This document shows, in pieces, positions 1-50,366 of a stretch of 50,366 nucleotides of DNA. Where the stretch lies: assembly GCA_900543035.1 (NCBI GenBank), contig UQPV01000012.1, forward strand, positions 1 through 50,366. The letters run 5' to 3'. Origin of the DNA: an uncultured Solobacterium sp. (GTDB lineage: Bacteria; Bacillota_I; Bacilli_A; Erysipelotrichales; Erysipelotrichaceae). The stretch's first letter is position 1. The number at the start of each line of letters is the position of its first letter. The position numbers and the translations under genes were made by a program. The notes beneath the pieces were generated by a model. The model was given only the letters and a program-made list of their open reading frames with translations. It did not search any database and was not told where the DNA came from.

Positions 1-365
1 TCAACTGATAAAATTTTTTGATATTTTTTACTACTTGTTTTTAAGTCGGCCTTTTTTACGCATTTTTATTCACACTTTAAAACCTCCATTTAATTTTCTT
101 TTTGACATTTGCAAATAAATCATTTTATATATCTTTATAAAAAGCTTTACCAATGATTGAATCAAAATAATTTTTAAATCGCTAGAACAATTTTACAAAG
201 TGTAAAAAATACTATGATTTTGGACAATTAATACATTATTCAAAACGCTGAATCACCATTTTTTGATGGTTAAACTTTATGAAAAATAACTTCAAGGGCA
301 AGGCGATTTTGACCTTGCCCTTAAATAAGCATAACACGGTAACTAATATATATTTTTATTATTTA
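1..365. other. AT-rich stretch without a recognised gene
   Basis: This stretch is far more AT-rich than the rest of the window and contains no open frame I can support. It holds the likely terminator of the gene to its right (294-322) and a small hairpin near 254-270. A GGAGG ribosome-binding-site-like motif on the minus strand near 84-88 is followed only by frames of about ten codons or fewer. It may be a decayed or horizontally acquired segment. Confidence 0.5.
294..322 (-). terminator. Hairpin terminator of the unknown AT-rich gene
   Basis: A perfect 10-bp stem (AAGGGCAAGG / CCTTGCCCTT) with a 9-base loop lies about 45 bases past the stop of the gene at 366-926. The downstream T tract on the minus strand is interrupted, so termination efficiency is uncertain. 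Confidence 0.55.
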
Positions 366-926
366 TCAAAACTTTAATTTTATTACCATAGGAGTATAAT
401 CATACAAATATTTTTTGCCCACTTCTTTCCATGTATGAATTGAATCATAAACAGGTTCATACTTTTTATATCGTGAGTACTCTTGAATCACTACTTCTTT
501 AAACCCCCATTTATCGTCATTTAAACTGTTTGTTAATTTATACTTCAAATTCTCATATTCTTCTGAAGTATAACATTGTATTTTACCAAAACTGTCAACT
601 TTTGTACAATCAAAATAAATTTGCAAATAGTAATATTCATTTATATATTCTATTTTTTTATGAATTATTCCATATTTATAAATCCCAACTTTTTCTCCTC
701 CATCTACTGAGATTCCATAAGGCAAATTTTTTCTAATCTTTACTGTGTAATATTCTTTATTAATGTTCTTTTTATTGTTGTTGCTCATACGCATGGCATC
801 TCTACACCATTCTTCTAGATTTTTTTCCACAAAACTTATGATATCTTCTGTTTTCTCCTCCGCACTCCTTTCTTTTAAATGAAAACCATTGTTTTGCCGA
901 TCTTTCAATTTGCTAATTACACTCAT
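366..926 (-). CDS. Hypothetical protein in AT-rich DNA
   Basis: The encoded protein is about 186 residues, lysine-, tyrosine- and glutamate-rich, with no signal peptide or membrane span. I do not recognise the family. The start MSVISKLKD is chosen because GGAGG lies seven bases upstream; an in-frame ATG nine codons earlier has no comparable site. The first ~50 residues look helical and charged. The rest alternates short beta-like stretches rich in Tyr, Ile and Lys. Base composition and codon use (AAA, TAT, ATT, TTA) differ sharply from the neighbouring operon, so recent transfer is likely. The terminator at 294-322 closes the gene. No function is inferred. Confidence 0.6.
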   Translation of the reverse strand: MSVISKLKDRQNNGFHLKERSAEEKTEDIISFVEKNLEEWCRDAMRMSNNNKKNINKEYYTVKIRKNLPYGISVDGGEKVGIYKYGIIHKKIEYINEYYYLQIYFDCTKVDSFGKIQCYTSEEYENLKYKLTNSLNDDKWGFKEVVIQEYSRYKKYEPVYDSIHTWKEVGKKYLYDYTPMVIKLKF

Positions 927-960
927 ATTTACCTCCAAATATTTTATAATCATGTCAAAG

Positions 961-990
961 TCATAATACTTCCCGTAATAATTCCGCCAT
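961..990 (-). other. Possible 9-residue leader ORF
   Basis: A short frame (MAELLREVL, then TGA) is preceded by GGGGGG five bases upstream and ends 35 bases before the start of the AT-rich hypothetical gene. It could be a leader that couples translation, or the remnant of a lost upstream gene. Only the ribosome-binding-site-like motif supports it. Confidence 0.2.
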
Positions 991-1119
991 AATTACCCCC
1001 CTAATTAATTTCATAATATAAAAATCTTTACTTGCAAACAATAGTACTTACACCAATTGCAATCTAATTCGCACGAAATGTAATCGCTTTCTATGCTTTT
1101 CTTAATCTTTCTTCACATG

Positions 1120-1157
1120 AAAAAGGATACCTTTACCTTTTCTTGGTATTGGTATCC
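1120..1157 (-). terminator. Terminator of the VWA/tubulin-like operon
   Basis: The minus-strand RNA forms GGATACC-AATACC pairing with GGTAAAGGTATCC, followed by five T residues. It lies 11 bases beyond the stop codon of the last operon gene, which supports 1,168-12,827 being one transcription unit. Confidence 0.75.
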
Positions 1158-1167
1158 TCTTTGTTTA

Positions 1168-4100
1168 TCATTTGAGTGGTTCGTGTATATGTTCGAATGG
1201 TGTCCTCAGCGTGCTTTGGGTAGTGCTGAGGGGGTATCTGGTGATGTAGTAGAGGAAGCCTCTGCCGTATTCGTCGTCTCTTGCTCTGGTGATGAGCTCT
1301 TCGCGTCTGGCGTGGGCTTGTTCTCCGATCAACAACATATACTGGATCTCTACCCATTTGGCCATGCCCTCGTATACGGCGGGCATCAGGTCTCCGCCAT
1401 ATCTGGCCATCAGCTCTTTCTCGTTCCATGTCGTGTACTGCCAGATGTGGGTCAGCTCATGAACGAGGGTGGCGATGAAGGCATTGCGCGGCGCGCCGTT
1501 TTCCACATAGATCGTGTAATTGCCATGGCGGTCACGGATCGCGACGCCGAGCACTCTGTTGCTGTAGCCGGCGCTTGGCACGAAGCTCTTGCCCAGCTTG
1601 CGATGCAGCGTATTGGCATCGACCATCTCCAGCTTGATGGCTGCAGTGATCCGCACGCCGAAGAAGGCTTCATAATTCTGAATGGTGATATCGTAGATGT
1701 GTCTGAACTCCTCTACGGTATGCACGGCTGTCCGGCTGCATTCCGGGCAGCGCTCACGTCCGTCCGCGAGCACCTCATAATCCACATCAGCGAGGCTGCG
1801 GGCACAGAAATCACAGCGATGCGCATCATCAGGATTGAAATCATTCCGTTTGGCCGCATGGATATTCTCCCTGGCCTCCTTCAGAATGTTGTGGTCAAAG
1901 CCGAACGTCTTCAGATACGTCCATGTCTCTTCCAGATCCAGACAGGACAGCATCTCCTCCCGGCCAAACAACAGATAGTGTGACTTCGCATACGCGTTCG
2001 GCTGTGGCTGCGGCGTTTCCTCCTGTCCGCTTTCTTCCGTGCTCTCCGGCTGTGGCCCTGCCGTTTCATCCATCTGCACATTTTCCTTTTTCTTCCGTCT
2101 GAAGATGCGCTTCAGCCAGCGCTTGAAGCGATAGGACAGACGCTGTCTGGCATTTTTCGGCGTATTGGGCGGGATCGGCAGCGGGACTTCCTGTTCCTCT
2201 TCTTGCTGTATCGTCTCATCCGGACGGGTCAGCCGCTCCAGATGCCAGTCGAGATAATCGCAGACGATCTCCAAGATGCGCTCCAGGTTGCGCTCGATCG
2301 AGATGATCATGCCCAGATCGAGCTGGCTGTCTTCCAAGATATAGATGCTTTCCGGATCGATATCGCCCGTCAACGGATGCACGATGCCCTCCAGCTGTTC
2401 CTGTTCCTCAGGCGTCAATGCCGTCGACGCGCTCAGGTAATCACAGTTATCCGGATAGACCGTGCGGAAGATCTCATTGAGCAGCATGCACAGCGTGACA
2501 CGCACTGCTTCACTGATCTTCGGCAGCTTCAGCCTGAGCACGGTCTTGCGCACATAGCTGCGGCGCGGCACATCATCGAGAAGCACCCTTCTGGCATTGA
2601 CCATGTCATGATGCCCGTGCATCTCCAGGAAACCTGCCGTATCGGCCGTCATGTTCATCGCCGCCGAAGTGACCTCGATGCCGTCATGCACGACCGTCTT
2701 TGTCTCTGCGCCGCTCTCCTTCAGCGTATAGCTGCGGATCTGGCGGTAAGAGATGCGGCCATGGATATGATCGGCAGCCCTGCGCAGGACGACGCCCTTT
2801 TCCTGATTGATGCGGATCACCTCATAATACTTGCCCGCGATCGTGATGAACTGTCCAGGCAGATACATCTGGCAGATCTGACCCAGCAGATTGGCGCCCA
2901 GGAAGTGCATATCCTGCTCATCCTCTGCCACATAGCCGGCATTGTGCAGATCGCTCAGATACGTGTCGATGAAGCGCTGATCATCGATATACAGCTCCGT
3001 ATGGAACTCCTCATCCATGGTGATCTCATCGTATAAGCCGACCTGCTTCATCTGGATCAGACGGCTCAGGTCCTCATCGACACCATCCGGGATGAAATAC
3101 AGACGGATCTGCTCGCCCAGGAAAGCCGGGATATTTTCCACCTCACCGAACAACAGTTCCAGCTGTGTGCGCACTTCTTCGATGCGCACCGGAGAGATGA
3201 CCATGCGCATGATCAGCTCGAGCACCACATTGCGCGGTGTGCGGGCAAAATCCGGGGCAAAGGATGGAATGGCCTTCGGGTCACGGATGAAGATCTCCGC
3301 ATTGTCGTTCATGTACTCTCGAAGCAGATACTGCGGCGCGATCACATGGACGAACGACTGATCACGGCCGCGGGTGAAGAACTGTCTGGCCATCTCGAAG
3401 AGGTTATGATACTCATCCTCTACGACCACGCATGCCTCACGGCTTTGCGCCGCGCCCCAGAGGTTCGGGACAAACTCCAGCACCTCGCCGATGCGATGCT
3501 GCTTAAATGGAATGCCGGTGTAATCACAGATGAGCGGATAATACTGTCCGGCGATCCACTTCATGTCTACGACCGGGAAGCTGTCATAGGCGTACCAGCT
3601 GACTTTGCGCACGCCGTATTTCAACGAGACCATCGCCACTTCGCTGCCGACGCCCAGATAACGCGCCACGCCTGGGAACAGCTTATGGTGCATATTGCGA
3701 GCGTCGGCATCCCACATCACAAACTGTGATGAGGAAGCGCCCGACTTGGTCGCGTTGACCTCGATGATGCTCGTCTTCAGGATATGAGAGAGCGCATCGA
3801 CCAAACCATCGCTGTTTTTGTCAAAGATGCTGAACTGCGTGCCCTCATTCAGCTTGCGCGCCAGCATATACAGCGCCGTCTGCGCTGTCGCTACGATACG
3901 CGAAGGCTCCAGCAGCACCACATGGGTCACATCCGCAAAGAACGCTTTATTGCTTTCATGCAGGCTCAGGTCAAAGATCTGCGAGATTGACAGGATGCCG
4001 ACATCCGGCGCAGAGGCCTGTGCCTTCAGCACGCCGACATTCCATAAGAACGGCAGATGGCTCACTTCCACCACCGCGTCCTTGACCCACTCGATCACAT

Positions 4101-5130
4101 CGTCGATGATGGCGTCGCGGCCGCAGATGATGAGCACCCGTTCATGCGACATCAATGCCCGGTTGATCGCGAAGAACAGATAGACCGTCAGGTCGCGATA
4201 GAATGGGGTGGAGAACAGCACGCTCTGGTGATTGAGGATATGCAGCGTGGCATCCACATACTGAGAATCCACCGGATATCCCTTTTTCACCAGCTGCTGA
4301 AAATATGTTCCGCACAGCTTGCGCAGATGATCTTCGCTGGCCATGAGCGTCTCCAGATAATCCTGGGAACCATCTTTATGATTCAGCCCCTTTTCCCTGG
4401 CGCCGCCATTGAGCATCGCCTCAGGGAAGATGCGGCCCAGCACGACGCGCAAACGGGCATAGTTTGCCCGAAACAGGCTCACTTCATCTTCGCCGCCGAC
4501 TTGTGTCCTCGCTTCGCTTGCAGTCAGCCCGTCCATGAAATAGACGATCTCAGCAAGCACCATCAGCCCGAGCACCGGATAGAACGGCACCTGCCAGATG
4601 CCAGGCTCGTTGATGTAAAGGATGAGGGCGAACAGGCCGAAGGAAACGATGCACCCGCCGCTGCGCATCCATTTGAGCACACGGCGCATATCGCCATACT
4701 GATCCTTCAGCACCCAGCGGGTCCGCTCCTCCTCCCATTCATAACACATCCCGGAGGTGTAATCGAACAAAGGGACGTATCTGCTCCACAGCTTCACGAA
4801 CAGCGGCAGGAATATCCGCTTGATCAGGATGAAGCCGATCATCAGCAGCACGTTCATCAGGATCATGAAGAATCCCGATGCTGCCGAAGTCAGAAATTCC
4901 AAAAACGGCGCCATCGAAGCCAGCCACTGCAGGAAGCGCAGCACCAGCGTGCTGATGTCATCGAGGAATACATTCAGCACCAGCGCATAGACGAACGCAA
5001 GCAGAGGCGCCGCAAACTGATAGGCCCGCAGCTCCCGGTCGAGATTCTGCCTGTTCTCCCATCTGAACAACAGGAAGAACACGCCATAGATGCCGGCCAG
5101 AAACAAACCGAACAACAGGACCTGCCTCAT
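1168..5130 (-). CDS. Giant membrane protein with zinc ribbon and HExxH metallopeptidase-like domain
   Basis: This is the last gene of the four-gene operon and encodes 1,320 residues. Five hydrophobic spans are visible near residues 4-22, 39-56, 79-103, 157-172 and 181-199. They are followed by a very large soluble region. Near 1106-1134 there is a zinc-ribbon pattern, CDFC then CPEC. Near 1225 the sequence VHELTHIW gives an HExxH motif with a following Glu in EGMAKW, the pattern of a gluzincin-type metallopeptidase. The central part (about 320-760) has alternating hydrophobic strands such as RVLIICG and THVVLLEPS. They recall a helicase/NTPase core but show no clear Walker A, so an inactive NTPase-like fold is only a guess. 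A charged, proline-rich linker with KKKENVQ-type basic residues precedes the ribbon. The start overlaps the upstream stop as ATGA, with AAGGAGG just before it, indicating translational coupling. The role is unknown. Peptidase activity at the membrane within the tubulin-like/VWA system is an inference. Confidence 0.8.
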   Translation of the reverse strand: MRQVLLFGLFLAGIYGVFFLLFRWENRQNLDRELRAYQFAAPLLAFVYALVLNVFLDDISTLVLRFLQWLASMAPFLEFLTSAASGFFMILMNVLLMIGFILIKRIFLPLFVKLWSRYVPLFDYTSGMCYEWEEERTRWVLKDQYGDMRRVLKWMRSGGCIVSFGLFALILYINEPGIWQVPFYPVLGLMVLAEIVYFMDGLTASEARTQVGGEDEVSLFRANYARLRVVLGRIFPEAMLNGGAREKGLNHKDGSQDYLETLMASEDHLRKLCGTYFQQLVKKGYPVDSQYVDATLHILNHQSVLFSTPFYRDLTVYLFFAINRALMSHERVLIICGRDAIIDDVIEWVKDAVVEVSHLPFLWNVGVLKAQASAPDVGILSISQIFDLSLHESNKAFFADVTHVVLLEPSRIVATAQTALYMLARKLNEGTQFSIFDKNSDGLVDALSHILKTSIIEVNATKSGASSSQFVMWDADARNMHHKLFPGVARYLGVGSEVAMVSLKYGVRKVSWYAYDSFPVVDMKWIAGQYYPLICDYTGIPFKQHRIGEVLEFVPNLWGAAQSREACVVVEDEYHNLFEMARQFFTRGRDQSFVHVIAPQYLLREYMNDNAEIFIRDPKAIPSFAPDFARTPRNVVLELIMRMVISPVRIEEVRTQLELLFGEVENIPAFLGEQIRLYFIPDGVDEDLSRLIQMKQVGLYDEITMDEEFHTELYIDDQRFIDTYLSDLHNAGYVAEDEQDMHFLGANLLGQICQMYLPGQFITIAGKYYEVIRINQEKGVVLRRAADHIHGRISYRQIRSYTLKESGAETKTVVHDGIEVTSAAMNMTADTAGFLEMHGHHDMVNARRVLLDDVPRRSYVRKTVLRLKLPKISEAVRVTLCMLLNEIFRTVYPDNCDYLSASTALTPEEQEQLEGIVHPLTGDIDPESIYILEDSQLDLGMIISIERNLERILEIVCDYLDWHLERLTRPDETIQQEEEQEVPLPIPPNTPKNARQRLSYRFKRWLKRIFRRKKKENVQMDETAGPQPESTEESGQEETPQPQPNAYAKSHYLLFGREEMLSCLDLEETWTYLKTFGFDHNILKEARENIHAAKRNDFNPDDAHRCDFCARSLADVDYEVLADGRERCPECSRTAVHTVEEFRHIYDITIQNYEAFFGVRITAAIKLEMVDANTLHRKLGKSFVPSAGYSNRVLGVAIRDRHGNYTIYVENGAPRNAFIATLVHELTHIWQYTTWNEKELMARYGGDLMPAVYEGMAKWVEIQYMLLIGEQAHARREELITRARDDEYGRGFLYYITRYPLSTTQSTLRTPFEHIHEPLK

Positions 5131-6962
5131 GATTCCGCCTCCTTCCGGATGATCATCTGCTCGATGAAGGAGAACGGAGAAGACAAGTATTCCGCATCCT
5201 CATTGAGGTGGACCGGGTATGTCTGCTCACCGCGCTGATATACATAATACAATGATGTCTTAGGATCTTCCTTCATGTAGTCAAAGCCGCGTACGCTGTC
5301 CTGGCTGTATTGCCGGCTGAGCGCGCGGTCCAGCGGTCTGCACCATTCTTCCAGCTGACGCTGACATTCCTTCAGCCGGTGAACATGCATCCGCAGCAGC
5401 TTTTCATTCTCATCGAGCGATTCATCGCCGTGCATGAGCTGATAAAGCAGAGACTTTCCCTTCATGAAAGAAGAGAGCGCGCTCAGGTATTCCGCGTACT
5501 GTCGGCTGCTGTCCTGCACCCGCTTGACGATGCTGCGCATGACCTCATTGAACTTCCCGATGGCCACCATGAGCAGATGCCGGTTATAGATCAGCGCAAA
5601 AAGCGCAGCGACGGCCACCGTCAAGATCAGCACGCCGCTGACCATGAGGCTTTCAGGAAGCAGATGCAGGCGCGATGCGGCCATCACGAAAGGAACAAGT
5701 CCCAGTGCATACAGGAAAAGAGCAAACAGCACCGTGCCCAGCGTAAGCGCAAAGCCGCTGCGGCGGCGCATGATGCGGCGCACCTCGCGCTGCGCCTCGT
5801 CCTGTTCCTCACGGAATGCTTCTGCGTTCAGGATATCCGTGGTCTCGCATTGTGCCATTTCCAGTTCCAGACGGTCCACATCCTCATGCAGCTCCTCCAG
5901 CTGAAATTCATCGAGATAGACTGAATGTCCGTTTTTCTCTGTTTCGAACACCCCTTTGCGGCGGGCTTCCCTCGCCGCCTTCTTCAGCGCGCGCCTGGGC
6001 TGCTTCAGATAGCTCTTCAACTGTTTATCCACTTCGTCACGCCGCTGTTTCCACAGCTGTTCATCCAGCTTCGGCCTGTCCTTCACCAGCGTAAAGCCCT
6101 TCTTGGATACGGTCAGGCTGCCAGGCTGATCCTGATAGACCTCGACATCGATGCTGTTGTGGATCTTGGGCTTTTCCTGTGCGGCATTTTTCTCTCTGAC
6201 CCGGTTGATGAACTCGCGGGCGCGCTGCAGCCGCAGCTCCACAGCCTGCAGACGGCTGTAATACTCGCTGAATCCGGCATATTCTGCCTCCTCATTCAGC
6301 TCGATGATCAGATTATACAGCTCATAAGCCTGCAGATCGCTGGAGGGGATCTCGTTGAATGCCAGCGTATGGATGCCCATGGCCAGCTCCATGCGCGCGC
6401 CCGGCGTCACGATATTGTGCTTCCTGAGCAGGTTCATCTTGAGAAAGCGGCAGTTGGCCGGATAATTGCAGCGATTCCAGAATTCCGGATCGACCGCATC
6501 CTCATTGCGTATGCTGCGCATCTTCTTGATGTCCTGACGTTCCTGCGTCACCGCCAGCAGAAAGATCTGATCAGGATCGGTGAACCGGCGCTCTTCCCGC
6601 TCCTGTTCCTGCGGCATATCGATCTGCGAGGATAAGCCGCCTTCTTCCTCATGGAACGTGATCCAAGGCGGGATATGGCCCAGCATCTGGGCACAGCGCG
6701 CATAATCCGCCGCTTGATCGCTTCTGGCGATATCGAACGGATTGCGGGTCCTGATGACATCCTCATCGCCCACCAGCAGGATGCGCCATTCATTTTGTTC
6801 CTGCACCTGTTCTTCCAGCTGCGGCAGCGCTGTCTGCACGCTGCCGCCCTGGCGGTTCCAGCGGATCATGCGGATCTGTTCTTCCCGCGCAGTCTCATAG
6901 AGGGGCAGATAGTCTTTCAGCAGCGGTTCGAGCTTTGCATCGACTGCCACGACTGTAAACAT
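5127..6962 (-). CDS. Coiled-coil protein with two membrane spans, component of the tubulin-like/VWA operon
   Basis: The encoded protein is 611 residues. The first ~390 residues are soluble and rich in Glu, Gln, Arg and Leu, with long probable coiled-coil segments. Two adjacent membrane spans follow (around 403-430 and 440-465: ALTLGTVLFALFLYALG and VSGVLILTVAVAALFALIY). About 145 further residues follow, again coiled-coil-like. No catalytic motif was recognised. The N-terminus (MFTVVAVDAKLEP) could form a small alpha/beta domain, with ILLVGDED near 60-67. The start has AAGGAGGG eight bases upstream and lies 15 bases after the tubulin-like gene. The stop overlaps the next gene's ATG. By context it is probably a membrane scaffold linking the tubulin-like protein to the envelope, but this is inference. 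Confidence 0.75.
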   Translation of the reverse strand: MFTVVAVDAKLEPLLKDYLPLYETAREEQIRMIRWNRQGGSVQTALPQLEEQVQEQNEWRILLVGDEDVIRTRNPFDIARSDQAADYARCAQMLGHIPPWITFHEEEGGLSSQIDMPQEQEREERRFTDPDQIFLLAVTQERQDIKKMRSIRNEDAVDPEFWNRCNYPANCRFLKMNLLRKHNIVTPGARMELAMGIHTLAFNEIPSSDLQAYELYNLIIELNEEAEYAGFSEYYSRLQAVELRLQRAREFINRVREKNAAQEKPKIHNSIDVEVYQDQPGSLTVSKKGFTLVKDRPKLDEQLWKQRRDEVDKQLKSYLKQPRRALKKAAREARRKGVFETEKNGHSVYLDEFQLEELHEDVDRLELEMAQCETTDILNAEAFREEQDEAQREVRRIMRRRSGFALTLGTVLFALFLYALGLVPFVMAASRLHLLPESLMVSGVLILTVAVAALFALIYNRHLLMVAIGKFNEVMRSIVKRVQDSSRQYAEYLSALSSFMKGKSLLYQLMHGDESLDENEKLLRMHVHRLKECQRQLEEWCRPLDRALSRQYSQDSVRGFDYMKEDPKTSLYYVYQRGEQTYPVHLNEDAEYLSSPFSFIEQMIIRKEAES

Positions 6963-6977
6963 GTCTCATCCCTCCTT

Positions 6978-9900
6978 CTACTGATTCACAGACGCTCCCT
7001 TTTCCGATCCTGCTTCGCGGACAAATGTGCCCTCGAAGTTCTCACTGTGCTTTCTGGCACTGGCGATCGCCTGGTGATAATACGTATCTTTCATCTGTTC
7101 GGCCAGATCATGGGCGGCTTCATTGCCGATCTTGCGCAGCTCAAGCACGACCGCGCTCTGGATCTGGCTGGTCAGCGCATCGACCGCGATGCCCTCATAA
7201 CCAGAACCATAGCCTTCGATCTCCGGCAGGTTGTTCATGAACAGCTCAAACTGGCGGAACAGGATCTTGCCATATTCATCATCCACATCTTCCTCATTTT
7301 CAAAGTGTTCCACATAGTTTCTGAGGATCTCGAAGATGCAGCTGATCATCGTATCGGTCCAGCCGTGGAAATAGCTCTTGCTCGGGCAGGAGCACTTGTA
7401 CAGCAGCGGCAGTTCGAACACGCTGCGCACGCTTTCGCTGAATTCCGCCAGACGGAACCGGTTCAGACTGCGGATCAGCTCAGATTCTCTGACCCTGATC
7501 TTGTTCTTCTCCTGGCGCTGGATATCCGCGGCGCTGTCCTCCAGGATCGCCTGTACTGCCAGCGGATTGATGATCATGGCGTCAAACACCTCATACAGCC
7601 GGTCGCACTGTGTGCCATTGGACACGGTCAGCTCACACAGATTCTGATACTGAGAATTTGCGGACTCCGCAAATGTCATCTCATACAGATATTCTTTTCC
7701 GGATTTGTTCTTCGGACGATAGATGATCTTGCGGAACAGCAGCCCGTTCACGAATGCCTTGCAGATGCGGGATTCCAGTTCTTTCTGATAGCTTTCATTG
7801 AGGTCAGGCAGATAAGAGATCAGATGCCAGTTCTTATGGATATGCGGCGTCACGATATCGGTCTCTTTCGAGTCCGGCTTCACCTGATTGACACAGTCAT
7901 AATATGCCGTGAAATAATTGCCCGCCTTCTGATCGATCGTCTCAGACTTGACCGGCGGAGAGAACCGCTTGAAATCCTGTGCCTTCAGGTTGTAGATGGA
8001 CCGGAAGAACACGACTTCGTTTTTCGGTGTCAGATCGCTGGTCACTCCGCCAAAGTCGATCAGCTCTTCGGTGATCAGCCTGGTGCGGTCATCATATTCT
8101 GTCTTGAGCAAAGCTTCATTGAAGCAGCAGGAATCGATGATGCGCGGCTGGAAGCCCTTCGGCGCATCGATGAACGGCAATGCCAGGTTCTTGGCTGCCG
8201 CGATGACCGAATGCACGGCATGCAGCTTTTCCCTCGGCTCAAACGCGTCATCCAGGATCTCTGCTTCCTTCTCGATGGCCTCGATGATGTCCATATCGAT
8301 GATGGTATCACAGTTCTCGGATACGGTCTGTTTCCAGAAGCCCATGATCGTGTCTTCAAACATATCCTGGAAATAGCGGCTGCCGGCATCTTCATCCATA
8401 TGCCTGCTCTTTTCCGCCGTGATCTCGCCTTTCTCCTTCAGCACCGCATAGGAGCGGACCTTCTCAAAGATGGACGCGCACAGATCGCCTGGCAGTTCGA
8501 AAGTACCGGTCGTATTGACGGACTTCCTGTTCAGCGCATCCAGACATTCCTTGGTCGCGCACACATAGCGCACCGGCTGATCGCTGTCGATCTCATATTT
8601 CTTGCCGATGGATTCGATGCCATGATTGATCTTATGCACATCGCCGGCAAAGGTGTTGTAGAATACCTCAAAAGCGTCAGAGAGCTTGCGCACATATTCC
8701 AGCGCCTCGCGGTAGATGATCATGCGCGTATTGCTCGTGATGAACTCCTGGATGCTGTTTTCCATGTCGCGGAAGCTTTCCAGCAGCATGTTGCGAGCAT
8801 CCTGATCCTCATGCTTGCGCAGCATCGTATGCGCCAGTCCCTTGATGGTGCGGGAATTCGGCCGGATATTGGCATTGATGTAAGACTGTGCGTCCGTGCT
8901 GGCCCGCTTCTTGTCATCATTCTGGAACAGGCGGCTGTCAAAGTTTTCCCAATATTCTTTCTGCTCAGATACCGAGCGCTCTTCCGTGTTCAAGGCCTTG
9001 ATCAGCTCTTCTTCCGCATTATACAGGAAATAACGCACAGCGTTAGGATGGATCATCTTGCCGGCGCCGCTCATCAGGTTGCTCTCCAGATTGTGGAAAG
9101 CGTTCAGATTGACCGAACGCACCGGTTTGCGTGAAGAGGAGAACAGATCGAACGCCAGGGAACGGCCCTGCTCCTCTGTGCGTTCCTCGGCCATGAACCG
9201 ATAACGCATGAGCAGCTTCAAGGCGTCGGTGAAGCCTTCTTCCGGCGCGTCTTTGTTTTCTTCACCAGATTCCAGTTCATTGATGCGGGCATCGAGATCT
9301 TCCTTGGCCGTATCCAGATCGGTGAAAGACTGCTGCACCGTATCATCGACATAACGAGTCAGGGCGCCCAGATAACGTTCCCACTTGGATTCCTCGATGA
9401 TCATGCCGGACTCATCATAGACATTGGTCTCCCGAATGATCGCCTTGGCAAATCCGTCTTCATTCTTCGCTTTGTTGCGGATCGAATTGATATAATGGCG
9501 GCCGCGTTTCGGCGCTGCGGAGACGACGCCGCGGCTGCGTGCTTCATTGGCATCCATCATCACTTCGCGGTATTCATCATCGATGACGAGCCATTCTCTG
9601 GACACCGCATCCCGGGCCCAGTTCAGCGCGATATAATCACGCACATCCTGATAAGGGTAAACGAGGGTGGATGCGCCCGCGCCGCAGTAGTTGTTGCGGC
9701 CATGCGACTTCACGCGCTCACGGATCGTATTATCCTCTGAAGAGTTCTGACGGGAATTGGTCGGACCGATCGACTGTGCATAGATGCAGTTGGCCGCATG
9801 GGCGAGCAAGTCATCCTTGGATTTCATCTTCTCGCTCTCGATGTTGTCCCGAGAGAACAGGAAGCAGAAGTCAAATGGCGCTTCATCATAGACATCGACT

Positions 9901-10643
9901 TCATCCGGGCTGCCGGCCTTCGGCACCTCAAAGCGCAGATCATCATAGCGCTTGTCCAGCGTACCGAACGCCTTCTGCATGAACGCGTCGATCTCGCGCA
10001 ATGTCGCATAGGCATTGCAATACAGATTGTTGCGCTCTGACTCGGACTTGATGACCGAATGCATCACTTCCGGAAGCAGGAAGAATCCGCGGATCACTGA
10101 CGCGCTGCGGTTGTTCATGGTCACGAGATAGTTCTTGATATACATGGATACCGGCAGGATCAGGCCGCTTCCGGTACCGCCGGCCAGTGAGCTGATGATG
10201 ACGATGCGTGTCGCTTGGGTCGATTCCTCGCTGGTGAGCTTGTACAGATTATCGATCGCTTCGTGCAGCGGTTCCAGATCGCCGCTGCGGATGGCCGTAT
10301 CCATGACCAGACGCGAGATGGCACGCACCTGCCCAGCACCCTCGCTGGGTGTCTTGCGGTTCAGGATGTTGTTGATGGGGAACCAGTTGTTCTTCGCGTT
10401 CTCATCATTGTACAGGTATTCGCCGACCGTCAGCCGGGATGAGGTCTGCACCGTGCGCACATCCGGATAGTCCCGCCGGATGGTCCGCAGTTCATTGACA
10501 TCCGTATCAAAAGCCACAAAGCTCAGATACTTCTTCTGTTCTTCATTCGCCAGCCGGGAGACCATCGCGACGATCTTGCATCCCTGGCCGCCCAGTCCTA
10601 CGAGCAGCGTCGGCGCCAGCCGGTTATCATTGTGTTTTGCCAT
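6978..10643 (-). CDS. Tubulin/FtsZ-like domain protein (Tubulin_2-type), about 1,221 residues
   Basis: The N-terminus carries the two loops expected of a tubulin/FtsZ-fold GTPase. A glycine-rich first loop, VGLGGQGCK, lies at about residues 15-23, and the tubulin signature AGGTGSG at about 154-160, within a Rossmann-like pattern of strands and helices. It is more than three times as long as FtsZ. The remaining ~850 residues are mostly helical with no membrane span, so this is not the division FtsZ. It resembles the family called tubulin-like domain proteins (FtsZl-1 in the comparative-genomics literature), reported to neighbour VWA proteins and proposed to act in membrane remodelling. The start MAKHNDN is preferred because AGGAGG lies eight bases upstream; the ATG two codons earlier is too close. 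It lies 15 bases past the VWA stop. GTP binding and polymerisation are predictions. Confidence 0.85.
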   Translation of the reverse strand: MAKHNDNRLAPTLLVGLGGQGCKIVAMVSRLANEEQKKYLSFVAFDTDVNELRTIRRDYPDVRTVQTSSRLTVGEYLYNDENAKNNWFPINNILNRKTPSEGAGQVRAISRLVMDTAIRSGDLEPLHEAIDNLYKLTSEESTQATRIVIISSLAGGTGSGLILPVSMYIKNYLVTMNNRSASVIRGFFLLPEVMHSVIKSESERNNLYCNAYATLREIDAFMQKAFGTLDKRYDDLRFEVPKAGSPDEVDVYDEAPFDFCFLFSRDNIESEKMKSKDDLLAHAANCIYAQSIGPTNSRQNSSEDNTIRERVKSHGRNNYCGAGASTLVYPYQDVRDYIALNWARDAVSREWLVIDDEYREVMMDANEARSRGVVSAAPKRGRHYINSIRNKAKNEDGFAKAIIRETNVYDESGMIIEESKWERYLGALTRYVDDTVQQSFTDLDTAKEDLDARINELESGEENKDAPEEGFTDALKLLMRYRFMAEERTEEQGRSLAFDLFSSSRKPVRSVNLNAFHNLESNLMSGAGKMIHPNAVRYFLYNAEEELIKALNTEERSVSEQKEYWENFDSRLFQNDDKKRASTDAQSYINANIRPNSRTIKGLAHTMLRKHEDQDARNMLLESFRDMENSIQEFITSNTRMIIYREALEYVRKLSDAFEVFYNTFAGDVHKINHGIESIGKKYEIDSDQPVRYVCATKECLDALNRKSVNTTGTFELPGDLCASIFEKVRSYAVLKEKGEITAEKSRHMDEDAGSRYFQDMFEDTIMGFWKQTVSENCDTIIDMDIIEAIEKEAEILDDAFEPREKLHAVHSVIAAAKNLALPFIDAPKGFQPRIIDSCCFNEALLKTEYDDRTRLITEELIDFGGVTSDLTPKNEVVFFRSIYNLKAQDFKRFSPPVKSETIDQKAGNYFTAYYDCVNQVKPDSKETDIVTPHIHKNWHLISYLPDLNESYQKELESRICKAFVNGLLFRKIIYRPKNKSGKEYLYEMTFAESANSQYQNLCELTVSNGTQCDRLYEVFDAMIINPLAVQAILEDSAADIQRQEKNKIRVRESELIRSLNRFRLAEFSESVRSVFELPLLYKCSCPSKSYFHGWTDTMISCIFEILRNYVEHFENEEDVDDEYGKILFRQFELFMNNLPEIEGYGSGYEGIAVDALTSQIQSAVVLELRKIGNEAAHDLAEQMKDTYYHQAIASARKHSENFEGTFVREAGSEKGASVNQ

Positions 10644-10658
10644 ATCCATTCCCTCCTC

Positions 10659-12827
10659 TTATGACTTATTGCGCTTGAAGCGGAAGATGAAGCTGCTTTT
10701 CGTGCTCGCCAGCCCGCTTCCTCTGTTTTTCGTCGTCTTGCAGCTGTACATGATCTGCTGACCGAGCTGCAGCTCCTTACGTCTGGACAGCCGCTCCAGT
10801 CCTTCGCAGAGATTCTTGTTCTTCTTATTGTCAAAATCCTTAGGATTGAGCAGGATCAATCCTCTTCCTGATGATTTCACCCGCAGGGACGGCGCGCTCT
10901 GCGAACATTTCGGATGCCGGATGGTGATCCGCCTGCGCACCGTGATCGGCAGGATCGGCAAGACAGACAATGGTTCTATCTTGACCTCTCTGGGTGCCGC
11001 ATACCGTTTGGGATCGCGGGAGCTGAGCGTCTTATCCTCATATTTCGTCATCTCCACATTAGGCGAGAGCTTTTTCTTGCCTAATCCGGTCGGTCCTCTG
11101 AATTTCATGAGCATGCAGAAGATGACCCATATGCCGATCATCCACATCCAATATTCCTTCAGGAAATCGATCGTCCGATCAAGCAGGGAGCGGTCATCCG
11201 TGATGGTCAGCTGACTGTCCAGCGTTCCTTCCGCGGTATAATCGACCATGTCTGCCTCGGCGCGGATCTTCAGATCCAGGTCTCCGACATAGGTGCGTGC
11301 GCGTTCCCCATCCTGATACTTCATCGTGATCTCAAAAGTGGAGACTTCTTTTCCTTTGCGCACTTCGAACTCGACATCCTGCGCACAGTAAATTTCCGGC
11401 AGGGGCATCGCATCCCACTGTGCCTGACTCAGCGGCTTTCCTTCATGGGTGATCCGCAAGGTCATCTGACTCTGGGGCAAGGTCTGCAGGCCGTAAGCAT
11501 CCGCATGGTCCAGCGTCATCTCCAGCGGGATGACCTTGGCCAGCACATTGTATTTCTGCGAGATGGATGTCCGGTTGTATTTCAGATATGTCGCCTCCAC
11601 AGCGATGTCCGCTTCGCCGATATCCACGGTGAATTCGTTGTCATTGCTGACTTCGACCTCTTTGCCGTTGTTGGTGATGGTGGCATCGGCATCGATCTCT
11701 CCCAGCAGCGGCGATTCGATGAATTCTCCGGATTCGTCATCGAGAAAGCCGACCCGGATCGTATATGTCCCGGCCTCCAGCGCATCATGATCGGTCACAT
11801 CCTGTGTGCCCTGGAAGATCCGGATGCCGACATCCACATTCGGTTTATAATAGATCTCCACCCGCTGTGCGCCTTGCACATCCAGCTGATAATCGCCCGG
11901 CTCGATCTCTTCTCCGTCTTTCGGCGCAAATACCGTGACGGTTCCCTTGAGATCTTTGGCAACGACGATGTGTTCCCGTTCATCTTCATAGTTTTTCGGG
12001 ATCAGATCGCTGTACTGCACATTCACTTCGCTCTCTTTCCGCAAAGCGCTTCCGCCGCTGATGCCGTTGATCTGAACGGCGTCGCCCTGCGCAAAGACGA
12101 TCAGCTGCGACATCGGCACATCAAACGAGAATGTCCCGTTCTGCGCATCGATCCCGCTCAGCGCATTCCGCTCGAAGATCTGATTGGAGATGGTCGTCAC
12201 CCGGTCGATGACCTCAGCGCTGCTGGCTGCATTTTCCGCGAAGATGCCATGCTCAGGATCGGTATCGACACGATCTGTATTCTGTCCGATGGTCAGGAAT
12301 ACGATCTTCATGCCGTCTGCAGTATATCCCCTGAAGGTCCGGTTCAGATCGGCGGGCTTGGTGCCGTCTTCATCAAACTGTCCGTCTGTCAGCACGATCA
12401 GCCATTTCTGATCGGCATTCTGCCGCTTCAGATGCTCGACGGCCTGAGATACCGCATTGTACGGCGTCCCCAGCGCCTGTTCCGTCTGCATATCATGGAT
12501 CCGGCTCACTCGCTGGCTGACCGGGTCCTTGCCGCTGACCGTGATCATGTCGGGGTTTCGCCCCGAGCTGCTGTTGGTGCTCATCGGAAAGATGTTGAGC
12601 GTATCCTTTTCCTCCAGCAAGGCCGCAAACACTTCCATCGCATACTTGGCCTGACACCAGGTGTCCACCCAGGTATCCCCGTTGATCAGCATCGACCCGG
12701 AATCATCATAGACCACGTTGAGCACCCGTGAAGGGGTGCTGTCCGCCTCTTCCTCTGCCAATGCCGCAAACGAAGACCCCGCCATCATCACGAACAAGAC
12801 CAGAACGATCTTGCATAGCTTTTTCAT
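10659..12827 (-). CDS. Membrane-anchored VWA-domain protein, first gene of the tubulin-like operon
   Basis: The start MKKLCKIVL is chosen because GGAGGAGG lies six bases upstream; two in-frame ATGs further upstream are less well placed. The protein has about 722 residues. A signal peptide (~1-24) is followed by a VWA domain of about 190 residues. Its metal-binding MIDAS motif DDSGS lies near residues 41-45, with a later VLTDGQFDEDG segment. Then come ~330 residues of beta-rich, Ig-like extracytoplasmic sequence. A single membrane span follows near 557-575 (WMWMIGIWVIFCMLM), and then a basic cytoplasmic tail of ~145 residues. VWA domains usually bind protein ligands through a divalent metal. 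Here the domain would face outside while the tail could contact the tubulin-like protein. The operon order and small gaps imply one complex, which is inference. Confidence 0.85.
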   Translation of the reverse strand: MKKLCKIVLVLFVMMAGSSFAALAEEEADSTPSRVLNVVYDDSGSMLINGDTWVDTWCQAKYAMEVFAALLEEKDTLNIFPMSTNSSSGRNPDMITVSGKDPVSQRVSRIHDMQTEQALGTPYNAVSQAVEHLKRQNADQKWLIVLTDGQFDEDGTKPADLNRTFRGYTADGMKIVFLTIGQNTDRVDTDPEHGIFAENAASSAEVIDRVTTISNQIFERNALSGIDAQNGTFSFDVPMSQLIVFAQGDAVQINGISGGSALRKESEVNVQYSDLIPKNYEDEREHIVVAKDLKGTVTVFAPKDGEEIEPGDYQLDVQGAQRVEIYYKPNVDVGIRIFQGTQDVTDHDALEAGTYTIRVGFLDDESGEFIESPLLGEIDADATITNNGKEVEVSNDNEFTVDIGEADIAVEATYLKYNRTSISQKYNVLAKVIPLEMTLDHADAYGLQTLPQSQMTLRITHEGKPLSQAQWDAMPLPEIYCAQDVEFEVRKGKEVSTFEITMKYQDGERARTYVGDLDLKIRAEADMVDYTAEGTLDSQLTITDDRSLLDRTIDFLKEYWMWMIGIWVIFCMLMKFRGPTGLGKKKLSPNVEMTKYEDKTLSSRDPKRYAAPREVKIEPLSVLPILPITVRRRITIRHPKCSQSAPSLRVKSSGRGLILLNPKDFDNKKNKNLCEGLERLSRRKELQLGQQIMYSCKTTKNRGSGLASTKSSFIFRFKRNKS

Positions 12828-12884
12828 CCGCATCCTCCTCCCTTTATTCACGTTTTGTTCATCATTTTTTCACGTGGTAACATT

Positions 12885-12893
12885 ATTTTATCA
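12885..12893 (-). promoter_or_regulatory. Extended -10 promoter of the VWA/tubulin-like operon
   Basis: On the minus strand the sequence reads TGATAAAAT, a TGn extension plus TAAAAT. It lies about 60 bases before the VWA start. No good -35 is seen 16-18 bases upstream. Confidence 0.5.
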
Positions 12894-12995
12894 CATATAT
12901 CATGAAAACAGCTTACATTTCTTTACACACCCTGGTGAAAGATGGAGATCCGATGGATATTTCAGGTATTTCTTACATTTTCTTAACATTTCCCA

Positions 12996-13021
12996 GAAAA
13001 AAAGCCGGAATCTCCCGACTT
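12996..13021 (-). terminator. Terminator after the metallophosphoesterase gene
   Basis: The minus-strand RNA forms AAGTCGG / CCGGCTT with a six-base loop and then a run of about seven T residues, 14 bases after the stop. Confidence 0.7.
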
Positions 13022-13034
13022 CATCAAATAGGTT

Positions 13035-13739
13035 CTACACGATGTCATGCACATCGAACCAGCATGCTGTGATCTTAAGCGTCACTTCCTGATCCACATG
13101 CCAGTGCCCGAAATACCATTTGCGGAAATGGACCTCATGCATCACCCACTCCAAAAAACCGGTCAGCTCCTGATCGTGCGGATCCGGCACATGTCCCAGC
13201 ATGCGGATAATGGTCTGCGGTGCAGTATGGGTGATGATGACATCGACGATCTTGTCCGCTTCTTCCAGCGTGCGGATGGCGCGGTGGTACTCTTCCTCAT
13301 CCGGCAGCTCCTGCGGCCACCAGCTCTGATAAGGGATGCGCATGTGTCGATCGATACTGTAAGCGCCGCCCATCGTGAAGATCTTCTTCCCTTCGATCTC
13401 ATAGATCTCTCCCCGCCGCAGCAGGAAGATGTTGGAACGGATCCGGAACGCGGTGCCGCCATACAGCGGAACTTGTTCAGCACGCTGAAGACGTTCAAAG
13501 TTCTCATGGTTCCCGGAAACGAACAGGATCTGATACGGTTTCTTTTCCAGCTGATCGAGCTTCCATCGCTCCTGGCGCATAGCGCCCTCATATTCCTCCG
13601 GCGCAAACACAAAGCCAAAGTCGCCGCAGATGATCAGCTTATCCTGTTCTCTCCATGTGGATTCTCCGGGCATGTTCCGCTCGCAAAAGCGGCCGATCTC
13701 ACCATGGGTATCTCCGCTCACATAGATCACGCTGATCAC
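13035..13739 (-). CDS. Calcineurin-like metallophosphoesterase
   Basis: The protein is 234 residues from a GTG start. That start is chosen because AAGGAAGG lies just upstream and the frame begins directly after the stop of the preceding gene. The five dimetal phosphoesterase motifs are visible in order: GDTHG (~9-13), GDFG (~43), GNHE (~85), a histidine in THTAP and GHWH near the C-terminus. The family cleaves phosphoester bonds in nucleotides, nucleic acids or proteins; the substrate cannot be read from sequence. It is ten bases downstream of the ATPase/nuclease gene and probably co-transcribed with it. There is no signal peptide, so it acts in the cytoplasm. Confidence 0.85.
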   Translation of the reverse strand: MISVIYVSGDTHGEIGRFCERNMPGESTWREQDKLIICGDFGFVFAPEEYEGAMRQERWKLDQLEKKPYQILFVSGNHENFERLQRAEQVPLYGGTAFRIRSNIFLLRRGEIYEIEGKKIFTMGGAYSIDRHMRIPYQSWWPQELPDEEEYHRAIRTLEEADKIVDVIITHTAPQTIIRMLGHVPDPHDQELTGFLEWVMHEVHFRKWYFGHWHVDQEVTLKITACWFDVHDIV

Positions 13740-13749
13740 CTCGCCTTCC

Positions 13750-15393
13750 TTATCGTTCCTGCCACTCGATCGACACTTCCTTGCCCGCATGCGCCAGGCC
13801 GATCAAGATTGCTCTTCCCTGCAATTCTGCATCATAGTGTTTCTCTTTGATCTGCATGACTGCCTCTTTGGCGCTCTCCTCCAATCGTTCCGCATCCGCT
13901 TCCTTCAGATACTTGAACTCCAGCACATAAGAAGCCAGTCCTTCCTTCTTCGCCTTCAGGATGATGTCGCATCGTCCTTTGCCTTCCTCACGATTGCTGA
14001 TGATGTCATATTCATTGCTCAGCCATGCGCACATCCCCAGAAACAGCACATGATAGCTGTTCTCATCCTTCAGGTCATGGTAGCTTGGCAGACTGAGCAG
14101 CATATCCGCATAGCTCTCTGCAAACCGCTCCCGCTCCTCATAGCGCAGCCCATTGAACATCGCGGACAGATTGCTTTCTGATACGTTCAGGTAGCTTGCC
14201 GTCAGATCCCGGAACTCCTGCTGCACCTCCTCATTGGGGATGCGGAGCACATAGCGGCCGTCCCGTGCCGAGATGACCTTCTCGATCGTCAGGTATCCCG
14301 CATTCACGAACAATCCCCATAAGCTCTCTGTGCTGCTTACCTCGAAGAAGCTTGTTTCCATCCGCACCAGCGTCTCCAGCTTCCCTTTCTCGATCAGTTC
14401 CTCATATCCTCGTGCAAATGTCAGGTCTCTTCCTTCCATCGCCTTGCGGATCATCTTGTTGCTGCTCGTGTTGACCCAGTAGGGCTCCAATACTTCGCGG
14501 CTGGCATAGTTCAGGATGGACCATGGATTGTAGATCTCCTCCTTGCCGAAATGATAGCCGTCATACATCGCCTTGACCTCTTCATCCAGCTTCAGCCCAT
14601 AATATTCCAGCACCGCCTTCGTCTCTGCTTCGGTAAAGCCGAAATACTGGGCATATTCCTGATCTTTTACCGTGCATACCACCAGATTGTTCAGATCGCT
14701 GAAGATGTTTTCCTTGGCTACCCGCTGTATGCCCGTCAGCATCGCATGCTGCAGGCTCGTCGATGCCTTCAGCGCGTTATGCAGCAAAGAAGACAAGCCG
14801 CCGCGGATCTCTTCATAATACCCGTTTACATGTGCCTCGATGAACGGTGTATCATACTCATCGATGAACACCATCACCTTCTTGCCATGATGCTTCTCCA
14901 ACTTTTCGATCAGAAATGCAAGCGTGTTTCCAATGCCATCAATTTCTCCGTTCTCTGTATTCAGCAGCGCTTTTCTGATCTTTTGATATTCATCTGCGTC
15001 AAACTCCGTCATCGTCGTCTCAAATGCTTGTCGGTGCCGGTCATATTCTTTGCGCAGCTGATATTTGATCGCTTTCGTCAATTCCTGCTTGCTGTTCTTC
15101 GCACTGGCAAATGAAAGGAAGACGGTCGGATACTGATTCATCTCTGCGGCATATTCAGTATCCATGATCGCGGTATCCTTGAAGATCTCCTTTGCATCCT
15201 TTGTCACATCAAAGAATTCTGCCATCATCGACATATTGATGGTCTTTCCGAAGCGCCGTGGTCTCGTGATCAGTGTGACGATGCTCTTTCTTCTTAAAAA
15301 CTCCTGGATCATCATCGACTTATCCACAAAATAATAGTCTTCTTTACGCAGCCGCTCATAATCGGATACGCCGATCGGTATTGCTTTCTTCAT
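13750..15393 (-). CDS. AAA-ATPase-like protein with C-terminal PD-(D/E)XK nuclease-like domain
   Basis: The protein has about 547 residues from ATG (MKKAIPIGVSD). A GTG three codons earlier is less likely because AAGG spaces better to the ATG. The N-terminal ATPase-like part has a P-loop variant RPRRFGKT (~44-51), a Walker B VMVFIDEYDTP, and the MLTGIQRVAKENIFSDLNN block typical of this family. The C-terminus has the nuclease-like pattern CDIIL followed by LEFKYL (the D...ExK core). These genes are frequently multi-copy in gut Firmicutes and Bacteroidota, and their role is unsettled; nucleic-acid processing or mobile behaviour has been suggested. A second, nearly identical copy starts at the right end of the window (50,175 onward). 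Here it is followed by a phosphoesterase gene. Confidence 0.85.
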   Translation of the reverse strand: MKKAIPIGVSDYERLRKEDYYFVDKSMMIQEFLRRKSIVTLITRPRRFGKTINMSMMAEFFDVTKDAKEIFKDTAIMDTEYAAEMNQYPTVFLSFASAKNSKQELTKAIKYQLRKEYDRHRQAFETTMTEFDADEYQKIRKALLNTENGEIDGIGNTLAFLIEKLEKHHGKKVMVFIDEYDTPFIEAHVNGYYEEIRGGLSSLLHNALKASTSLQHAMLTGIQRVAKENIFSDLNNLVVCTVKDQEYAQYFGFTEAETKAVLEYYGLKLDEEVKAMYDGYHFGKEEIYNPWSILNYASREVLEPYWVNTSSNKMIRKAMEGRDLTFARGYEELIEKGKLETLVRMETSFFEVSSTESLWGLFVNAGYLTIEKVISARDGRYVLRIPNEEVQQEFRDLTASYLNVSESNLSAMFNGLRYEERERFAESYADMLLSLPSYHDLKDENSYHVLFLGMCAWLSNEYDIISNREEGKGRCDIILKAKKEGLASYVLEFKYLKEADAERLEESAKEAVMQIKEKHYDAELQGRAILIGLAHAGKEVSIEWQER

Positions 15394-15419
15394 CTGCCTC
15401 ACCTTGCTTTCTTATGCTC

Positions 15420-15428
15420 ATTATATCA
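15420..15428 (-). promoter_or_regulatory. Extended -10 promoter of the ATPase/nuclease gene
   Basis: The minus strand carries TGATATAAT about 27 bases before the ATG, a perfect TATAAT with the TGn extension. There is no convincing -35. Confidence 0.6.
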
Positions 15429-15726
15429 TAGCAGAATTAACAATCCACACCGCTATGGCGGAAAAACTGAATCCTTCTGATCACTTTCTCGCATATATGT
15501 TTCCCTGTTTTGCTTCCTGTCATTTTTCCGTCTGTCGGTCATGCAAAACATTGATCCAGGTTTTGATCTTTCGCCTGATCCGTCTGTCTGTTACTTGTCG
15601 GTTACGGGGCAAAAATTAGATGCTCTAAGAGCAAGCTGAAACTCTGCTCAAACTAAAAAATGTTTTGTTTGTCGCAATTCTCACTATTTTCCCGCCGCAA
15701 AAAATTTTTTTGCATTTCCTGTTTGT
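15429..15726. other. Intergenic region between divergent genes, no gene seen
   Basis: Both ends hold promoters for divergent genes. The middle contains no coding frame with a ribosome binding site, no strong hairpin and no recognised RNA element. Confidence 0.5.
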
Positions 15727-15759
15727 TTTAATGTTGCTTTAATGTTGGCTTGATAAGAT
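15727..15759 (+). promoter_or_regulatory. Direct-repeat operator and extended -10 upstream of the PepSY genes
   Basis: TTTAATGTTG occurs twice (15727-15736 and 15738-15747) with an exact 11-base period. Six bases later comes TGATAAGAT, an extended -10 at 15751-15759. Direct repeats at one helical turn in the -35 position are the usual binding arrangement of OmpR/PhoB-type response regulators. Activation by such a regulator is therefore likely but inferred. No two-component genes are in the window. Confidence 0.6.
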
Positions 15760-15789
15760 GTAGCCGTAAAGAAAAGGGAGGTACTTGAT

Positions 15790-16701
15790 ATGAAACCTAC
15801 ACTGACTAAGATTCTGGCCGCTTCTGGCGCAGTCCTCCTGCTGGCAGGATGGGGCGTGCAGGCTGCGACCGCAACACCACAGACCGACGATACTGCAAAC
15901 ACTGTTACAGAAGACACCTCTGCTGCAGTTTCCATGGAAGAGGCAAAGACGATCGCGTTAAATGACGCGGGAGTCAACGCAGAAGATGCGCGTTTCTACG
16001 AAACTAAGGGAGATTACGAAGACGGCAAAGTCGTTTACGAAATCGAGTTCGTCGCCGGCAACATCGAATATGACTATGAGATCGAAAAAGCGACCGGCAA
16101 GATCTTGAACAAGGATCACGAGATCGAAAGCGAAAACTATGTCAGAACCACGCAAGACAACACGATCGCTTCAAACGATACTGCTGCATCAGATAAAGGC
16201 ACTGCCGCAGATCCTTCATCGCGTGCTGCATCTTCCGCAAGCTCTGACAATATCACGACAGCAAATTCTGGGATCACGCTGGAAAACGCGAAAACGATCG
16301 CGCTGACCAATGCCGGTGTCAATGCCGCAGACGCCACCTTCGTCAAAGCGAAAGAAGATCGCGACGATGGCAGAACGGTCTATGAGATCGAATTCTATAC
16401 TGCCAATGGCGAATATGACTATGAGATCGATAAGACGACGGGCAAGATCCTCGACATTGACTATGACGCAGAAGCCTATGCCCCTGCTGCAAGCAATGCC
16501 ATCTCGATCGATGAAGCCAAGAAGATCGCGCTTGCCAAGGTAAGCGGAGCAAGCGATCAGCACATCCGCATCGAAGCGGATCATGATGATGGCAGACTGG
16601 TCTATGAAGGCGAAATTCACTATGGCCGCGTAGAATACGAATTTGAGATCGATGGCAGCACCGGCGCCATCATCGAATGGGACGCAGATTATGACGATTA
16701 A
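15790..16701 (+). CDS. Secreted protein with three PepSY-like repeats
   Basis: The protein is 303 residues, starting at ATG with AGGGAGG upstream. A signal peptide covers about 1-25. Three PepSY-like repeats follow at about 48-112, 161-228 and 238-300. Each begins with a helix of the type ITLENAKTIAL and ends with EYDYEIDKTTGKIL-like sequence. A Ser/Thr/Ala-rich linker separates repeats one and two. The segment LLLAGW looks like a lipobox whose cysteine has become tryptophan, so this copy should be released or held by its signal anchor rather than lipidated. It is strongly acidic. PepSY domains are thought to inhibit or modulate peptidases or sense envelope conditions. Its paralog lies immediately downstream. 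Confidence 0.85.
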   Translation: MKPTLTKILAASGAVLLLAGWGVQAATATPQTDDTANTVTEDTSAAVSMEEAKTIALNDAGVNAEDARFYETKGDYEDGKVVYEIEFVAGNIEYDYEIEKATGKILNKDHEIESENYVRTTQDNTIASNDTAASDKGTAADPSSRAASSASSDNITTANSGITLENAKTIALTNAGVNAADATFVKAKEDRDDGRTVYEIEFYTANGEYDYEIDKTTGKILDIDYDAEAYAPAASNAISIDEAKKIALAKVSGASDQHIRIEADHDDGRLVYEGEIHYGRVEYEFEIDGSTGAIIEWDADYDD

Positions 16702-16734
16702 CTGACATTTTGATTCTCTCCTACCCTATATACC

Positions 16735-16763
16735 GGCAGAACCGCGTCGCGGCTCTGCCTTTT
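16735..16763 (+). terminator. Terminator between the two PepSY genes
   Basis: GGCAGA-A-CCG pairs with CGG-C-TCTGCC around a CGTCG loop, followed by TTTT. It separates the two paralogs into independent transcripts or attenuates read-through. Confidence 0.7.
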
Positions 16764-16839
16764 AGGCATATGCACGAGACATTTGAAATCCCGCGCGAAA
16801 TGTGGCACACTATAGACAATGAAGAAAAGAGGGATGCCC

Positions 16840-17586
16840 ATGAAACCAAAGATCATTTATGCACTTGCGATCTCCTGTCTGTTTCTGGTCAGCGGCTGCG
16901 GTTCCGCACAACCAGAAAATCAATCGATCTCCCTGGAAGAAGCGAAGTCCGCAGCCTTGGATGACGCGCAGCTGGGAATCGATGAAGTGGAATTTCTGAA
17001 GACCGATCGCAATACTGACGGAGACACATCTTATTATGATATCCAGTTTCTTGTGAATGGCACCATCTATAAATATCAGATCAATACCGAAACCGGGGCG
17101 ATCCTGCATGTCGACTACGAAGCTGAGTCAGCTTCTTCAGACACTGATACACCGGAAGCTTCCGCCATCACTTTGGATCAGGCCCGTGCCATTGCGTTGG
17201 ATCATGCCGGGATCAGCGATGGAGACGCGACCTTCGTCAAAGAGCAGACCGGAACGAGCAGCTATGAGATCGAATTTTACAGTGGCAGCAATGAATATGA
17301 TTATGAGATCGATAAAGCGACCGGCGCGATCCTGAATGTCGACCGCGACGCAGAAGATTACACGCCTCCTCAGCAAAACGGCCTTACGCTAGATGAAGCC
17401 AGAACATTGGCGCTCTCCCGCGTCAGCGGCGCCACAGAGCGCCATATCGAGATCGAACGAGATGAGGACGACGGCCACATCATCTATGAAGGAGAGATCC
17501 ACTACGGCAATGCCGAATATGAATTTGAGATCGATGCCGCCAGCGGGACCATCCTGGAATGGACCGTGGATTACGAGGACGACTGA
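16840..17586 (+). CDS. Lipoprotein with three PepSY-like repeats, paralog of the upstream gene
   Basis: The protein is 248 residues from the ATG at 16840, which has AGAGGG six bases upstream; earlier in-frame ATGs fit less well. A type II signal peptide ends in the lipobox LVSGC, placing Cys20 as the lipidated residue. Three PepSY-like repeats lie near 30-100, 108-172 and 178-245, and the last matches the final repeat of the upstream protein closely (VYEGEIHYG versus IYEGEIHYG). It would sit on the outer face of the membrane. The pair arose by tandem duplication, one copy lipidated and one not. A TATAGA -10-like element lies 28 bases upstream, so it may have its own promoter. Confidence 0.85.
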   Translation: MKPKIIYALAISCLFLVSGCGSAQPENQSISLEEAKSAALDDAQLGIDEVEFLKTDRNTDGDTSYYDIQFLVNGTIYKYQINTETGAILHVDYEAESASSDTDTPEASAITLDQARAIALDHAGISDGDATFVKEQTGTSSYEIEFYSGSNEYDYEIDKATGAILNVDRDAEDYTPPQQNGLTLDEARTLALSRVSGATERHIEIERDEDDGHIIYEGEIHYGNAEYEFEIDAASGTILEWTVDYEDD

Positions 17587-17604
17587 ATCAAATGCCTATG
17601 ATCA

Positions 17605-17626
17605 AGCCAGCCTGGTCTGGCTTTTT
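17605..17626 (+). terminator. Terminator after the PepSY lipoprotein gene
   Basis: AGCCAG pairs with CTGGCT around a six-base loop, followed by five T residues, 18 bases after the stop codon. Confidence 0.8.
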
Positions 17627-17641
17627 CTTATGCAAAAAAGG

Positions 17642-17676
17642 AAAAAAAGGCGCCGCCTGAACAAATCAGGTGACGC
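17642..17676 (-). terminator. Terminator of the pgk-tpiA transcript
   Basis: On the minus strand GGCGTCACCTGA pairs with TCAGGCGGCGCC around a short loop, followed by TTTTTT. It faces the PepSY terminator, so the two convergent units are insulated from each other. Confidence 0.85.
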
Positions 17677-17724
17677 CCACGCCTCAATGAAGCGATCATG
17701 TCTTCATGTATGCAGAATATTGAC

Positions 17725-18471
17725 TTATTTTGTCTTCTCGATGATCTCGATGAAGCTGTCTGCCTTCAAGCTTGCGCCGCCGATCAGCGCGCCGTCGATA
17801 TCCGGCTGTGCCATATATTCGGCGATGTTGTTCGGCTTGACGGAACCGCCGTACTGTACGCGAACCTTTTCTGCAGCTTCTTCACCATACATCACCTTGA
17901 CCTGGTCACGCACGATGCGGCAGCAGTTTTCTGCGATTTCCACAGAAGCGCTCTTTCCGGTACCGATGGCCCAGATCGGCTCGTAAGCGATGACGATGTC
18001 TGCCACGCACTTCGCGCACATGTCAGCCAGAGAACCAGTCAGCTGATCGCGGATGACCTTTTCCGATTCACCAGCGTCATACTGCGCCTCTGTTTCACCG
18101 ATGCACAGGATCGGCGTGATTCCCGCTTCGATCAGGCGCTTTGCCTTCTTGTTTACGGTCTCATCCGTATCCCCGAACATCGTACGGCGCTCGGAATGAC
18201 CGATGATGCAGTGCGTTACGCCCACTTCCTGAAGCATCGGTACAGATACTTCGCCAGTAAATGCGCCGCTGTCTTCAAAATGGCAGTTTTCAGCTGCGAT
18301 GATCAGATTGTTCGCTGCTGCAACTGCAGTGGACAGCGCGGTGAACGGTGCACCGATACCGAAAGTAGCATTTTCGCTAGCGGCTGCAGGATCCACTGCT
18401 TCGATGAATTCCTTTGTCTCCTTCATCGTCTTGTTCATTTTCCAGTTTCCGACAATAATTGGCTTTCTCAT
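17725..18471 (-). CDS. tpiA: Triosephosphate isomerase
   Basis: The protein is 248 residues, the normal length for this TIM-barrel enzyme, which interconverts dihydroxyacetone phosphate and glyceraldehyde 3-phosphate in glycolysis. Visible catalytic motifs are the N-terminal NWKMN lysine, IIGHSERR with the catalytic histidine, AYEPIWAIGTGK with the catalytic glutamate and flexible loop, and the phosphate-binding YGGSV near the C-terminus. It follows pgk by 24 bases and shares its transcript, ending at the terminator just downstream. All catalytic residues are intact. Confidence 0.97.
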   Translation of the reverse strand: MRKPIIVGNWKMNKTMKETKEFIEAVDPAAASENATFGIGAPFTALSTAVAAANNLIIAAENCHFEDSGAFTGEVSVPMLQEVGVTHCIIGHSERRTMFGDTDETVNKKAKRLIEAGITPILCIGETEAQYDAGESEKVIRDQLTGSLADMCAKCVADIVIAYEPIWAIGTGKSASVEIAENCCRIVRDQVKVMYGEEAAEKVRVQYGGSVKPNNIAEYMAQPDIDGALIGGASLKADSFIEIIEKTK

Positions 18472-18495
18472 GTTATGTATGACCTCTTTCTCGTT

Positions 18496-19674
18496 TTATT
18501 TTTCGCTGATGATGGCAATGCCTGGCAGCTCCTTGCCTTCCATGTATTCCAGGGAAGCTCCGCCGCCAGTGGAGATATGGGAGAACTTCTCCTTGAATCC
18601 CAGCTGGATCGCTGCCGCTGCAGAGTCACCGCCGCCGATGACCGTCGTCGCGCCCGGCAGTTCAGAGATCGCTGTGCAGACTGCCAGCGTACCCTTGGCA
18701 AACGGCTCCATTTCGAATACGCCCATCGGACCGTTCCATACGACCGTCTTTGCGCCTTCCAGCGTCTTCTTGAACAGCTCTACGGTCTTCGGTCCGATAT
18801 CCAGACCCATCCATCCATCCGGGATGTCGCCTTCGCTGACCTGCGTATTGGCATCTTCCGCAAACTTGTCCGCAATGATGTTGTCGACCGGGAGGACCAG
18901 CTTGTCTCCGGCCTTTTCCATATATTCCTTAGCCAGTTCGATCTTGTCTTCTTCCAGCAGGGAAGTACCGATCGCTCTTCCCTTCGCCTTCATGAAGGTA
19001 TATGCCATACCGCCGCCGACGATGACCTTGTCAGCCTTCTTCAGCAGGTTGTCCACAACAGCGATCTTGTCAGATACCTTAGCGCCGCCGATGATGGCCA
19101 CGAACGGACGCTCAGGCGTATCGACTGCCTTGCCCAGCATGGTCACTTCTTTTTCTACCAGGAATCCCAGTCCGTTTTCCTTGATGATGGACGGGATGCC
19201 CACTGTGGAAACATGCGCGCGGTGAACGGAACCGAATGCATCTTCGACGAACACTTCGCCCAGGCTTGCCCAGTACTGAGCCAGCTCAGGATCGTTCTTG
19301 CTTTCTCCCTTCTCATAACGCGTGTTCTGCATCAGGACGATCTCGCCGTCCTTCAGGTCAGCGACCATGTTCTCGAGCTCTTCGCCTCTGGTTACCGGGC
19401 AGAAGCTTACCTTCGTGTCGACCAGTTCAGCCAGACGCTCAGCGACACAGCGCAGATCGTTCTTCGCCTTGTCTTCTTCGGTCTTTACCTTTCCCAGGTG
19501 AGACATCAGGATGATTCTCGCTTTGTTTTCAATCAGATATTTAATCGTAGGCAGAGCCTGGATGATACGGTTGTCATTGGTGATCTTGCCGTCTTTTCTC
19601 GGGACGTTGAAGTCACAGCGGACGATTACTCTTTTTCCGGCAACATCAAGGTCTTTTACAGTTCTTTTTGCCAT
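18496..19674 (-). CDS. pgk: Phosphoglycerate kinase
   Basis: The protein has about 392 residues, the usual length. The start [10 protein letters not shown] is chosen because AGGAGG lies nine bases upstream; a TTG two codons earlier is possible. Family signatures include [11 protein letters not shown] near the N-terminus, HLGK in [21 protein letters not shown] in the middle, the WNGPMGVFE block and the C-terminal GGGDSAAA nucleotide-binding loop. It transfers phosphate from 1,3-bisphosphoglycerate to ADP in the cytoplasm. It forms an operon with tpiA. The glyceraldehyde-3-phosphate dehydrogenase gene often found next to it is absent from this window. Confidence 0.97.
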
Positions 19675-19704
19675 TGTCAAATTCCTCCTTACATGACTGC
19701 ACTT

Positions 19705-19733
19705 ATTATATCACTGAACATTTTCAATGAAAA
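19705..19733 (-). promoter_or_regulatory. Promoter of pgk-tpiA
   Basis: On the minus strand TTTTCA, a 17-base spacer and TATAAT are seen, with a TGA extension directly before the -10. It lies about 30 bases upstream of the pgk start. Confidence 0.75.
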
Positions 19734-19791
19734 GTCTTTTCGCCGTTTCCAAGGGCGTTTCAGCCCTTATCCAAGCCGTTTTTCACGGATG

Positions 19792-20268
19792 TCATTTGTG
19801 ATAGGGACGATGGGAAAGGATCATGTGCGCGCGGTAGATCTGCTCGAGGACGAGCAGCCTGGTGAGCTGATGCGGAAAGGTGAGATCGCTCAGCTTCCAG
19901 CGCAGATCGCTGCGTTTCACCACTGCGGGCGATGGGCCAAGCGACCCTGCGATCACGAAGGTCAGCGTGCCCTTCCCCTGCACCTGAAGCGTGTCGATCC
20001 GCTGGGCGAAGCGCTCGCTGTCAAACATCTTTCCCCACAGATCGAGCAGGATGACATACTCGCCTTCCTTGATGCGGGAGAGCACCCGTTCGCCCTCCCG
20101 TTCCTTGACCAGCTCGTTTTCCGCGTCAGAATTGCTCTGCGGGGCATGTTCATCCGCCACCTCGATGATCTCCACGCGGGTGAAGGCAGACAGCCGCTTG
20201 ACATACTCCGCGATCAGCTGGCTCAGCGCTTTCTCTTTGATCTTCCCGACTGCGACGATACGGATCAT
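19792..20268 (-). CDS. rlmH: 23S rRNA pseudouridine-1915 N3-methyltransferase RlmH
   Basis: The protein is 158 residues, matching the small SPOUT methyltransferase RlmH, which methylates a pseudouridine in helix 69 of 23S rRNA. Recognisable blocks are MIRIVAVGKIKEKAL at the start, LLDLWGKMFDSE, the FVIAGSLG cofactor-knot region and the C-terminal YRAHMILSHRPYHK. Its start lies one base after the glyA stop codon, so translation is probably coupled. It is a housekeeping gene with no visible defects. Confidence 0.95.
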   Translation of the reverse strand: MIRIVAVGKIKEKALSQLIAEYVKRLSAFTRVEIIEVADEHAPQSNSDAENELVKEREGERVLSRIKEGEYVILLDLWGKMFDSERFAQRIDTLQVQGKGTLTFVIAGSLGPSPAVVKRSDLRWKLSDLTFPHQLTRLLVLEQIYRAHMILSHRPYHK

Positions 20269-20269
20269 A

Positions 20270-21496
20270 TCAGTCGTGACGGATCGGATAGCGTACGGTC
20301 AGCGCACGGACTTCCTCACGGATCTTGCGCAGCTCCTCGCTTCCGCTCTCACATTTCAAGGCGCGAAGGATCCAGTCTCCCACCATGGCGAACTGTTCCT
20401 CGCCAAAGCCTCTGGAGGTCATGGCCGCGCTGCCCAGACGGATACCGCTGGTCACGAACGGCTTTTCCTGATCAAAGGGGATCGTATTCTTATTGCAGGT
20501 GATGCCGGCTTCATCGAGCAGTGCCTCAGCTTTCTTGCCGCTGATGCCGATGCTGCCCTTGACATCGACCAGCAGCAGATGGTTGTCGCTTCCTCCGCTC
20601 ACGATGCGCAGCCCGCCGGCCTGCAGCTTATCCGCCATCACCTTACAGTTGCGGATCACTGCCTCGGCATAATCTCTGAACTGCGGCTGCATCGCCTCAT
20701 GCAGGCAGACAGCCTTGGCTGCGATGATGTGCATGAGCGGACCGCCCTGCATGCCCGGGAACACGGTCTTATCCAATGCGGCCGCATATTCCTTGCGGCA
20801 CAGCACCATGCCTCCGCGCGGTCCGCGCAGCGTCTTGTGCGTGGTCGTCGTGACAAAATCTGCATAAGGCACCGGGCTGGGGTGCACGCCCGCAGCTACT
20901 AAACCGGCGATATGCGCCATATCTACCATGAGCATCGCGCCGCATTCGTCCGCGATCTCCCTGAACTTGGCAAAATCGATCACACGCGGATATGCGCTGG
21001 CCCCGGCGACGATCAGCTTCGGGCGCTCCTTCAGCGCGATCTGCCGCACCGCCTCATAATCGATGCGCTCGCTTTGGGGATCTACGCCATAATCGATGAA
21101 CTGATACAGCAGGCCGCTGAAGTTCAGCGGATGCCCATGCGTCAGATGGCCGCCAGCCGTCAGGTTCATGCCCAGCACCTTGTCTCCCGGCTTCAGCACG
21201 CTCATGTATACGGCCATGTTCGCCTGTGCGCCGCTGTGCGGCTGCACATTGGCATGCTCCGCGCCAAACAGCTTTTTCGCACGCTCACGCGCCAGCTCCT
21301 CAATTTCATCCACGACAAAGCAGCCGCCATAATACCGTTTTGAAGGATAGCCCTCCGCATATTTGTTAGTCAGGATGCTGCCGGCTGCCTGCAACACATC
21401 ATCCGAAACATAGTTCTCTGAGGCGATCAGCTCAATGTTCAGCAGCTGACGCTGCGCTTCTTTTTCGATCATCTGTTCGATCTGTACATCTTTCAT
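20270..21496 (-). CDS. glyA: Serine hydroxymethyltransferase
   Basis: The protein is 408 residues, normal for this PLP enzyme, which converts serine and tetrahydrofolate to glycine and methylene-tetrahydrofolate. Clear signatures are [43 protein letters not shown], the [13 protein letters not shown] block and the PLP-lysine loop [14 protein letters not shown]. It is the first gene of a two-gene unit with rlmH, driven by an extended -10 promoter. No riboswitch fits in the short upstream gap. Confidence 0.97.
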
Positions 21497-21519
21497 CTCT
21501 ATTCACTTCCTTTTGTCCG

Positions 21520-21528
21520 ATTATACCA
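21520..21528 (-). promoter_or_regulatory. Extended -10 promoter of glyA-rlmH
   Basis: The minus strand reads TGGTATAAT, a perfect -10 with the TGn extension, about 24 bases upstream of the glyA start. There is no good -35. Confidence 0.65.
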
Positions 21529-21582
21529 TGGTCTGCACGCTTTTGCGCTTCATTTTGCCAAATTCCTCCCCGCGATGACAGT

Positions 21583-22628
21583 ATGGCCCGCAAAAGCTAT
21601 AATTTTTACAGAAATGAGCTGTCGTTGATCACGCTGGCGGTCTTGATCGGATTTTACGCCTTTACCGCCTTCGATATCTGCGTCAACCGCTATGCCCACT
21701 CCATGCTCTCCCATGATCAGGGGACGGCCGACATGGCCCTGTGGACACGTTACATGGAAGATTACAACGAGCGATACCGCGAGCTGTCCCAGGACATCGA
21801 TGAGCAAAGGATGCAAAAACTGTATGGCGAAGACTGGGAAGGACTGTTTGCCCGCAATGCGAACGTGACATTGAACGACCAGGATATTTCCCGCATCCAG
21901 GCCCTGTATAATACAGAAGGCGATCCTGACAATGACAGTGTATTGCAGCAGTTGAGCGGATTCTCTTTTGGAGAATACGATGAAGAGAACAACCCGTTTC
22001 AGCTCTATGTCATCCATGAGAAGGAAAACCAGATCATCACCCTCAATTACATTTACTTCAGCGACATCTACCCCTTTTATGGATCAGAAGAGATGAATGA
22101 GGAGCGGTTCTCCCGATCCATAGAGACATCCATCAATCAATTTCCGACGCTCTATATGTTCACCCATCCGCAGGCATTCCGCCCTTATGTCTCAGGCATC
22201 ATGATGGACGAAGGCGAGATCGATGAAGCCTGTGCCCGCTTCGAACAGGCCGTGCAGACACAAAGCATCCGTTACAGCAGCCGCATCCCGCTGGAATCTT
22301 ACCGCAGCACCTTGTATCATTCGACATACATCCTGCCTTTCCTGTTTGTCATCATCCTGTGCGCAGGCACGTATGCGCGGGAAAGGGCCCGCAAGATCGA
22401 TCAGATCATCGTGCCGACCGCTGCAGGAGAATCCTGGATCAACGCGGCCAAATGCATCGCAAACCTGATCACCGGCGTCATCGTGATGCTTTTGCCGATC
22501 CTCATCTCATTGCTGATCACGTGCTGATGTCGTTCTTATCCGATCAGCTGACCTGGGTCAGCCTAACGATCCTCTCGCTCATCCTGGTCATGGCCAAAGG
22601 CCGGCTGCACCGAGTGCACAGCAAATAA
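21583..22628 (+). pseudogene. Remnant of an ABC-2 type transporter permease
   Basis: The main frame (21583-22527, 314 residues) begins MARKSYNFYRNELS without a recognisable ribosome binding site. It has one N-terminal span (LAVLIGFYAFTAFD) and a ~220-residue acidic extracytoplasmic region. A span then follows (YILPFLFVIILCAGTYA) with the positively charged RERARKIDQI turn typical of ABC-2 permeases, and a third span that stops abruptly. A second frame starts at the overlapping TGATG (22527) and encodes 33 residues with what looks like the last membrane span of such a permease (LTWVSLTILSLILVMA). This fits an internal deletion and frameshift in a longer gene. No ATPase partner is nearby. A genuine short membrane protein cannot be excluded. 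Confidence 0.55.
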
Positions 22629-22634
22629 AAAAAC

Positions 22635-22675
22635 GAGGAGACCTTGTTCCCGGAAGGGACATCGTCTCCTCATTT
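22635..22675. terminator. Bidirectional terminator between permease remnant and antiterminator gene
   Basis: GAGGAGAC pairs with GTCTCCTC, with inner pairing GT-CC / GG-AC, and is flanked by A and T runs on both sides. It serves the minus-strand antiterminator gene, whose stop is only a few bases away, and possibly the plus-strand remnant. Confidence 0.75.
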
Positions 22676-23515
22676 TTATGCCTGCCGTTCATTCTGACAG
22701 ACACGTTCGATATGCATGGCCAGATAACCGGTCTCGATCTGCGGCACTTCCCGGTTCAATGTCCGGCTCAGCCGCTCGATGATGTGCGCCGCCACCTGAT
22801 AAGAATAGGGGAACGCGTTTTTCGTATATTCTTCCATATCCAGCGTAAGCGTCTCATTCTCCCGCAGGCGCGCCATCAGATATTTCATATGCGTGAGCAG
22901 CCGGCTGTACGAAAGAGAATTCACATCGATGGACAGCCCGCATTCCTGTTCGATCTGCTGGATGCTCTCATTGACGATGACGGCTGCCAGCATGCCCTCA
23001 TCCACCTTTTCGCCCATCGCGCTGTGAATATGCAAGGTGATATAGCCTACTTCATCTTCATTGATGTCCTCATGCACACGCGCAAGGATGATCTGCCGGC
23101 CTTTCTGCGCCACTTCATATTCCCTGGGATACAGCAATCGGATATCGTTGGAAAACGGATTGGTGATGTTCATCTTGCTGCGGATGCGCGTGAGCGCAAA
23201 TGCGATGTGATCTGCCAGCGGCACCAGGATGTTGCGGTCGATCTCACCGAATTCCCGTTCAGCCAGCTCCACGATCTCTGCGCTGATCTCCAGATAGAGC
23301 GGATCCATGCTGCGCAGCACATCCCGCGTCTCTCCCTTGCTCGTCTTCTGCTGCAGCTCATACACGCTGCAGCCCTCCGCCTTGCCGATCTCCAGCTGTT
23401 CATTGATCCGCCGGCCGAAGCCGATCCCTTTGCCCAGCAGCAGGAGAGCACGGCTGCTTTGCGCATCGTGCACGATGAGCGCGTTGTGATTGAGTACCTT
23501 GATGATCTTTGCCAT
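22676..23515 (-). CDS. BglG/LicT/GlcT-family transcriptional antiterminator
   Basis: The protein is 279 residues with the family's three-part layout. An RNA-binding CAT domain (~1-55: MAKIIKVLNHNALIVHD, then LLLGKGIGFG) is followed by two PTS-regulation domains. PRD1 (~65-170) includes LADHIAFALTRIR, and PRD2 (~175-279) includes LLTHMKYLMARL and ETGYLAMHIERV. Such proteins bind a RAT hairpin in leader RNA and prevent termination when the PRDs are suitably phosphorylated by the PTS. AAGGAGG precedes the start, which lies 19 bases after the PTS gene. It is therefore in the same operon, and its target is visible upstream of that gene at 25,765-25,793. Whether the sugar is glucose or N-acetylglucosamine is not resolved. 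Confidence 0.92.
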   Translation of the reverse strand: MAKIIKVLNHNALIVHDAQSSRALLLLGKGIGFGRRINEQLEIGKAEGCSVYELQQKTSKGETRDVLRSMDPLYLEISAEIVELAEREFGEIDRNILVPLADHIAFALTRIRSKMNITNPFSNDIRLLYPREYEVAQKGRQIILARVHEDINEDEVGYITLHIHSAMGEKVDEGMLAAVIVNESIQQIEQECGLSIDVNSLSYSRLLTHMKYLMARLRENETLTLDMEEYTKNAFPYSYQVAAHIIERLSRTLNREVPQIETGYLAMHIERVCQNERQA

Positions 23516-23534
23516 GCTCTTCCTCCTTCAGGCA

Positions 23535-25658
23535 TTATCTTACCCTGATCAATTCGTCTTCGACAGAAACCGTGCCCAGCTTCAGCAGCTCCAGATGATG
23601 CTCGCCTAGATTGGTGAATACCAGCGGCACCGCATCAGAAGGCGCATTGGCCCGGATGTAGTCAAGATCGATCTCCATGAGCTTCTCGCCGCGGGTGACC
23701 TTCTGGCCATTTTCCACAAAGACATGGAATCCTTTTCCACCCAGCTTGACCGTATCGATCCCGGCATGGATGAGGATCTCCACTCCCTGAGAGGAGGTCA
23801 ATCCGATCGCATGCTTGGTGTCAAAGACAAACTGCACGGTCGCATCACACGGCGCGTACACCGTGCCGTCTTCCGGGAAGATCACGATGCCGTCTCCCAT
23901 CATCTTCTGCGCAAATGTCGGATCCGGCGTCTCCGTGATCAGCTTCGCCTCGCCCTTCATCGGGGAAACGAACACTTCGCTGATTTCCTGGGTCTTCGGC
24001 TCTGGTTGCGCTGCCGTTTCGATCATGGCCGGCTCTTCCACTTCCACCGGATCCTGCAGATATTCTTCCAGATCGGATTTTATCACAGAAACACGCGGTC
24101 CGTAAATCACCTGGACACCTTTTCCTTTACGGATGACGCCGGCTGCCCCGCTTTGTTTCAAGATACCTTCGTTCACTTTGTCCGCATCATTGACCGTCAC
24201 ACGCAGCCTGGTCGCGCAGCAGTCCACATCAGAGATGTTGTTCGCGCCGCCAAGCCCTTTGGTGATCATGGCAGAAAGCGCATTAGGCGCAGCAGCGGCA
24301 TTGCCCGCTTCCTTGCGTGCATTCACATCGGCCTTCGTATACAGCTTCGTCTCTTCATCGTCATCTTCACGTCCCGGCGTCTTCAGATCGAACTTCTTGA
24401 TCAGGAACTTGAAGATGAAGTAATACAGGAAGAAGTAGATGATGCCGACCGGGATGATCAGCATCCAGCTGGTCTTGTCATTGCCCTGCAGGATACCGAA
24501 CAGGAACAGATCGAGGAATCCGCCGGAGAACGTCAGTCCGACCGCGATGTTGAGCATATGCGCGATCATATATGCTGCGCCGGCCAAGATGACCTGCACG
24601 ACGAACAGCATCGGCGCGACGAACAAGAAGGAGAATTCCAGCGGCTCGGTGATGCCGGTGAACATGGACGTCAGCGCGGCAGACAGCAGCAGGCCGCCTG
24701 CGACTTTTTTCTTTTCCTGCTTTGCGCAGTGATACATCGCCAGCGCCGCGCCAGGAAGACCAAAGATCATGAAGATGAACTCACCGGAGAAATACCGTGT
24801 GGCATCTGCGCTGAAATGGACGACGCTGGGATCAGCGAGCTGAGCGAAGAAGATGTTCTGACCGCCCTGTACCAGCTGTCCGGCCACTTCCATCGTGCCG
24901 CCCACCGCAGTCTGCCAGAACGGCAGATAGAATACATGATGCAGGCCGAAGGGGATCAGGGCGCGCTTGATGATGCCGAAGATCAGCGTGCCGACATAGC
25001 CGGTGCCGGTGACCAGACTGCCCAGCGCATAGATGCCGTTCTGCACGATCGGCCAGATGAAGAACATCAGGATACCGACAAAGACGAAGACGACCGTGGA
25101 AATGATCGGTACGAACCGGCTGCCGCCAAAGAAGGACAGCGCGTTCGGCAATTCGATCTTGTAAAAGCGATTGTGCAGCGCGGAAACGCCAAGACCGACG
25201 ATGATGCCGCCAAACACGCCCATCTGCAGCGTCTGAATGCCGCACATGGACGCGATCGTTCCGCTCAGCACATCTGGCGCGATCGACCCATCTGCCAAGA
25301 TCTGCCCATCGATCGTCAGCATCGCGTTGATGGACACATGCATGACGAAGAAGGCGATGACGGCAGACAGTGCCGCGACTTCCTTTTCCTTCTTGGCCAT
25401 ACCGATGGCGACGCCTGCCGCAAAGATCAGCGGAAGGTTGTCAAAGATGGCGCTGCCGGCCTTGGACATGACCGTGAGCAGGCCGTGAAGCACTGTGCCA
25501 TCGCCCAAAATGCCCTGCAGGCCATAAGAGGCGATCATGGTTTCATTGGTAAATGAGCTTCCGATACCCAGCAGCAGCCCGGCTACCGGAAGGACGGCGA
25601 TGGGAAGCATGAAGCTTCGCCCGATTCTCTGCAATACACCGAAAATCTTGTCTTTCAT
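23535..25658 (-). CDS. ptsG: PTS glucose-family transporter, fused EIICBA
   Basis: The protein has about 707 residues with domains in the order C-B-A. EIIC (~1-430) is a multi-span permease beginning MKDKIFGVLQRIGRSFMLP and carrying the GITEPLEF substrate-site block. EIIB carries the phosphocysteine loop DVDCCATRLRV near 480-490. EIIA (~550-707) includes the active histidine in VEILIHAGIDTV near 630 and KHAIGL. It imports and phosphorylates a hexose, glucose or possibly N-acetylglucosamine given the neighbouring hexosaminidases. The start is set by GGGAGAG nine bases upstream. A longer in-frame extension would run into the leader terminator and is rejected. Expression should depend on the promoter, RAT and terminator upstream and on the co-transcribed antiterminator. 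Confidence 0.93.
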   Translation of the reverse strand: MKDKIFGVLQRIGRSFMLPIAVLPVAGLLLGIGSSFTNETMIASYGLQGILGDGTVLHGLLTVMSKAGSAIFDNLPLIFAAGVAIGMAKKEKEVAALSAVIAFFVMHVSINAMLTIDGQILADGSIAPDVLSGTIASMCGIQTLQMGVFGGIIVGLGVSALHNRFYKIELPNALSFFGGSRFVPIISTVVFVFVGILMFFIWPIVQNGIYALGSLVTGTGYVGTLIFGIIKRALIPFGLHHVFYLPFWQTAVGGTMEVAGQLVQGGQNIFFAQLADPSVVHFSADATRYFSGEFIFMIFGLPGAALAMYHCAKQEKKKVAGGLLLSAALTSMFTGITEPLEFSFLFVAPMLFVVQVILAGAAYMIAHMLNIAVGLTFSGGFLDLFLFGILQGNDKTSWMLIIPVGIIYFFLYYFIFKFLIKKFDLKTPGREDDDEETKLYTKADVNARKEAGNAAAAPNALSAMITKGLGGANNISDVDCCATRLRVTVNDADKVNEGILKQSGAAGVIRKGKGVQVIYGPRVSVIKSDLEEYLQDPVEVEEPAMIETAAQPEPKTQEISEVFVSPMKGEAKLITETPDPTFAQKMMGDGIVIFPEDGTVYAPCDATVQFVFDTKHAIGLTSSQGVEILIHAGIDTVKLGGKGFHVFVENGQKVTRGEKLMEIDLDYIRANAPSDAVPLVFTNLGEHHLELLKLGTVSVEDELIRVR

Positions 25659-25717
25659 CGTTTCTCTCTCCCTTTCTGCCCAGGAGTCATCCTTATCCGT
25701 CAGCCGCGCCGGCATAC

Positions 25718-25775
25718 AAAAAGGCATTAACATCAAAGAATCCCCCTGGGACTAATTTCTTCAATAGTTAATGCC
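25718..25775 (-). terminator. Leader terminator (attenuator) upstream of the PTS gene
   Basis: In the leader RNA GGCATTAAC pairs with GTTAATGCC over nine bases and is followed by TTTTT, 60 bases before the start codon. Its 5' arm is the 3' part of the RAT sequence. The two structures are therefore mutually exclusive, the classic antitermination arrangement. Confidence 0.9.
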
Positions 25776-25793
25776 TGCATGACCAGTAACACT
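25765..25793 (-). promoter_or_regulatory. RAT (ribonucleic antiterminator) element
   Basis: The leader RNA contains GTGTTACTGGTCATGCAGGC followed by ATTAAC. This resembles known RAT sequences bound by BglG-family proteins (TGTTACTG...GCAGGCA). It overlaps the 5' arm of the terminator stem. The matching antiterminator gene is downstream in the same operon. Confidence 0.88.
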
Positions 25794-25807
25794 CTATATC
25801 TGGTTTA

Positions 25808-25836
25808 ACTATAGCAAAGTAAGCGGTTTCTGTCAA
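25808..25836 (-). promoter_or_regulatory. ptsG promoter with a cre-like sequence in the spacer
   Basis: The minus strand has a perfect TTGACA, a 17-base spacer and TATAGT. The spacer region reads AGAAACCGCTTACT, which matches the catabolite-responsive consensus TGWAANCGNTNWCA at all but the first and last bases. CcpA binding is plausible but inferred. Confidence 0.85.
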
Positions 25837-25857
25837 TAAAAATCACGCTGAACGAAG

Positions 25858-25900
25858 AAAAAAACACAGATGGATCCTCTGTACGAGAGTCCGATCTGTG
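25858..25900 (-). terminator. Terminator of the first GH20 gene
   Basis: The minus strand forms a long stem CACAGATCGGACTCTC / AGAGGATCCATCTGTG with a few mismatches, followed by seven T residues, 26 bases after the stop codon. Confidence 0.85.
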
Positions 25901-25926
25901 CTTCATTTCTCTTTATGCGCTATGCG

Positions 25927-28896
25927 TCACGCTTTGTTGCGGCGTTTTTTGATCACCATCAGGAGGACGCCGCAGGCGGCCACTGCCAGCACGCCGACGA
26001 ATAATCCGGTCTGTGCCTGTGCTGCGGTATTCGTCACTGAAGACGAAATCCCTGAAGATGCCGTCGTTCCTGCGCCATCCACGGAAGCGCTGCTGGCCGG
26101 CTCAAGCGCGTCGATGGCATTCTGGATCTCAGTGACCGCAGCGTCCACCGTATCTTGAGATACTTCCGGATCGTTGAGCATCAGCTTGTTCTGTGCGATC
26201 GCTTGATTCAGCGCTGCGACCGACGCGCGGCTGTAACTGCTCAGATCAAGGCTGTTCGCATAGGCGATGATCTCCTCCAATGCGCTCACATCGGCCTTCG
26301 TTCTCGCGTTCAGGCGTGCTTCACGCAGTGCCTGCGTTGCGGCGGCGACCTCTTCCTGGGTCGCGTTCGCATCGTCATAGACCTGCTGTGCAGAAACCAG
26401 CTTGTCTGCCAGGCCTTCTACGCTGCTCGGTACATAGTCATCGAGATTGGCGATCATCTCATTGACCAGTTCGATCTCGTGTGCGAGCGCGCTCTTATCT
26501 ACGCCTGCTTCTTCAACTAATCCCGCGATCGCATCGCTCAGGTTCGTGATGGCCTCGGTGACTTCTGATGTCATGGCATCGTCATTGTCTGCCACTGCCT
26601 GTGCAGCCGTGGTCGCTGCCTGCAGGGCTTCCAGGCTTTCTGCCGTATATTCCCCATCGAGGTATCCGTTAGCGGCCTCGATCAATGCGTTCAGCTCTGC
26701 CTTGGAGACGATCTCCCACAGCTCCTGTGCTGCTTTGGTCATCGCTTCATTCGCTGCCTTCAGCTCATCTGCGCTTGCATCTGCGTTGGCGAGCAGATCT
26801 TCCGCTGCGGCGACCGCATCTTTCAGCGCCTGCACCTTGCCCGGACGAATGCCGTCCACATTGGTCAAGATATTTTCATTGATGAAATCGATCGTCGCTT
26901 GTACATCTGCTCTCAGGACGTCTGTGCTTTCATCGGTATTCAGCGCCTGCATCGCTTCGCTCAGGTTGAGCAGAGCGGTCACGACCTCCGTAGAAGTCGG
27001 CGCGTCTTTATCCAGCACGGCCTGTGCAGCCGTGATCGCTGTCTGCAGCGCCGCATCATCAGATCCCAGCGCATTGGCCTTCTCGACCATGTTCTGCAGT
27101 GCGGCGATCGCTGCTTCGCTTGCCTGATCCTGACCTTCCGGCTCAGCAGCCGTGATTTCGCCAGCCTCAGGCAGCTGAGCATGCGCTGAATCCACGGTGC
27201 CATCGCTGTTCAGTCCGCCCGGCGCCATGCTCAATGAAAGCTGTGTGTTCATGAATTCTTCATAGCTGATATCTGAGCCTTGCTCGACATCATATCCTAC
27301 GCCGTCATCATACAGCGGATCCTGGATAGAATCTGTATTGACGCGCCATGAACGCTCTGCCGTGACACGTACCTGATAATAGACATCTTCGATGATTTCT
27401 TGATCTGTCACACTGTCTGTCGCATTGTCTGACCAGATCGCATAAGAGGCGCCGATGATCTTGCCATCCATCTCGCCCATCTGCGGATAGACAAACTCTC
27501 CGTTGATGAATGACATCTGCTGCTTCACGCCCATCTTAGAGAACTTGCCTGGATTCCATCCTTTATTGTGCTGCGCGATCTCATCACTCTGATTATGCGT
27601 CTCACGCACATACGTTCCATCATAGATGTTGTTCGCGGAACAGATGAAAGACCCGTTGTTATAAGCATAATACATATAATCTGCCGCAATGTTGATCAGG
27701 TCATGCCCGCTGCTCAGCAGCTCATACACATTGGCATTCGCCGTGCTCGGATCCCAATACAGCACCTGGATATCCGAATCGATCAGCGCGGCATCCCCTG
27801 TCTTGATGCCGTCATTGAACATGCGCACCTGATAGCCCATGTCCTTGAGCATCGCATTCAGCTCATTGACATAATCCACATACGTCTGTGAGTTGGTGTC
27901 ATAGCCAGTCGCCTCATCGGCAGAGATGTTAAAGATCGTGCATCCTCTGCTGGCAAAGTAATCCGCATACTTCTGCACCAGGCTGACCGCAAATGATCTT
28001 GCCTCCGCATCATCCAGATTGATCGTGCTGGCAGATACCTGATATTGCGGATACTGTGCCAAGATCGTATCCATGTGTCCTGGAGAGTTCAATGTCGGAA
28101 CGATCGTTACCCCATAAAGGTCAGCCAGGGCAATGATCTCATCCATATCGCTCTGCGTCAATGTCCGCTCAGAAACGACGTCGCTCAGATCATCGCTCAT
28201 CGTTCCATCCGCCCAAGTCAGCGTCATGTCATCCAGCGCAAAACGGAAGCCTTTGTTGTTGGAAAAATCAAGATAAAGCGTATTCATCTTGTTCCAGGAC
28301 ATGTCCTTGATCATCGCTTCCAATGTGTCCACATTATAGAACCGCCGTCCGCAGTCCAGATAGATGCTGCGCTCCTTGACATCCGGATAATCCTGAATCG
28401 TACCGCATTCCATGGTTCCCATGTTCTGCGCATAGACATTCATCGCATACTTGATTCCGGCAGCGCCTTCCGCCGTGATGACGATGTTGTCTTCCGTGAT
28501 ATCCATCTCATAGGCCTGCTGCGCATCCGCGCCATCATTGGCCACATCGCCGAGACGGATCACGATATCGCCGTCTCTCACATTTTCCTGCGGGCCATAG
28601 ACGATATCCATGACATTTCCGGAATGGATGCCTTGCGCAGCGCTCTCGCTTGCTGCCAGCTTCAAGGTATCCGCAATGTCGCCTTCCGGCGCCGCATCGC
28701 TCACATAGTAGATCCGTGACTGTTCCGCAGTCACAAAGCTTCCTGAAGTCTTCTCATAGCTTTTCACCGTAGGCATGGATGTCGTGCTCGTTTCCTCAGC
28801 CTGCGCTGAAACAGAGAAGCTGCTCAGCACCATGGCACATGCCATGAACGCCGCGCACAGTTTCCTGCCCAAATGGGCAAAGCTCTTCTGCTTCAT
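25927..28896 (-). CDS. Secreted GH20 beta-hexosaminidase-like enzyme with FIVAR-type stalk
   Basis: The protein has about 989 residues from MKQKSFAHLG, chosen for GAGGAG upstream. A signal peptide (~1-34, ending SAQA) precedes a GH20 N-terminal beta/alpha domain (~45-155) and a GH20 catalytic barrel (~160-510). The barrel contains NSPGHM and the catalytic Asp-Glu pair in FNISADEATGYD near 325. The DE pair acts by substrate-assisted catalysis on terminal N-acetylhexosamine or on lacto-N-biose. The shape of the catalytic region suggests a lacto-N-biosidase-like branch, but this is tentative. Residues ~560-940 are an Ala/Glu-rich helical stalk of FIVAR-like repeats. The C-terminus has NTAAQAQTG, a hydrophobic span and KKRRNK, resembling a non-canonical sorting signal. 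It has its own promoter and terminator. Confidence 0.88.
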   Translation of the reverse strand: MKQKSFAHLGRKLCAAFMACAMVLSSFSVSAQAEETSTTSMPTVKSYEKTSGSFVTAEQSRIYYVSDAAPEGDIADTLKLAASESAAQGIHSGNVMDIVYGPQENVRDGDIVIRLGDVANDGADAQQAYEMDITEDNIVITAEGAAGIKYAMNVYAQNMGTMECGTIQDYPDVKERSIYLDCGRRFYNVDTLEAMIKDMSWNKMNTLYLDFSNNKGFRFALDDMTLTWADGTMSDDLSDVVSERTLTQSDMDEIIALADLYGVTIVPTLNSPGHMDTILAQYPQYQVSASTINLDDAEARSFAVSLVQKYADYFASRGCTIFNISADEATGYDTNSQTYVDYVNELNAMLKDMGYQVRMFNDGIKTGDAALIDSDIQVLYWDPSTANANVYELLSSGHDLINIAADYMYYAYNNGSFICSANNIYDGTYVRETHNQSDEIAQHNKGWNPGKFSKMGVKQQMSFINGEFVYPQMGEMDGKIIGASYAIWSDNATDSVTDQEIIEDVYYQVRVTAERSWRVNTDSIQDPLYDDGVGYDVEQGSDISYEEFMNTQLSLSMAPGGLNSDGTVDSAHAQLPEAGEITAAEPEGQDQASEAAIAALQNMVEKANALGSDDAALQTAITAAQAVLDKDAPTSTEVVTALLNLSEAMQALNTDESTDVLRADVQATIDFINENILTNVDGIRPGKVQALKDAVAAAEDLLANADASADELKAANEAMTKAAQELWEIVSKAELNALIEAANGYLDGEYTAESLEALQAATTAAQAVADNDDAMTSEVTEAITNLSDAIAGLVEEAGVDKSALAHEIELVNEMIANLDDYVPSSVEGLADKLVSAQQVYDDANATQEEVAAATQALREARLNARTKADVSALEEIIAYANSLDLSSYSRASVAALNQAIAQNKLMLNDPEVSQDTVDAAVTEIQNAIDALEPASSASVDGAGTTASSGISSSVTNTAAQAQTGLFVGVLAVAACGVLLMVIKKRRNKA

Positions 28897-28945
28897 TTCG
28901 ATCTCCTCACTTTCCTGTCGATGGCATCCGCCATCAACCACTTGT

Positions 28946-28974
28946 ATGATAGGTCTAACCATGCAGGGAATCAA
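28946..28974 (-). promoter_or_regulatory. Promoter of the first GH20 gene, with weak cre-like core
   Basis: TTGATT, 17 bases, then TATCAT on the minus strand, about 50 bases before the start. The -35 is embedded in AAAGCGCTTGATT, which shares the AAAGCGCTT core of catabolite-responsive elements but mismatches the flanks. Confidence 0.6.
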
Positions 28975-29093
28975 GCGCTTTCGGCCGATTTCACCTAACC
29001 TTCACAGTTGAGCTTCCGATACGATTTTTTAAGAAAAACAGACATATCAAAACATCGTATACACATATATGATTTCTCAAATACAACCAAAAC

Positions 29094-29133
29094 AAAAAAA
29101 CTGTCACCTGCTCGATCTTCGAGCAAGCAACAG
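29094..29133 (-). terminator. Terminator of the two-gene small-protein cassette
   Basis: CTGTTGCTTGCTCG pairs imperfectly with CGAGCAGGTGACAG and is followed by seven T residues, 13 bases after the stop of the upstream gene. Confidence 0.75.
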
Positions 29134-29146
29134 CATCGTTGTTTGA

Positions 29147-29587
29147 TCAGGAATGGTTAGGATTTGCATCCATGATGGCAAACCCATAATGGGTGTAAAG
29201 CGTACCATTATCAGATTGCCAATGTGCATAATACATATTGCTATTACCGCTTTGTGTTCCAATATGTACATTTGATATTACTGCATTCTTCACCGTGCCA
29301 TCATTGTTATGTTCATAGCCAATACTATGATCGACATCATATGAAGTAGACTCATTGCCGCAGTTTCCGTGAGCAAGGCCATCCGCATATACTCTGTTCC
29401 CATCCCACATTGTGTATCGATACCGATCGAATCCATCTGCTCCATTAAAATACCTTGTAGCAGTACCATCTCCTATTTCCGTTGCCGAACTTCCCGGAAT
29501 CGCACATACCAATGTATAACATGTCGCAATATACTCATTGGGCGCAAATGCTTCACTCATCATCATTGGTCTTACATACTCTCTCAT
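29147..29587 (-). CDS. Unknown protein with a leader-like PNEYIATCY N-terminus
   Basis: The protein is 146 residues from MREYVRPMM, chosen because AAAGGGG lies upstream; a 41-codon upstream extension has no site. It begins with EYVRPMMMSEAFAPNEYIAT then CYTLVCAIPG. As I recall, this pattern (…KP.M..E.F.pNEYvAaC) recurs at the start of small uncharacterised proteins of gut Firmicutes and Bacteroidota. The remaining ~115 residues are rich in Gly, Asn, Ser, Asp and Tyr, with HGNCGNES and many aromatic residues, suggesting a small beta-rich exported or modified product. There is no ordinary signal peptide. Base composition is AT-richer than the flanking glycosidases. The gene lies 70 bases after a 43-residue ORF. 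Function is unknown; a modified or specially exported peptide is one speculation. Confidence 0.65.
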   Translation of the reverse strand: MREYVRPMMMSEAFAPNEYIATCYTLVCAIPGSSATEIGDGTATRYFNGADGFDRYRYTMWDGNRVYADGLAHGNCGNESTSYDVDHSIGYEHNNDGTVKNAVISNVHIGTQSGNSNMYYAHWQSDNGTLYTHYGFAIMDANPNHS

Positions 29588-29657
29588 ACTCAAAAACCCC
29601 TTTCTGTACTGTTTCTGTATTATCGTATCTGCATGATCGCTCATGTATTGGCCGGTC

Positions 29658-29789
29658 TTATTGGAGAGCTGGCACGCTCTGGCGCAGAAGCTGTTTAATC
29701 TCATCTTCATTCATATCAGAAAGATGGACGATATCCTCGGGCGTGCACCTGATATGCTCCGCGCTCACTCCTGGATACTTTTTCTTCAT
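29658..29789 (-). CDS. Small 43-residue unknown protein
   Basis: This short gene starts at an ATG with a perfect AGGAGG four bases upstream and encodes MKKKYPGVSAEHIRC followed by a helical acidic segment (PEDIVHLSDMNEDEIKQLL). I do not recognise it. It precedes the PNEYIATCY-type gene by 70 bases on the same strand and appears to form a cassette with it between two terminators. It has no membrane span. The quality of the ribosome binding site is the main support. Confidence 0.5.
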   Translation of the reverse strand: MKKKYPGVSAEHIRCTPEDIVHLSDMNEDEIKQLLRQSVPALQ

Positions 29790-29874
29790 TTTGCCTCCTC
29801 TTCGTCTTATGAAGGCTGTGCGGGAAGGTACCTTTGCGTACACTTTTTTTGTCGTTTCTGACATATTTGCCCGA

Positions 29875-29908
29875 AGAAAAAAGCTCTGGCTGAGTGCGCA
29901 GAGCTTTT
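29875..29908 (-). terminator. Terminator of the large GH20 gene
   Basis: AAGCTCTG pairs with CAGAGCTT around a ten-base loop, followed by a TTTTTT run, 11 bases after the stop codon. Confidence 0.85.
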
Positions 29909-29917
29909 ATGGTCAAC

Positions 29918-32900
29918 TCATGAACGGACATTTCTTCGCTTTAACATCCATGCCATAAGTGCGGAGGTCATCAGAAGCAGGACGAATGCGTCGGTCTGCA
30001 GTTCAGCCATGGTCTTGGCTGCTTCACTGTCTGTTCCTGCAGATACCGCGCTTTCCAGCATCTCGCGCATCGCGGTGCTCAGTGTTTCTGTCGCTTCATT
30101 CACTTCTTCCTGGGTCGCGTCTTCCTTTATGGAGATCTGCTGGGCCTGGACAAGTGCCTGTCGGAATGCCAGCACTTGCGCTCTGCCGTAGCCGCCAAGA
30201 GTCATCGCATTGGCGGTCTCGATCAGCTCATCGAGCGCGCTCTTATCGGCCTTGGTCCTTGCACGCAGACGCGCTTCTCTCAAGGTCTGGGTCGCTGCAT
30301 CGATCTCTTCTTGCGTCATCGCGTCAAGCGCGGTCTTTGCCGCATCAACTTTTTCCTGTAAGCCTTCTACCGTGCCTGGCACATAATCATCGATGTTGGC
30401 CAAGATCGCTTCTGCCAGTTCGATCTCGTGTGCCAATGCGCTGGTATCCAGCACGCTCTTTTCCAGGCTGGCGATCGCATCAGCCAGGCTCGTGATGGCT
30501 TCTGTGACTTCTGCCGTCGTGGCGTCGTCATTGTCTGCCACGCTTTGTGCTACGGTGATCGCATCCTGCAATGCCGCGATGCTTTCTGCGGTATAACTGC
30601 CTTCCGCGTATCCGTTTGCGGCCGTGATCATCTCGTTCAGCTCATTCTTCGAAACGATCTGCCACAGTTCCTGTGCTGCTTTAGTGAGTGTTCGGTTTGC
30701 TTGTTTCAGCTGATCGACAGTTGCTTCTTCATCATCAAGCACATCTTGCGCAGCGGTGATGGCATCTTTCAATGCCTGTACTTTGCCTGGGCGGACATTG
30801 TCCACATTCGGCAGGATATTGGCATTGATGAACTGGATCGTTTCTTCCAGGTCTGCTTTCAGCGCATCTGTGCTTTCACCGGCATTCAGTGCCTGCATCG
30901 CTTCACTCAGGTCGAGCAATGCGCTGATGAGTGCGGTCGCGGAAGCATTATCTGGATCAGTAAGCAATGCGTTGGCATTGGCGATCAGATCGTTCAGCTC
31001 ATCGTTCTGCAACGCTTCTGCCTGATCGACGATATCTTGCAATGCGGCCATGGCGGCCTCGCTTGCCTTTCTCTGCAAAGCATCCATCGCGGCACGCAAT
31101 GCCGCTGCGGCCTCATCCGTGTCGGCCTTTGTCGCCTGCTCATCGGCAGCGGTCTCTTTTGCCTGATCCAGCGCTTCCATAAATGGCGTCCAGCTGTTTG
31201 CCGTGCATTCATCCTCATTCCATGCTGACGCCTGTGCGATCAGATCATTCAGCTCATCCTTGAAATCGGCGATGACCAGTCTGCTTACGGCTTCCTGCAG
31301 CTTCCATGCGGCCTGATCGACTTCATTCTGGGTCGCATTCGCATCATCATAGACATCCTGCGCATTGAGATATGCTTCTTCATATTCCGCATAGCTGGAT
31401 GGCGTGTAGGCGTCGGCCTCAATCTTCGTCTCTAACAAGCTGCCCAGCGCGCTCTTGTCGAGCTTCTTTTCCAGCGCTTCGCGCGCGGCAACTAGCTGGG
31501 CGGCAGCTGTGTCGATCTGCGGCTGCGTCGCCTGTTCATCAGCGAATACCGCTTCGGCCTGTGCCCGAGCCGCTTCATATGCCTGTACGCTCGCTTCGCT
31601 GTAAAGGCTGAGATCCACTTGTTTGTTCAGCTCTTCTTCCAATACTGCCTTATCCTGGATCTGTGCTTCGTTGAACATGACTTCCGTGATCTTCCACCAG
31701 TATTCGGCCGCCTGGGTGACGGTGATCCGCACTGCCATGACCGGCGTTTCTTCCAGTGTAACGACCTCATGTTCATTTTCACCGATTTCCGCGATGCTCT
31801 GCCAGCTATTGCCATCTGCGGAGATCTCCACTCTGCCATGATGCAGGATATCTGAGCCGGCATTGACAGAATAAATGTCGATCTGCGAGAGAGCTAACGG
31901 TTCCCGGAAACTGAACTGAATGTAGTCTCCTTGTGCCTGGTTGTTTTGCAGCCAGGTCAGTGAAGATGTGTCGCCATCGATCAGCCTAGATAACGCATGA
32001 TCCTGATAGACGCTCTTGTTGCTGGAAATGGTGATATAGTTGCGCATGCTCAATCCGGCCTTGGCTTCGTCGATGCGTGCGCATGCATAGTCGACAAGCG
32101 CCTGATCCGCGCCGGCATGATAATAGATCGTGCTGCCATAGTCCAGGGCCTGTGCATATTTGTTCCAGCTTTGTTCAGAATACTCATTTTCATTGAGCGT
32201 TTCTCCCAGCAATGTCTGCAACGCAGATTTATCCGGAACGGCTTGCGGCGCATTGTCATTTTCCAGCATCGTCAGCTTGTCAGAGATCATATTGGCCAGC
32301 TGATTCATGGTGCTGACCGGTCCGGTCTCCAGCATCGCCTCCAATGTCTGCAGATCCGTATAGACAGACTGTGCAAAGGCGCTGCCATCATCGCAGCTGC
32401 TCAGCCGCTCTTGCGCTTCCGCGATGAACTGCACGAAGCGCTCGGTGTCATAGCCATACACCTCAAATTCAGTAAAGTTGCCAGAGTATCTGCCGCCGGT
32501 CGGCCCATAAGTAAAGCGTTCCAGCTGCTGATATTTCACATAACGCGCCTTGACCAGATGATCAAAATGCACGGTCACGGTCTGTTTGGTGCCGCCATTG
32601 AGATCACGATATTCCGCAACCTGGGTCCAGGACTGCCCGTCTTCGCTGACCTGAATGGCATATGCGTTGGGAAGCTCATTGAAGCGGATGATCACCCGGT
32701 CCAGCAGATAAGGCTTTTCCAGATCTACGCTGACCCATGCGTCATCATCGGTGTTCAGCGAGATCCTGGTGGACTCACTGCCATCGGTCGCGTTGGCCGG
32801 ATCAAACTGCGGATAGACCAATGTGCCGTCTTCGTTATATCCGCCTTCGACGCCGCTGACTTCCACGTTTTTATGCAGGGCGATGTTGCCGCTGTCTTCG

Positions 32901-35752
32901 CTTTCTGAAGCGCCCGCTACCTGCGCGGCGCTCATGGCATAGTTGTAGAGCTTCAGATCATCCATGGTGCCATAGATGCCTTCTCCGATCTGCTCGGTCG
33001 GCATCACAAAGGTAGAGGAACCTTGGCTGGACGCGCCGCTGACCTGATAATACTCACCGCTGCCGACAAACATGCCATTGATGTACAGCGAAGTGTTGGT
33101 CTCATCACAGACGATCGTCATGGCAAAGGTCACGCCGAGCGGAATATCCGCATCGATGAGGTAAGCATAGCCTTTGCGTTCATAGCCGAAATGACCTGTA
33201 CCATCATAATTGTAATAGAACTTACCGTCTTTGCCTGAGAATAACAGTGCGTTTTCTCCGGTCGCGGAATCGATGGTGATATCACATTGCAAAGTATACG
33301 GATAGCCAAGCGTATCAAATGGCAGTGAGAGATATCCTTCTCCTTTCAGCCGCAGCGCATCGTCTCTCGCATACAGATCATGCACTTCTGCGTCATAGCC
33401 ATTGCCGCTGGCATCTTCCGCGATACCATCCGCGATATCATCAAAATCATAAGAAGCCACCAGCGAGGACTCGCTTTCCACATAACGGCCTGGATTGGCA
33501 TTCGGCGCATGCGTGCCTAATGCTTCCACGCGTTCCATGAACTCATCGCTCGTCTCGTCATCGTCTTCGCCATACCAGCCTTTTTCAGCCATGAGCATGA
33601 CCTGATCGCGCTGACGGTCAAAGATATCAAATTCGCTGGCGCCTACTTTCATGTCATACCACAGCGCTGCTTCTCCGCCCAGCAGCTGCGGATGACCGGT
33701 CTGCAAATAATGCCCACCATTGAGGTTGGAATATTCCCAAGTGTCATACAGGCTCGCGATATTGAGATAATTGTTATAATAACCGGCCCATGGCACGATG
33801 TACAGGATGCCGTCCGCATTATTGATGAAACGATAGCCTGCGTCCTTCATCTCATCAAAGCTGGCCCAGCTGTGGCTCCACATATGCGCGATGACATCGG
33901 TGCTGACCGGTGTCTCCCCGGCAAAGCCATTGGTGCCCAAAGAAGCCCAGAAGCGTGTCTCATAGCCTTTGCCATTGACATATTCGATCAGCTCGTTCAT
34001 ATAGCGGCGCACGACTTCTGAATATGACTTGTCATACTCATCTGTGCCAATATGAAACTTGCCGTTCTGGAATACCGGATCTTCGCCATCGAGGAATTCA
34101 TCAAAGACATTCTTCATGACGCCCACGGCATTCTGATACGCTTCCTCGGTGCGCAAATCAAGATGATAGCCATCCATGAGCAGCGATTCATCGATATTGG
34201 CAAAAGCGCCCGCGTGCGCCGGCGTATCGATCTCGGTCACGACATCCACGCCATATTTTTTCGCGTCTTTCTGATACGCTTTATAGGCTTCCTGAGAGTA
34301 GACCTGATCTTTTGGCAGCCCTTCATTCAGCTGCGGATACACTTTGCTTTCCACCCGGAACGCCACTGTCTGTTCGCCGCCATTATCATTGATGTGATTG
34401 CGGAATTCGCTCAGCTTGAAATAGCCGGCATAGCGTGTCAGCTCGCTCAGATAATCGAGCGGGATATATTGTCTGGCTACATCGAGCATGACCGCACGCA
34501 CCGCATACTGCGGATAATCCCGCACTTGTCCCTTCGGGATCTCATCATGTCCTTCATCCTGTGAGAGGATCTGCGAGATGCTCGTTCCGCCATACAGGAT
34601 GCCCTTTTCGCTCAGGGCGCTGACCGTGAGGATATCGCCGATATCCATGGCATAGCCTTCTTCTCCCAGCACGCTGCTTTCATCCAGACGCAGAACGATA
34701 TCACCTGTCTGCGGGTCATCCTGGGTGATCACACAATCCAGATCAGACATTTCCTTCAGATACATCGCGATCTGTTCGGCTGTCTGCTGCAGCTGCGCGT
34801 CTTCGATCACGATCCGACCGTTGAAGACAAAGCTGCCCGTATCGCCCTTCCACTCCCGCAGTTCAGGGATCACATCTGGTTTCTCGTTTATGCTTTCCTG
34901 CGGGGCATATTGTCCGGCGATCGTCACTTTCTTGGGATCATCCCCTTGCAATACATTGCCCTCAGCGTCGCTGATTTCATAAAACAAGTTGACATTCATG
35001 TCTTCCAGCGGTGTGATGATCTTGCCTGCTTCGCTCACTACTGCAGGATTGCTCGTGGCATACAAACGGATCGTATAGCCTTGCGGCACTTGCGGCAGCA
35101 CCAGATCGTCCCCTTCTGCCTGCACCGGCTGTTCCAGCGCCTGGGCGAGCACATCCTCCAGCGTCACTTCGTCCGAATACGGATAGACTTCCAGCTCATA
35201 CAGCGATATGGTCGGACACTGCATATTGTCGATCGAGGCGATGATGGTGCCCAGCCGCGCATAGATCCGCACATAACGCGCACTGATCGGTGCAGCCAGC
35301 TCAAGCGTCTCGGTGTAGTCTCTGCCATCGTTGTCCGGATCGACATAATGATGCAGCACGGTCCATTGCTGGGCATCGCTGCTGACTTGCACATCGTAGT
35401 CTCGGGAATTGGCGTTCTGCCATTTCATGACGACCGTGCCGATTTCTTTTTCCTCACCCAGATCCACCATGGCCCAGACATTCTGATCCGGATTATCCTC
35501 CAGGTCGATAGAGGTCAGCGCCTCATCGCTGCTCCAGCGTGTGGACGCATTGCCATCGGTAAGGTTGGCCGGGTCAAACTGCGGATACGTCAGCGTCCCA
35601 TCATCCTGAATGCCGCCTTCGACACCGCTGACCGTGACCGGGCGATTCAGCGCCAGGTTCTCTTCCTGCGCGGATGCGCTGATGCCGCTCCATGAAATAA
35701 CAGAAAGCGCCATGAGCGCAGATAAAATGATCTTTGATATTTTTCTCAGCAT
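29918..35752 (-). CDS. Large multidomain secreted GH20 beta-N-acetylhexosaminidase
   Basis: The protein is 1,944 residues; the start has GGAGGTGGG just upstream. A signal peptide (~1-29, ending SASA) is followed by an F5/8-type C (discoidin/CBM32) domain (~30-197, NLALNRPVTVSG…SLYELEVYPYS). A GH20 N-terminal domain (~288-405) and GH20 catalytic barrel (~415-760) come next, with EIDTPAHAGAF and the catalytic pair in FHIGTDEYD near 570. Then come a LamG/concanavalin-like domain (~765-950), a second discoidin domain (~958-1105), a helical module, a third discoidin domain (~1241-1363) and several FIVAR-like helical repeats (~1365-1915). The C-terminus is a membrane span with KRRNVRS. It probably removes terminal GlcNAc or GalNAc from host glycans at the cell surface. 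The position equivalent to the other proteins' AQTG reads LQTD, so anchoring may be by membrane only. Confidence 0.92.
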   Translation of the reverse strand: MLRKISKIILSALMALSVISWSGISASAQEENLALNRPVTVSGVEGGIQDDGTLTYPQFDPANLTDGNASTRWSSDEALTSIDLEDNPDQNVWAMVDLGEEKEIGTVVMKWQNANSRDYDVQVSSDAQQWTVLHHYVDPDNDGRDYTETLELAAPISARYVRIYARLGTIIASIDNMQCPTISLYELEVYPYSDEVTLEDVLAQALEQPVQAEGDDLVLPQVPQGYTIRLYATSNPAVVSEAGKIITPLEDMNVNLFYEISDAEGNVLQGDDPKKVTIAGQYAPQESINEKPDVIPELREWKGDTGSFVFNGRIVIEDAQLQQTAEQIAMYLKEMSDLDCVITQDDPQTGDIVLRLDESSVLGEEGYAMDIGDILTVSALSEKGILYGGTSISQILSQDEGHDEIPKGQVRDYPQYAVRAVMLDVARQYIPLDYLSELTRYAGYFKLSEFRNHINDNGGEQTVAFRVESKVYPQLNEGLPKDQVYSQEAYKAYQKDAKKYGVDVVTEIDTPAHAGAFANIDESLLMDGYHLDLRTEEAYQNAVGVMKNVFDEFLDGEDPVFQNGKFHIGTDEYDKSYSEVVRRYMNELIEYVNGKGYETRFWASLGTNGFAGETPVSTDVIAHMWSHSWASFDEMKDAGYRFINNADGILYIVPWAGYYNNYLNIASLYDTWEYSNLNGGHYLQTGHPQLLGGEAALWYDMKVGASEFDIFDRQRDQVMLMAEKGWYGEDDDETSDEFMERVEALGTHAPNANPGRYVESESSLVASYDFDDIADGIAEDASGNGYDAEVHDLYARDDALRLKGEGYLSLPFDTLGYPYTLQCDITIDSATGENALLFSGKDGKFYYNYDGTGHFGYERKGYAYLIDADIPLGVTFAMTIVCDETNTSLYINGMFVGSGEYYQVSGASSQGSSTFVMPTEQIGEGIYGTMDDLKLYNYAMSAAQVAGASESEDSGNIALHKNVEVSGVEGGYNEDGTLVYPQFDPANATDGSESTRISLNTDDDAWVSVDLEKPYLLDRVIIRFNELPNAYAIQVSEDGQSWTQVAEYRDLNGGTKQTVTVHFDHLVKARYVKYQQLERFTYGPTGGRYSGNFTEFEVYGYDTERFVQFIAEAQERLSSCDDGSAFAQSVYTDLQTLEAMLETGPVSTMNQLANMISDKLTMLENDNAPQAVPDKSALQTLLGETLNENEYSEQSWNKYAQALDYGSTIYYHAGADQALVDYACARIDEAKAGLSMRNYITISSNKSVYQDHALSRLIDGDTSSLTWLQNNQAQGDYIQFSFREPLALSQIDIYSVNAGSDILHHGRVEISADGNSWQSIAEIGENEHEVVTLEETPVMAVRITVTQAAEYWWKITEVMFNEAQIQDKAVLEEELNKQVDLSLYSEASVQAYEAARAQAEAVFADEQATQPQIDTAAAQLVAAREALEKKLDKSALGSLLETKIEADAYTPSSYAEYEEAYLNAQDVYDDANATQNEVDQAAWKLQEAVSRLVIADFKDELNDLIAQASAWNEDECTANSWTPFMEALDQAKETAADEQATKADTDEAAAALRAAMDALQRKASEAAMAALQDIVDQAEALQNDELNDLIANANALLTDPDNASATALISALLDLSEAMQALNAGESTDALKADLEETIQFINANILPNVDNVRPGKVQALKDAITAAQDVLDDEEATVDQLKQANRTLTKAAQELWQIVSKNELNEMITAANGYAEGSYTAESIAALQDAITVAQSVADNDDATTAEVTEAITSLADAIASLEKSVLDTSALAHEIELAEAILANIDDYVPGTVEGLQEKVDAAKTALDAMTQEEIDAATQTLREARLRARTKADKSALDELIETANAMTLGGYGRAQVLAFRQALVQAQQISIKEDATQEEVNEATETLSTAMREMLESAVSAGTDSEAAKTMAELQTDAFVLLLMTSALMAWMLKRRNVRS

Positions 35753-35893
35753 TTTCCCACCTCCGAATCAGAAAAATATCATTCTTTTCCTATCCCTGTT
35801 CACCTTTTTCATCCTCTTCTCTCATTTTGACAGATGTGTGACACAGATGTGAAGAAATTCTGGACAAGTGGCAAGATCAGGCGGTTTTCCGGC

Positions 35894-35925
35894 AAAAATA
35901 GACCATATCTCATTGGATATGATCT
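35894..35925 (-). terminator. Terminator overlapping the 3' end of the SDR gene
   Basis: AGATCATATC pairs with GATATGGTCT over ten positions including one wobble, followed by ATTTTTG. The SDR stop codon lies inside this hairpin, an economical but unusual placement. Confidence 0.65.
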
Positions 35926-36746
35926 TCATGGTCACTCCTCTTGCTTATTTCCTGCCACGTCCGAAATTCATCCAGGCGTCCTTGCAGCGTCATCTGCCCC
36001 GCCTGCAGCGCGTCGCTGCCCAATATCAGCCGCAGCGGCGCATCTTGGCGCAGTGCTGTATCGACGATGATCGCTCCGCCTTTGGCCGGATCACCAAGCT
36101 GATCATGCCGTACTGTCTGCTTTCGATAATACTGCGCCAGCGCATCATAATCAAGAATCCGCATCTCGCTCTCTTTCAGTTCGCTGTCATAAAATGCCGT
36201 GCGGAAAGCGCCAGGCTCCACGAGCATGACGCGTATGCCTAAATGTGCTGTTTCTTTGGCCAATGCCTCACTGGCCAGTTCCAGCGCGCCTTTGGCTGCG
36301 GAATAATAGCCATTGCCTAAGGCACCGCGTACCGCCCCGATCGAAGATACATTGATGATCATGCCACTGTGGCGCGCCCGCATACCCGGCAGCGCCAGCT
36401 GGATCAGACGCATCGGCGCAAAGAAATCGGTCTCAAACAATTCCCGCACTTGTGTCGGCTCACTTTCCTCGATGGCCGCGCGATAACCATGGCCTGCATT
36501 ATTGACGAGCATATCGATGCGGCCAAAACGCGCATAGACTTGGTGCAGTGCTTTTTCCATGCTTCCGATCCGATCCTGTTCCAGCTTTACGCCCATGGCC
36601 TGCTTAGGAAATTCCGCAACCATCGCATTCAGCTTTTCTGGTGATCGTGAGGTCAGCGCGACGGCATCCCCGCGGCGCAAGGCCGCTTCCGCGATGCCTT
36701 TGCCCAGTCCGCCGGAAGCGCCGGTGATCATCCATACGTTTTGCAT
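35910..36746 (-). CDS. Short-chain dehydrogenase/reductase (SDR)
   Basis: The protein is 278 residues, a classical SDR. The cofactor-binding TGASGGLG lies at about 8-15, NNAGHG near 85-90, a serine in VSSIGAV, and the catalytic YxxxK in YYSAAKGALE near 153. An Arg after the first strand (LTSRSPEKL) suggests NADP(H). Substrate cannot be inferred. It follows a flavoprotein gene by 15 bases, so the two probably form a redox-related operon between the glycosidase genes. No metal or membrane motif is present. Confidence 0.88.
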   Translation of the reverse strand: MQNVWMITGASGGLGKGIAEAALRRGDAVALTSRSPEKLNAMVAEFPKQAMGVKLEQDRIGSMEKALHQVYARFGRIDMLVNNAGHGYRAAIEESEPTQVRELFETDFFAPMRLIQLALPGMRARHSGMIINVSSIGAVRGALGNGYYSAAKGALELASEALAKETAHLGIRVMLVEPGAFRTAFYDSELKESEMRILDYDALAQYYRKQTVRHDQLGDPAKGGAIIVDTALRQDAPLRLILGSDALQAGQMTLQGRLDEFRTWQEISKRSDHEDHIQ

Positions 36747-36761
36747 CCAGATGCCCCCCCT

Positions 36762-37394
36762 TCAGCGGATATAGTTGGTGCTGATGCGCTTCTCTTGTTC
36801 AGGCAGCGGCAGTCCTGCATCCGCGGCGATCTTCAGGCTGTTCAGCATCCAGGCCATGTTGCGGCCGAGCACCCGCATGATCTGCATGTCCTCTTCATCC
36901 TGGCGCACCTGCGCAGGCGTATGCCCGTGCACCATGTTCCAATATCGCGAAGAGACGATCGGCATCTGTGCATATAACAAGTATTTGTTCAGTTCATCCA
37001 GCGCGGCGCTCGTCCCTGCCCGCCGTGCGGAGACGATGGCTGCGCCCGGCTTGAAGGCAAAGCGGTTCAGACCGGCACAGTGATCAGCGTAAAAGGAACG
37101 GTCCAGGAAAGCGATCATGGATGCGGACGCGGAAACGAAATGGACCGGTGCGTCGAAGATGAATCCATCCGCATCCTTTTCCGCATCGAGAAACACATTC
37201 ACCCGGTCGTCATGACAACACTTTCCTGCCCTGGCGCAATATCCGCGCCCGCTGCAGCCAGCCAGCGGCTCGCTGCCGATCCAAAAGCGCGTCGTGCGGA
37301 TCCCTGCCTGTTCAAGCATGCGGCCTGCCTCCTGCAGCGCCGTATCTGTGCATCCCTGTTCATGGGGACTGCCATTCACCAGCAAAACATTCAT
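36762..37394 (-). CDS. Flavodoxin-fold NAD(P)H-dependent oxidoreductase
   Basis: The protein is 210 residues from MNVLLVNGSPH, chosen because AGGAGG lies ten bases upstream and this is the expected start of the fold. The NGSPHEQGCTD loop binds FMN phosphate. A cysteine cluster follows (GCSGRGYCARAGKCC, near 46-60), as in iron-sulfur flavoprotein relatives. A DAPVHFVSASASMIAFLDR segment then forms the second flavin contact. It probably transfers electrons from NAD(P)H to a small substrate in the cytoplasm. It is first in an operon with the SDR gene. The cysteines might bind a cluster or be redox-active; this is not certain. Confidence 0.85.
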   Translation of the reverse strand: MNVLLVNGSPHEQGCTDTALQEAGRMLEQAGIRTTRFWIGSEPLAGCSGRGYCARAGKCCHDDRVNVFLDAEKDADGFIFDAPVHFVSASASMIAFLDRSFYADHCAGLNRFAFKPGAAIVSARRAGTSAALDELNKYLLYAQMPIVSSRYWNMVHGHTPAQVRQDEEDMQIMRVLGRNMAWMLNSLKIAADAGLPLPEQEKRISTNYIR

Positions 37395-37490
37395 GTCTCT
37401 CAATCCTCCTGCCCTCATTGTAAGGCTGTAAGCTGACAGACAGAAGTCCGCATTGGTTATACTGTGTCAAGCCGAGGGTTCACAGCATGA

Positions 37491-37519
37491 CAAAGACCCG
37501 GAAGGCAATGCCTTCCGGG
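37491..37519 (-). terminator. Terminator of the GH84 gene
   Basis: A perfect ten-base-pair stem (CCCGGAAGGC / GCCTTCCGGG) with a three-base loop is followed by TCTTTG on the minus strand, 43 bases after the stop. The T run is short. Confidence 0.7.
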
Positions 37520-37562
37520 CCATGTCCCATACAGTCCGCTCACGGGAGATGATCTGAATGGA

Positions 37563-40500
37563 TCACTCCTGGTTCTTTCTGCGTCTTACTGCGAGCAGTG
37601 CGCCTGCAGCTGCGGCCAGCACACCGGCAAACAGTCCGGTCTGTGCCGCTGCGGCGGTATTCGTCGTATCGGCGTTCGTGCTGCTTTCTGCTTTCGGCGT
37701 CAGCGCGTTCAGCTCTGCCTGCAGTGCTTCTACTGCGGCGTTGACTTCATCCTGCGTCGCTTCTTCCTCGTTCATCACATTTCCGGCATCGATCAGTGCT
37801 CTTCTCAGTCCGTTGATGTCGGAATATGCGCTCAGATCAAGGCTGTTCGCATACGCGATCAGCTCACGCAGCGCGCTCTTGTCCGCTTTCGTTCTCGCGC
37901 TCAGTCTCGCTTCACGCAATGTCTTCGTCGCTTCATCGATCTCTGCCTGGCTCGTCGCATTGGTCAGTGCCGCCTTCGCAGCGTCTACCTTCTCCTGCAG
38001 TCCTTCCACCGTCGATGCCACATAGTCATCGATGTTGGCCAGGATCTGTTCTGCCAGTTCGATCTCATGCTCGAGCGCGCTCGTATCCAGCGTGATCTCT
38101 TCCAGGTTGGCGATCGCCGTCGCCAGATTGGTGATCGCGGTCGTTACTTCTGTCGTCGTCGCGTTGTCGTCCGCTGCCGTTCTCTTGGCTGCGGCGATCG
38201 CTGCCTGCAGCGCTTCATAGCTCTCTGCTGTATGGCCATCTGCCGCGATCGCTTCTGCCGCTTCGATCAGCGCATTCAGTTCTGCCTTGGAGACGATCTC
38301 CCACAGCTCCTGTGCCTTTTCGCTCAATGTTCTGATCGCTGCTCTGATCTCATCGTCAGTTGCATTGGCGTTGTTGTATACCTGATATGCCTGATCGATC
38401 GCGGTCTCCAGCTCCTGTACCTTGCCCGGACGCACGTTGTCCAGATTCGGCAGGATGTTCTCTTCGATGTAATCGATCGTCGCCAGCAGGTCTTCTTTCA
38501 GCTTGTCGCTGCTTTCATCCGTGTTCAGGTCTGCCATCGCTTCGCTCAGATCGAGCATCGCGCTGACAACTGCGGTAGAGGATGCGTTGGCCGGATCATC
38601 GAGCAGTGCCTGTGCGGCAGCGATCAGCTCTGCCAAGGAATCCTCCTGCAGCGCATTCGCCTTGTTGACCACATTCTGCAATGCGTCGATGGCCGCTTTG
38701 CTCGCCTTGACCTGCAGAGCTGCCTTTGCGCCATTCAGCGCATTAGCAGCATTGTCGACTTCTTCCTGCGTTGCGCTCTCATCCGCTGCGACCGTCTTCG
38801 CCGTTTCCAGTGCGGAAGTGAGGGCGTTCCAGCTGTTCGTCGTGTAATCTTCACCATCCAGCGCCTCTGCAGCAGCGATGGCCTCATTCAGGGCATCCTT
38901 GTCTGTTGCAGGCTGTTCTCCGTTCTCTACCAGGTTGTTGATGGCATCGCGGATCGCCTGTGCTGCTGCGTCAGCCTCAGCCTGTGACAGCTCTACGCCT
39001 GCCATCAGCTCTTCGGCATGTGCAAGTGCTTCTTCATAAGCGGCCCAGCTGTCTTCGGTATAAGCAGACTCATCCTTTTCCGGAACGGTGTTGATGGCGC
39101 TCTGCAGATCAGCGCGCTTAGCTTCAACATAAGTGTCGCCGGTCTCATAGATCTCAAAGACATTGAGCGCATTGCCGTTGGCACGGATGATCACTTTTTC
39201 GATATTACGATACTCAGAAACATCAAAACTGAACGTTTCTCCATCTAATGTTCCAAGCAGTATACCACCTGATTCTCCGTTTTCCTCTTCCCAATAAAGT
39301 TCGATCGTAGGTGCCTCTTCACCAGCGTTGTCGCTCGTGTACAGCACGTTGATCTCATCGGTCTTCAGGTTATCGATCAGCTGATAGGTCAGCACATCGT
39401 CAGTGGCCATCTGATAAGAGGTGGATACAGAACGGTCTGCGACCTCACCGATATAAGTATTGTCAGCGAGGTATGCGATCGGCTGTGCCAGCTGCTCATT
39501 GGTCGTCTTATTGACTTCTACTTCGTAGATCCGCAGCCATGCGTTGGCATTGATGGACGTGATGCGCAGACGCACATACTGTGCTTCCTGTCCTTCACCG
39601 TTGCAAGTATAGCGGTAGTTATGGCTTTCCAGATAAGAACGGTCAACTTCACCGATTGTCTCCCACTGGCTGCCGTCTGCGCTGATCTCGATGACTGCGC
39701 CGTCGCTCAGGCAGTCAGAGCCGCTGAATACGAAGGTCACATCATCGATGCCGATCGTCTGATTCAGCGTGTACGTCATCGTATCTCCTACTGCCTGGTT
39801 GGCTGCGGTCCATGCGTAAGTCGTGTAATCACCGTCATACATGTTGCTGATCGGGTAAGTGCCCGTCTCGTACATGGAAGTCGAAGATCTTGCGCTGGTA
39901 ATGGCGGTCTTCTTGATGAACTTGACCTGGAAGCTGGAGAGATCGAATTCTGCAGCCTCAGCGCCATTGTTCTTCACTCTGATGTAAGCATAGCTTTCCG
40001 CTTCATCATCGTTGTTCACGGCGAACCACTCTTTGCCGTTGACGGATCCCTGTACGACCAGGCCTTCCGGCAGTTCAGCGTCTACGCTCGTGATCGGCTC
40101 AATGCTGCGGAAATTGATGCCGACGTATTCTTCCGCATCCAGCGTGATGCTGTCTGCACCGTTGATGACGGCATTCTCATCGCCTACAGCGGCAGTCAGT
40201 CCGGATGCATCCGTATTCGTGTATACGCCGGAATTGCCGCGCTGCGGCAGCGTGTAAAGCGAACGTGCCTGGGAGATGATCCAATCCGCAAACGGTCTTA
40301 CGGTCGAATCCGCCGGCAGAGCCTCAAATTCGCTCGGCGTGATGGTCGTTCCCTGACCTTCCTGAGAAGCTACCTTGTAATCCGGGTTGCTCGGAATGTC
40401 CGTGTACAGCGTGTTGGCCGTCGCATAAGCATCCCACTCATCCAGCGGGTTCTCAGCTGCCAGCACATCGATGCAATCGTTGACGACGGTTGCCAGCGTT

Positions 40501-42941
40501 CTCAGCTTTCTCGCCCACGGTCCGACTTCATCAGCGAAGTTGGCCAAAGCGGCGTCATCTCCATCTTCCAGTGCCAGCACAGTGTTGCAAGCGTCGATGA
40601 TCTTGTTCATCTCGGTCTTGATCGCCTCTGCGTTGGTCGGGTCTGTGCCTTCGTTGACCGCATTGCGGTAAGCGTTGAACAGTGAGTTGACGCCGGACTT
40701 GTCTCCGCTCGTCGCACTGTATGTCGCAAATGTGCGGATGGCATCCTGAACTTCAGGATCATCGCTGTAGGTCGCGAAGACTGCCTCCCAGTTCTTCTGG
40801 GCGTCGAAGTCTCCGGTATTCCAAGAGTAGTCTGCCACACCGAAGATGGCTACCTTGCTGGCTTCTGCCTGGTTCATCGGGTTGCTCAGCAGACCGCCCA
40901 TGTTCTGGATATTGTTTTCTACACTGTAATTCGTGCCCATCGGCTGCATGAACAGCTGTGCGTCACGGTTGTCGTTGACCGGGTAGTTCCACCACATGAC
41001 CGGCTGACGGCCGACATATTCTGTCATGCGGTTCATCAGCGAGCTGTTGACATTCGAGAATACGCTGCTTCCGGTGAATCCGATCAGGATATCAGAATCC
41101 ACATTCTTCAGCGCCGCGAAGTACTGGTCTCTGTCGCTGGAGCCAAAGTCGAAGGCATAGTAGCTCGGAACGAAGTACAGCGGCTTGACCTGATCGGCTT
41201 CTGCCGTTCCCTCACCGTTGTATTCTGCTTCCAGCGCCTTCTGCACACGGTCGATCAGCTCGGCGTGACCTTCGCGGTCGCGGTAAGCGTCGGACATGGA
41301 GATGTCATCGACGAAGATACCGAACTGACGAACGCCCAGTTCATACATGTGCTCGAACTTCGTCATCAGATCGGTCACGCCCTGAGTGATGCCCGCTTCT
41401 GATGTAAAGTCGATGCCTTCCTGCATGGCCGGATGCGCGGACCAGACGAAGTCTACATTGCACTCTGCCGCCTTAGCAGTCAGCTGCTTCATCTCATCCT
41501 GTGTGATCTGACCTTCTTTGCGCTGTTCATCCGTTACCGAAGTCGGATAATCGTCTTTCCAGTTGCCCAGGTGATACGGATCGCCCTTCGGACCATAAAC
41601 GAACATGTTCAGCTTGTTGTCCTTCATGTATTCCATCAGGGAGAGACGGTCTTCCACGCTGTATGGGAAGCCATAGAAGCCTTCCACGATACCGCGGTAC
41701 TGTGTATCTGAATAGTCCTCCACGACCACGGTCGTGATGGAGTTGTTGACTTCTTCATCCAGGATCTGATCCAGCGTCGCCATGCCATAATAAGCAGCGT
41801 CGCTGTCTTCACCCAGGATCAGGATCGTACCATCTGCATCGATGGATACGACATGCGCGTCATAACGGTTTTCCGTCGTCGAGAAGACGTCCTTGGAAAT
41901 ATTGTGCGCATCCGCATAAGCATCAGCTTCATCCCCAGAGCCGTTCACGCCGACCAGCACCTGTGTCAGCCCTTCACCGGCGCCATCTTCGCTGATGGTC
42001 ATGCCATGTTCGCTGAGCACTTCTTCCACACGTGCCTTGGTCACCTCATCGATGGTGCTGCCATAGACCACATTGACCGTCTCAGTCAGCGGGGCGGTCT
42101 CATAGGTCATCGTCAGGCTCTGCGGCGTCGGATAGATCTGATACGCTTCCGTCATCGTGTCCTCTGACAATACGGCTACGGTGAATTCCTTCGTCGCCAC
42201 GGCATCGCCATGCGTCGCAGTCGCGGTCAGCGTCACTCTCGTCGTCGTTTCCGGCAGCGTGACGGTTGCTTCTCCCGTCTCATTGTTCACGCTGATCAGC
42301 TCGCTGTTGCTCTCCCAGCTGATCGCTGTCTCTTCATCTCCGAGGGAAAGCGTGAAGTTTTCCTTGGTCGATGCCGGCACTTCCAGCGCGTCCAGCGCAT
42401 TTTCCGCCAGCATCTGGTCGGTATAATAATACAGTTCGATCTCATACAGAGAAACAGAAGAATAACGTCCGTTTCCTTCAGTGATGTACAGGCGCACATA
42501 CTGATAAGTCACCGGATCGCTCAGGTCGATGACATCAAGCTCGCCGTCTCCATTCTCTGTTTCATAGAATGTCGTCCATTCCTCATCTGCGCTGTTGCGT
42601 CCTTCCAGACGATAAGCCTGTCCTGCAGAAGCTTCCCAATACAGGGAAACGCTGTTGAAGGTCTGCGGGCTGCCCAGATCGACTTCGAGCCACTGCGGGC
42701 TGCTTGCGGTCAGTGCGCCACTGGACCAGCGGGAATCTCCCTCGCGGTTACCGTCCACGGCCATTTCATCCGTGAATCGTCCGTCTGATACTTCCAATGC
42801 GGAAGCGCTCGTGGTCTTATTCAGCGCAAGGTTTTCTGGCTCTCCCTCTGCAGCCAGCACATTGACCGGGATCTGCAGCTGAGAGAGACAGAGAACGCCG
42901 GCGATCAGTGATTTAACCACTCGATTTTCTCTTTTTTTCAT
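37563..42941 (-). CDS. Large secreted GH84 beta-N-acetylglucosaminidase / hyaluronidase-like enzyme
   Basis: The protein has about 1,792 residues from MKKRENRVV, chosen for GGAGGAGAA directly upstream; a longer in-frame extension lacks a site. A signal peptide (~1-30) precedes an F5/8-type C domain (~38-175), an Ig-like segment (~175-255) and the GH84 N-terminal domain (~268-400). The GH84 catalytic barrel follows, with its hallmark RGIVEGFYGFPYS near 414 and the catalytic aspartate pair in FVDDISMSD near 545. A helical region, a second discoidin domain (~1014-1144) and FIVAR-like repeats (~1250-1750) come next. The C-terminus is NTAAAAQTG, a hydrophobic span and RRRKNQE. Relatives include NagH/NagJ-type enzymes of clostridia, acting on hyaluronan, O-GlcNAc or mucin glycans. 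The promoter has a consensus-matching cre, so glucose repression is expected. Confidence 0.93.
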   Translation of the reverse strand: MKKRENRVVKSLIAGVLCLSQLQIPVNVLAAEGEPENLALNKTTSASALEVSDGRFTDEMAVDGNREGDSRWSSGALTASSPQWLEVDLGSPQTFNSVSLYWEASAGQAYRLEGRNSADEEWTTFYETENGDGELDVIDLSDPVTYQYVRLYITEGNGRYSSVSLYEIELYYYTDQMLAENALDALEVPASTKENFTLSLGDEETAISWESNSELISVNNETGEATVTLPETTTRVTLTATATHGDAVATKEFTVAVLSEDTMTEAYQIYPTPQSLTMTYETAPLTETVNVVYGSTIDEVTKARVEEVLSEHGMTISEDGAGEGLTQVLVGVNGSGDEADAYADAHNISKDVFSTTENRYDAHVVSIDADGTILILGEDSDAAYYGMATLDQILDEEVNNSITTVVVEDYSDTQYRGIVEGFYGFPYSVEDRLSLMEYMKDNKLNMFVYGPKGDPYHLGNWKDDYPTSVTDEQRKEGQITQDEMKQLTAKAAECNVDFVWSAHPAMQEGIDFTSEAGITQGVTDLMTKFEHMYELGVRQFGIFVDDISMSDAYRDREGHAELIDRVQKALEAEYNGEGTAEADQVKPLYFVPSYYAFDFGSSDRDQYFAALKNVDSDILIGFTGSSVFSNVNSSLMNRMTEYVGRQPVMWWNYPVNDNRDAQLFMQPMGTNYSVENNIQNMGGLLSNPMNQAEASKVAIFGVADYSWNTGDFDAQKNWEAVFATYSDDPEVQDAIRTFATYSATSGDKSGVNSLFNAYRNAVNEGTDPTNAEAIKTEMNKIIDACNTVLALEDGDDAALANFADEVGPWARKLRTLATVVNDCIDVLAAENPLDEWDAYATANTLYTDIPSNPDYKVASQEGQGTTITPSEFEALPADSTVRPFADWIISQARSLYTLPQRGNSGVYTNTDASGLTAAVGDENAVINGADSITLDAEEYVGINFRSIEPITSVDAELPEGLVVQGSVNGKEWFAVNNDDEAESYAYIRVKNNGAEAAEFDLSSFQVKFIKKTAITSARSSTSMYETGTYPISNMYDGDYTTYAWTAANQAVGDTMTYTLNQTIGIDDVTFVFSGSDCLSDGAVIEISADGSQWETIGEVDRSYLESHNYRYTCNGEGQEAQYVRLRITSINANAWLRIYEVEVNKTTNEQLAQPIAYLADNTYIGEVADRSVSTSYQMATDDVLTYQLIDNLKTDEINVLYTSDNAGEEAPTIELYWEEENGESGGILLGTLDGETFSFDVSEYRNIEKVIIRANGNALNVFEIYETGDTYVEAKRADLQSAINTVPEKDESAYTEDSWAAYEEALAHAEELMAGVELSQAEADAAAQAIRDAINNLVENGEQPATDKDALNEAIAAAEALDGEDYTTNSWNALTSALETAKTVAADESATQEEVDNAANALNGAKAALQVKASKAAIDALQNVVNKANALQEDSLAELIAAAQALLDDPANASSTAVVSAMLDLSEAMADLNTDESSDKLKEDLLATIDYIEENILPNLDNVRPGKVQELETAIDQAYQVYNNANATDDEIRAAIRTLSEKAQELWEIVSKAELNALIEAAEAIAADGHTAESYEALQAAIAAAKRTAADDNATTTEVTTAITNLATAIANLEEITLDTSALEHEIELAEQILANIDDYVASTVEGLQEKVDAAKAALTNATSQAEIDEATKTLREARLSARTKADKSALRELIAYANSLDLSAYSDINGLRRALIDAGNVMNEEEATQDEVNAAVEALQAELNALTPKAESSTNADTTNTAAAAQTGLFAGVLAAAAGALLAVRRRKNQE

Positions 42942-43080
42942 TTCTCCTCCAATTTTATGCTTCTTCTGTCTGCCCACTGGCTGTCTGCAGCCGCCTTTCA
43001 CCTCTCTTTCAGGAACAGCAATTCCGGCTGTTTCGCATAAAGTCCATTCTAAAATCTGCAGCCGGACCAGAATCAATCCT

Positions 43081-43109
43081 ATTATATCCTTGGCAAGTTT
43101 TTTTGTAAA
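43081..43109 (-). promoter_or_regulatory. Promoter of the GH84 gene
   Basis: TTTACA, a 17-base spacer and a perfect TATAAT on the minus strand, about 140 bases upstream of the start. The leader between promoter and start has some hairpin potential but no recognised riboswitch. Confidence 0.8.
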
Positions 43110-43117
43110 CGCTAACA
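43104..43117 (+). promoter_or_regulatory. Catabolite-responsive element (cre) over the GH84 -35 box
   Basis: TGTAAACGCTAACA fits every position of the CcpA consensus TGWAANCGNTNWCA. It covers the -35 hexamer of the GH84 promoter, so CcpA binding should block RNA polymerase when preferred sugars are present. Confidence 0.85.
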
Positions 43118-43603
43118 CGGAAGCTTTTTTGACACAAATCACAAAACCGTCTTCCGAAAAACACAAGATTTTCCATATTATCCCTTATTGATCAGATTTT
43201 ATGACCTTTTTTCTCCCTGCTCCAGACGATGAGCGCGCCTCCATATTTTTCTGCGCAGCGCTGGACATGGCTGCAAGACAACAGCAGCGCGAAGGTGAAG
43301 AAGCGATAGATCAGCAAGGCAGACATCGCGTACACCTTGCCGAAGGAGGACGCGAACAAGAGGAGATAAGGCAGCTCGGCCGTCTCTTCCACGAACCAGT
43401 CTGCCCGCGCCTGCCATCTGGACCGGCGAAACAGCTGCTGCACGATGCGGCAGATCAAACGTACGCGACTGTCAAAAAGCTGAGATGATCTGCGCAAAAT
43501 GAGAAGTTTTTGGATAAAACGGCAGAAGTGTGGCTTTTCTTTCTGCAGAAAATACAGTATGGTATATAAAACTGCGTAGGCAGAGGAGTGGAGGGACACA
43601 CAT
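43118..43603. other. Unresolved region upstream of the GH84 promoter, possible small membrane protein remnant
   Basis: No gene is convincing here. One minus-strand frame ending at 43192 encodes a plausible C-terminal part. Its last ~80 residues include a hydrophobic stretch (YAMSALLIYRFFTFALLLS) and a basic tail (SREKKGHKI), but I see no start codon with a ribosome binding site. A plus-strand frame over the same bases is likely a shadow. It may be a decayed gene. The right end contains the probable promoter of the next plus-strand gene, with TATAAA near 43564. Confidence 0.3.
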
Positions 43604-44614
43604 ATGGATACTAAGCGGCTTTCTATCGAAGCGGTCGTCCGCAAAGCGATCCGCGATGTGCAGGATGACCCCAGAAGGGGACTGCGCAATCTGATCGACA
43701 TGGGAGAGAGCTTTGCCAAGGGCCGGTTTCAGAAACCCTTTTTGCAGCGGATCCAGACCATGCTGGAAAAAGAAGACAGCGCATATTACACCCTGCTCAT
43801 CCGCACATTGGAAAACACAGACATCACGAGCATCTATGATTTCGGCATCAACATCGGCTACAACAGCTGCACGAAGGGTGCGAAGCTGATCCGCGAGCTG
43901 GAGGAGAAGCATCATTTCAACATTCCCTGGTCGCTGAGCTTGGAGATCAATGAACATTATCTCGCCCAGGGAACGCTGTATCCCCGCATCCTGGAACAGG
44001 GGATGGAGCTGGGCATCTTCACTTATCTCCTCTATCTCAACAAATGCGATCCTGCCCTGCTTCTGCCTTTGGTGAAGCGATGCCCAGACTGCGCATTCGT
44101 CGTGCTGGTGAGAGAGCGCGAGCCGGAGGACACGCTGCTCAGCCTCATGGCATGCGGCAATGTCCTGATTTCCGCCTATGACGACGAGCACGGCCAACAG
44201 ATCTGCCAGTTCCTGCAGACCCACCGCTTCCCCTGCGCCATGCATCTCAGATACGGCAAAGCGGATATCCCCCGCATCCTGAATGACAGCTGGGTGCGCC
44301 ATGCCGTGGCGGCAGCGCCGTTGTTCGCCTTCCTTTCCCCCAGCCCCGATGTCGAGGAAAAGGATCAGCTGCGCGTATATGACCATCTGCGCCAGACGAG
44401 AGAACAACAGCGATATCCGCTGCTGCTGGATCTGAAGCATGATCAGCTGACGATCGACCGCATCATTTCCGATGATGAATGTATCGTCGGCTTCGATGAA
44501 GAAGGCTGGCTGATCACCCACCGCCTGCGGGCGATCGGAAACGAAGACCTCAACATCCTGCACCACGACCTCATCAGCATCCTCGACCATGAGCAGAACC
44601 GCTATGGTCAATGA
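43604..44614 (+). CDS. Conserved-looking cytoplasmic protein of unknown function
   Basis: The protein is 336 residues; ATG is preceded by a GGAG-type site. It begins MDTKRLSIEAVVRKAI and contains FGINIGYNSCTKGAKLIREL and NIPWSLSLEIN blocks. Alternating alpha/beta sequence follows, with runs such as CAFVVLVRE and LFAFLSP, suggesting a barrel-like or Rossmann-like fold. There is no membrane span, no signal peptide and no radical-SAM CxxxCxxC motif. From memory, similar proteins of the same length occur in other gut Firmicutes, but I cannot name a function. It ends at a strong bidirectional terminator facing the TetR-type gene, so it is probably monocistronic. Confidence 0.8.
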   Translation: MDTKRLSIEAVVRKAIRDVQDDPRRGLRNLIDMGESFAKGRFQKPFLQRIQTMLEKEDSAYYTLLIRTLENTDITSIYDFGINIGYNSCTKGAKLIRELEEKHHFNIPWSLSLEINEHYLAQGTLYPRILEQGMELGIFTYLLYLNKCDPALLLPLVKRCPDCAFVVLVREREPEDTLLSLMACGNVLISAYDDEHGQQICQFLQTHRFPCAMHLRYGKADIPRILNDSWVRHAVAAAPLFAFLSPSPDVEEKDQLRVYDHLRQTREQQRYPLLLDLKHDQLTIDRIISDDECIVGFDEEGWLITHRLRAIGNEDLNILHHDLISILDHEQNRYGQ

Positions 44615-44618
44615 TGAC

Positions 44619-44655
44619 AAAAGCAGCGACTCATGCCGAGCGCTGCTTTTTTGAC
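44619..44655. terminator. Bidirectional terminator between convergent genes
   Basis: AAAAGCAGCG-A-CTC pairs with GAG-CGCTGCTTTT, and a T run follows on the plus strand with an A run on the other side. It serves both the unknown 336-residue gene and the regulator gene. Confidence 0.85.
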
Positions 44656-45213
44656 TTATTCTTTTTTATCGACGACCTGTTCCATCAGGATGCTGGATGT
44701 CCGGATCAGCATGCTCTTGAGCAGATGCACGAAGACATCGGCCGGCATCGGATCAGGCGACATGATCCATTTGCGAATGGCCGCGACAAAGGCATCGGTG
44801 TAAAAGCCCACATAGAAATCGATCCGCTCCGGCTCCTCCGTACAGAATTTTCGGATGTCCTCGCTGAGGATGGAGGAGATGAACTCTCCGAAGTATTCCG
44901 TGAATGAATTCTGATCGGCCAGATAAAACGTCTTCCGGTAGAATGAACGATTGTCATACAGATAGCCGCAGAGATCTTCCAGCCGCTCCCATACGATATC
45001 GTGGTCCTTCGCGTTGATCACCGTGATGAACTCGGTATAATAGATCCAGTTCACCAGGTCGTATTTATCGCGGAAATGATAATAAAAGCTCTTGCGGTTC
45101 ATCCCGCACTGTTCACAGATGCCGCTGACGGAGATCTTGTCCAGCGGCTTAACGGAGAGCAGCTCCTTCAGGGCCTGCGCCAGCGCTTTTTTGGTAATGG
45201 CGGATTTGGACAT
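44656..45213 (-). CDS. TetR-family transcriptional regulator (DhaS-like)
   Basis: The protein is 185 residues. An N-terminal helix-turn-helix DNA-binding domain occupies ~1-55 (SAITKKALAQALKELL, then ISVSGICEQCGMNRKSFYYH). The FYYHFRDKYDLVNWIYYTEF segment is the pattern of the TetR subgroup that includes DhaS-type regulators. The C-terminal ~120 residues form a helical ligand or partner domain, with a cluster of aromatic residues and KWIMS near 140. It has its own promoter (45244-45272). Its target is unknown; the glycerol-kinase cluster to the right is a candidate because DhaS regulators act in dihydroxyacetone metabolism, but this is speculation. Confidence 0.85.
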   Translation of the reverse strand: MSKSAITKKALAQALKELLSVKPLDKISVSGICEQCGMNRKSFYYHFRDKYDLVNWIYYTEFITVINAKDHDIVWERLEDLCGYLYDNRSFYRKTFYLADQNSFTEYFGEFISSILSEDIRKFCTEEPERIDFYVGFYTDAFVAAIRKWIMSPDPMPADVFVHLLKSMLIRTSSILMEQVVDKKE

Positions 45214-45243
45214 GCATGCTCACTCCTTGCCCCTTACCAGGCT

Positions 45244-45272
45244 ATCTTAACATAATATGCCCGCATTCTCAA
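45244..45272 (-). promoter_or_regulatory. Promoter of the TetR-type regulator gene
   Basis: TTGAGA, a 17-base spacer and TAAGAT on the minus strand, about 30 bases before the start. The -35 lies just past the terminator of the upstream psiE-like gene. Confidence 0.65.
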
Positions 45273-45278
45273 CAAAGG

Positions 45279-45304
45279 AAAACAGCCCGCATTTGCGCAG
45301 GCTG
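45279..45304 (-). terminator. Terminator of the glpK-rpiB-psiE cluster
   Basis: CAGCCTGC pairs with GCGGGCTG (one wobble) around a six-base loop and is followed by TTTTCCTTT, ten bases after the psiE-like stop. Confidence 0.75.
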
Positions 45305-45314
45305 CCTGTGATGT

Positions 45315-45719
45315 TCATTCTTCTCCCAATGTCCGGTTGTCATCTTTCAGCAGATATTTCCGGCAGCAGAACATCAGGACCACTGCCAGCGCGCCGATCA
45401 GATTATCCAGAGCGCTGTCATGGCTGATGATGATCTGCCGGGCAATGGCGAACATGACGACTTCCACGAGCGAGCCCGGCGTCTTCAAGATCAGCATCCG
45501 CACGAACTCCACGCCGACCACCAGGGAGAGCGCAAAATTCAGATAGCGCTCCAGAACAAAGGTTTCCGGAGAAAATGCCTGAATCTCCCTGATGATGAAG
45601 ATGATCATCGAAATCACCATGGCGAAGATCAGTGCTGCCGCGATGACATATTCAATGACAGACGGGATATTCAGAAACAGCCGCTTCAGGAATCCTGAGG
45701 GCTTGCGCTCATCGTTCAA
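45315..45719 (-). CDS. PsiE-family small membrane protein
   Basis: The protein has about 134 residues. Four hydrophobic spans are visible (VIEYVIAAALIFAMVISMII; FALSLVVGVEFVRMLIL; VVMFAIARQIII; LIGALAVVLMFCC), with the LILKTPGSLVEVVMFAIAR block typical of the phosphate-starvation-inducible PsiE family, whose function is unknown. The start is uncertain. A TTG at 45719, overlapping the end of rpiB by 11 bases, fits the conserved N-terminus NDERKPSGF best, but no strong ribosome binding site is seen. Longer in-frame extensions are shadows of rpiB. Confidence 0.75.
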   Translation of the reverse strand: MNDERKPSGFLKRLFLNIPSVIEYVIAAALIFAMVISMIIFIIREIQAFSPETFVLERYLNFALSLVVGVEFVRMLILKTPGSLVEVVMFAIARQIIISHDSALDNLIGALAVVLMFCCRKYLLKDDNRTLGEE

Positions 45720-46149
45720 TGGCCGTGATCTTGGCGATCCGCTTCTGATGGCGCTCCCCTTCGCTGAACGGCGTGGAAAGCCATACATGCACGATTTCCT
45801 TCGCCAGCTCGCTGCCGATGATGCGCTGTCCCATCGCCAGCATATTGCTGTCATTATGTTCTCTGGTCAGCCGTGCGCTCAGCGGATCGCTGCACAGTGC
45901 GCATCGGATGCCCTTCACCTTGTTGGCCGTGATCGATACCCCGATGCCGGTGCCGCACAGCACGATGCCGCGCTCTGCCTCGCCCTTCGCTACCGCCTGC
46001 GCACAAGGCAGGGCATGATCCGGATAATCAACGGAAGCCGTCGAATCCGTGCCGAAGTCAAGCACTTCGTGCCCTTCCTGTTCCAGCATCGCTTTGATCA
46101 TTTCCTTGTATTCATAAGCGCCGTGATCGCATGCAATCGCAATCTTCAT
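45709..46149 (-). CDS. rpiB: Ribose-5-phosphate isomerase B
   Basis: The protein is 146 residues, normal for RpiB/LacAB-type isomerases. MKIAIACDHGAYEYK holds the substrate-binding Asp-His. YPDHALP and the GIVLCGTGIGVSITANKVKG loop carry the active-site cysteine and anion hole. REHNDSNMLAMGQRIIG completes the site. It interconverts ribose 5-phosphate and ribulose 5-phosphate in the pentose phosphate pathway. A related activity on allose or galactose phosphates is possible in this family. GAGGTGA precedes the start. It may be driven by the promoter at 46183-46211 as well as by read-through from glpK. Confidence 0.93.
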   Translation of the reverse strand: MKIAIACDHGAYEYKEMIKAMLEQEGHEVLDFGTDSTASVDYPDHALPCAQAVAKGEAERGIVLCGTGIGVSITANKVKGIRCALCSDPLSARLTREHNDSNMLAMGQRIIGSELAKEIVHVWLSTPFSEGERHQKRIAKITAIER

Positions 46150-46182
46150 GATTTTTCACCTCATATCTGTCCTTCACTCTTA

Positions 46183-46211
46183 ACATTACTGTATCACACT
46201 GTTGTTGTCAA
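46183..46211 (-). promoter_or_regulatory. Possible rpiB promoter
   Basis: A perfect TTGACA, a 17-base spacer and a weak TAATGT lie on the minus strand just after the upstream dehydrogenase gene. The -35 overlaps that gene's stop codon. Confidence 0.45.
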
Positions 46212-47104
46212 TGTCTGCGCTCATTGATGAGCGGCTTTCCTTCATGAAACCGCCTGAGATTTTCCACGACGATCTCTCCGAACTGCTTCCAGCAGGCGTC
46301 ATTAGCAAATGTTCCGGCCGCATGCGGGGTGATGATCACCTGCTCATGATCCCACAGCGGATCATCCGCCGGCAGCGGCTCTTCCTGCGTCACATCGAGG
46401 ATGGCGCCGCCGATCTGTCCCTCATCCAGCGCCTGCAGGATATCGCGGTCATTCACCAGCGACCCTCTGCCGACATTGACGAACACCGCATCCTGCTTCA
46501 TCAGCGCGAACTCGCGGTGAGTGAAGAACCCCTGCGTCTCTGAATTGGCCGGCAGACAGAGGATGACGGCATCCGCACATGGGAGCACTTCGCTGAGGTG
46601 CTTCAGCTCGATCATGCGCTCCACGCCCGGCAGCGTGATCTGCGCCTGACGTCTGACGCCGATCACCTGTGCGCCCAGCAAGTGCAGACGGTAAGCCAGC
46701 GAGCTGCCCAGGTTGCCCATGCCGATGATGACCACCGTAGACCCGCTGATCATGCGCACGCTTCCGGCCCTCTGCCATATGTGCCGCTGCTGCTGCCGCA
46801 CATACTGCGGAAAATGCTGATACATCGCGATCAGCTGCCCGATGACATATTCGCTGATCATGTCGCCGAAACAGCCGGACGCGTTGCACAGGCGGATCTT
46901 CTCCTGGTTCAGCTTTTCCACATCGTACTGCTCATATCCAGCGCTCTCCAGCTGCAGCAGCTCCAGATGCGGATAATCGGCAAGCGTATCCGGATCCGGG
47001 TTGCCGATGATCACCTGTGCATCATGCCCCTGTGTCAATACAAAATGCTCATCGATCCACCTGAGCGTCTGTTCGTCCAGTCTTGACATACATCTGACTT
47101 TCAT
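46208..47104 (-). CDS. D-isomer-specific 2-hydroxyacid dehydrogenase
   Basis: The protein has about 298 residues from [10 protein letters not shown], chosen because its ATG overlaps the glpK stop as ATGA. The NAD-binding fold has [12 protein letters not shown] near 130. The catalytic Arg is in [11 protein letters not shown], a Glu in [10 protein letters not shown], and the catalytic His in ITPHAAGTF. Substrates in the family include glyoxylate, hydroxypyruvate, phosphoglycerate and branched 2-ketoacids; the exact one is not readable here. The coupling to glpK hints at a three-carbon substrate, which is inference. Confidence 0.88.
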
Positions 47105-48585
47105 ACTACATCGAAGGCAGCCGCAGCCGCCACTGCCTTCTTCCACCCTTTCGTCAACTTTTCTCTTTCTTCTTCTCCCATCTGCGGATGAAACAGACGG
47201 ACATGCTGGGTCAGCCTGCGGATCTCATCCTGATCCTTCCAGAATCCGACGGCCAATCCTGCCAAGGCGGCCGCGCCCAGCGCTGTCGTCTCTGCCACAT
47301 CCGGGCAGACGACCTCCACATCGAGCAGATCGCTTTGAAACTGCATCAGGAAGCCATTGCGGCTTGCTCCGCCATCCGCCTTGAGCGAATCGATGCGGAT
47401 GCCGAGATCCTCCTCCATGGCCCGCAGGACATCCATGCTCTGATAAGCGAGAGATTCCAGCGTGGCGCGGATGATGTGTTCCTGTGTCGTTCCCCTGGTC
47501 AGTCCGAAGATGGCGCCGCGCACATCCGGTTTCCAATAAGGCGCGCCCAGTCCGGTAAAGGCAGGCACGAGGATGACGCCGCCGCTGTCCGCGACAGAAC
47601 GAGCGCGCTCCTCGCTTTCCGCACTGGTGCGGATCAGCCGCAGGCCGTCGCGCAGCCACTGCACCGCAGCGCCGGCCACGAACACGCTGCCTTCCAGCAC
47701 ATAGTTCACCTGTCCGCCGATCCGCCAGCCTACGCTTGAGACCAGCCCTGTCGATGAGCGCACGATCTGCTCCCCGGTATTCATCAACAAGAAGCAGCCG
47801 GTGCCATATGTATTTTTCACGCTTCCTTTTTCGAAGCATGCCTGTCCGAACAAAGCTGCCTGCTGGTCCCCTGCCAGCGCAGCGATCGGAATCGGCGCGC
47901 CCAGCAGATCGCTCATGGCCAGCACGCCGCTGCTGTCACAGATCTTCGGCATCATGCATCTTGGAATGTTCCACAGCGCCAGCAGCTCCTCATCATAATC
48001 CAGCGTCTGCAGGTTCATGAGCATCGTCCGCGAAGCGTTGGATACGTCGCTGACATGCGCCCGGCCATGGCTGAGCTTCCACACCAGCCAGGAATCGATG
48101 GTGCCAAAGCACAGCTCGCCATTTTCCGCGCGTGACTGTGCCTGCGCATGATCCAGCAGGAACCGGATCTTGCTGGCGGAAAAATACGGGTCCAGCTGCA
48201 GGCCGGTCTTGGCGCGGATCCACTCTTCTTTTCCAGCTTTACGCAGCGTGCTGCAATAAGATTCACTCTGCCTGGACTGCCAGACGATCGCCGGTGCGAT
48301 CGGCTTGCCGCTCTCCTTTTCCCAGATCACCGTCGTCTCACGCTGATTGGTGATGCCGATGGCAGCCACCTGATGCGCGGCGATGCCAGAGCGGGCAAGC
48401 ACCTCCATCATGACGCCGGCCACGCTTGCCCAGATCTCGCCAGCATCCTGCTCCACCCATCCCGGATGGGGATAATTGTTCGTCAATTCCTTCTGCGCCA
48501 TGCCGGCGATGCGCCCATGACGGTCAAACAGAATGGCCCGGGAACTCGTCGTCCCCTGATCCACAGCCATGATATATCGTTCCAT
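47101..48585 (-). CDS. glpK: Glycerol kinase
   Basis: The protein has about 494 residues from [19 protein letters not shown], the expected start of this FGGY kinase, with AAAGGCGGGG upstream. Further signatures are [17 protein letters not shown], the [10 protein letters not shown] block, and the [20 protein letters not shown] and [20 protein letters not shown]-site segments near 360-425. It phosphorylates glycerol to glycerol 3-phosphate in the cytoplasm. The usual partners (glycerol facilitator, glycerol-3-phosphate dehydrogenase or oxidase) are not adjacent. It is instead coupled to a 2-hydroxyacid dehydrogenase, an uncommon order. Confidence 0.95.
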
Positions 48586-48616
48586 GCACACCCCGCCTTT
48601 CTGCAAATCCAACTTC

Positions 48617-48625
48617 ATTTTATCA
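48617..48625 (-). promoter_or_regulatory. Extended -10 promoter of glpK
   Basis: The minus strand reads TGATAAAAT about 30 bases upstream of the glpK start. There is no convincing -35. The same TGn-plus-TAAAAT form is used by the VWA operon. Confidence 0.5.
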
Positions 48626-48711
48626 CTTTTCCCCATCAGTTTGCGCAAAAAATGCACAGGCGGGCAAGGCGCAGGCCATTCAGGATACGGCTTTTCGCCT
48701 CACTTTTCACC

Positions 48712-48743
48712 AAAAAAGCCGCAGGATACGTTCATCCCACGGC
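48712..48743 (-). terminator. Terminator of the zinc-ribbon membrane protein gene
   Basis: GCCGTGGGAT pairs with ATCCTGCGGC over ten positions including two wobbles and is followed by six T residues. Confidence 0.85.
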
Positions 48744-48779
48744 CCATCTGCTCACTGTTCAGCTGACGCTCATCCGCCG

Positions 48780-49922
48780 TCATGACCCCATATCGGCAAG
48801 CAGCTGTTCTGTTTCGATGAGCCGCTTGCTCACCCGCGCCTGCACATCGACATAATATGCTTCTTCTGCCGCATTCAGCTCGTCGTCCTCCCATGCTTCA
48901 AAGTCCTGGACCATCTGCGCATATCGGTCGATATAATTCGCATAGTCATTCAACATGCCGGCGTCTGTTCCATCAGATCCTGCATACTTGTTCATAAAAT
49001 CGCAATACTCATTCATAAAGGCTTCATAGCTGTCCATCGCCTCCTTGAATTCCGGCCTCATCCCATCGACCAGTGCAGCGTTCTCGCTTGGATCATCACG
49101 CTGTGCTGGATCAGATGCCGCCTCATCCGACGAAGCTGATCCGCTATCGTCTGCGGCTTGTGCCTCGTCGTTTTTGTGCAATTCGATCCTGACGATCTGA
49201 TTTCCCTCATAGGACAGCGAAAGGTGATTGCCATTTTGATCATCAGCGCGATAATACTTGTCCCCTCTTTCATAATCCGCGGCAAATCCTGCATCTGCAC
49301 AGCGATCCGCATAGGCATTGAACTGTTCGATCGGCATCTCTCCGACATAGATGATGCAGTAATCTGTCGTATCTGCGTCCACTTTGCCCACGGTGGACTC
49401 CGGCAATGGAAGCAGGCTGGCGAGATCGCTCTTCGGCCAATTCAGCGTGCCCAGTTCCATCGGCGCTTGCAGGGAGATCGACATCGCTTCCCCAAGGAAG
49501 CCCACGGATACGTGATAGCCTTCTTCGTCAAAAGCGTCAAACAGGCTTCCATCTTTTTCTTGGTCGACCGTATAGCCCATCGCCTGGCATTCTTCTACAT
49601 ATGCCTCATAATCACGCTGCGATAAATGATCGACATTCAGGCTCAGATATTCGCTGTCATTTGCGATGATCTCTCCCACATTGGATCCAGGCTCTGGCAG
49701 ACGCTCGCTCAGGATGACCTCATTCCAGTCAAACCTTTCCTCTCGGTTCCCGATCATCCCGCTGATCACAACGATCACGGCGATGACCGCCAGCAGGATG
49801 ACCCACCACTTGCGATAAAACGGCTTTCTGTTCTTTGCCCCGCAGGACGGACACACTTTTGCATTTGCAGGCATTTCCGCCTTGCAATTGCTGCACAGCG
49901 TCATTTTTGCTTTCTTTTCCAT
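48780..49922 (-). CDS. Zinc-ribbon membrane protein with duplicated extracytoplasmic domain
   Basis: The protein has about 380 residues from MEKKAKMTLC, chosen because GAGAGGGGA lies upstream. An N-terminal zinc ribbon (CSNCK…CPSCG, ~10-27) is followed by one membrane span (~36-54, WWVILLAVIAVIVVISGMI). Two tandem ~90-residue repeats then follow. The first starts FDWNEVILSERLPEPGSNVG and the second LNWPKSDLASLLPLPESTVG, each continuing with a YEAYVEECQAMGY / FNAYADRCADAGF helix. A disordered Asp/Ser/Ala linker leads to a C-terminal helical domain (~290-380). The repeat resembles an uncharacterised domain of Firmicute envelope proteins (DUF6591-like, from memory). The ribbon should be cytoplasmic and the repeats outside. 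Function is unknown. Confidence 0.8.
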   Translation of the reverse strand: MEKKAKMTLCSNCKAEMPANAKVCPSCGAKNRKPFYRKWWVILLAVIAVIVVISGMIGNREERFDWNEVILSERLPEPGSNVGEIIANDSEYLSLNVDHLSQRDYEAYVEECQAMGYTVDQEKDGSLFDAFDEEGYHVSVGFLGEAMSISLQAPMELGTLNWPKSDLASLLPLPESTVGKVDADTTDYCIIYVGEMPIEQFNAYADRCADAGFAADYERGDKYYRADDQNGNHLSLSYEGNQIVRIELHKNDEAQAADDSGSASSDEAASDPAQRDDPSENAALVDGMRPEFKEAMDSYEAFMNEYCDFMNKYAGSDGTDAGMLNDYANYIDRYAQMVQDFEAWEDDELNAAEEAYYVDVQARVSKRLIETEQLLADMGS

Positions 49923-50132
49923 GATCTTCCCCTCTCTTTTCATGCTTCTTTCACTTTTCTGATGCCGCGCGAATGATCAAATTTTTTCATCAGCACAGCT
50001 CCCTGTATCTGAATTCCCGGATGATCCGCCAGCGATGACACGTCCTCCTTTCCATGCACGCAGGCCGATCCTTCCTAGGACATCCATAGATAAAGCGTAG
50101 CACGAAAGACCGCCGATCTGTTTTGGGCATGC

Positions 50133-50152
50133 AAAAAGACGGCTCAGCCGCC
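50133..50152 (-). terminator. Terminator after the partial ATPase/nuclease copy
   Basis: GGCGGCT pairs with AGCCGTC around a very short loop (inner pairs probably open) and is followed by five T residues. It lies about 20 bases after the stop of the partial gene. Confidence 0.65.
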
Positions 50153-50174
50153 TTTGTACACATCAATCTGTTCG

Positions 50175-50366
50175 TTATGATCGTTCCTGCCACTCGATCG
50201 ATACTTCCTTGCCCGCATGCGCCAGGCCGATCAAGATCGTTCTTCCCTGCAATTCCGCATCATAGCGTTTCTCTTTGATCTGCAGGACCGCCTCTTTGGC
50301 GCTCTCCTCCAATCGTTCCGCATCCGCTTCCTTCAGATACTTGAACTCCAGCACATAAGAAGCCAG
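50175..50366 (-). CDS. Second copy of the AAA-ATPase/PD-(D/E)XK gene, cut by the window edge
   Basis: Only the last 63 codons and the stop are present. The DNA is nearly identical to 13,753-13,930: I count seven differences in about 180 bases, mostly synonymous. The end reads EWQERS rather than EWQER because three bases are inserted before the stop. The ASYVLEFKYL nuclease-like strand is retained. Unlike the first copy it is followed by a terminator rather than a phosphoesterase gene. The homology ends at the stop codon, so the duplicated unit appears to be limited to the gene itself on this side. Confidence 0.85.
   Translation of the reverse strand: MASYVLEFKYLKEADAERLEESAKEAVLQIKEKRYDAELQGRTILIGLAHAGKEVSIEWQERS

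Follow-up and report, generated by a model that had tools for sequence, protein, structure and literature searches.

Organization of the four-gene cassette

The window, a stretch of 50,366 nucleotides, carries a cassette of four genes, all on the minus strand and in the order V-T-C-M. V encodes a VWA protein of 722 residues (10659-12827), T a tubulin-like Tubulin_2 protein (FtsZl1) of 1,223 residues (6978-10649), C a two-span protein of 611 residues (5127-6962), and M a protein of 1,320 residues (1168-5130). The four open reading frames described in an earlier note on this DNA were present at these positions, and the motifs read there, GLGGQG, GGTGSG, HELTH and two CxxC pairs, were all found. 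Of the intergenic distances given by that note (15, 15 and -4 bases), the last two were correct, as T and C are separated by 15 bases and C and M overlap by 4. The V/T gap is 9 bases, and it becomes 15 only if T begins at its second ATG, a start that agrees with an identical 1,221-residue database copy (P0005).

Past the 3' end of M, the minus strand can form a hairpin that ends in a U run (1120-1162). Its folding energy of -19.8 kcal/mol (63 bases folded), as compared with a shuffle mean of -6.6 (z = -5.55), supports the terminator that had been proposed at 1120-1157; the hairpin was absent from the list of a simple terminator scan. The promoter proposed at 12885-12893 did not find such support: a sigma-70 scan returned 7 sites (chance expectation, 8.5), none of them there. 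Neighbour cluster 5, which lies on the opposite strand across the cassette end, looks like antisense frames and was rejected.

Conservation and distribution of the cassette

We counted 76 loci related to that of the window. V, C and M adjoin T in 53 of the 55 loci with room, a count that omits loci with too little sequence on a side, so that the genes read in the earlier note as one operon are neighbours in relatives as well. At the other two loci, the genome does encode C and M, though away from T. A VWA gene is in the T operon at 69 of 70 loci with room, and the 70th carries VWA according to a six-frame search. Locus L032 was omitted from these counts because a longer antisense reading frame masked its T; a six-frame search found there V in two pieces, as well as T, C and M. 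The median gaps across loci are 23, 19 and -8 bases, and gaps are shorter than 100 bases in 66 of 70, 61 of 61 and 59 of 61 loci, respectively. Moreover, the four proteins diverged in parallel (Mantel r of 0.80-0.955, as compared with a highest permuted value of 0.23, in 50 sets representing 49 loci and the window). Since V, T, C and M follow one another in this order in distant genomes too, at identities to the window of 38-53% for T, 24-39% for M, 17-25% for C and 18-33% for V in the sets aligned, the arrangement is more than chance. Gene set, order, co-inheritance and conserved motifs can all be read directly from these comparisons. Although C and M lie apart from V and T in locus L053, which shows that the V-T and C-M pairs are separable, the adjacency at 53 of 55 loci, the mostly short gaps and the matched divergence make it extremely improbable that V, T, C and M are merely adjacent and share no function.

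In the phylum samples the distribution of the cassette is rare and scattered, and its carriers are some gut and soil bacteria. M occurred there only in genomes with full-length T (2 of 299 and 1 of 296). Among the control genomes, that of Corynebacterium glutamicum gave a Tubulin_2 match. Relatives were detected by the scan of genome contigs with an alignment as a query, and none with a single sequence. Among plasmid records six were found, with distant Tubulin_2 proteins only, covering at most 30% of T, and the viral contigs searched contained no relatives of the cassette.

V and C proteins

V consists of a signal peptide, a VWA domain and a C-terminal span with a basic tail. Its match to VWA_2 (E = 0.0019) is below the cut-off of that model, and its profile found no convincing match among solved structures. 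Among the MIDAS residues, D41, S43, S45 and T121 are invariant (48 of 48 rows with letters), as is D148 (50 of 50). The second span of V, near residue 560, is under the hydropathy threshold used and was called by eye in the window. C is predicted from hydropathy to have two spans (residues 411-458) and long cytosolic parts. It had no Pfam match above cut-off, and its profile found no relatives among solved structures; the best of its weak Pfam/PADLOC matches had an E-value of 0.0033.

T as a predicted interrupted tubulin

The N-terminus of T matched Tubulin_2 (PF13809) with an E-value of 1.3e-62 and a score of 212.6 bits (cut-off, 27). The tubulin-fold match on which the earlier note had made its proposal depend is present, and T is, as claimed, a member of the tubulin-like family published in 2010, where it is spelled FtsZl1 (PMC2875224). 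The GGTGSG loop is conserved in 50 of 50 sequences. Sequence profiles of FtsZ aligned with T over 113 columns only (P = 0.012), ending at about residue 170, and the search of solved-structure profiles with T returned nothing convincing. Because the FtsZ alignment ended that early, the assignment of the T7 loop rests on the model of T: the loop in this place (residues 295-307; 9729-9767, minus strand) was assigned by element order only and is weakly modelled, with pLDDT below 50 at residues 300-304. Its residues S303, E305, D306 and N307 are identical in 50 of 50 sequences.

Solved tubulins align with the T model across residues 12-921, and up to 956; the alignment includes 302 of the 330 CetZ1 residues and, for tubulins, about 335-344. 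By its secondary structure in the model, the middle of T is extended and helical, and its C-terminal part mostly helical. In contrast to CetZ, FtsZ and tubulins, the predicted fold of T is split by an inserted helical region of ~420 residues (residues ~385-805; 8235-9497, minus strand), and then has about 240 more residues; the second tubulin domain was placed at residues ~806-955 (7785-8234, minus strand), the borders of both being approximate. Thus, the model suggests that the fold of T is complete, with both tubulin domains, though interrupted. T does not replace FtsZ, as FtsZ was found in all 12 genomes tested, nine of which carry the cassette.

M as a membrane protein with a predicted helicase-like body

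Hydropathy predicts five spans at the N-terminus of M (residues 4-196; 4543-5121, minus strand). They are followed by a predicted helicase-like core of tandem RecA domains that lacks both Walker A and DExH (residues ~254-620; 3271-4371, minus strand) and, as judged from the alignment of the model to MrfA, by the rest of an MrfA-like body (residues ~632-968; 2227-3237, minus strand), modelled as helical, OB-like and DUF1998-like parts with long antiparallel strands. The model aligns to MrfA over 803 columns, along the MrfA length, and the helicase-fold body of about 700 residues is the largest part of M. The profile of the core matched YprA helicases in local mode with P = 3.2e-4, as compared with 0.021 for the best of seven controls, while the HHalign probability of M against MrfA was just 25-39% (local mode). 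The second half, where YprA helicases have an OB-CON-DUF1998 canopy with four cysteines, disagreed with MrfA profiles (P of 0.48 and 0.17), and each Pfam model was matched by at most 1 of 48 members. A match of the M profile to the designed repeat protein 7rdr (E = 4.9e-9) was rejected, as eight weak repeat matches add up to this score. Walker A was found in none of 48 M cores; among 120 further M relatives its pattern occurs in one, outside the core, at residue 1326. The positions of the ATP motifs carry a conserved replacement, PFYxD and EPS. M thus shares with YprA helicases a predicted MrfA-like fold and a tandem RecA core of the SF2 type, but differs from them in lacking the ATP motifs, in having spans in front and a zinc ribbon and HExxH behind, and in its tubulin and VWA partners in the cassette.

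This C-terminal end comprises the zinc-ribbon cysteines C1106, C1109, C1128 and C1131, HELTH at residues 1224-1228, and E1254 (1369-1815, minus strand). Each cysteine is kept in 36 of 37 rows with letters, E1225 in 36 of 36, and H1224, H1228 and E1254 in 35 of 36, with spacing constant across relatives. As M of locus L056 reads HELTR instead of HELTH, some loci may have lost the peptidase. A zinc ribbon followed by HExxH and a later E is also common to BSP, DUF6782, DUF6055 and DA1-like metallopeptidases, but the scores of M against them are mostly below curated cut-offs. With BSP (PF04450; cut-off 23.8), whole M scored 22.4 bits and its C-terminal part alone 24.7. The end of M, which may resemble DA1-like peptidases, matched the DA1-like LIM peptidase model (PF12315) in 7 of 30 members (best E = 0.016), and no PF12315 member above cut-off was found in 299 genomes. 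The reading of M as a peptidase module in the earlier note may hold for this end, but missed the helicase-fold body. Moreover, hydropathy and the flanking charges predict that the peptidase part is cytosolic, so only V would be mainly external among the four proteins.

Several defence systems, including DISARM, Druantia and ARMADA, have YprA-family helicases at their centre (PMC12458937). The cassette might thus serve in anti-phage or anti-plasmid defence, with the YprA-type body of M sensing foreign DNA at the membrane, and T and the peptidase responding. The rare, scattered distribution would fit such a role, yet we consider it unlikely. V, T, C and M had no strong PADLOC match (best E = 0.0031), the core set contains no nuclease, and the viral contigs had no relatives. 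The defence-island reading is likewise unsupported: in a comparison covering 145 of 184 flanking proteins, each defence model listed matched one or two members (25 of 77 families listed, without a control set). The words tubulin, vWA, transmembrane and metallopeptidase are all absent from the main text of the preprint on YprA helicases (PMC12458937).

Genes in the slot after M

The slot after M varies among loci. It encodes an FtsK/EccC-like protein in some, and a transglutaminase-like or a different protein in others; it may also be empty, as it is in the window. Proteins of one cluster are encoded directly 3' of M in 21 loci. The long proteins of this cluster are similar to FtsK/SpoIIIE (E = 8.2e-17) and EccC (E = 1.6e-16), and Walker A is present in 14 of 21. 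However, the 21 loci do not represent 21 ATPases, because four members are short forms of 192-208 residues without the ATPase domain. Such proteins suggest a transport system comparable to type VII secretion, in which T and M would form the base and the FtsK/EccC-like ATPase would move protein or DNA across the membrane. The FtsK/SpoIIIE domain of the long members is indeed common to EccC/EssC, but, contrary to these, 19 of 21 members score no span, and the gene is absent from the window and from most loci (it is present in 20 of 58 with room). Transport is therefore an improbable function.

Relation to known FtsZl1 systems

For FtsZl1 systems, Makarova & Koonin 2010 proposed membrane remodelling or vesicle formation (PMC2875224). 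As in the cassette, a VWA gene adjoins that of the Tubulin_2 protein in these systems and is accompanied by additional membrane proteins, which the 2010 text describes as lineage-specific partners without recognised domains. In contrast, their GTPase, OmpA and kinase partners, common in other lineages, are outside the V-T-C-M cassette, and none was among the 25 of 97 flanking families listed (145 of 184 flanking proteins). C and M are unnamed in the available main text, although they may be among the unnamed families of its supplement, and the helicase fold of M and the complete fold of T are absent from it as well (PMC2875224). We found no experimental study of FtsZl1 in the literature search.

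Applied to the cassette, remodelling would mean that T filaments bend the membrane, with V, C and M as anchors that the peptidase trims. The shared T family and VWA partner, the spans contributed by C and M, and the apparently complete fold of T are in line with this, and we regard it as possible, though rather unlikely. No curvature-forming part was recognised in the cassette, the helicase fold and the enzymes of the slot after M would be left unexplained, and a reviewer of the 2010 proposal already found it hard to decide (PMC2875224).

A probable coupled membrane machine

We consider it on balance probable that V, T, C and M, with the anatomy described above, act as one coupled membrane machine, in which VWA-mediated sensing or adhesion, a tubulin-like assembly bound to the membrane, and a peptidase would be linked. 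Such a machine would sit in and under the cytoplasmic membrane. Single-pass V would bind a surface or wall ligand through its outward-facing VWA domain, whose metal site is intact, and C would be an adaptor anchored by a membrane hairpin. M would provide a five-span base, whose cytosolic YprA-type body without ATP motifs may be a scaffold or a ligand-binding regulator, and whose zinc ribbon and HExxH end would be the catalytic output. T would be a cytosolic GTPase that uses C and M as its assembly platform. Its assembly could be coupled to the binding of ligand on the outer side, which would cluster the machine and confine the action of the peptidase to chosen sites. The tubulin fold, the helicase fold and the topology are model predictions, whereas we infer the single physical complex, T polymerisation, the peptidase activity and the direction of signalling; our confidence in the order of steps is low. 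With V-T-C-M, a defined four-protein set is available for testing. Within the tubulin superfamily, FtsZl1 is one of the most diverged branches. The 2010 study left open whether its members retain a complete tubulin fold, and the model suggests that they do. The predicted fold of M suggests that a helicase family of DNA repair and phage defence was turned into a membrane part without ATP motifs.

A bolder version of the coupled machine, which we think doubtful at best and probably wrong, is a tubulin-driven transmembrane machine that has a dead YprA helicase as its foundation and links the outer VWA domain to a cytosolic zinc peptidase. M would have given up DNA unwinding and would instead detect a nucleotide, a nucleic acid or the genome of an incoming phage at the inner membrane face, and T assemblies would relay its state between VWA and the peptidase. 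If true, the dead-helicase reading would connect the bacterial cytoskeleton with phage-defence helicases.

Conservation of the V-T-C-M Gene Set

The related loci were collected by searching genome contigs with an alignment of 20 proteins of the tubulin-like T family, which gave 77 loci, 76 of them counted; script-called ORFs were then searched with iterated profiles of T, the VWA protein V, the two-span protein C and the membrane protein M. The neighborhood survey suggested in the earlier note bore out the grouping of the four genes, as V, C and M were all beside T in 53 of the 55 loci with enough flanking sequence. Counted separately across the 76 loci, V was present in 69/70 loci with room on that side, C was present in 61/63 and M in 58/60. 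The gene order was V-T-C-M on a single strand. The only locus without V in the ORF count was L009, in which V was recovered by a six-frame search. Two exceptions concerned the other genes: in L067 (Tissierella), a second part of T, together with C and M, was found farther along the same contig, and in L053, C and M were on a different contig, with no T within 6.9 kb ahead of C. The two Tissierella parts of T (L067 10013-12079 and L083 9087-10565) are split by approximately 14.5 kb of other genes on one contig. Some loci (e.g., L070) contained broken or split genes, and one from a termite-gut MAG (L052) had tandem cassettes, T-C-M followed by V-T-C-M. The divergence of V, T, C and M was matched across 50 sets, 49 from the loci plus that of the window, with Mantel r values of 0.80-0.955 and a top permuted value of 0.23.

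The locus titles included Lachnospiraceae, Oscillospiraceae, other Clostridia, Erysipelotrichaceae, actinobacteria and Treponema, and further loci were in MAGs labeled Myxococcales, Desulfobacca and Proteobacteria. Two phyla were sampled for the presence of the genes. Full-length T occurred in 2/299 genomes of one sample and 1/296 of the other (1/298 and 0/295 without the one seed genome in each sample), and M was found in exactly those genomes. Weak, partial Tubulin_2 matches without M occurred in six further genomes of the first sample and three of the second. As M accompanied only full-length T and was absent where Tubulin_2 matches were weak, it marks one branch of the FtsZl1 systems, and this branch is rare and scattered. 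FtsZ was present in 12/12 genomes tested, nine of which carried the cassette.

Properties of the Encoded Proteins

A profile search confirmed that T is tubulin-like (Tubulin_2, E 1.3e-62), and 941 of the 7,998 candidates scored were its relatives at E ≤ 0.001. Its assignment to FtsZl-1 also held: the family is the FtsZl1 of Makarova and Koonin (2010, PMC2875224), a group that serves to root the family in a 2023 study (PMC9871819). Apart from PMC2875224, no paper on the V-T-C-M set was found in a search that had subscription papers and supplements outside its scope; C or M may be among the unnamed families in the 2010 supplements. The words tubulin, vWA, transmembrane and metallopeptidase are all absent from the main text of a 2025 YprA preprint (PMC12458937), and passages of PMC10067837 and PMC5898192 have no bearing on C or M.

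V retains the MIDAS residues and has a signal-like span at its N-terminus. Among 68 longer V proteins, two spans were scored in 52, one in 6, three in 8 and four in 2; in the window V, the second span is below the scoring threshold. One objection from a reviewer of the 2010 paper was that a VWA protein on the outside is unable to contact a tubulin on the inside (PMC2875224). A V protein with its VWA domain outside and its tail inside would answer this objection. C had two spans in 49/60 proteins and three in 11/60, and no fold was recognized in it.

In seven loci (the actinobacterial L027, L035, L037, L043, L055 and L065, and L034), a separate gene of 273-312 aa directly behind M encodes the zinc ribbon-HExxH part, which is thus a separable module. 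In one Treponema locus (L031 15716-20800), M has about 630 additional residues ahead of the part aligning to the window M.

Most likely, V-T-C-M is a single membrane machine, in which an outer VWA site would be coupled to T assembly on the inner side. This coupling would extend to the putative cytosolic peptidase of M, whose helicase-like body lacking ATP motifs could be the base or regulator of the machine. Membrane remodeling, transport and defense remain as rival functions.

Genes behind M

One protein cluster lay directly behind the cassette in 21 loci. The one long member tested matched FtsK/SpoIIIE (E 8.2e-17) and EccC (E 1.6e-16), and Walker A was found in 14/21 members; of the seven others, four have 192-208 aa, two have 474 and 519 aa, and that of L030 is truncated by the contig end. 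A transglutaminase-like protein occupied this slot in nine loci, with a PF01841 match in the three tested and a fitting Cys-His-Asp pattern in 6/9. Another neighbor cluster, in eight loci with actinobacterial titles (L027, L035, L037, L040, L043, L048, L055 and L065), includes a GmrSD_C (HNH) protein, as tested in L035; the model hit 7/145 flanking proteins. Most of its members have an N-terminal hydrophobic stretch. Three are within approximately 110 bases behind the cassette, the rest are more distant or upstream, and four are on the opposite strand; these proteins may act as effectors or lie near the cassette by chance. Two genes behind the L025 cassette (20356-23397) belong to neighbor clusters of six and five loci; they have an RyR domain and match TrkA_N or RCK-like models weakly.

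The Operon in the Window and Its Surroundings

All four ORFs of the minus-strand cassette (1168-12827) are intact and lie where the earlier note placed them. The terminator that it proposed at 1120-1157 was found 3' of M as a strong hairpin followed by a U run; its promoter (12885-12893) was not supported, the promoter scan giving no site there. The window has no fifth gene behind M. An AT-rich stretch (1-1100) adjoins the operon end, with 38.5% GC in 1-2000 versus 47-58% elsewhere, and its 195-aa ORF has no Pfam match. Directly upstream of the operon is a gene for an AAA-ATPase_like and PDDEXK_9 protein (13750-15402), and two adjacent genes encode PepSY-repeat proteins (15790-16701 and 16819-17586).

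Outside the cassette, the window looks like the chromosome of a glycan-degrading bacterium. Its other genes include phosphoglycerate kinase, serine hydroxymethyltransferase and a PTS permease, and three large minus-strand genes encode glycosidases with FIVAR repeats, two of GH20 (25927-28974 and 29918-35752) and one NAGidase (37563-43166). Two of these three also have F5/8 type C domains, and the trio forms a glycan-degrading set.
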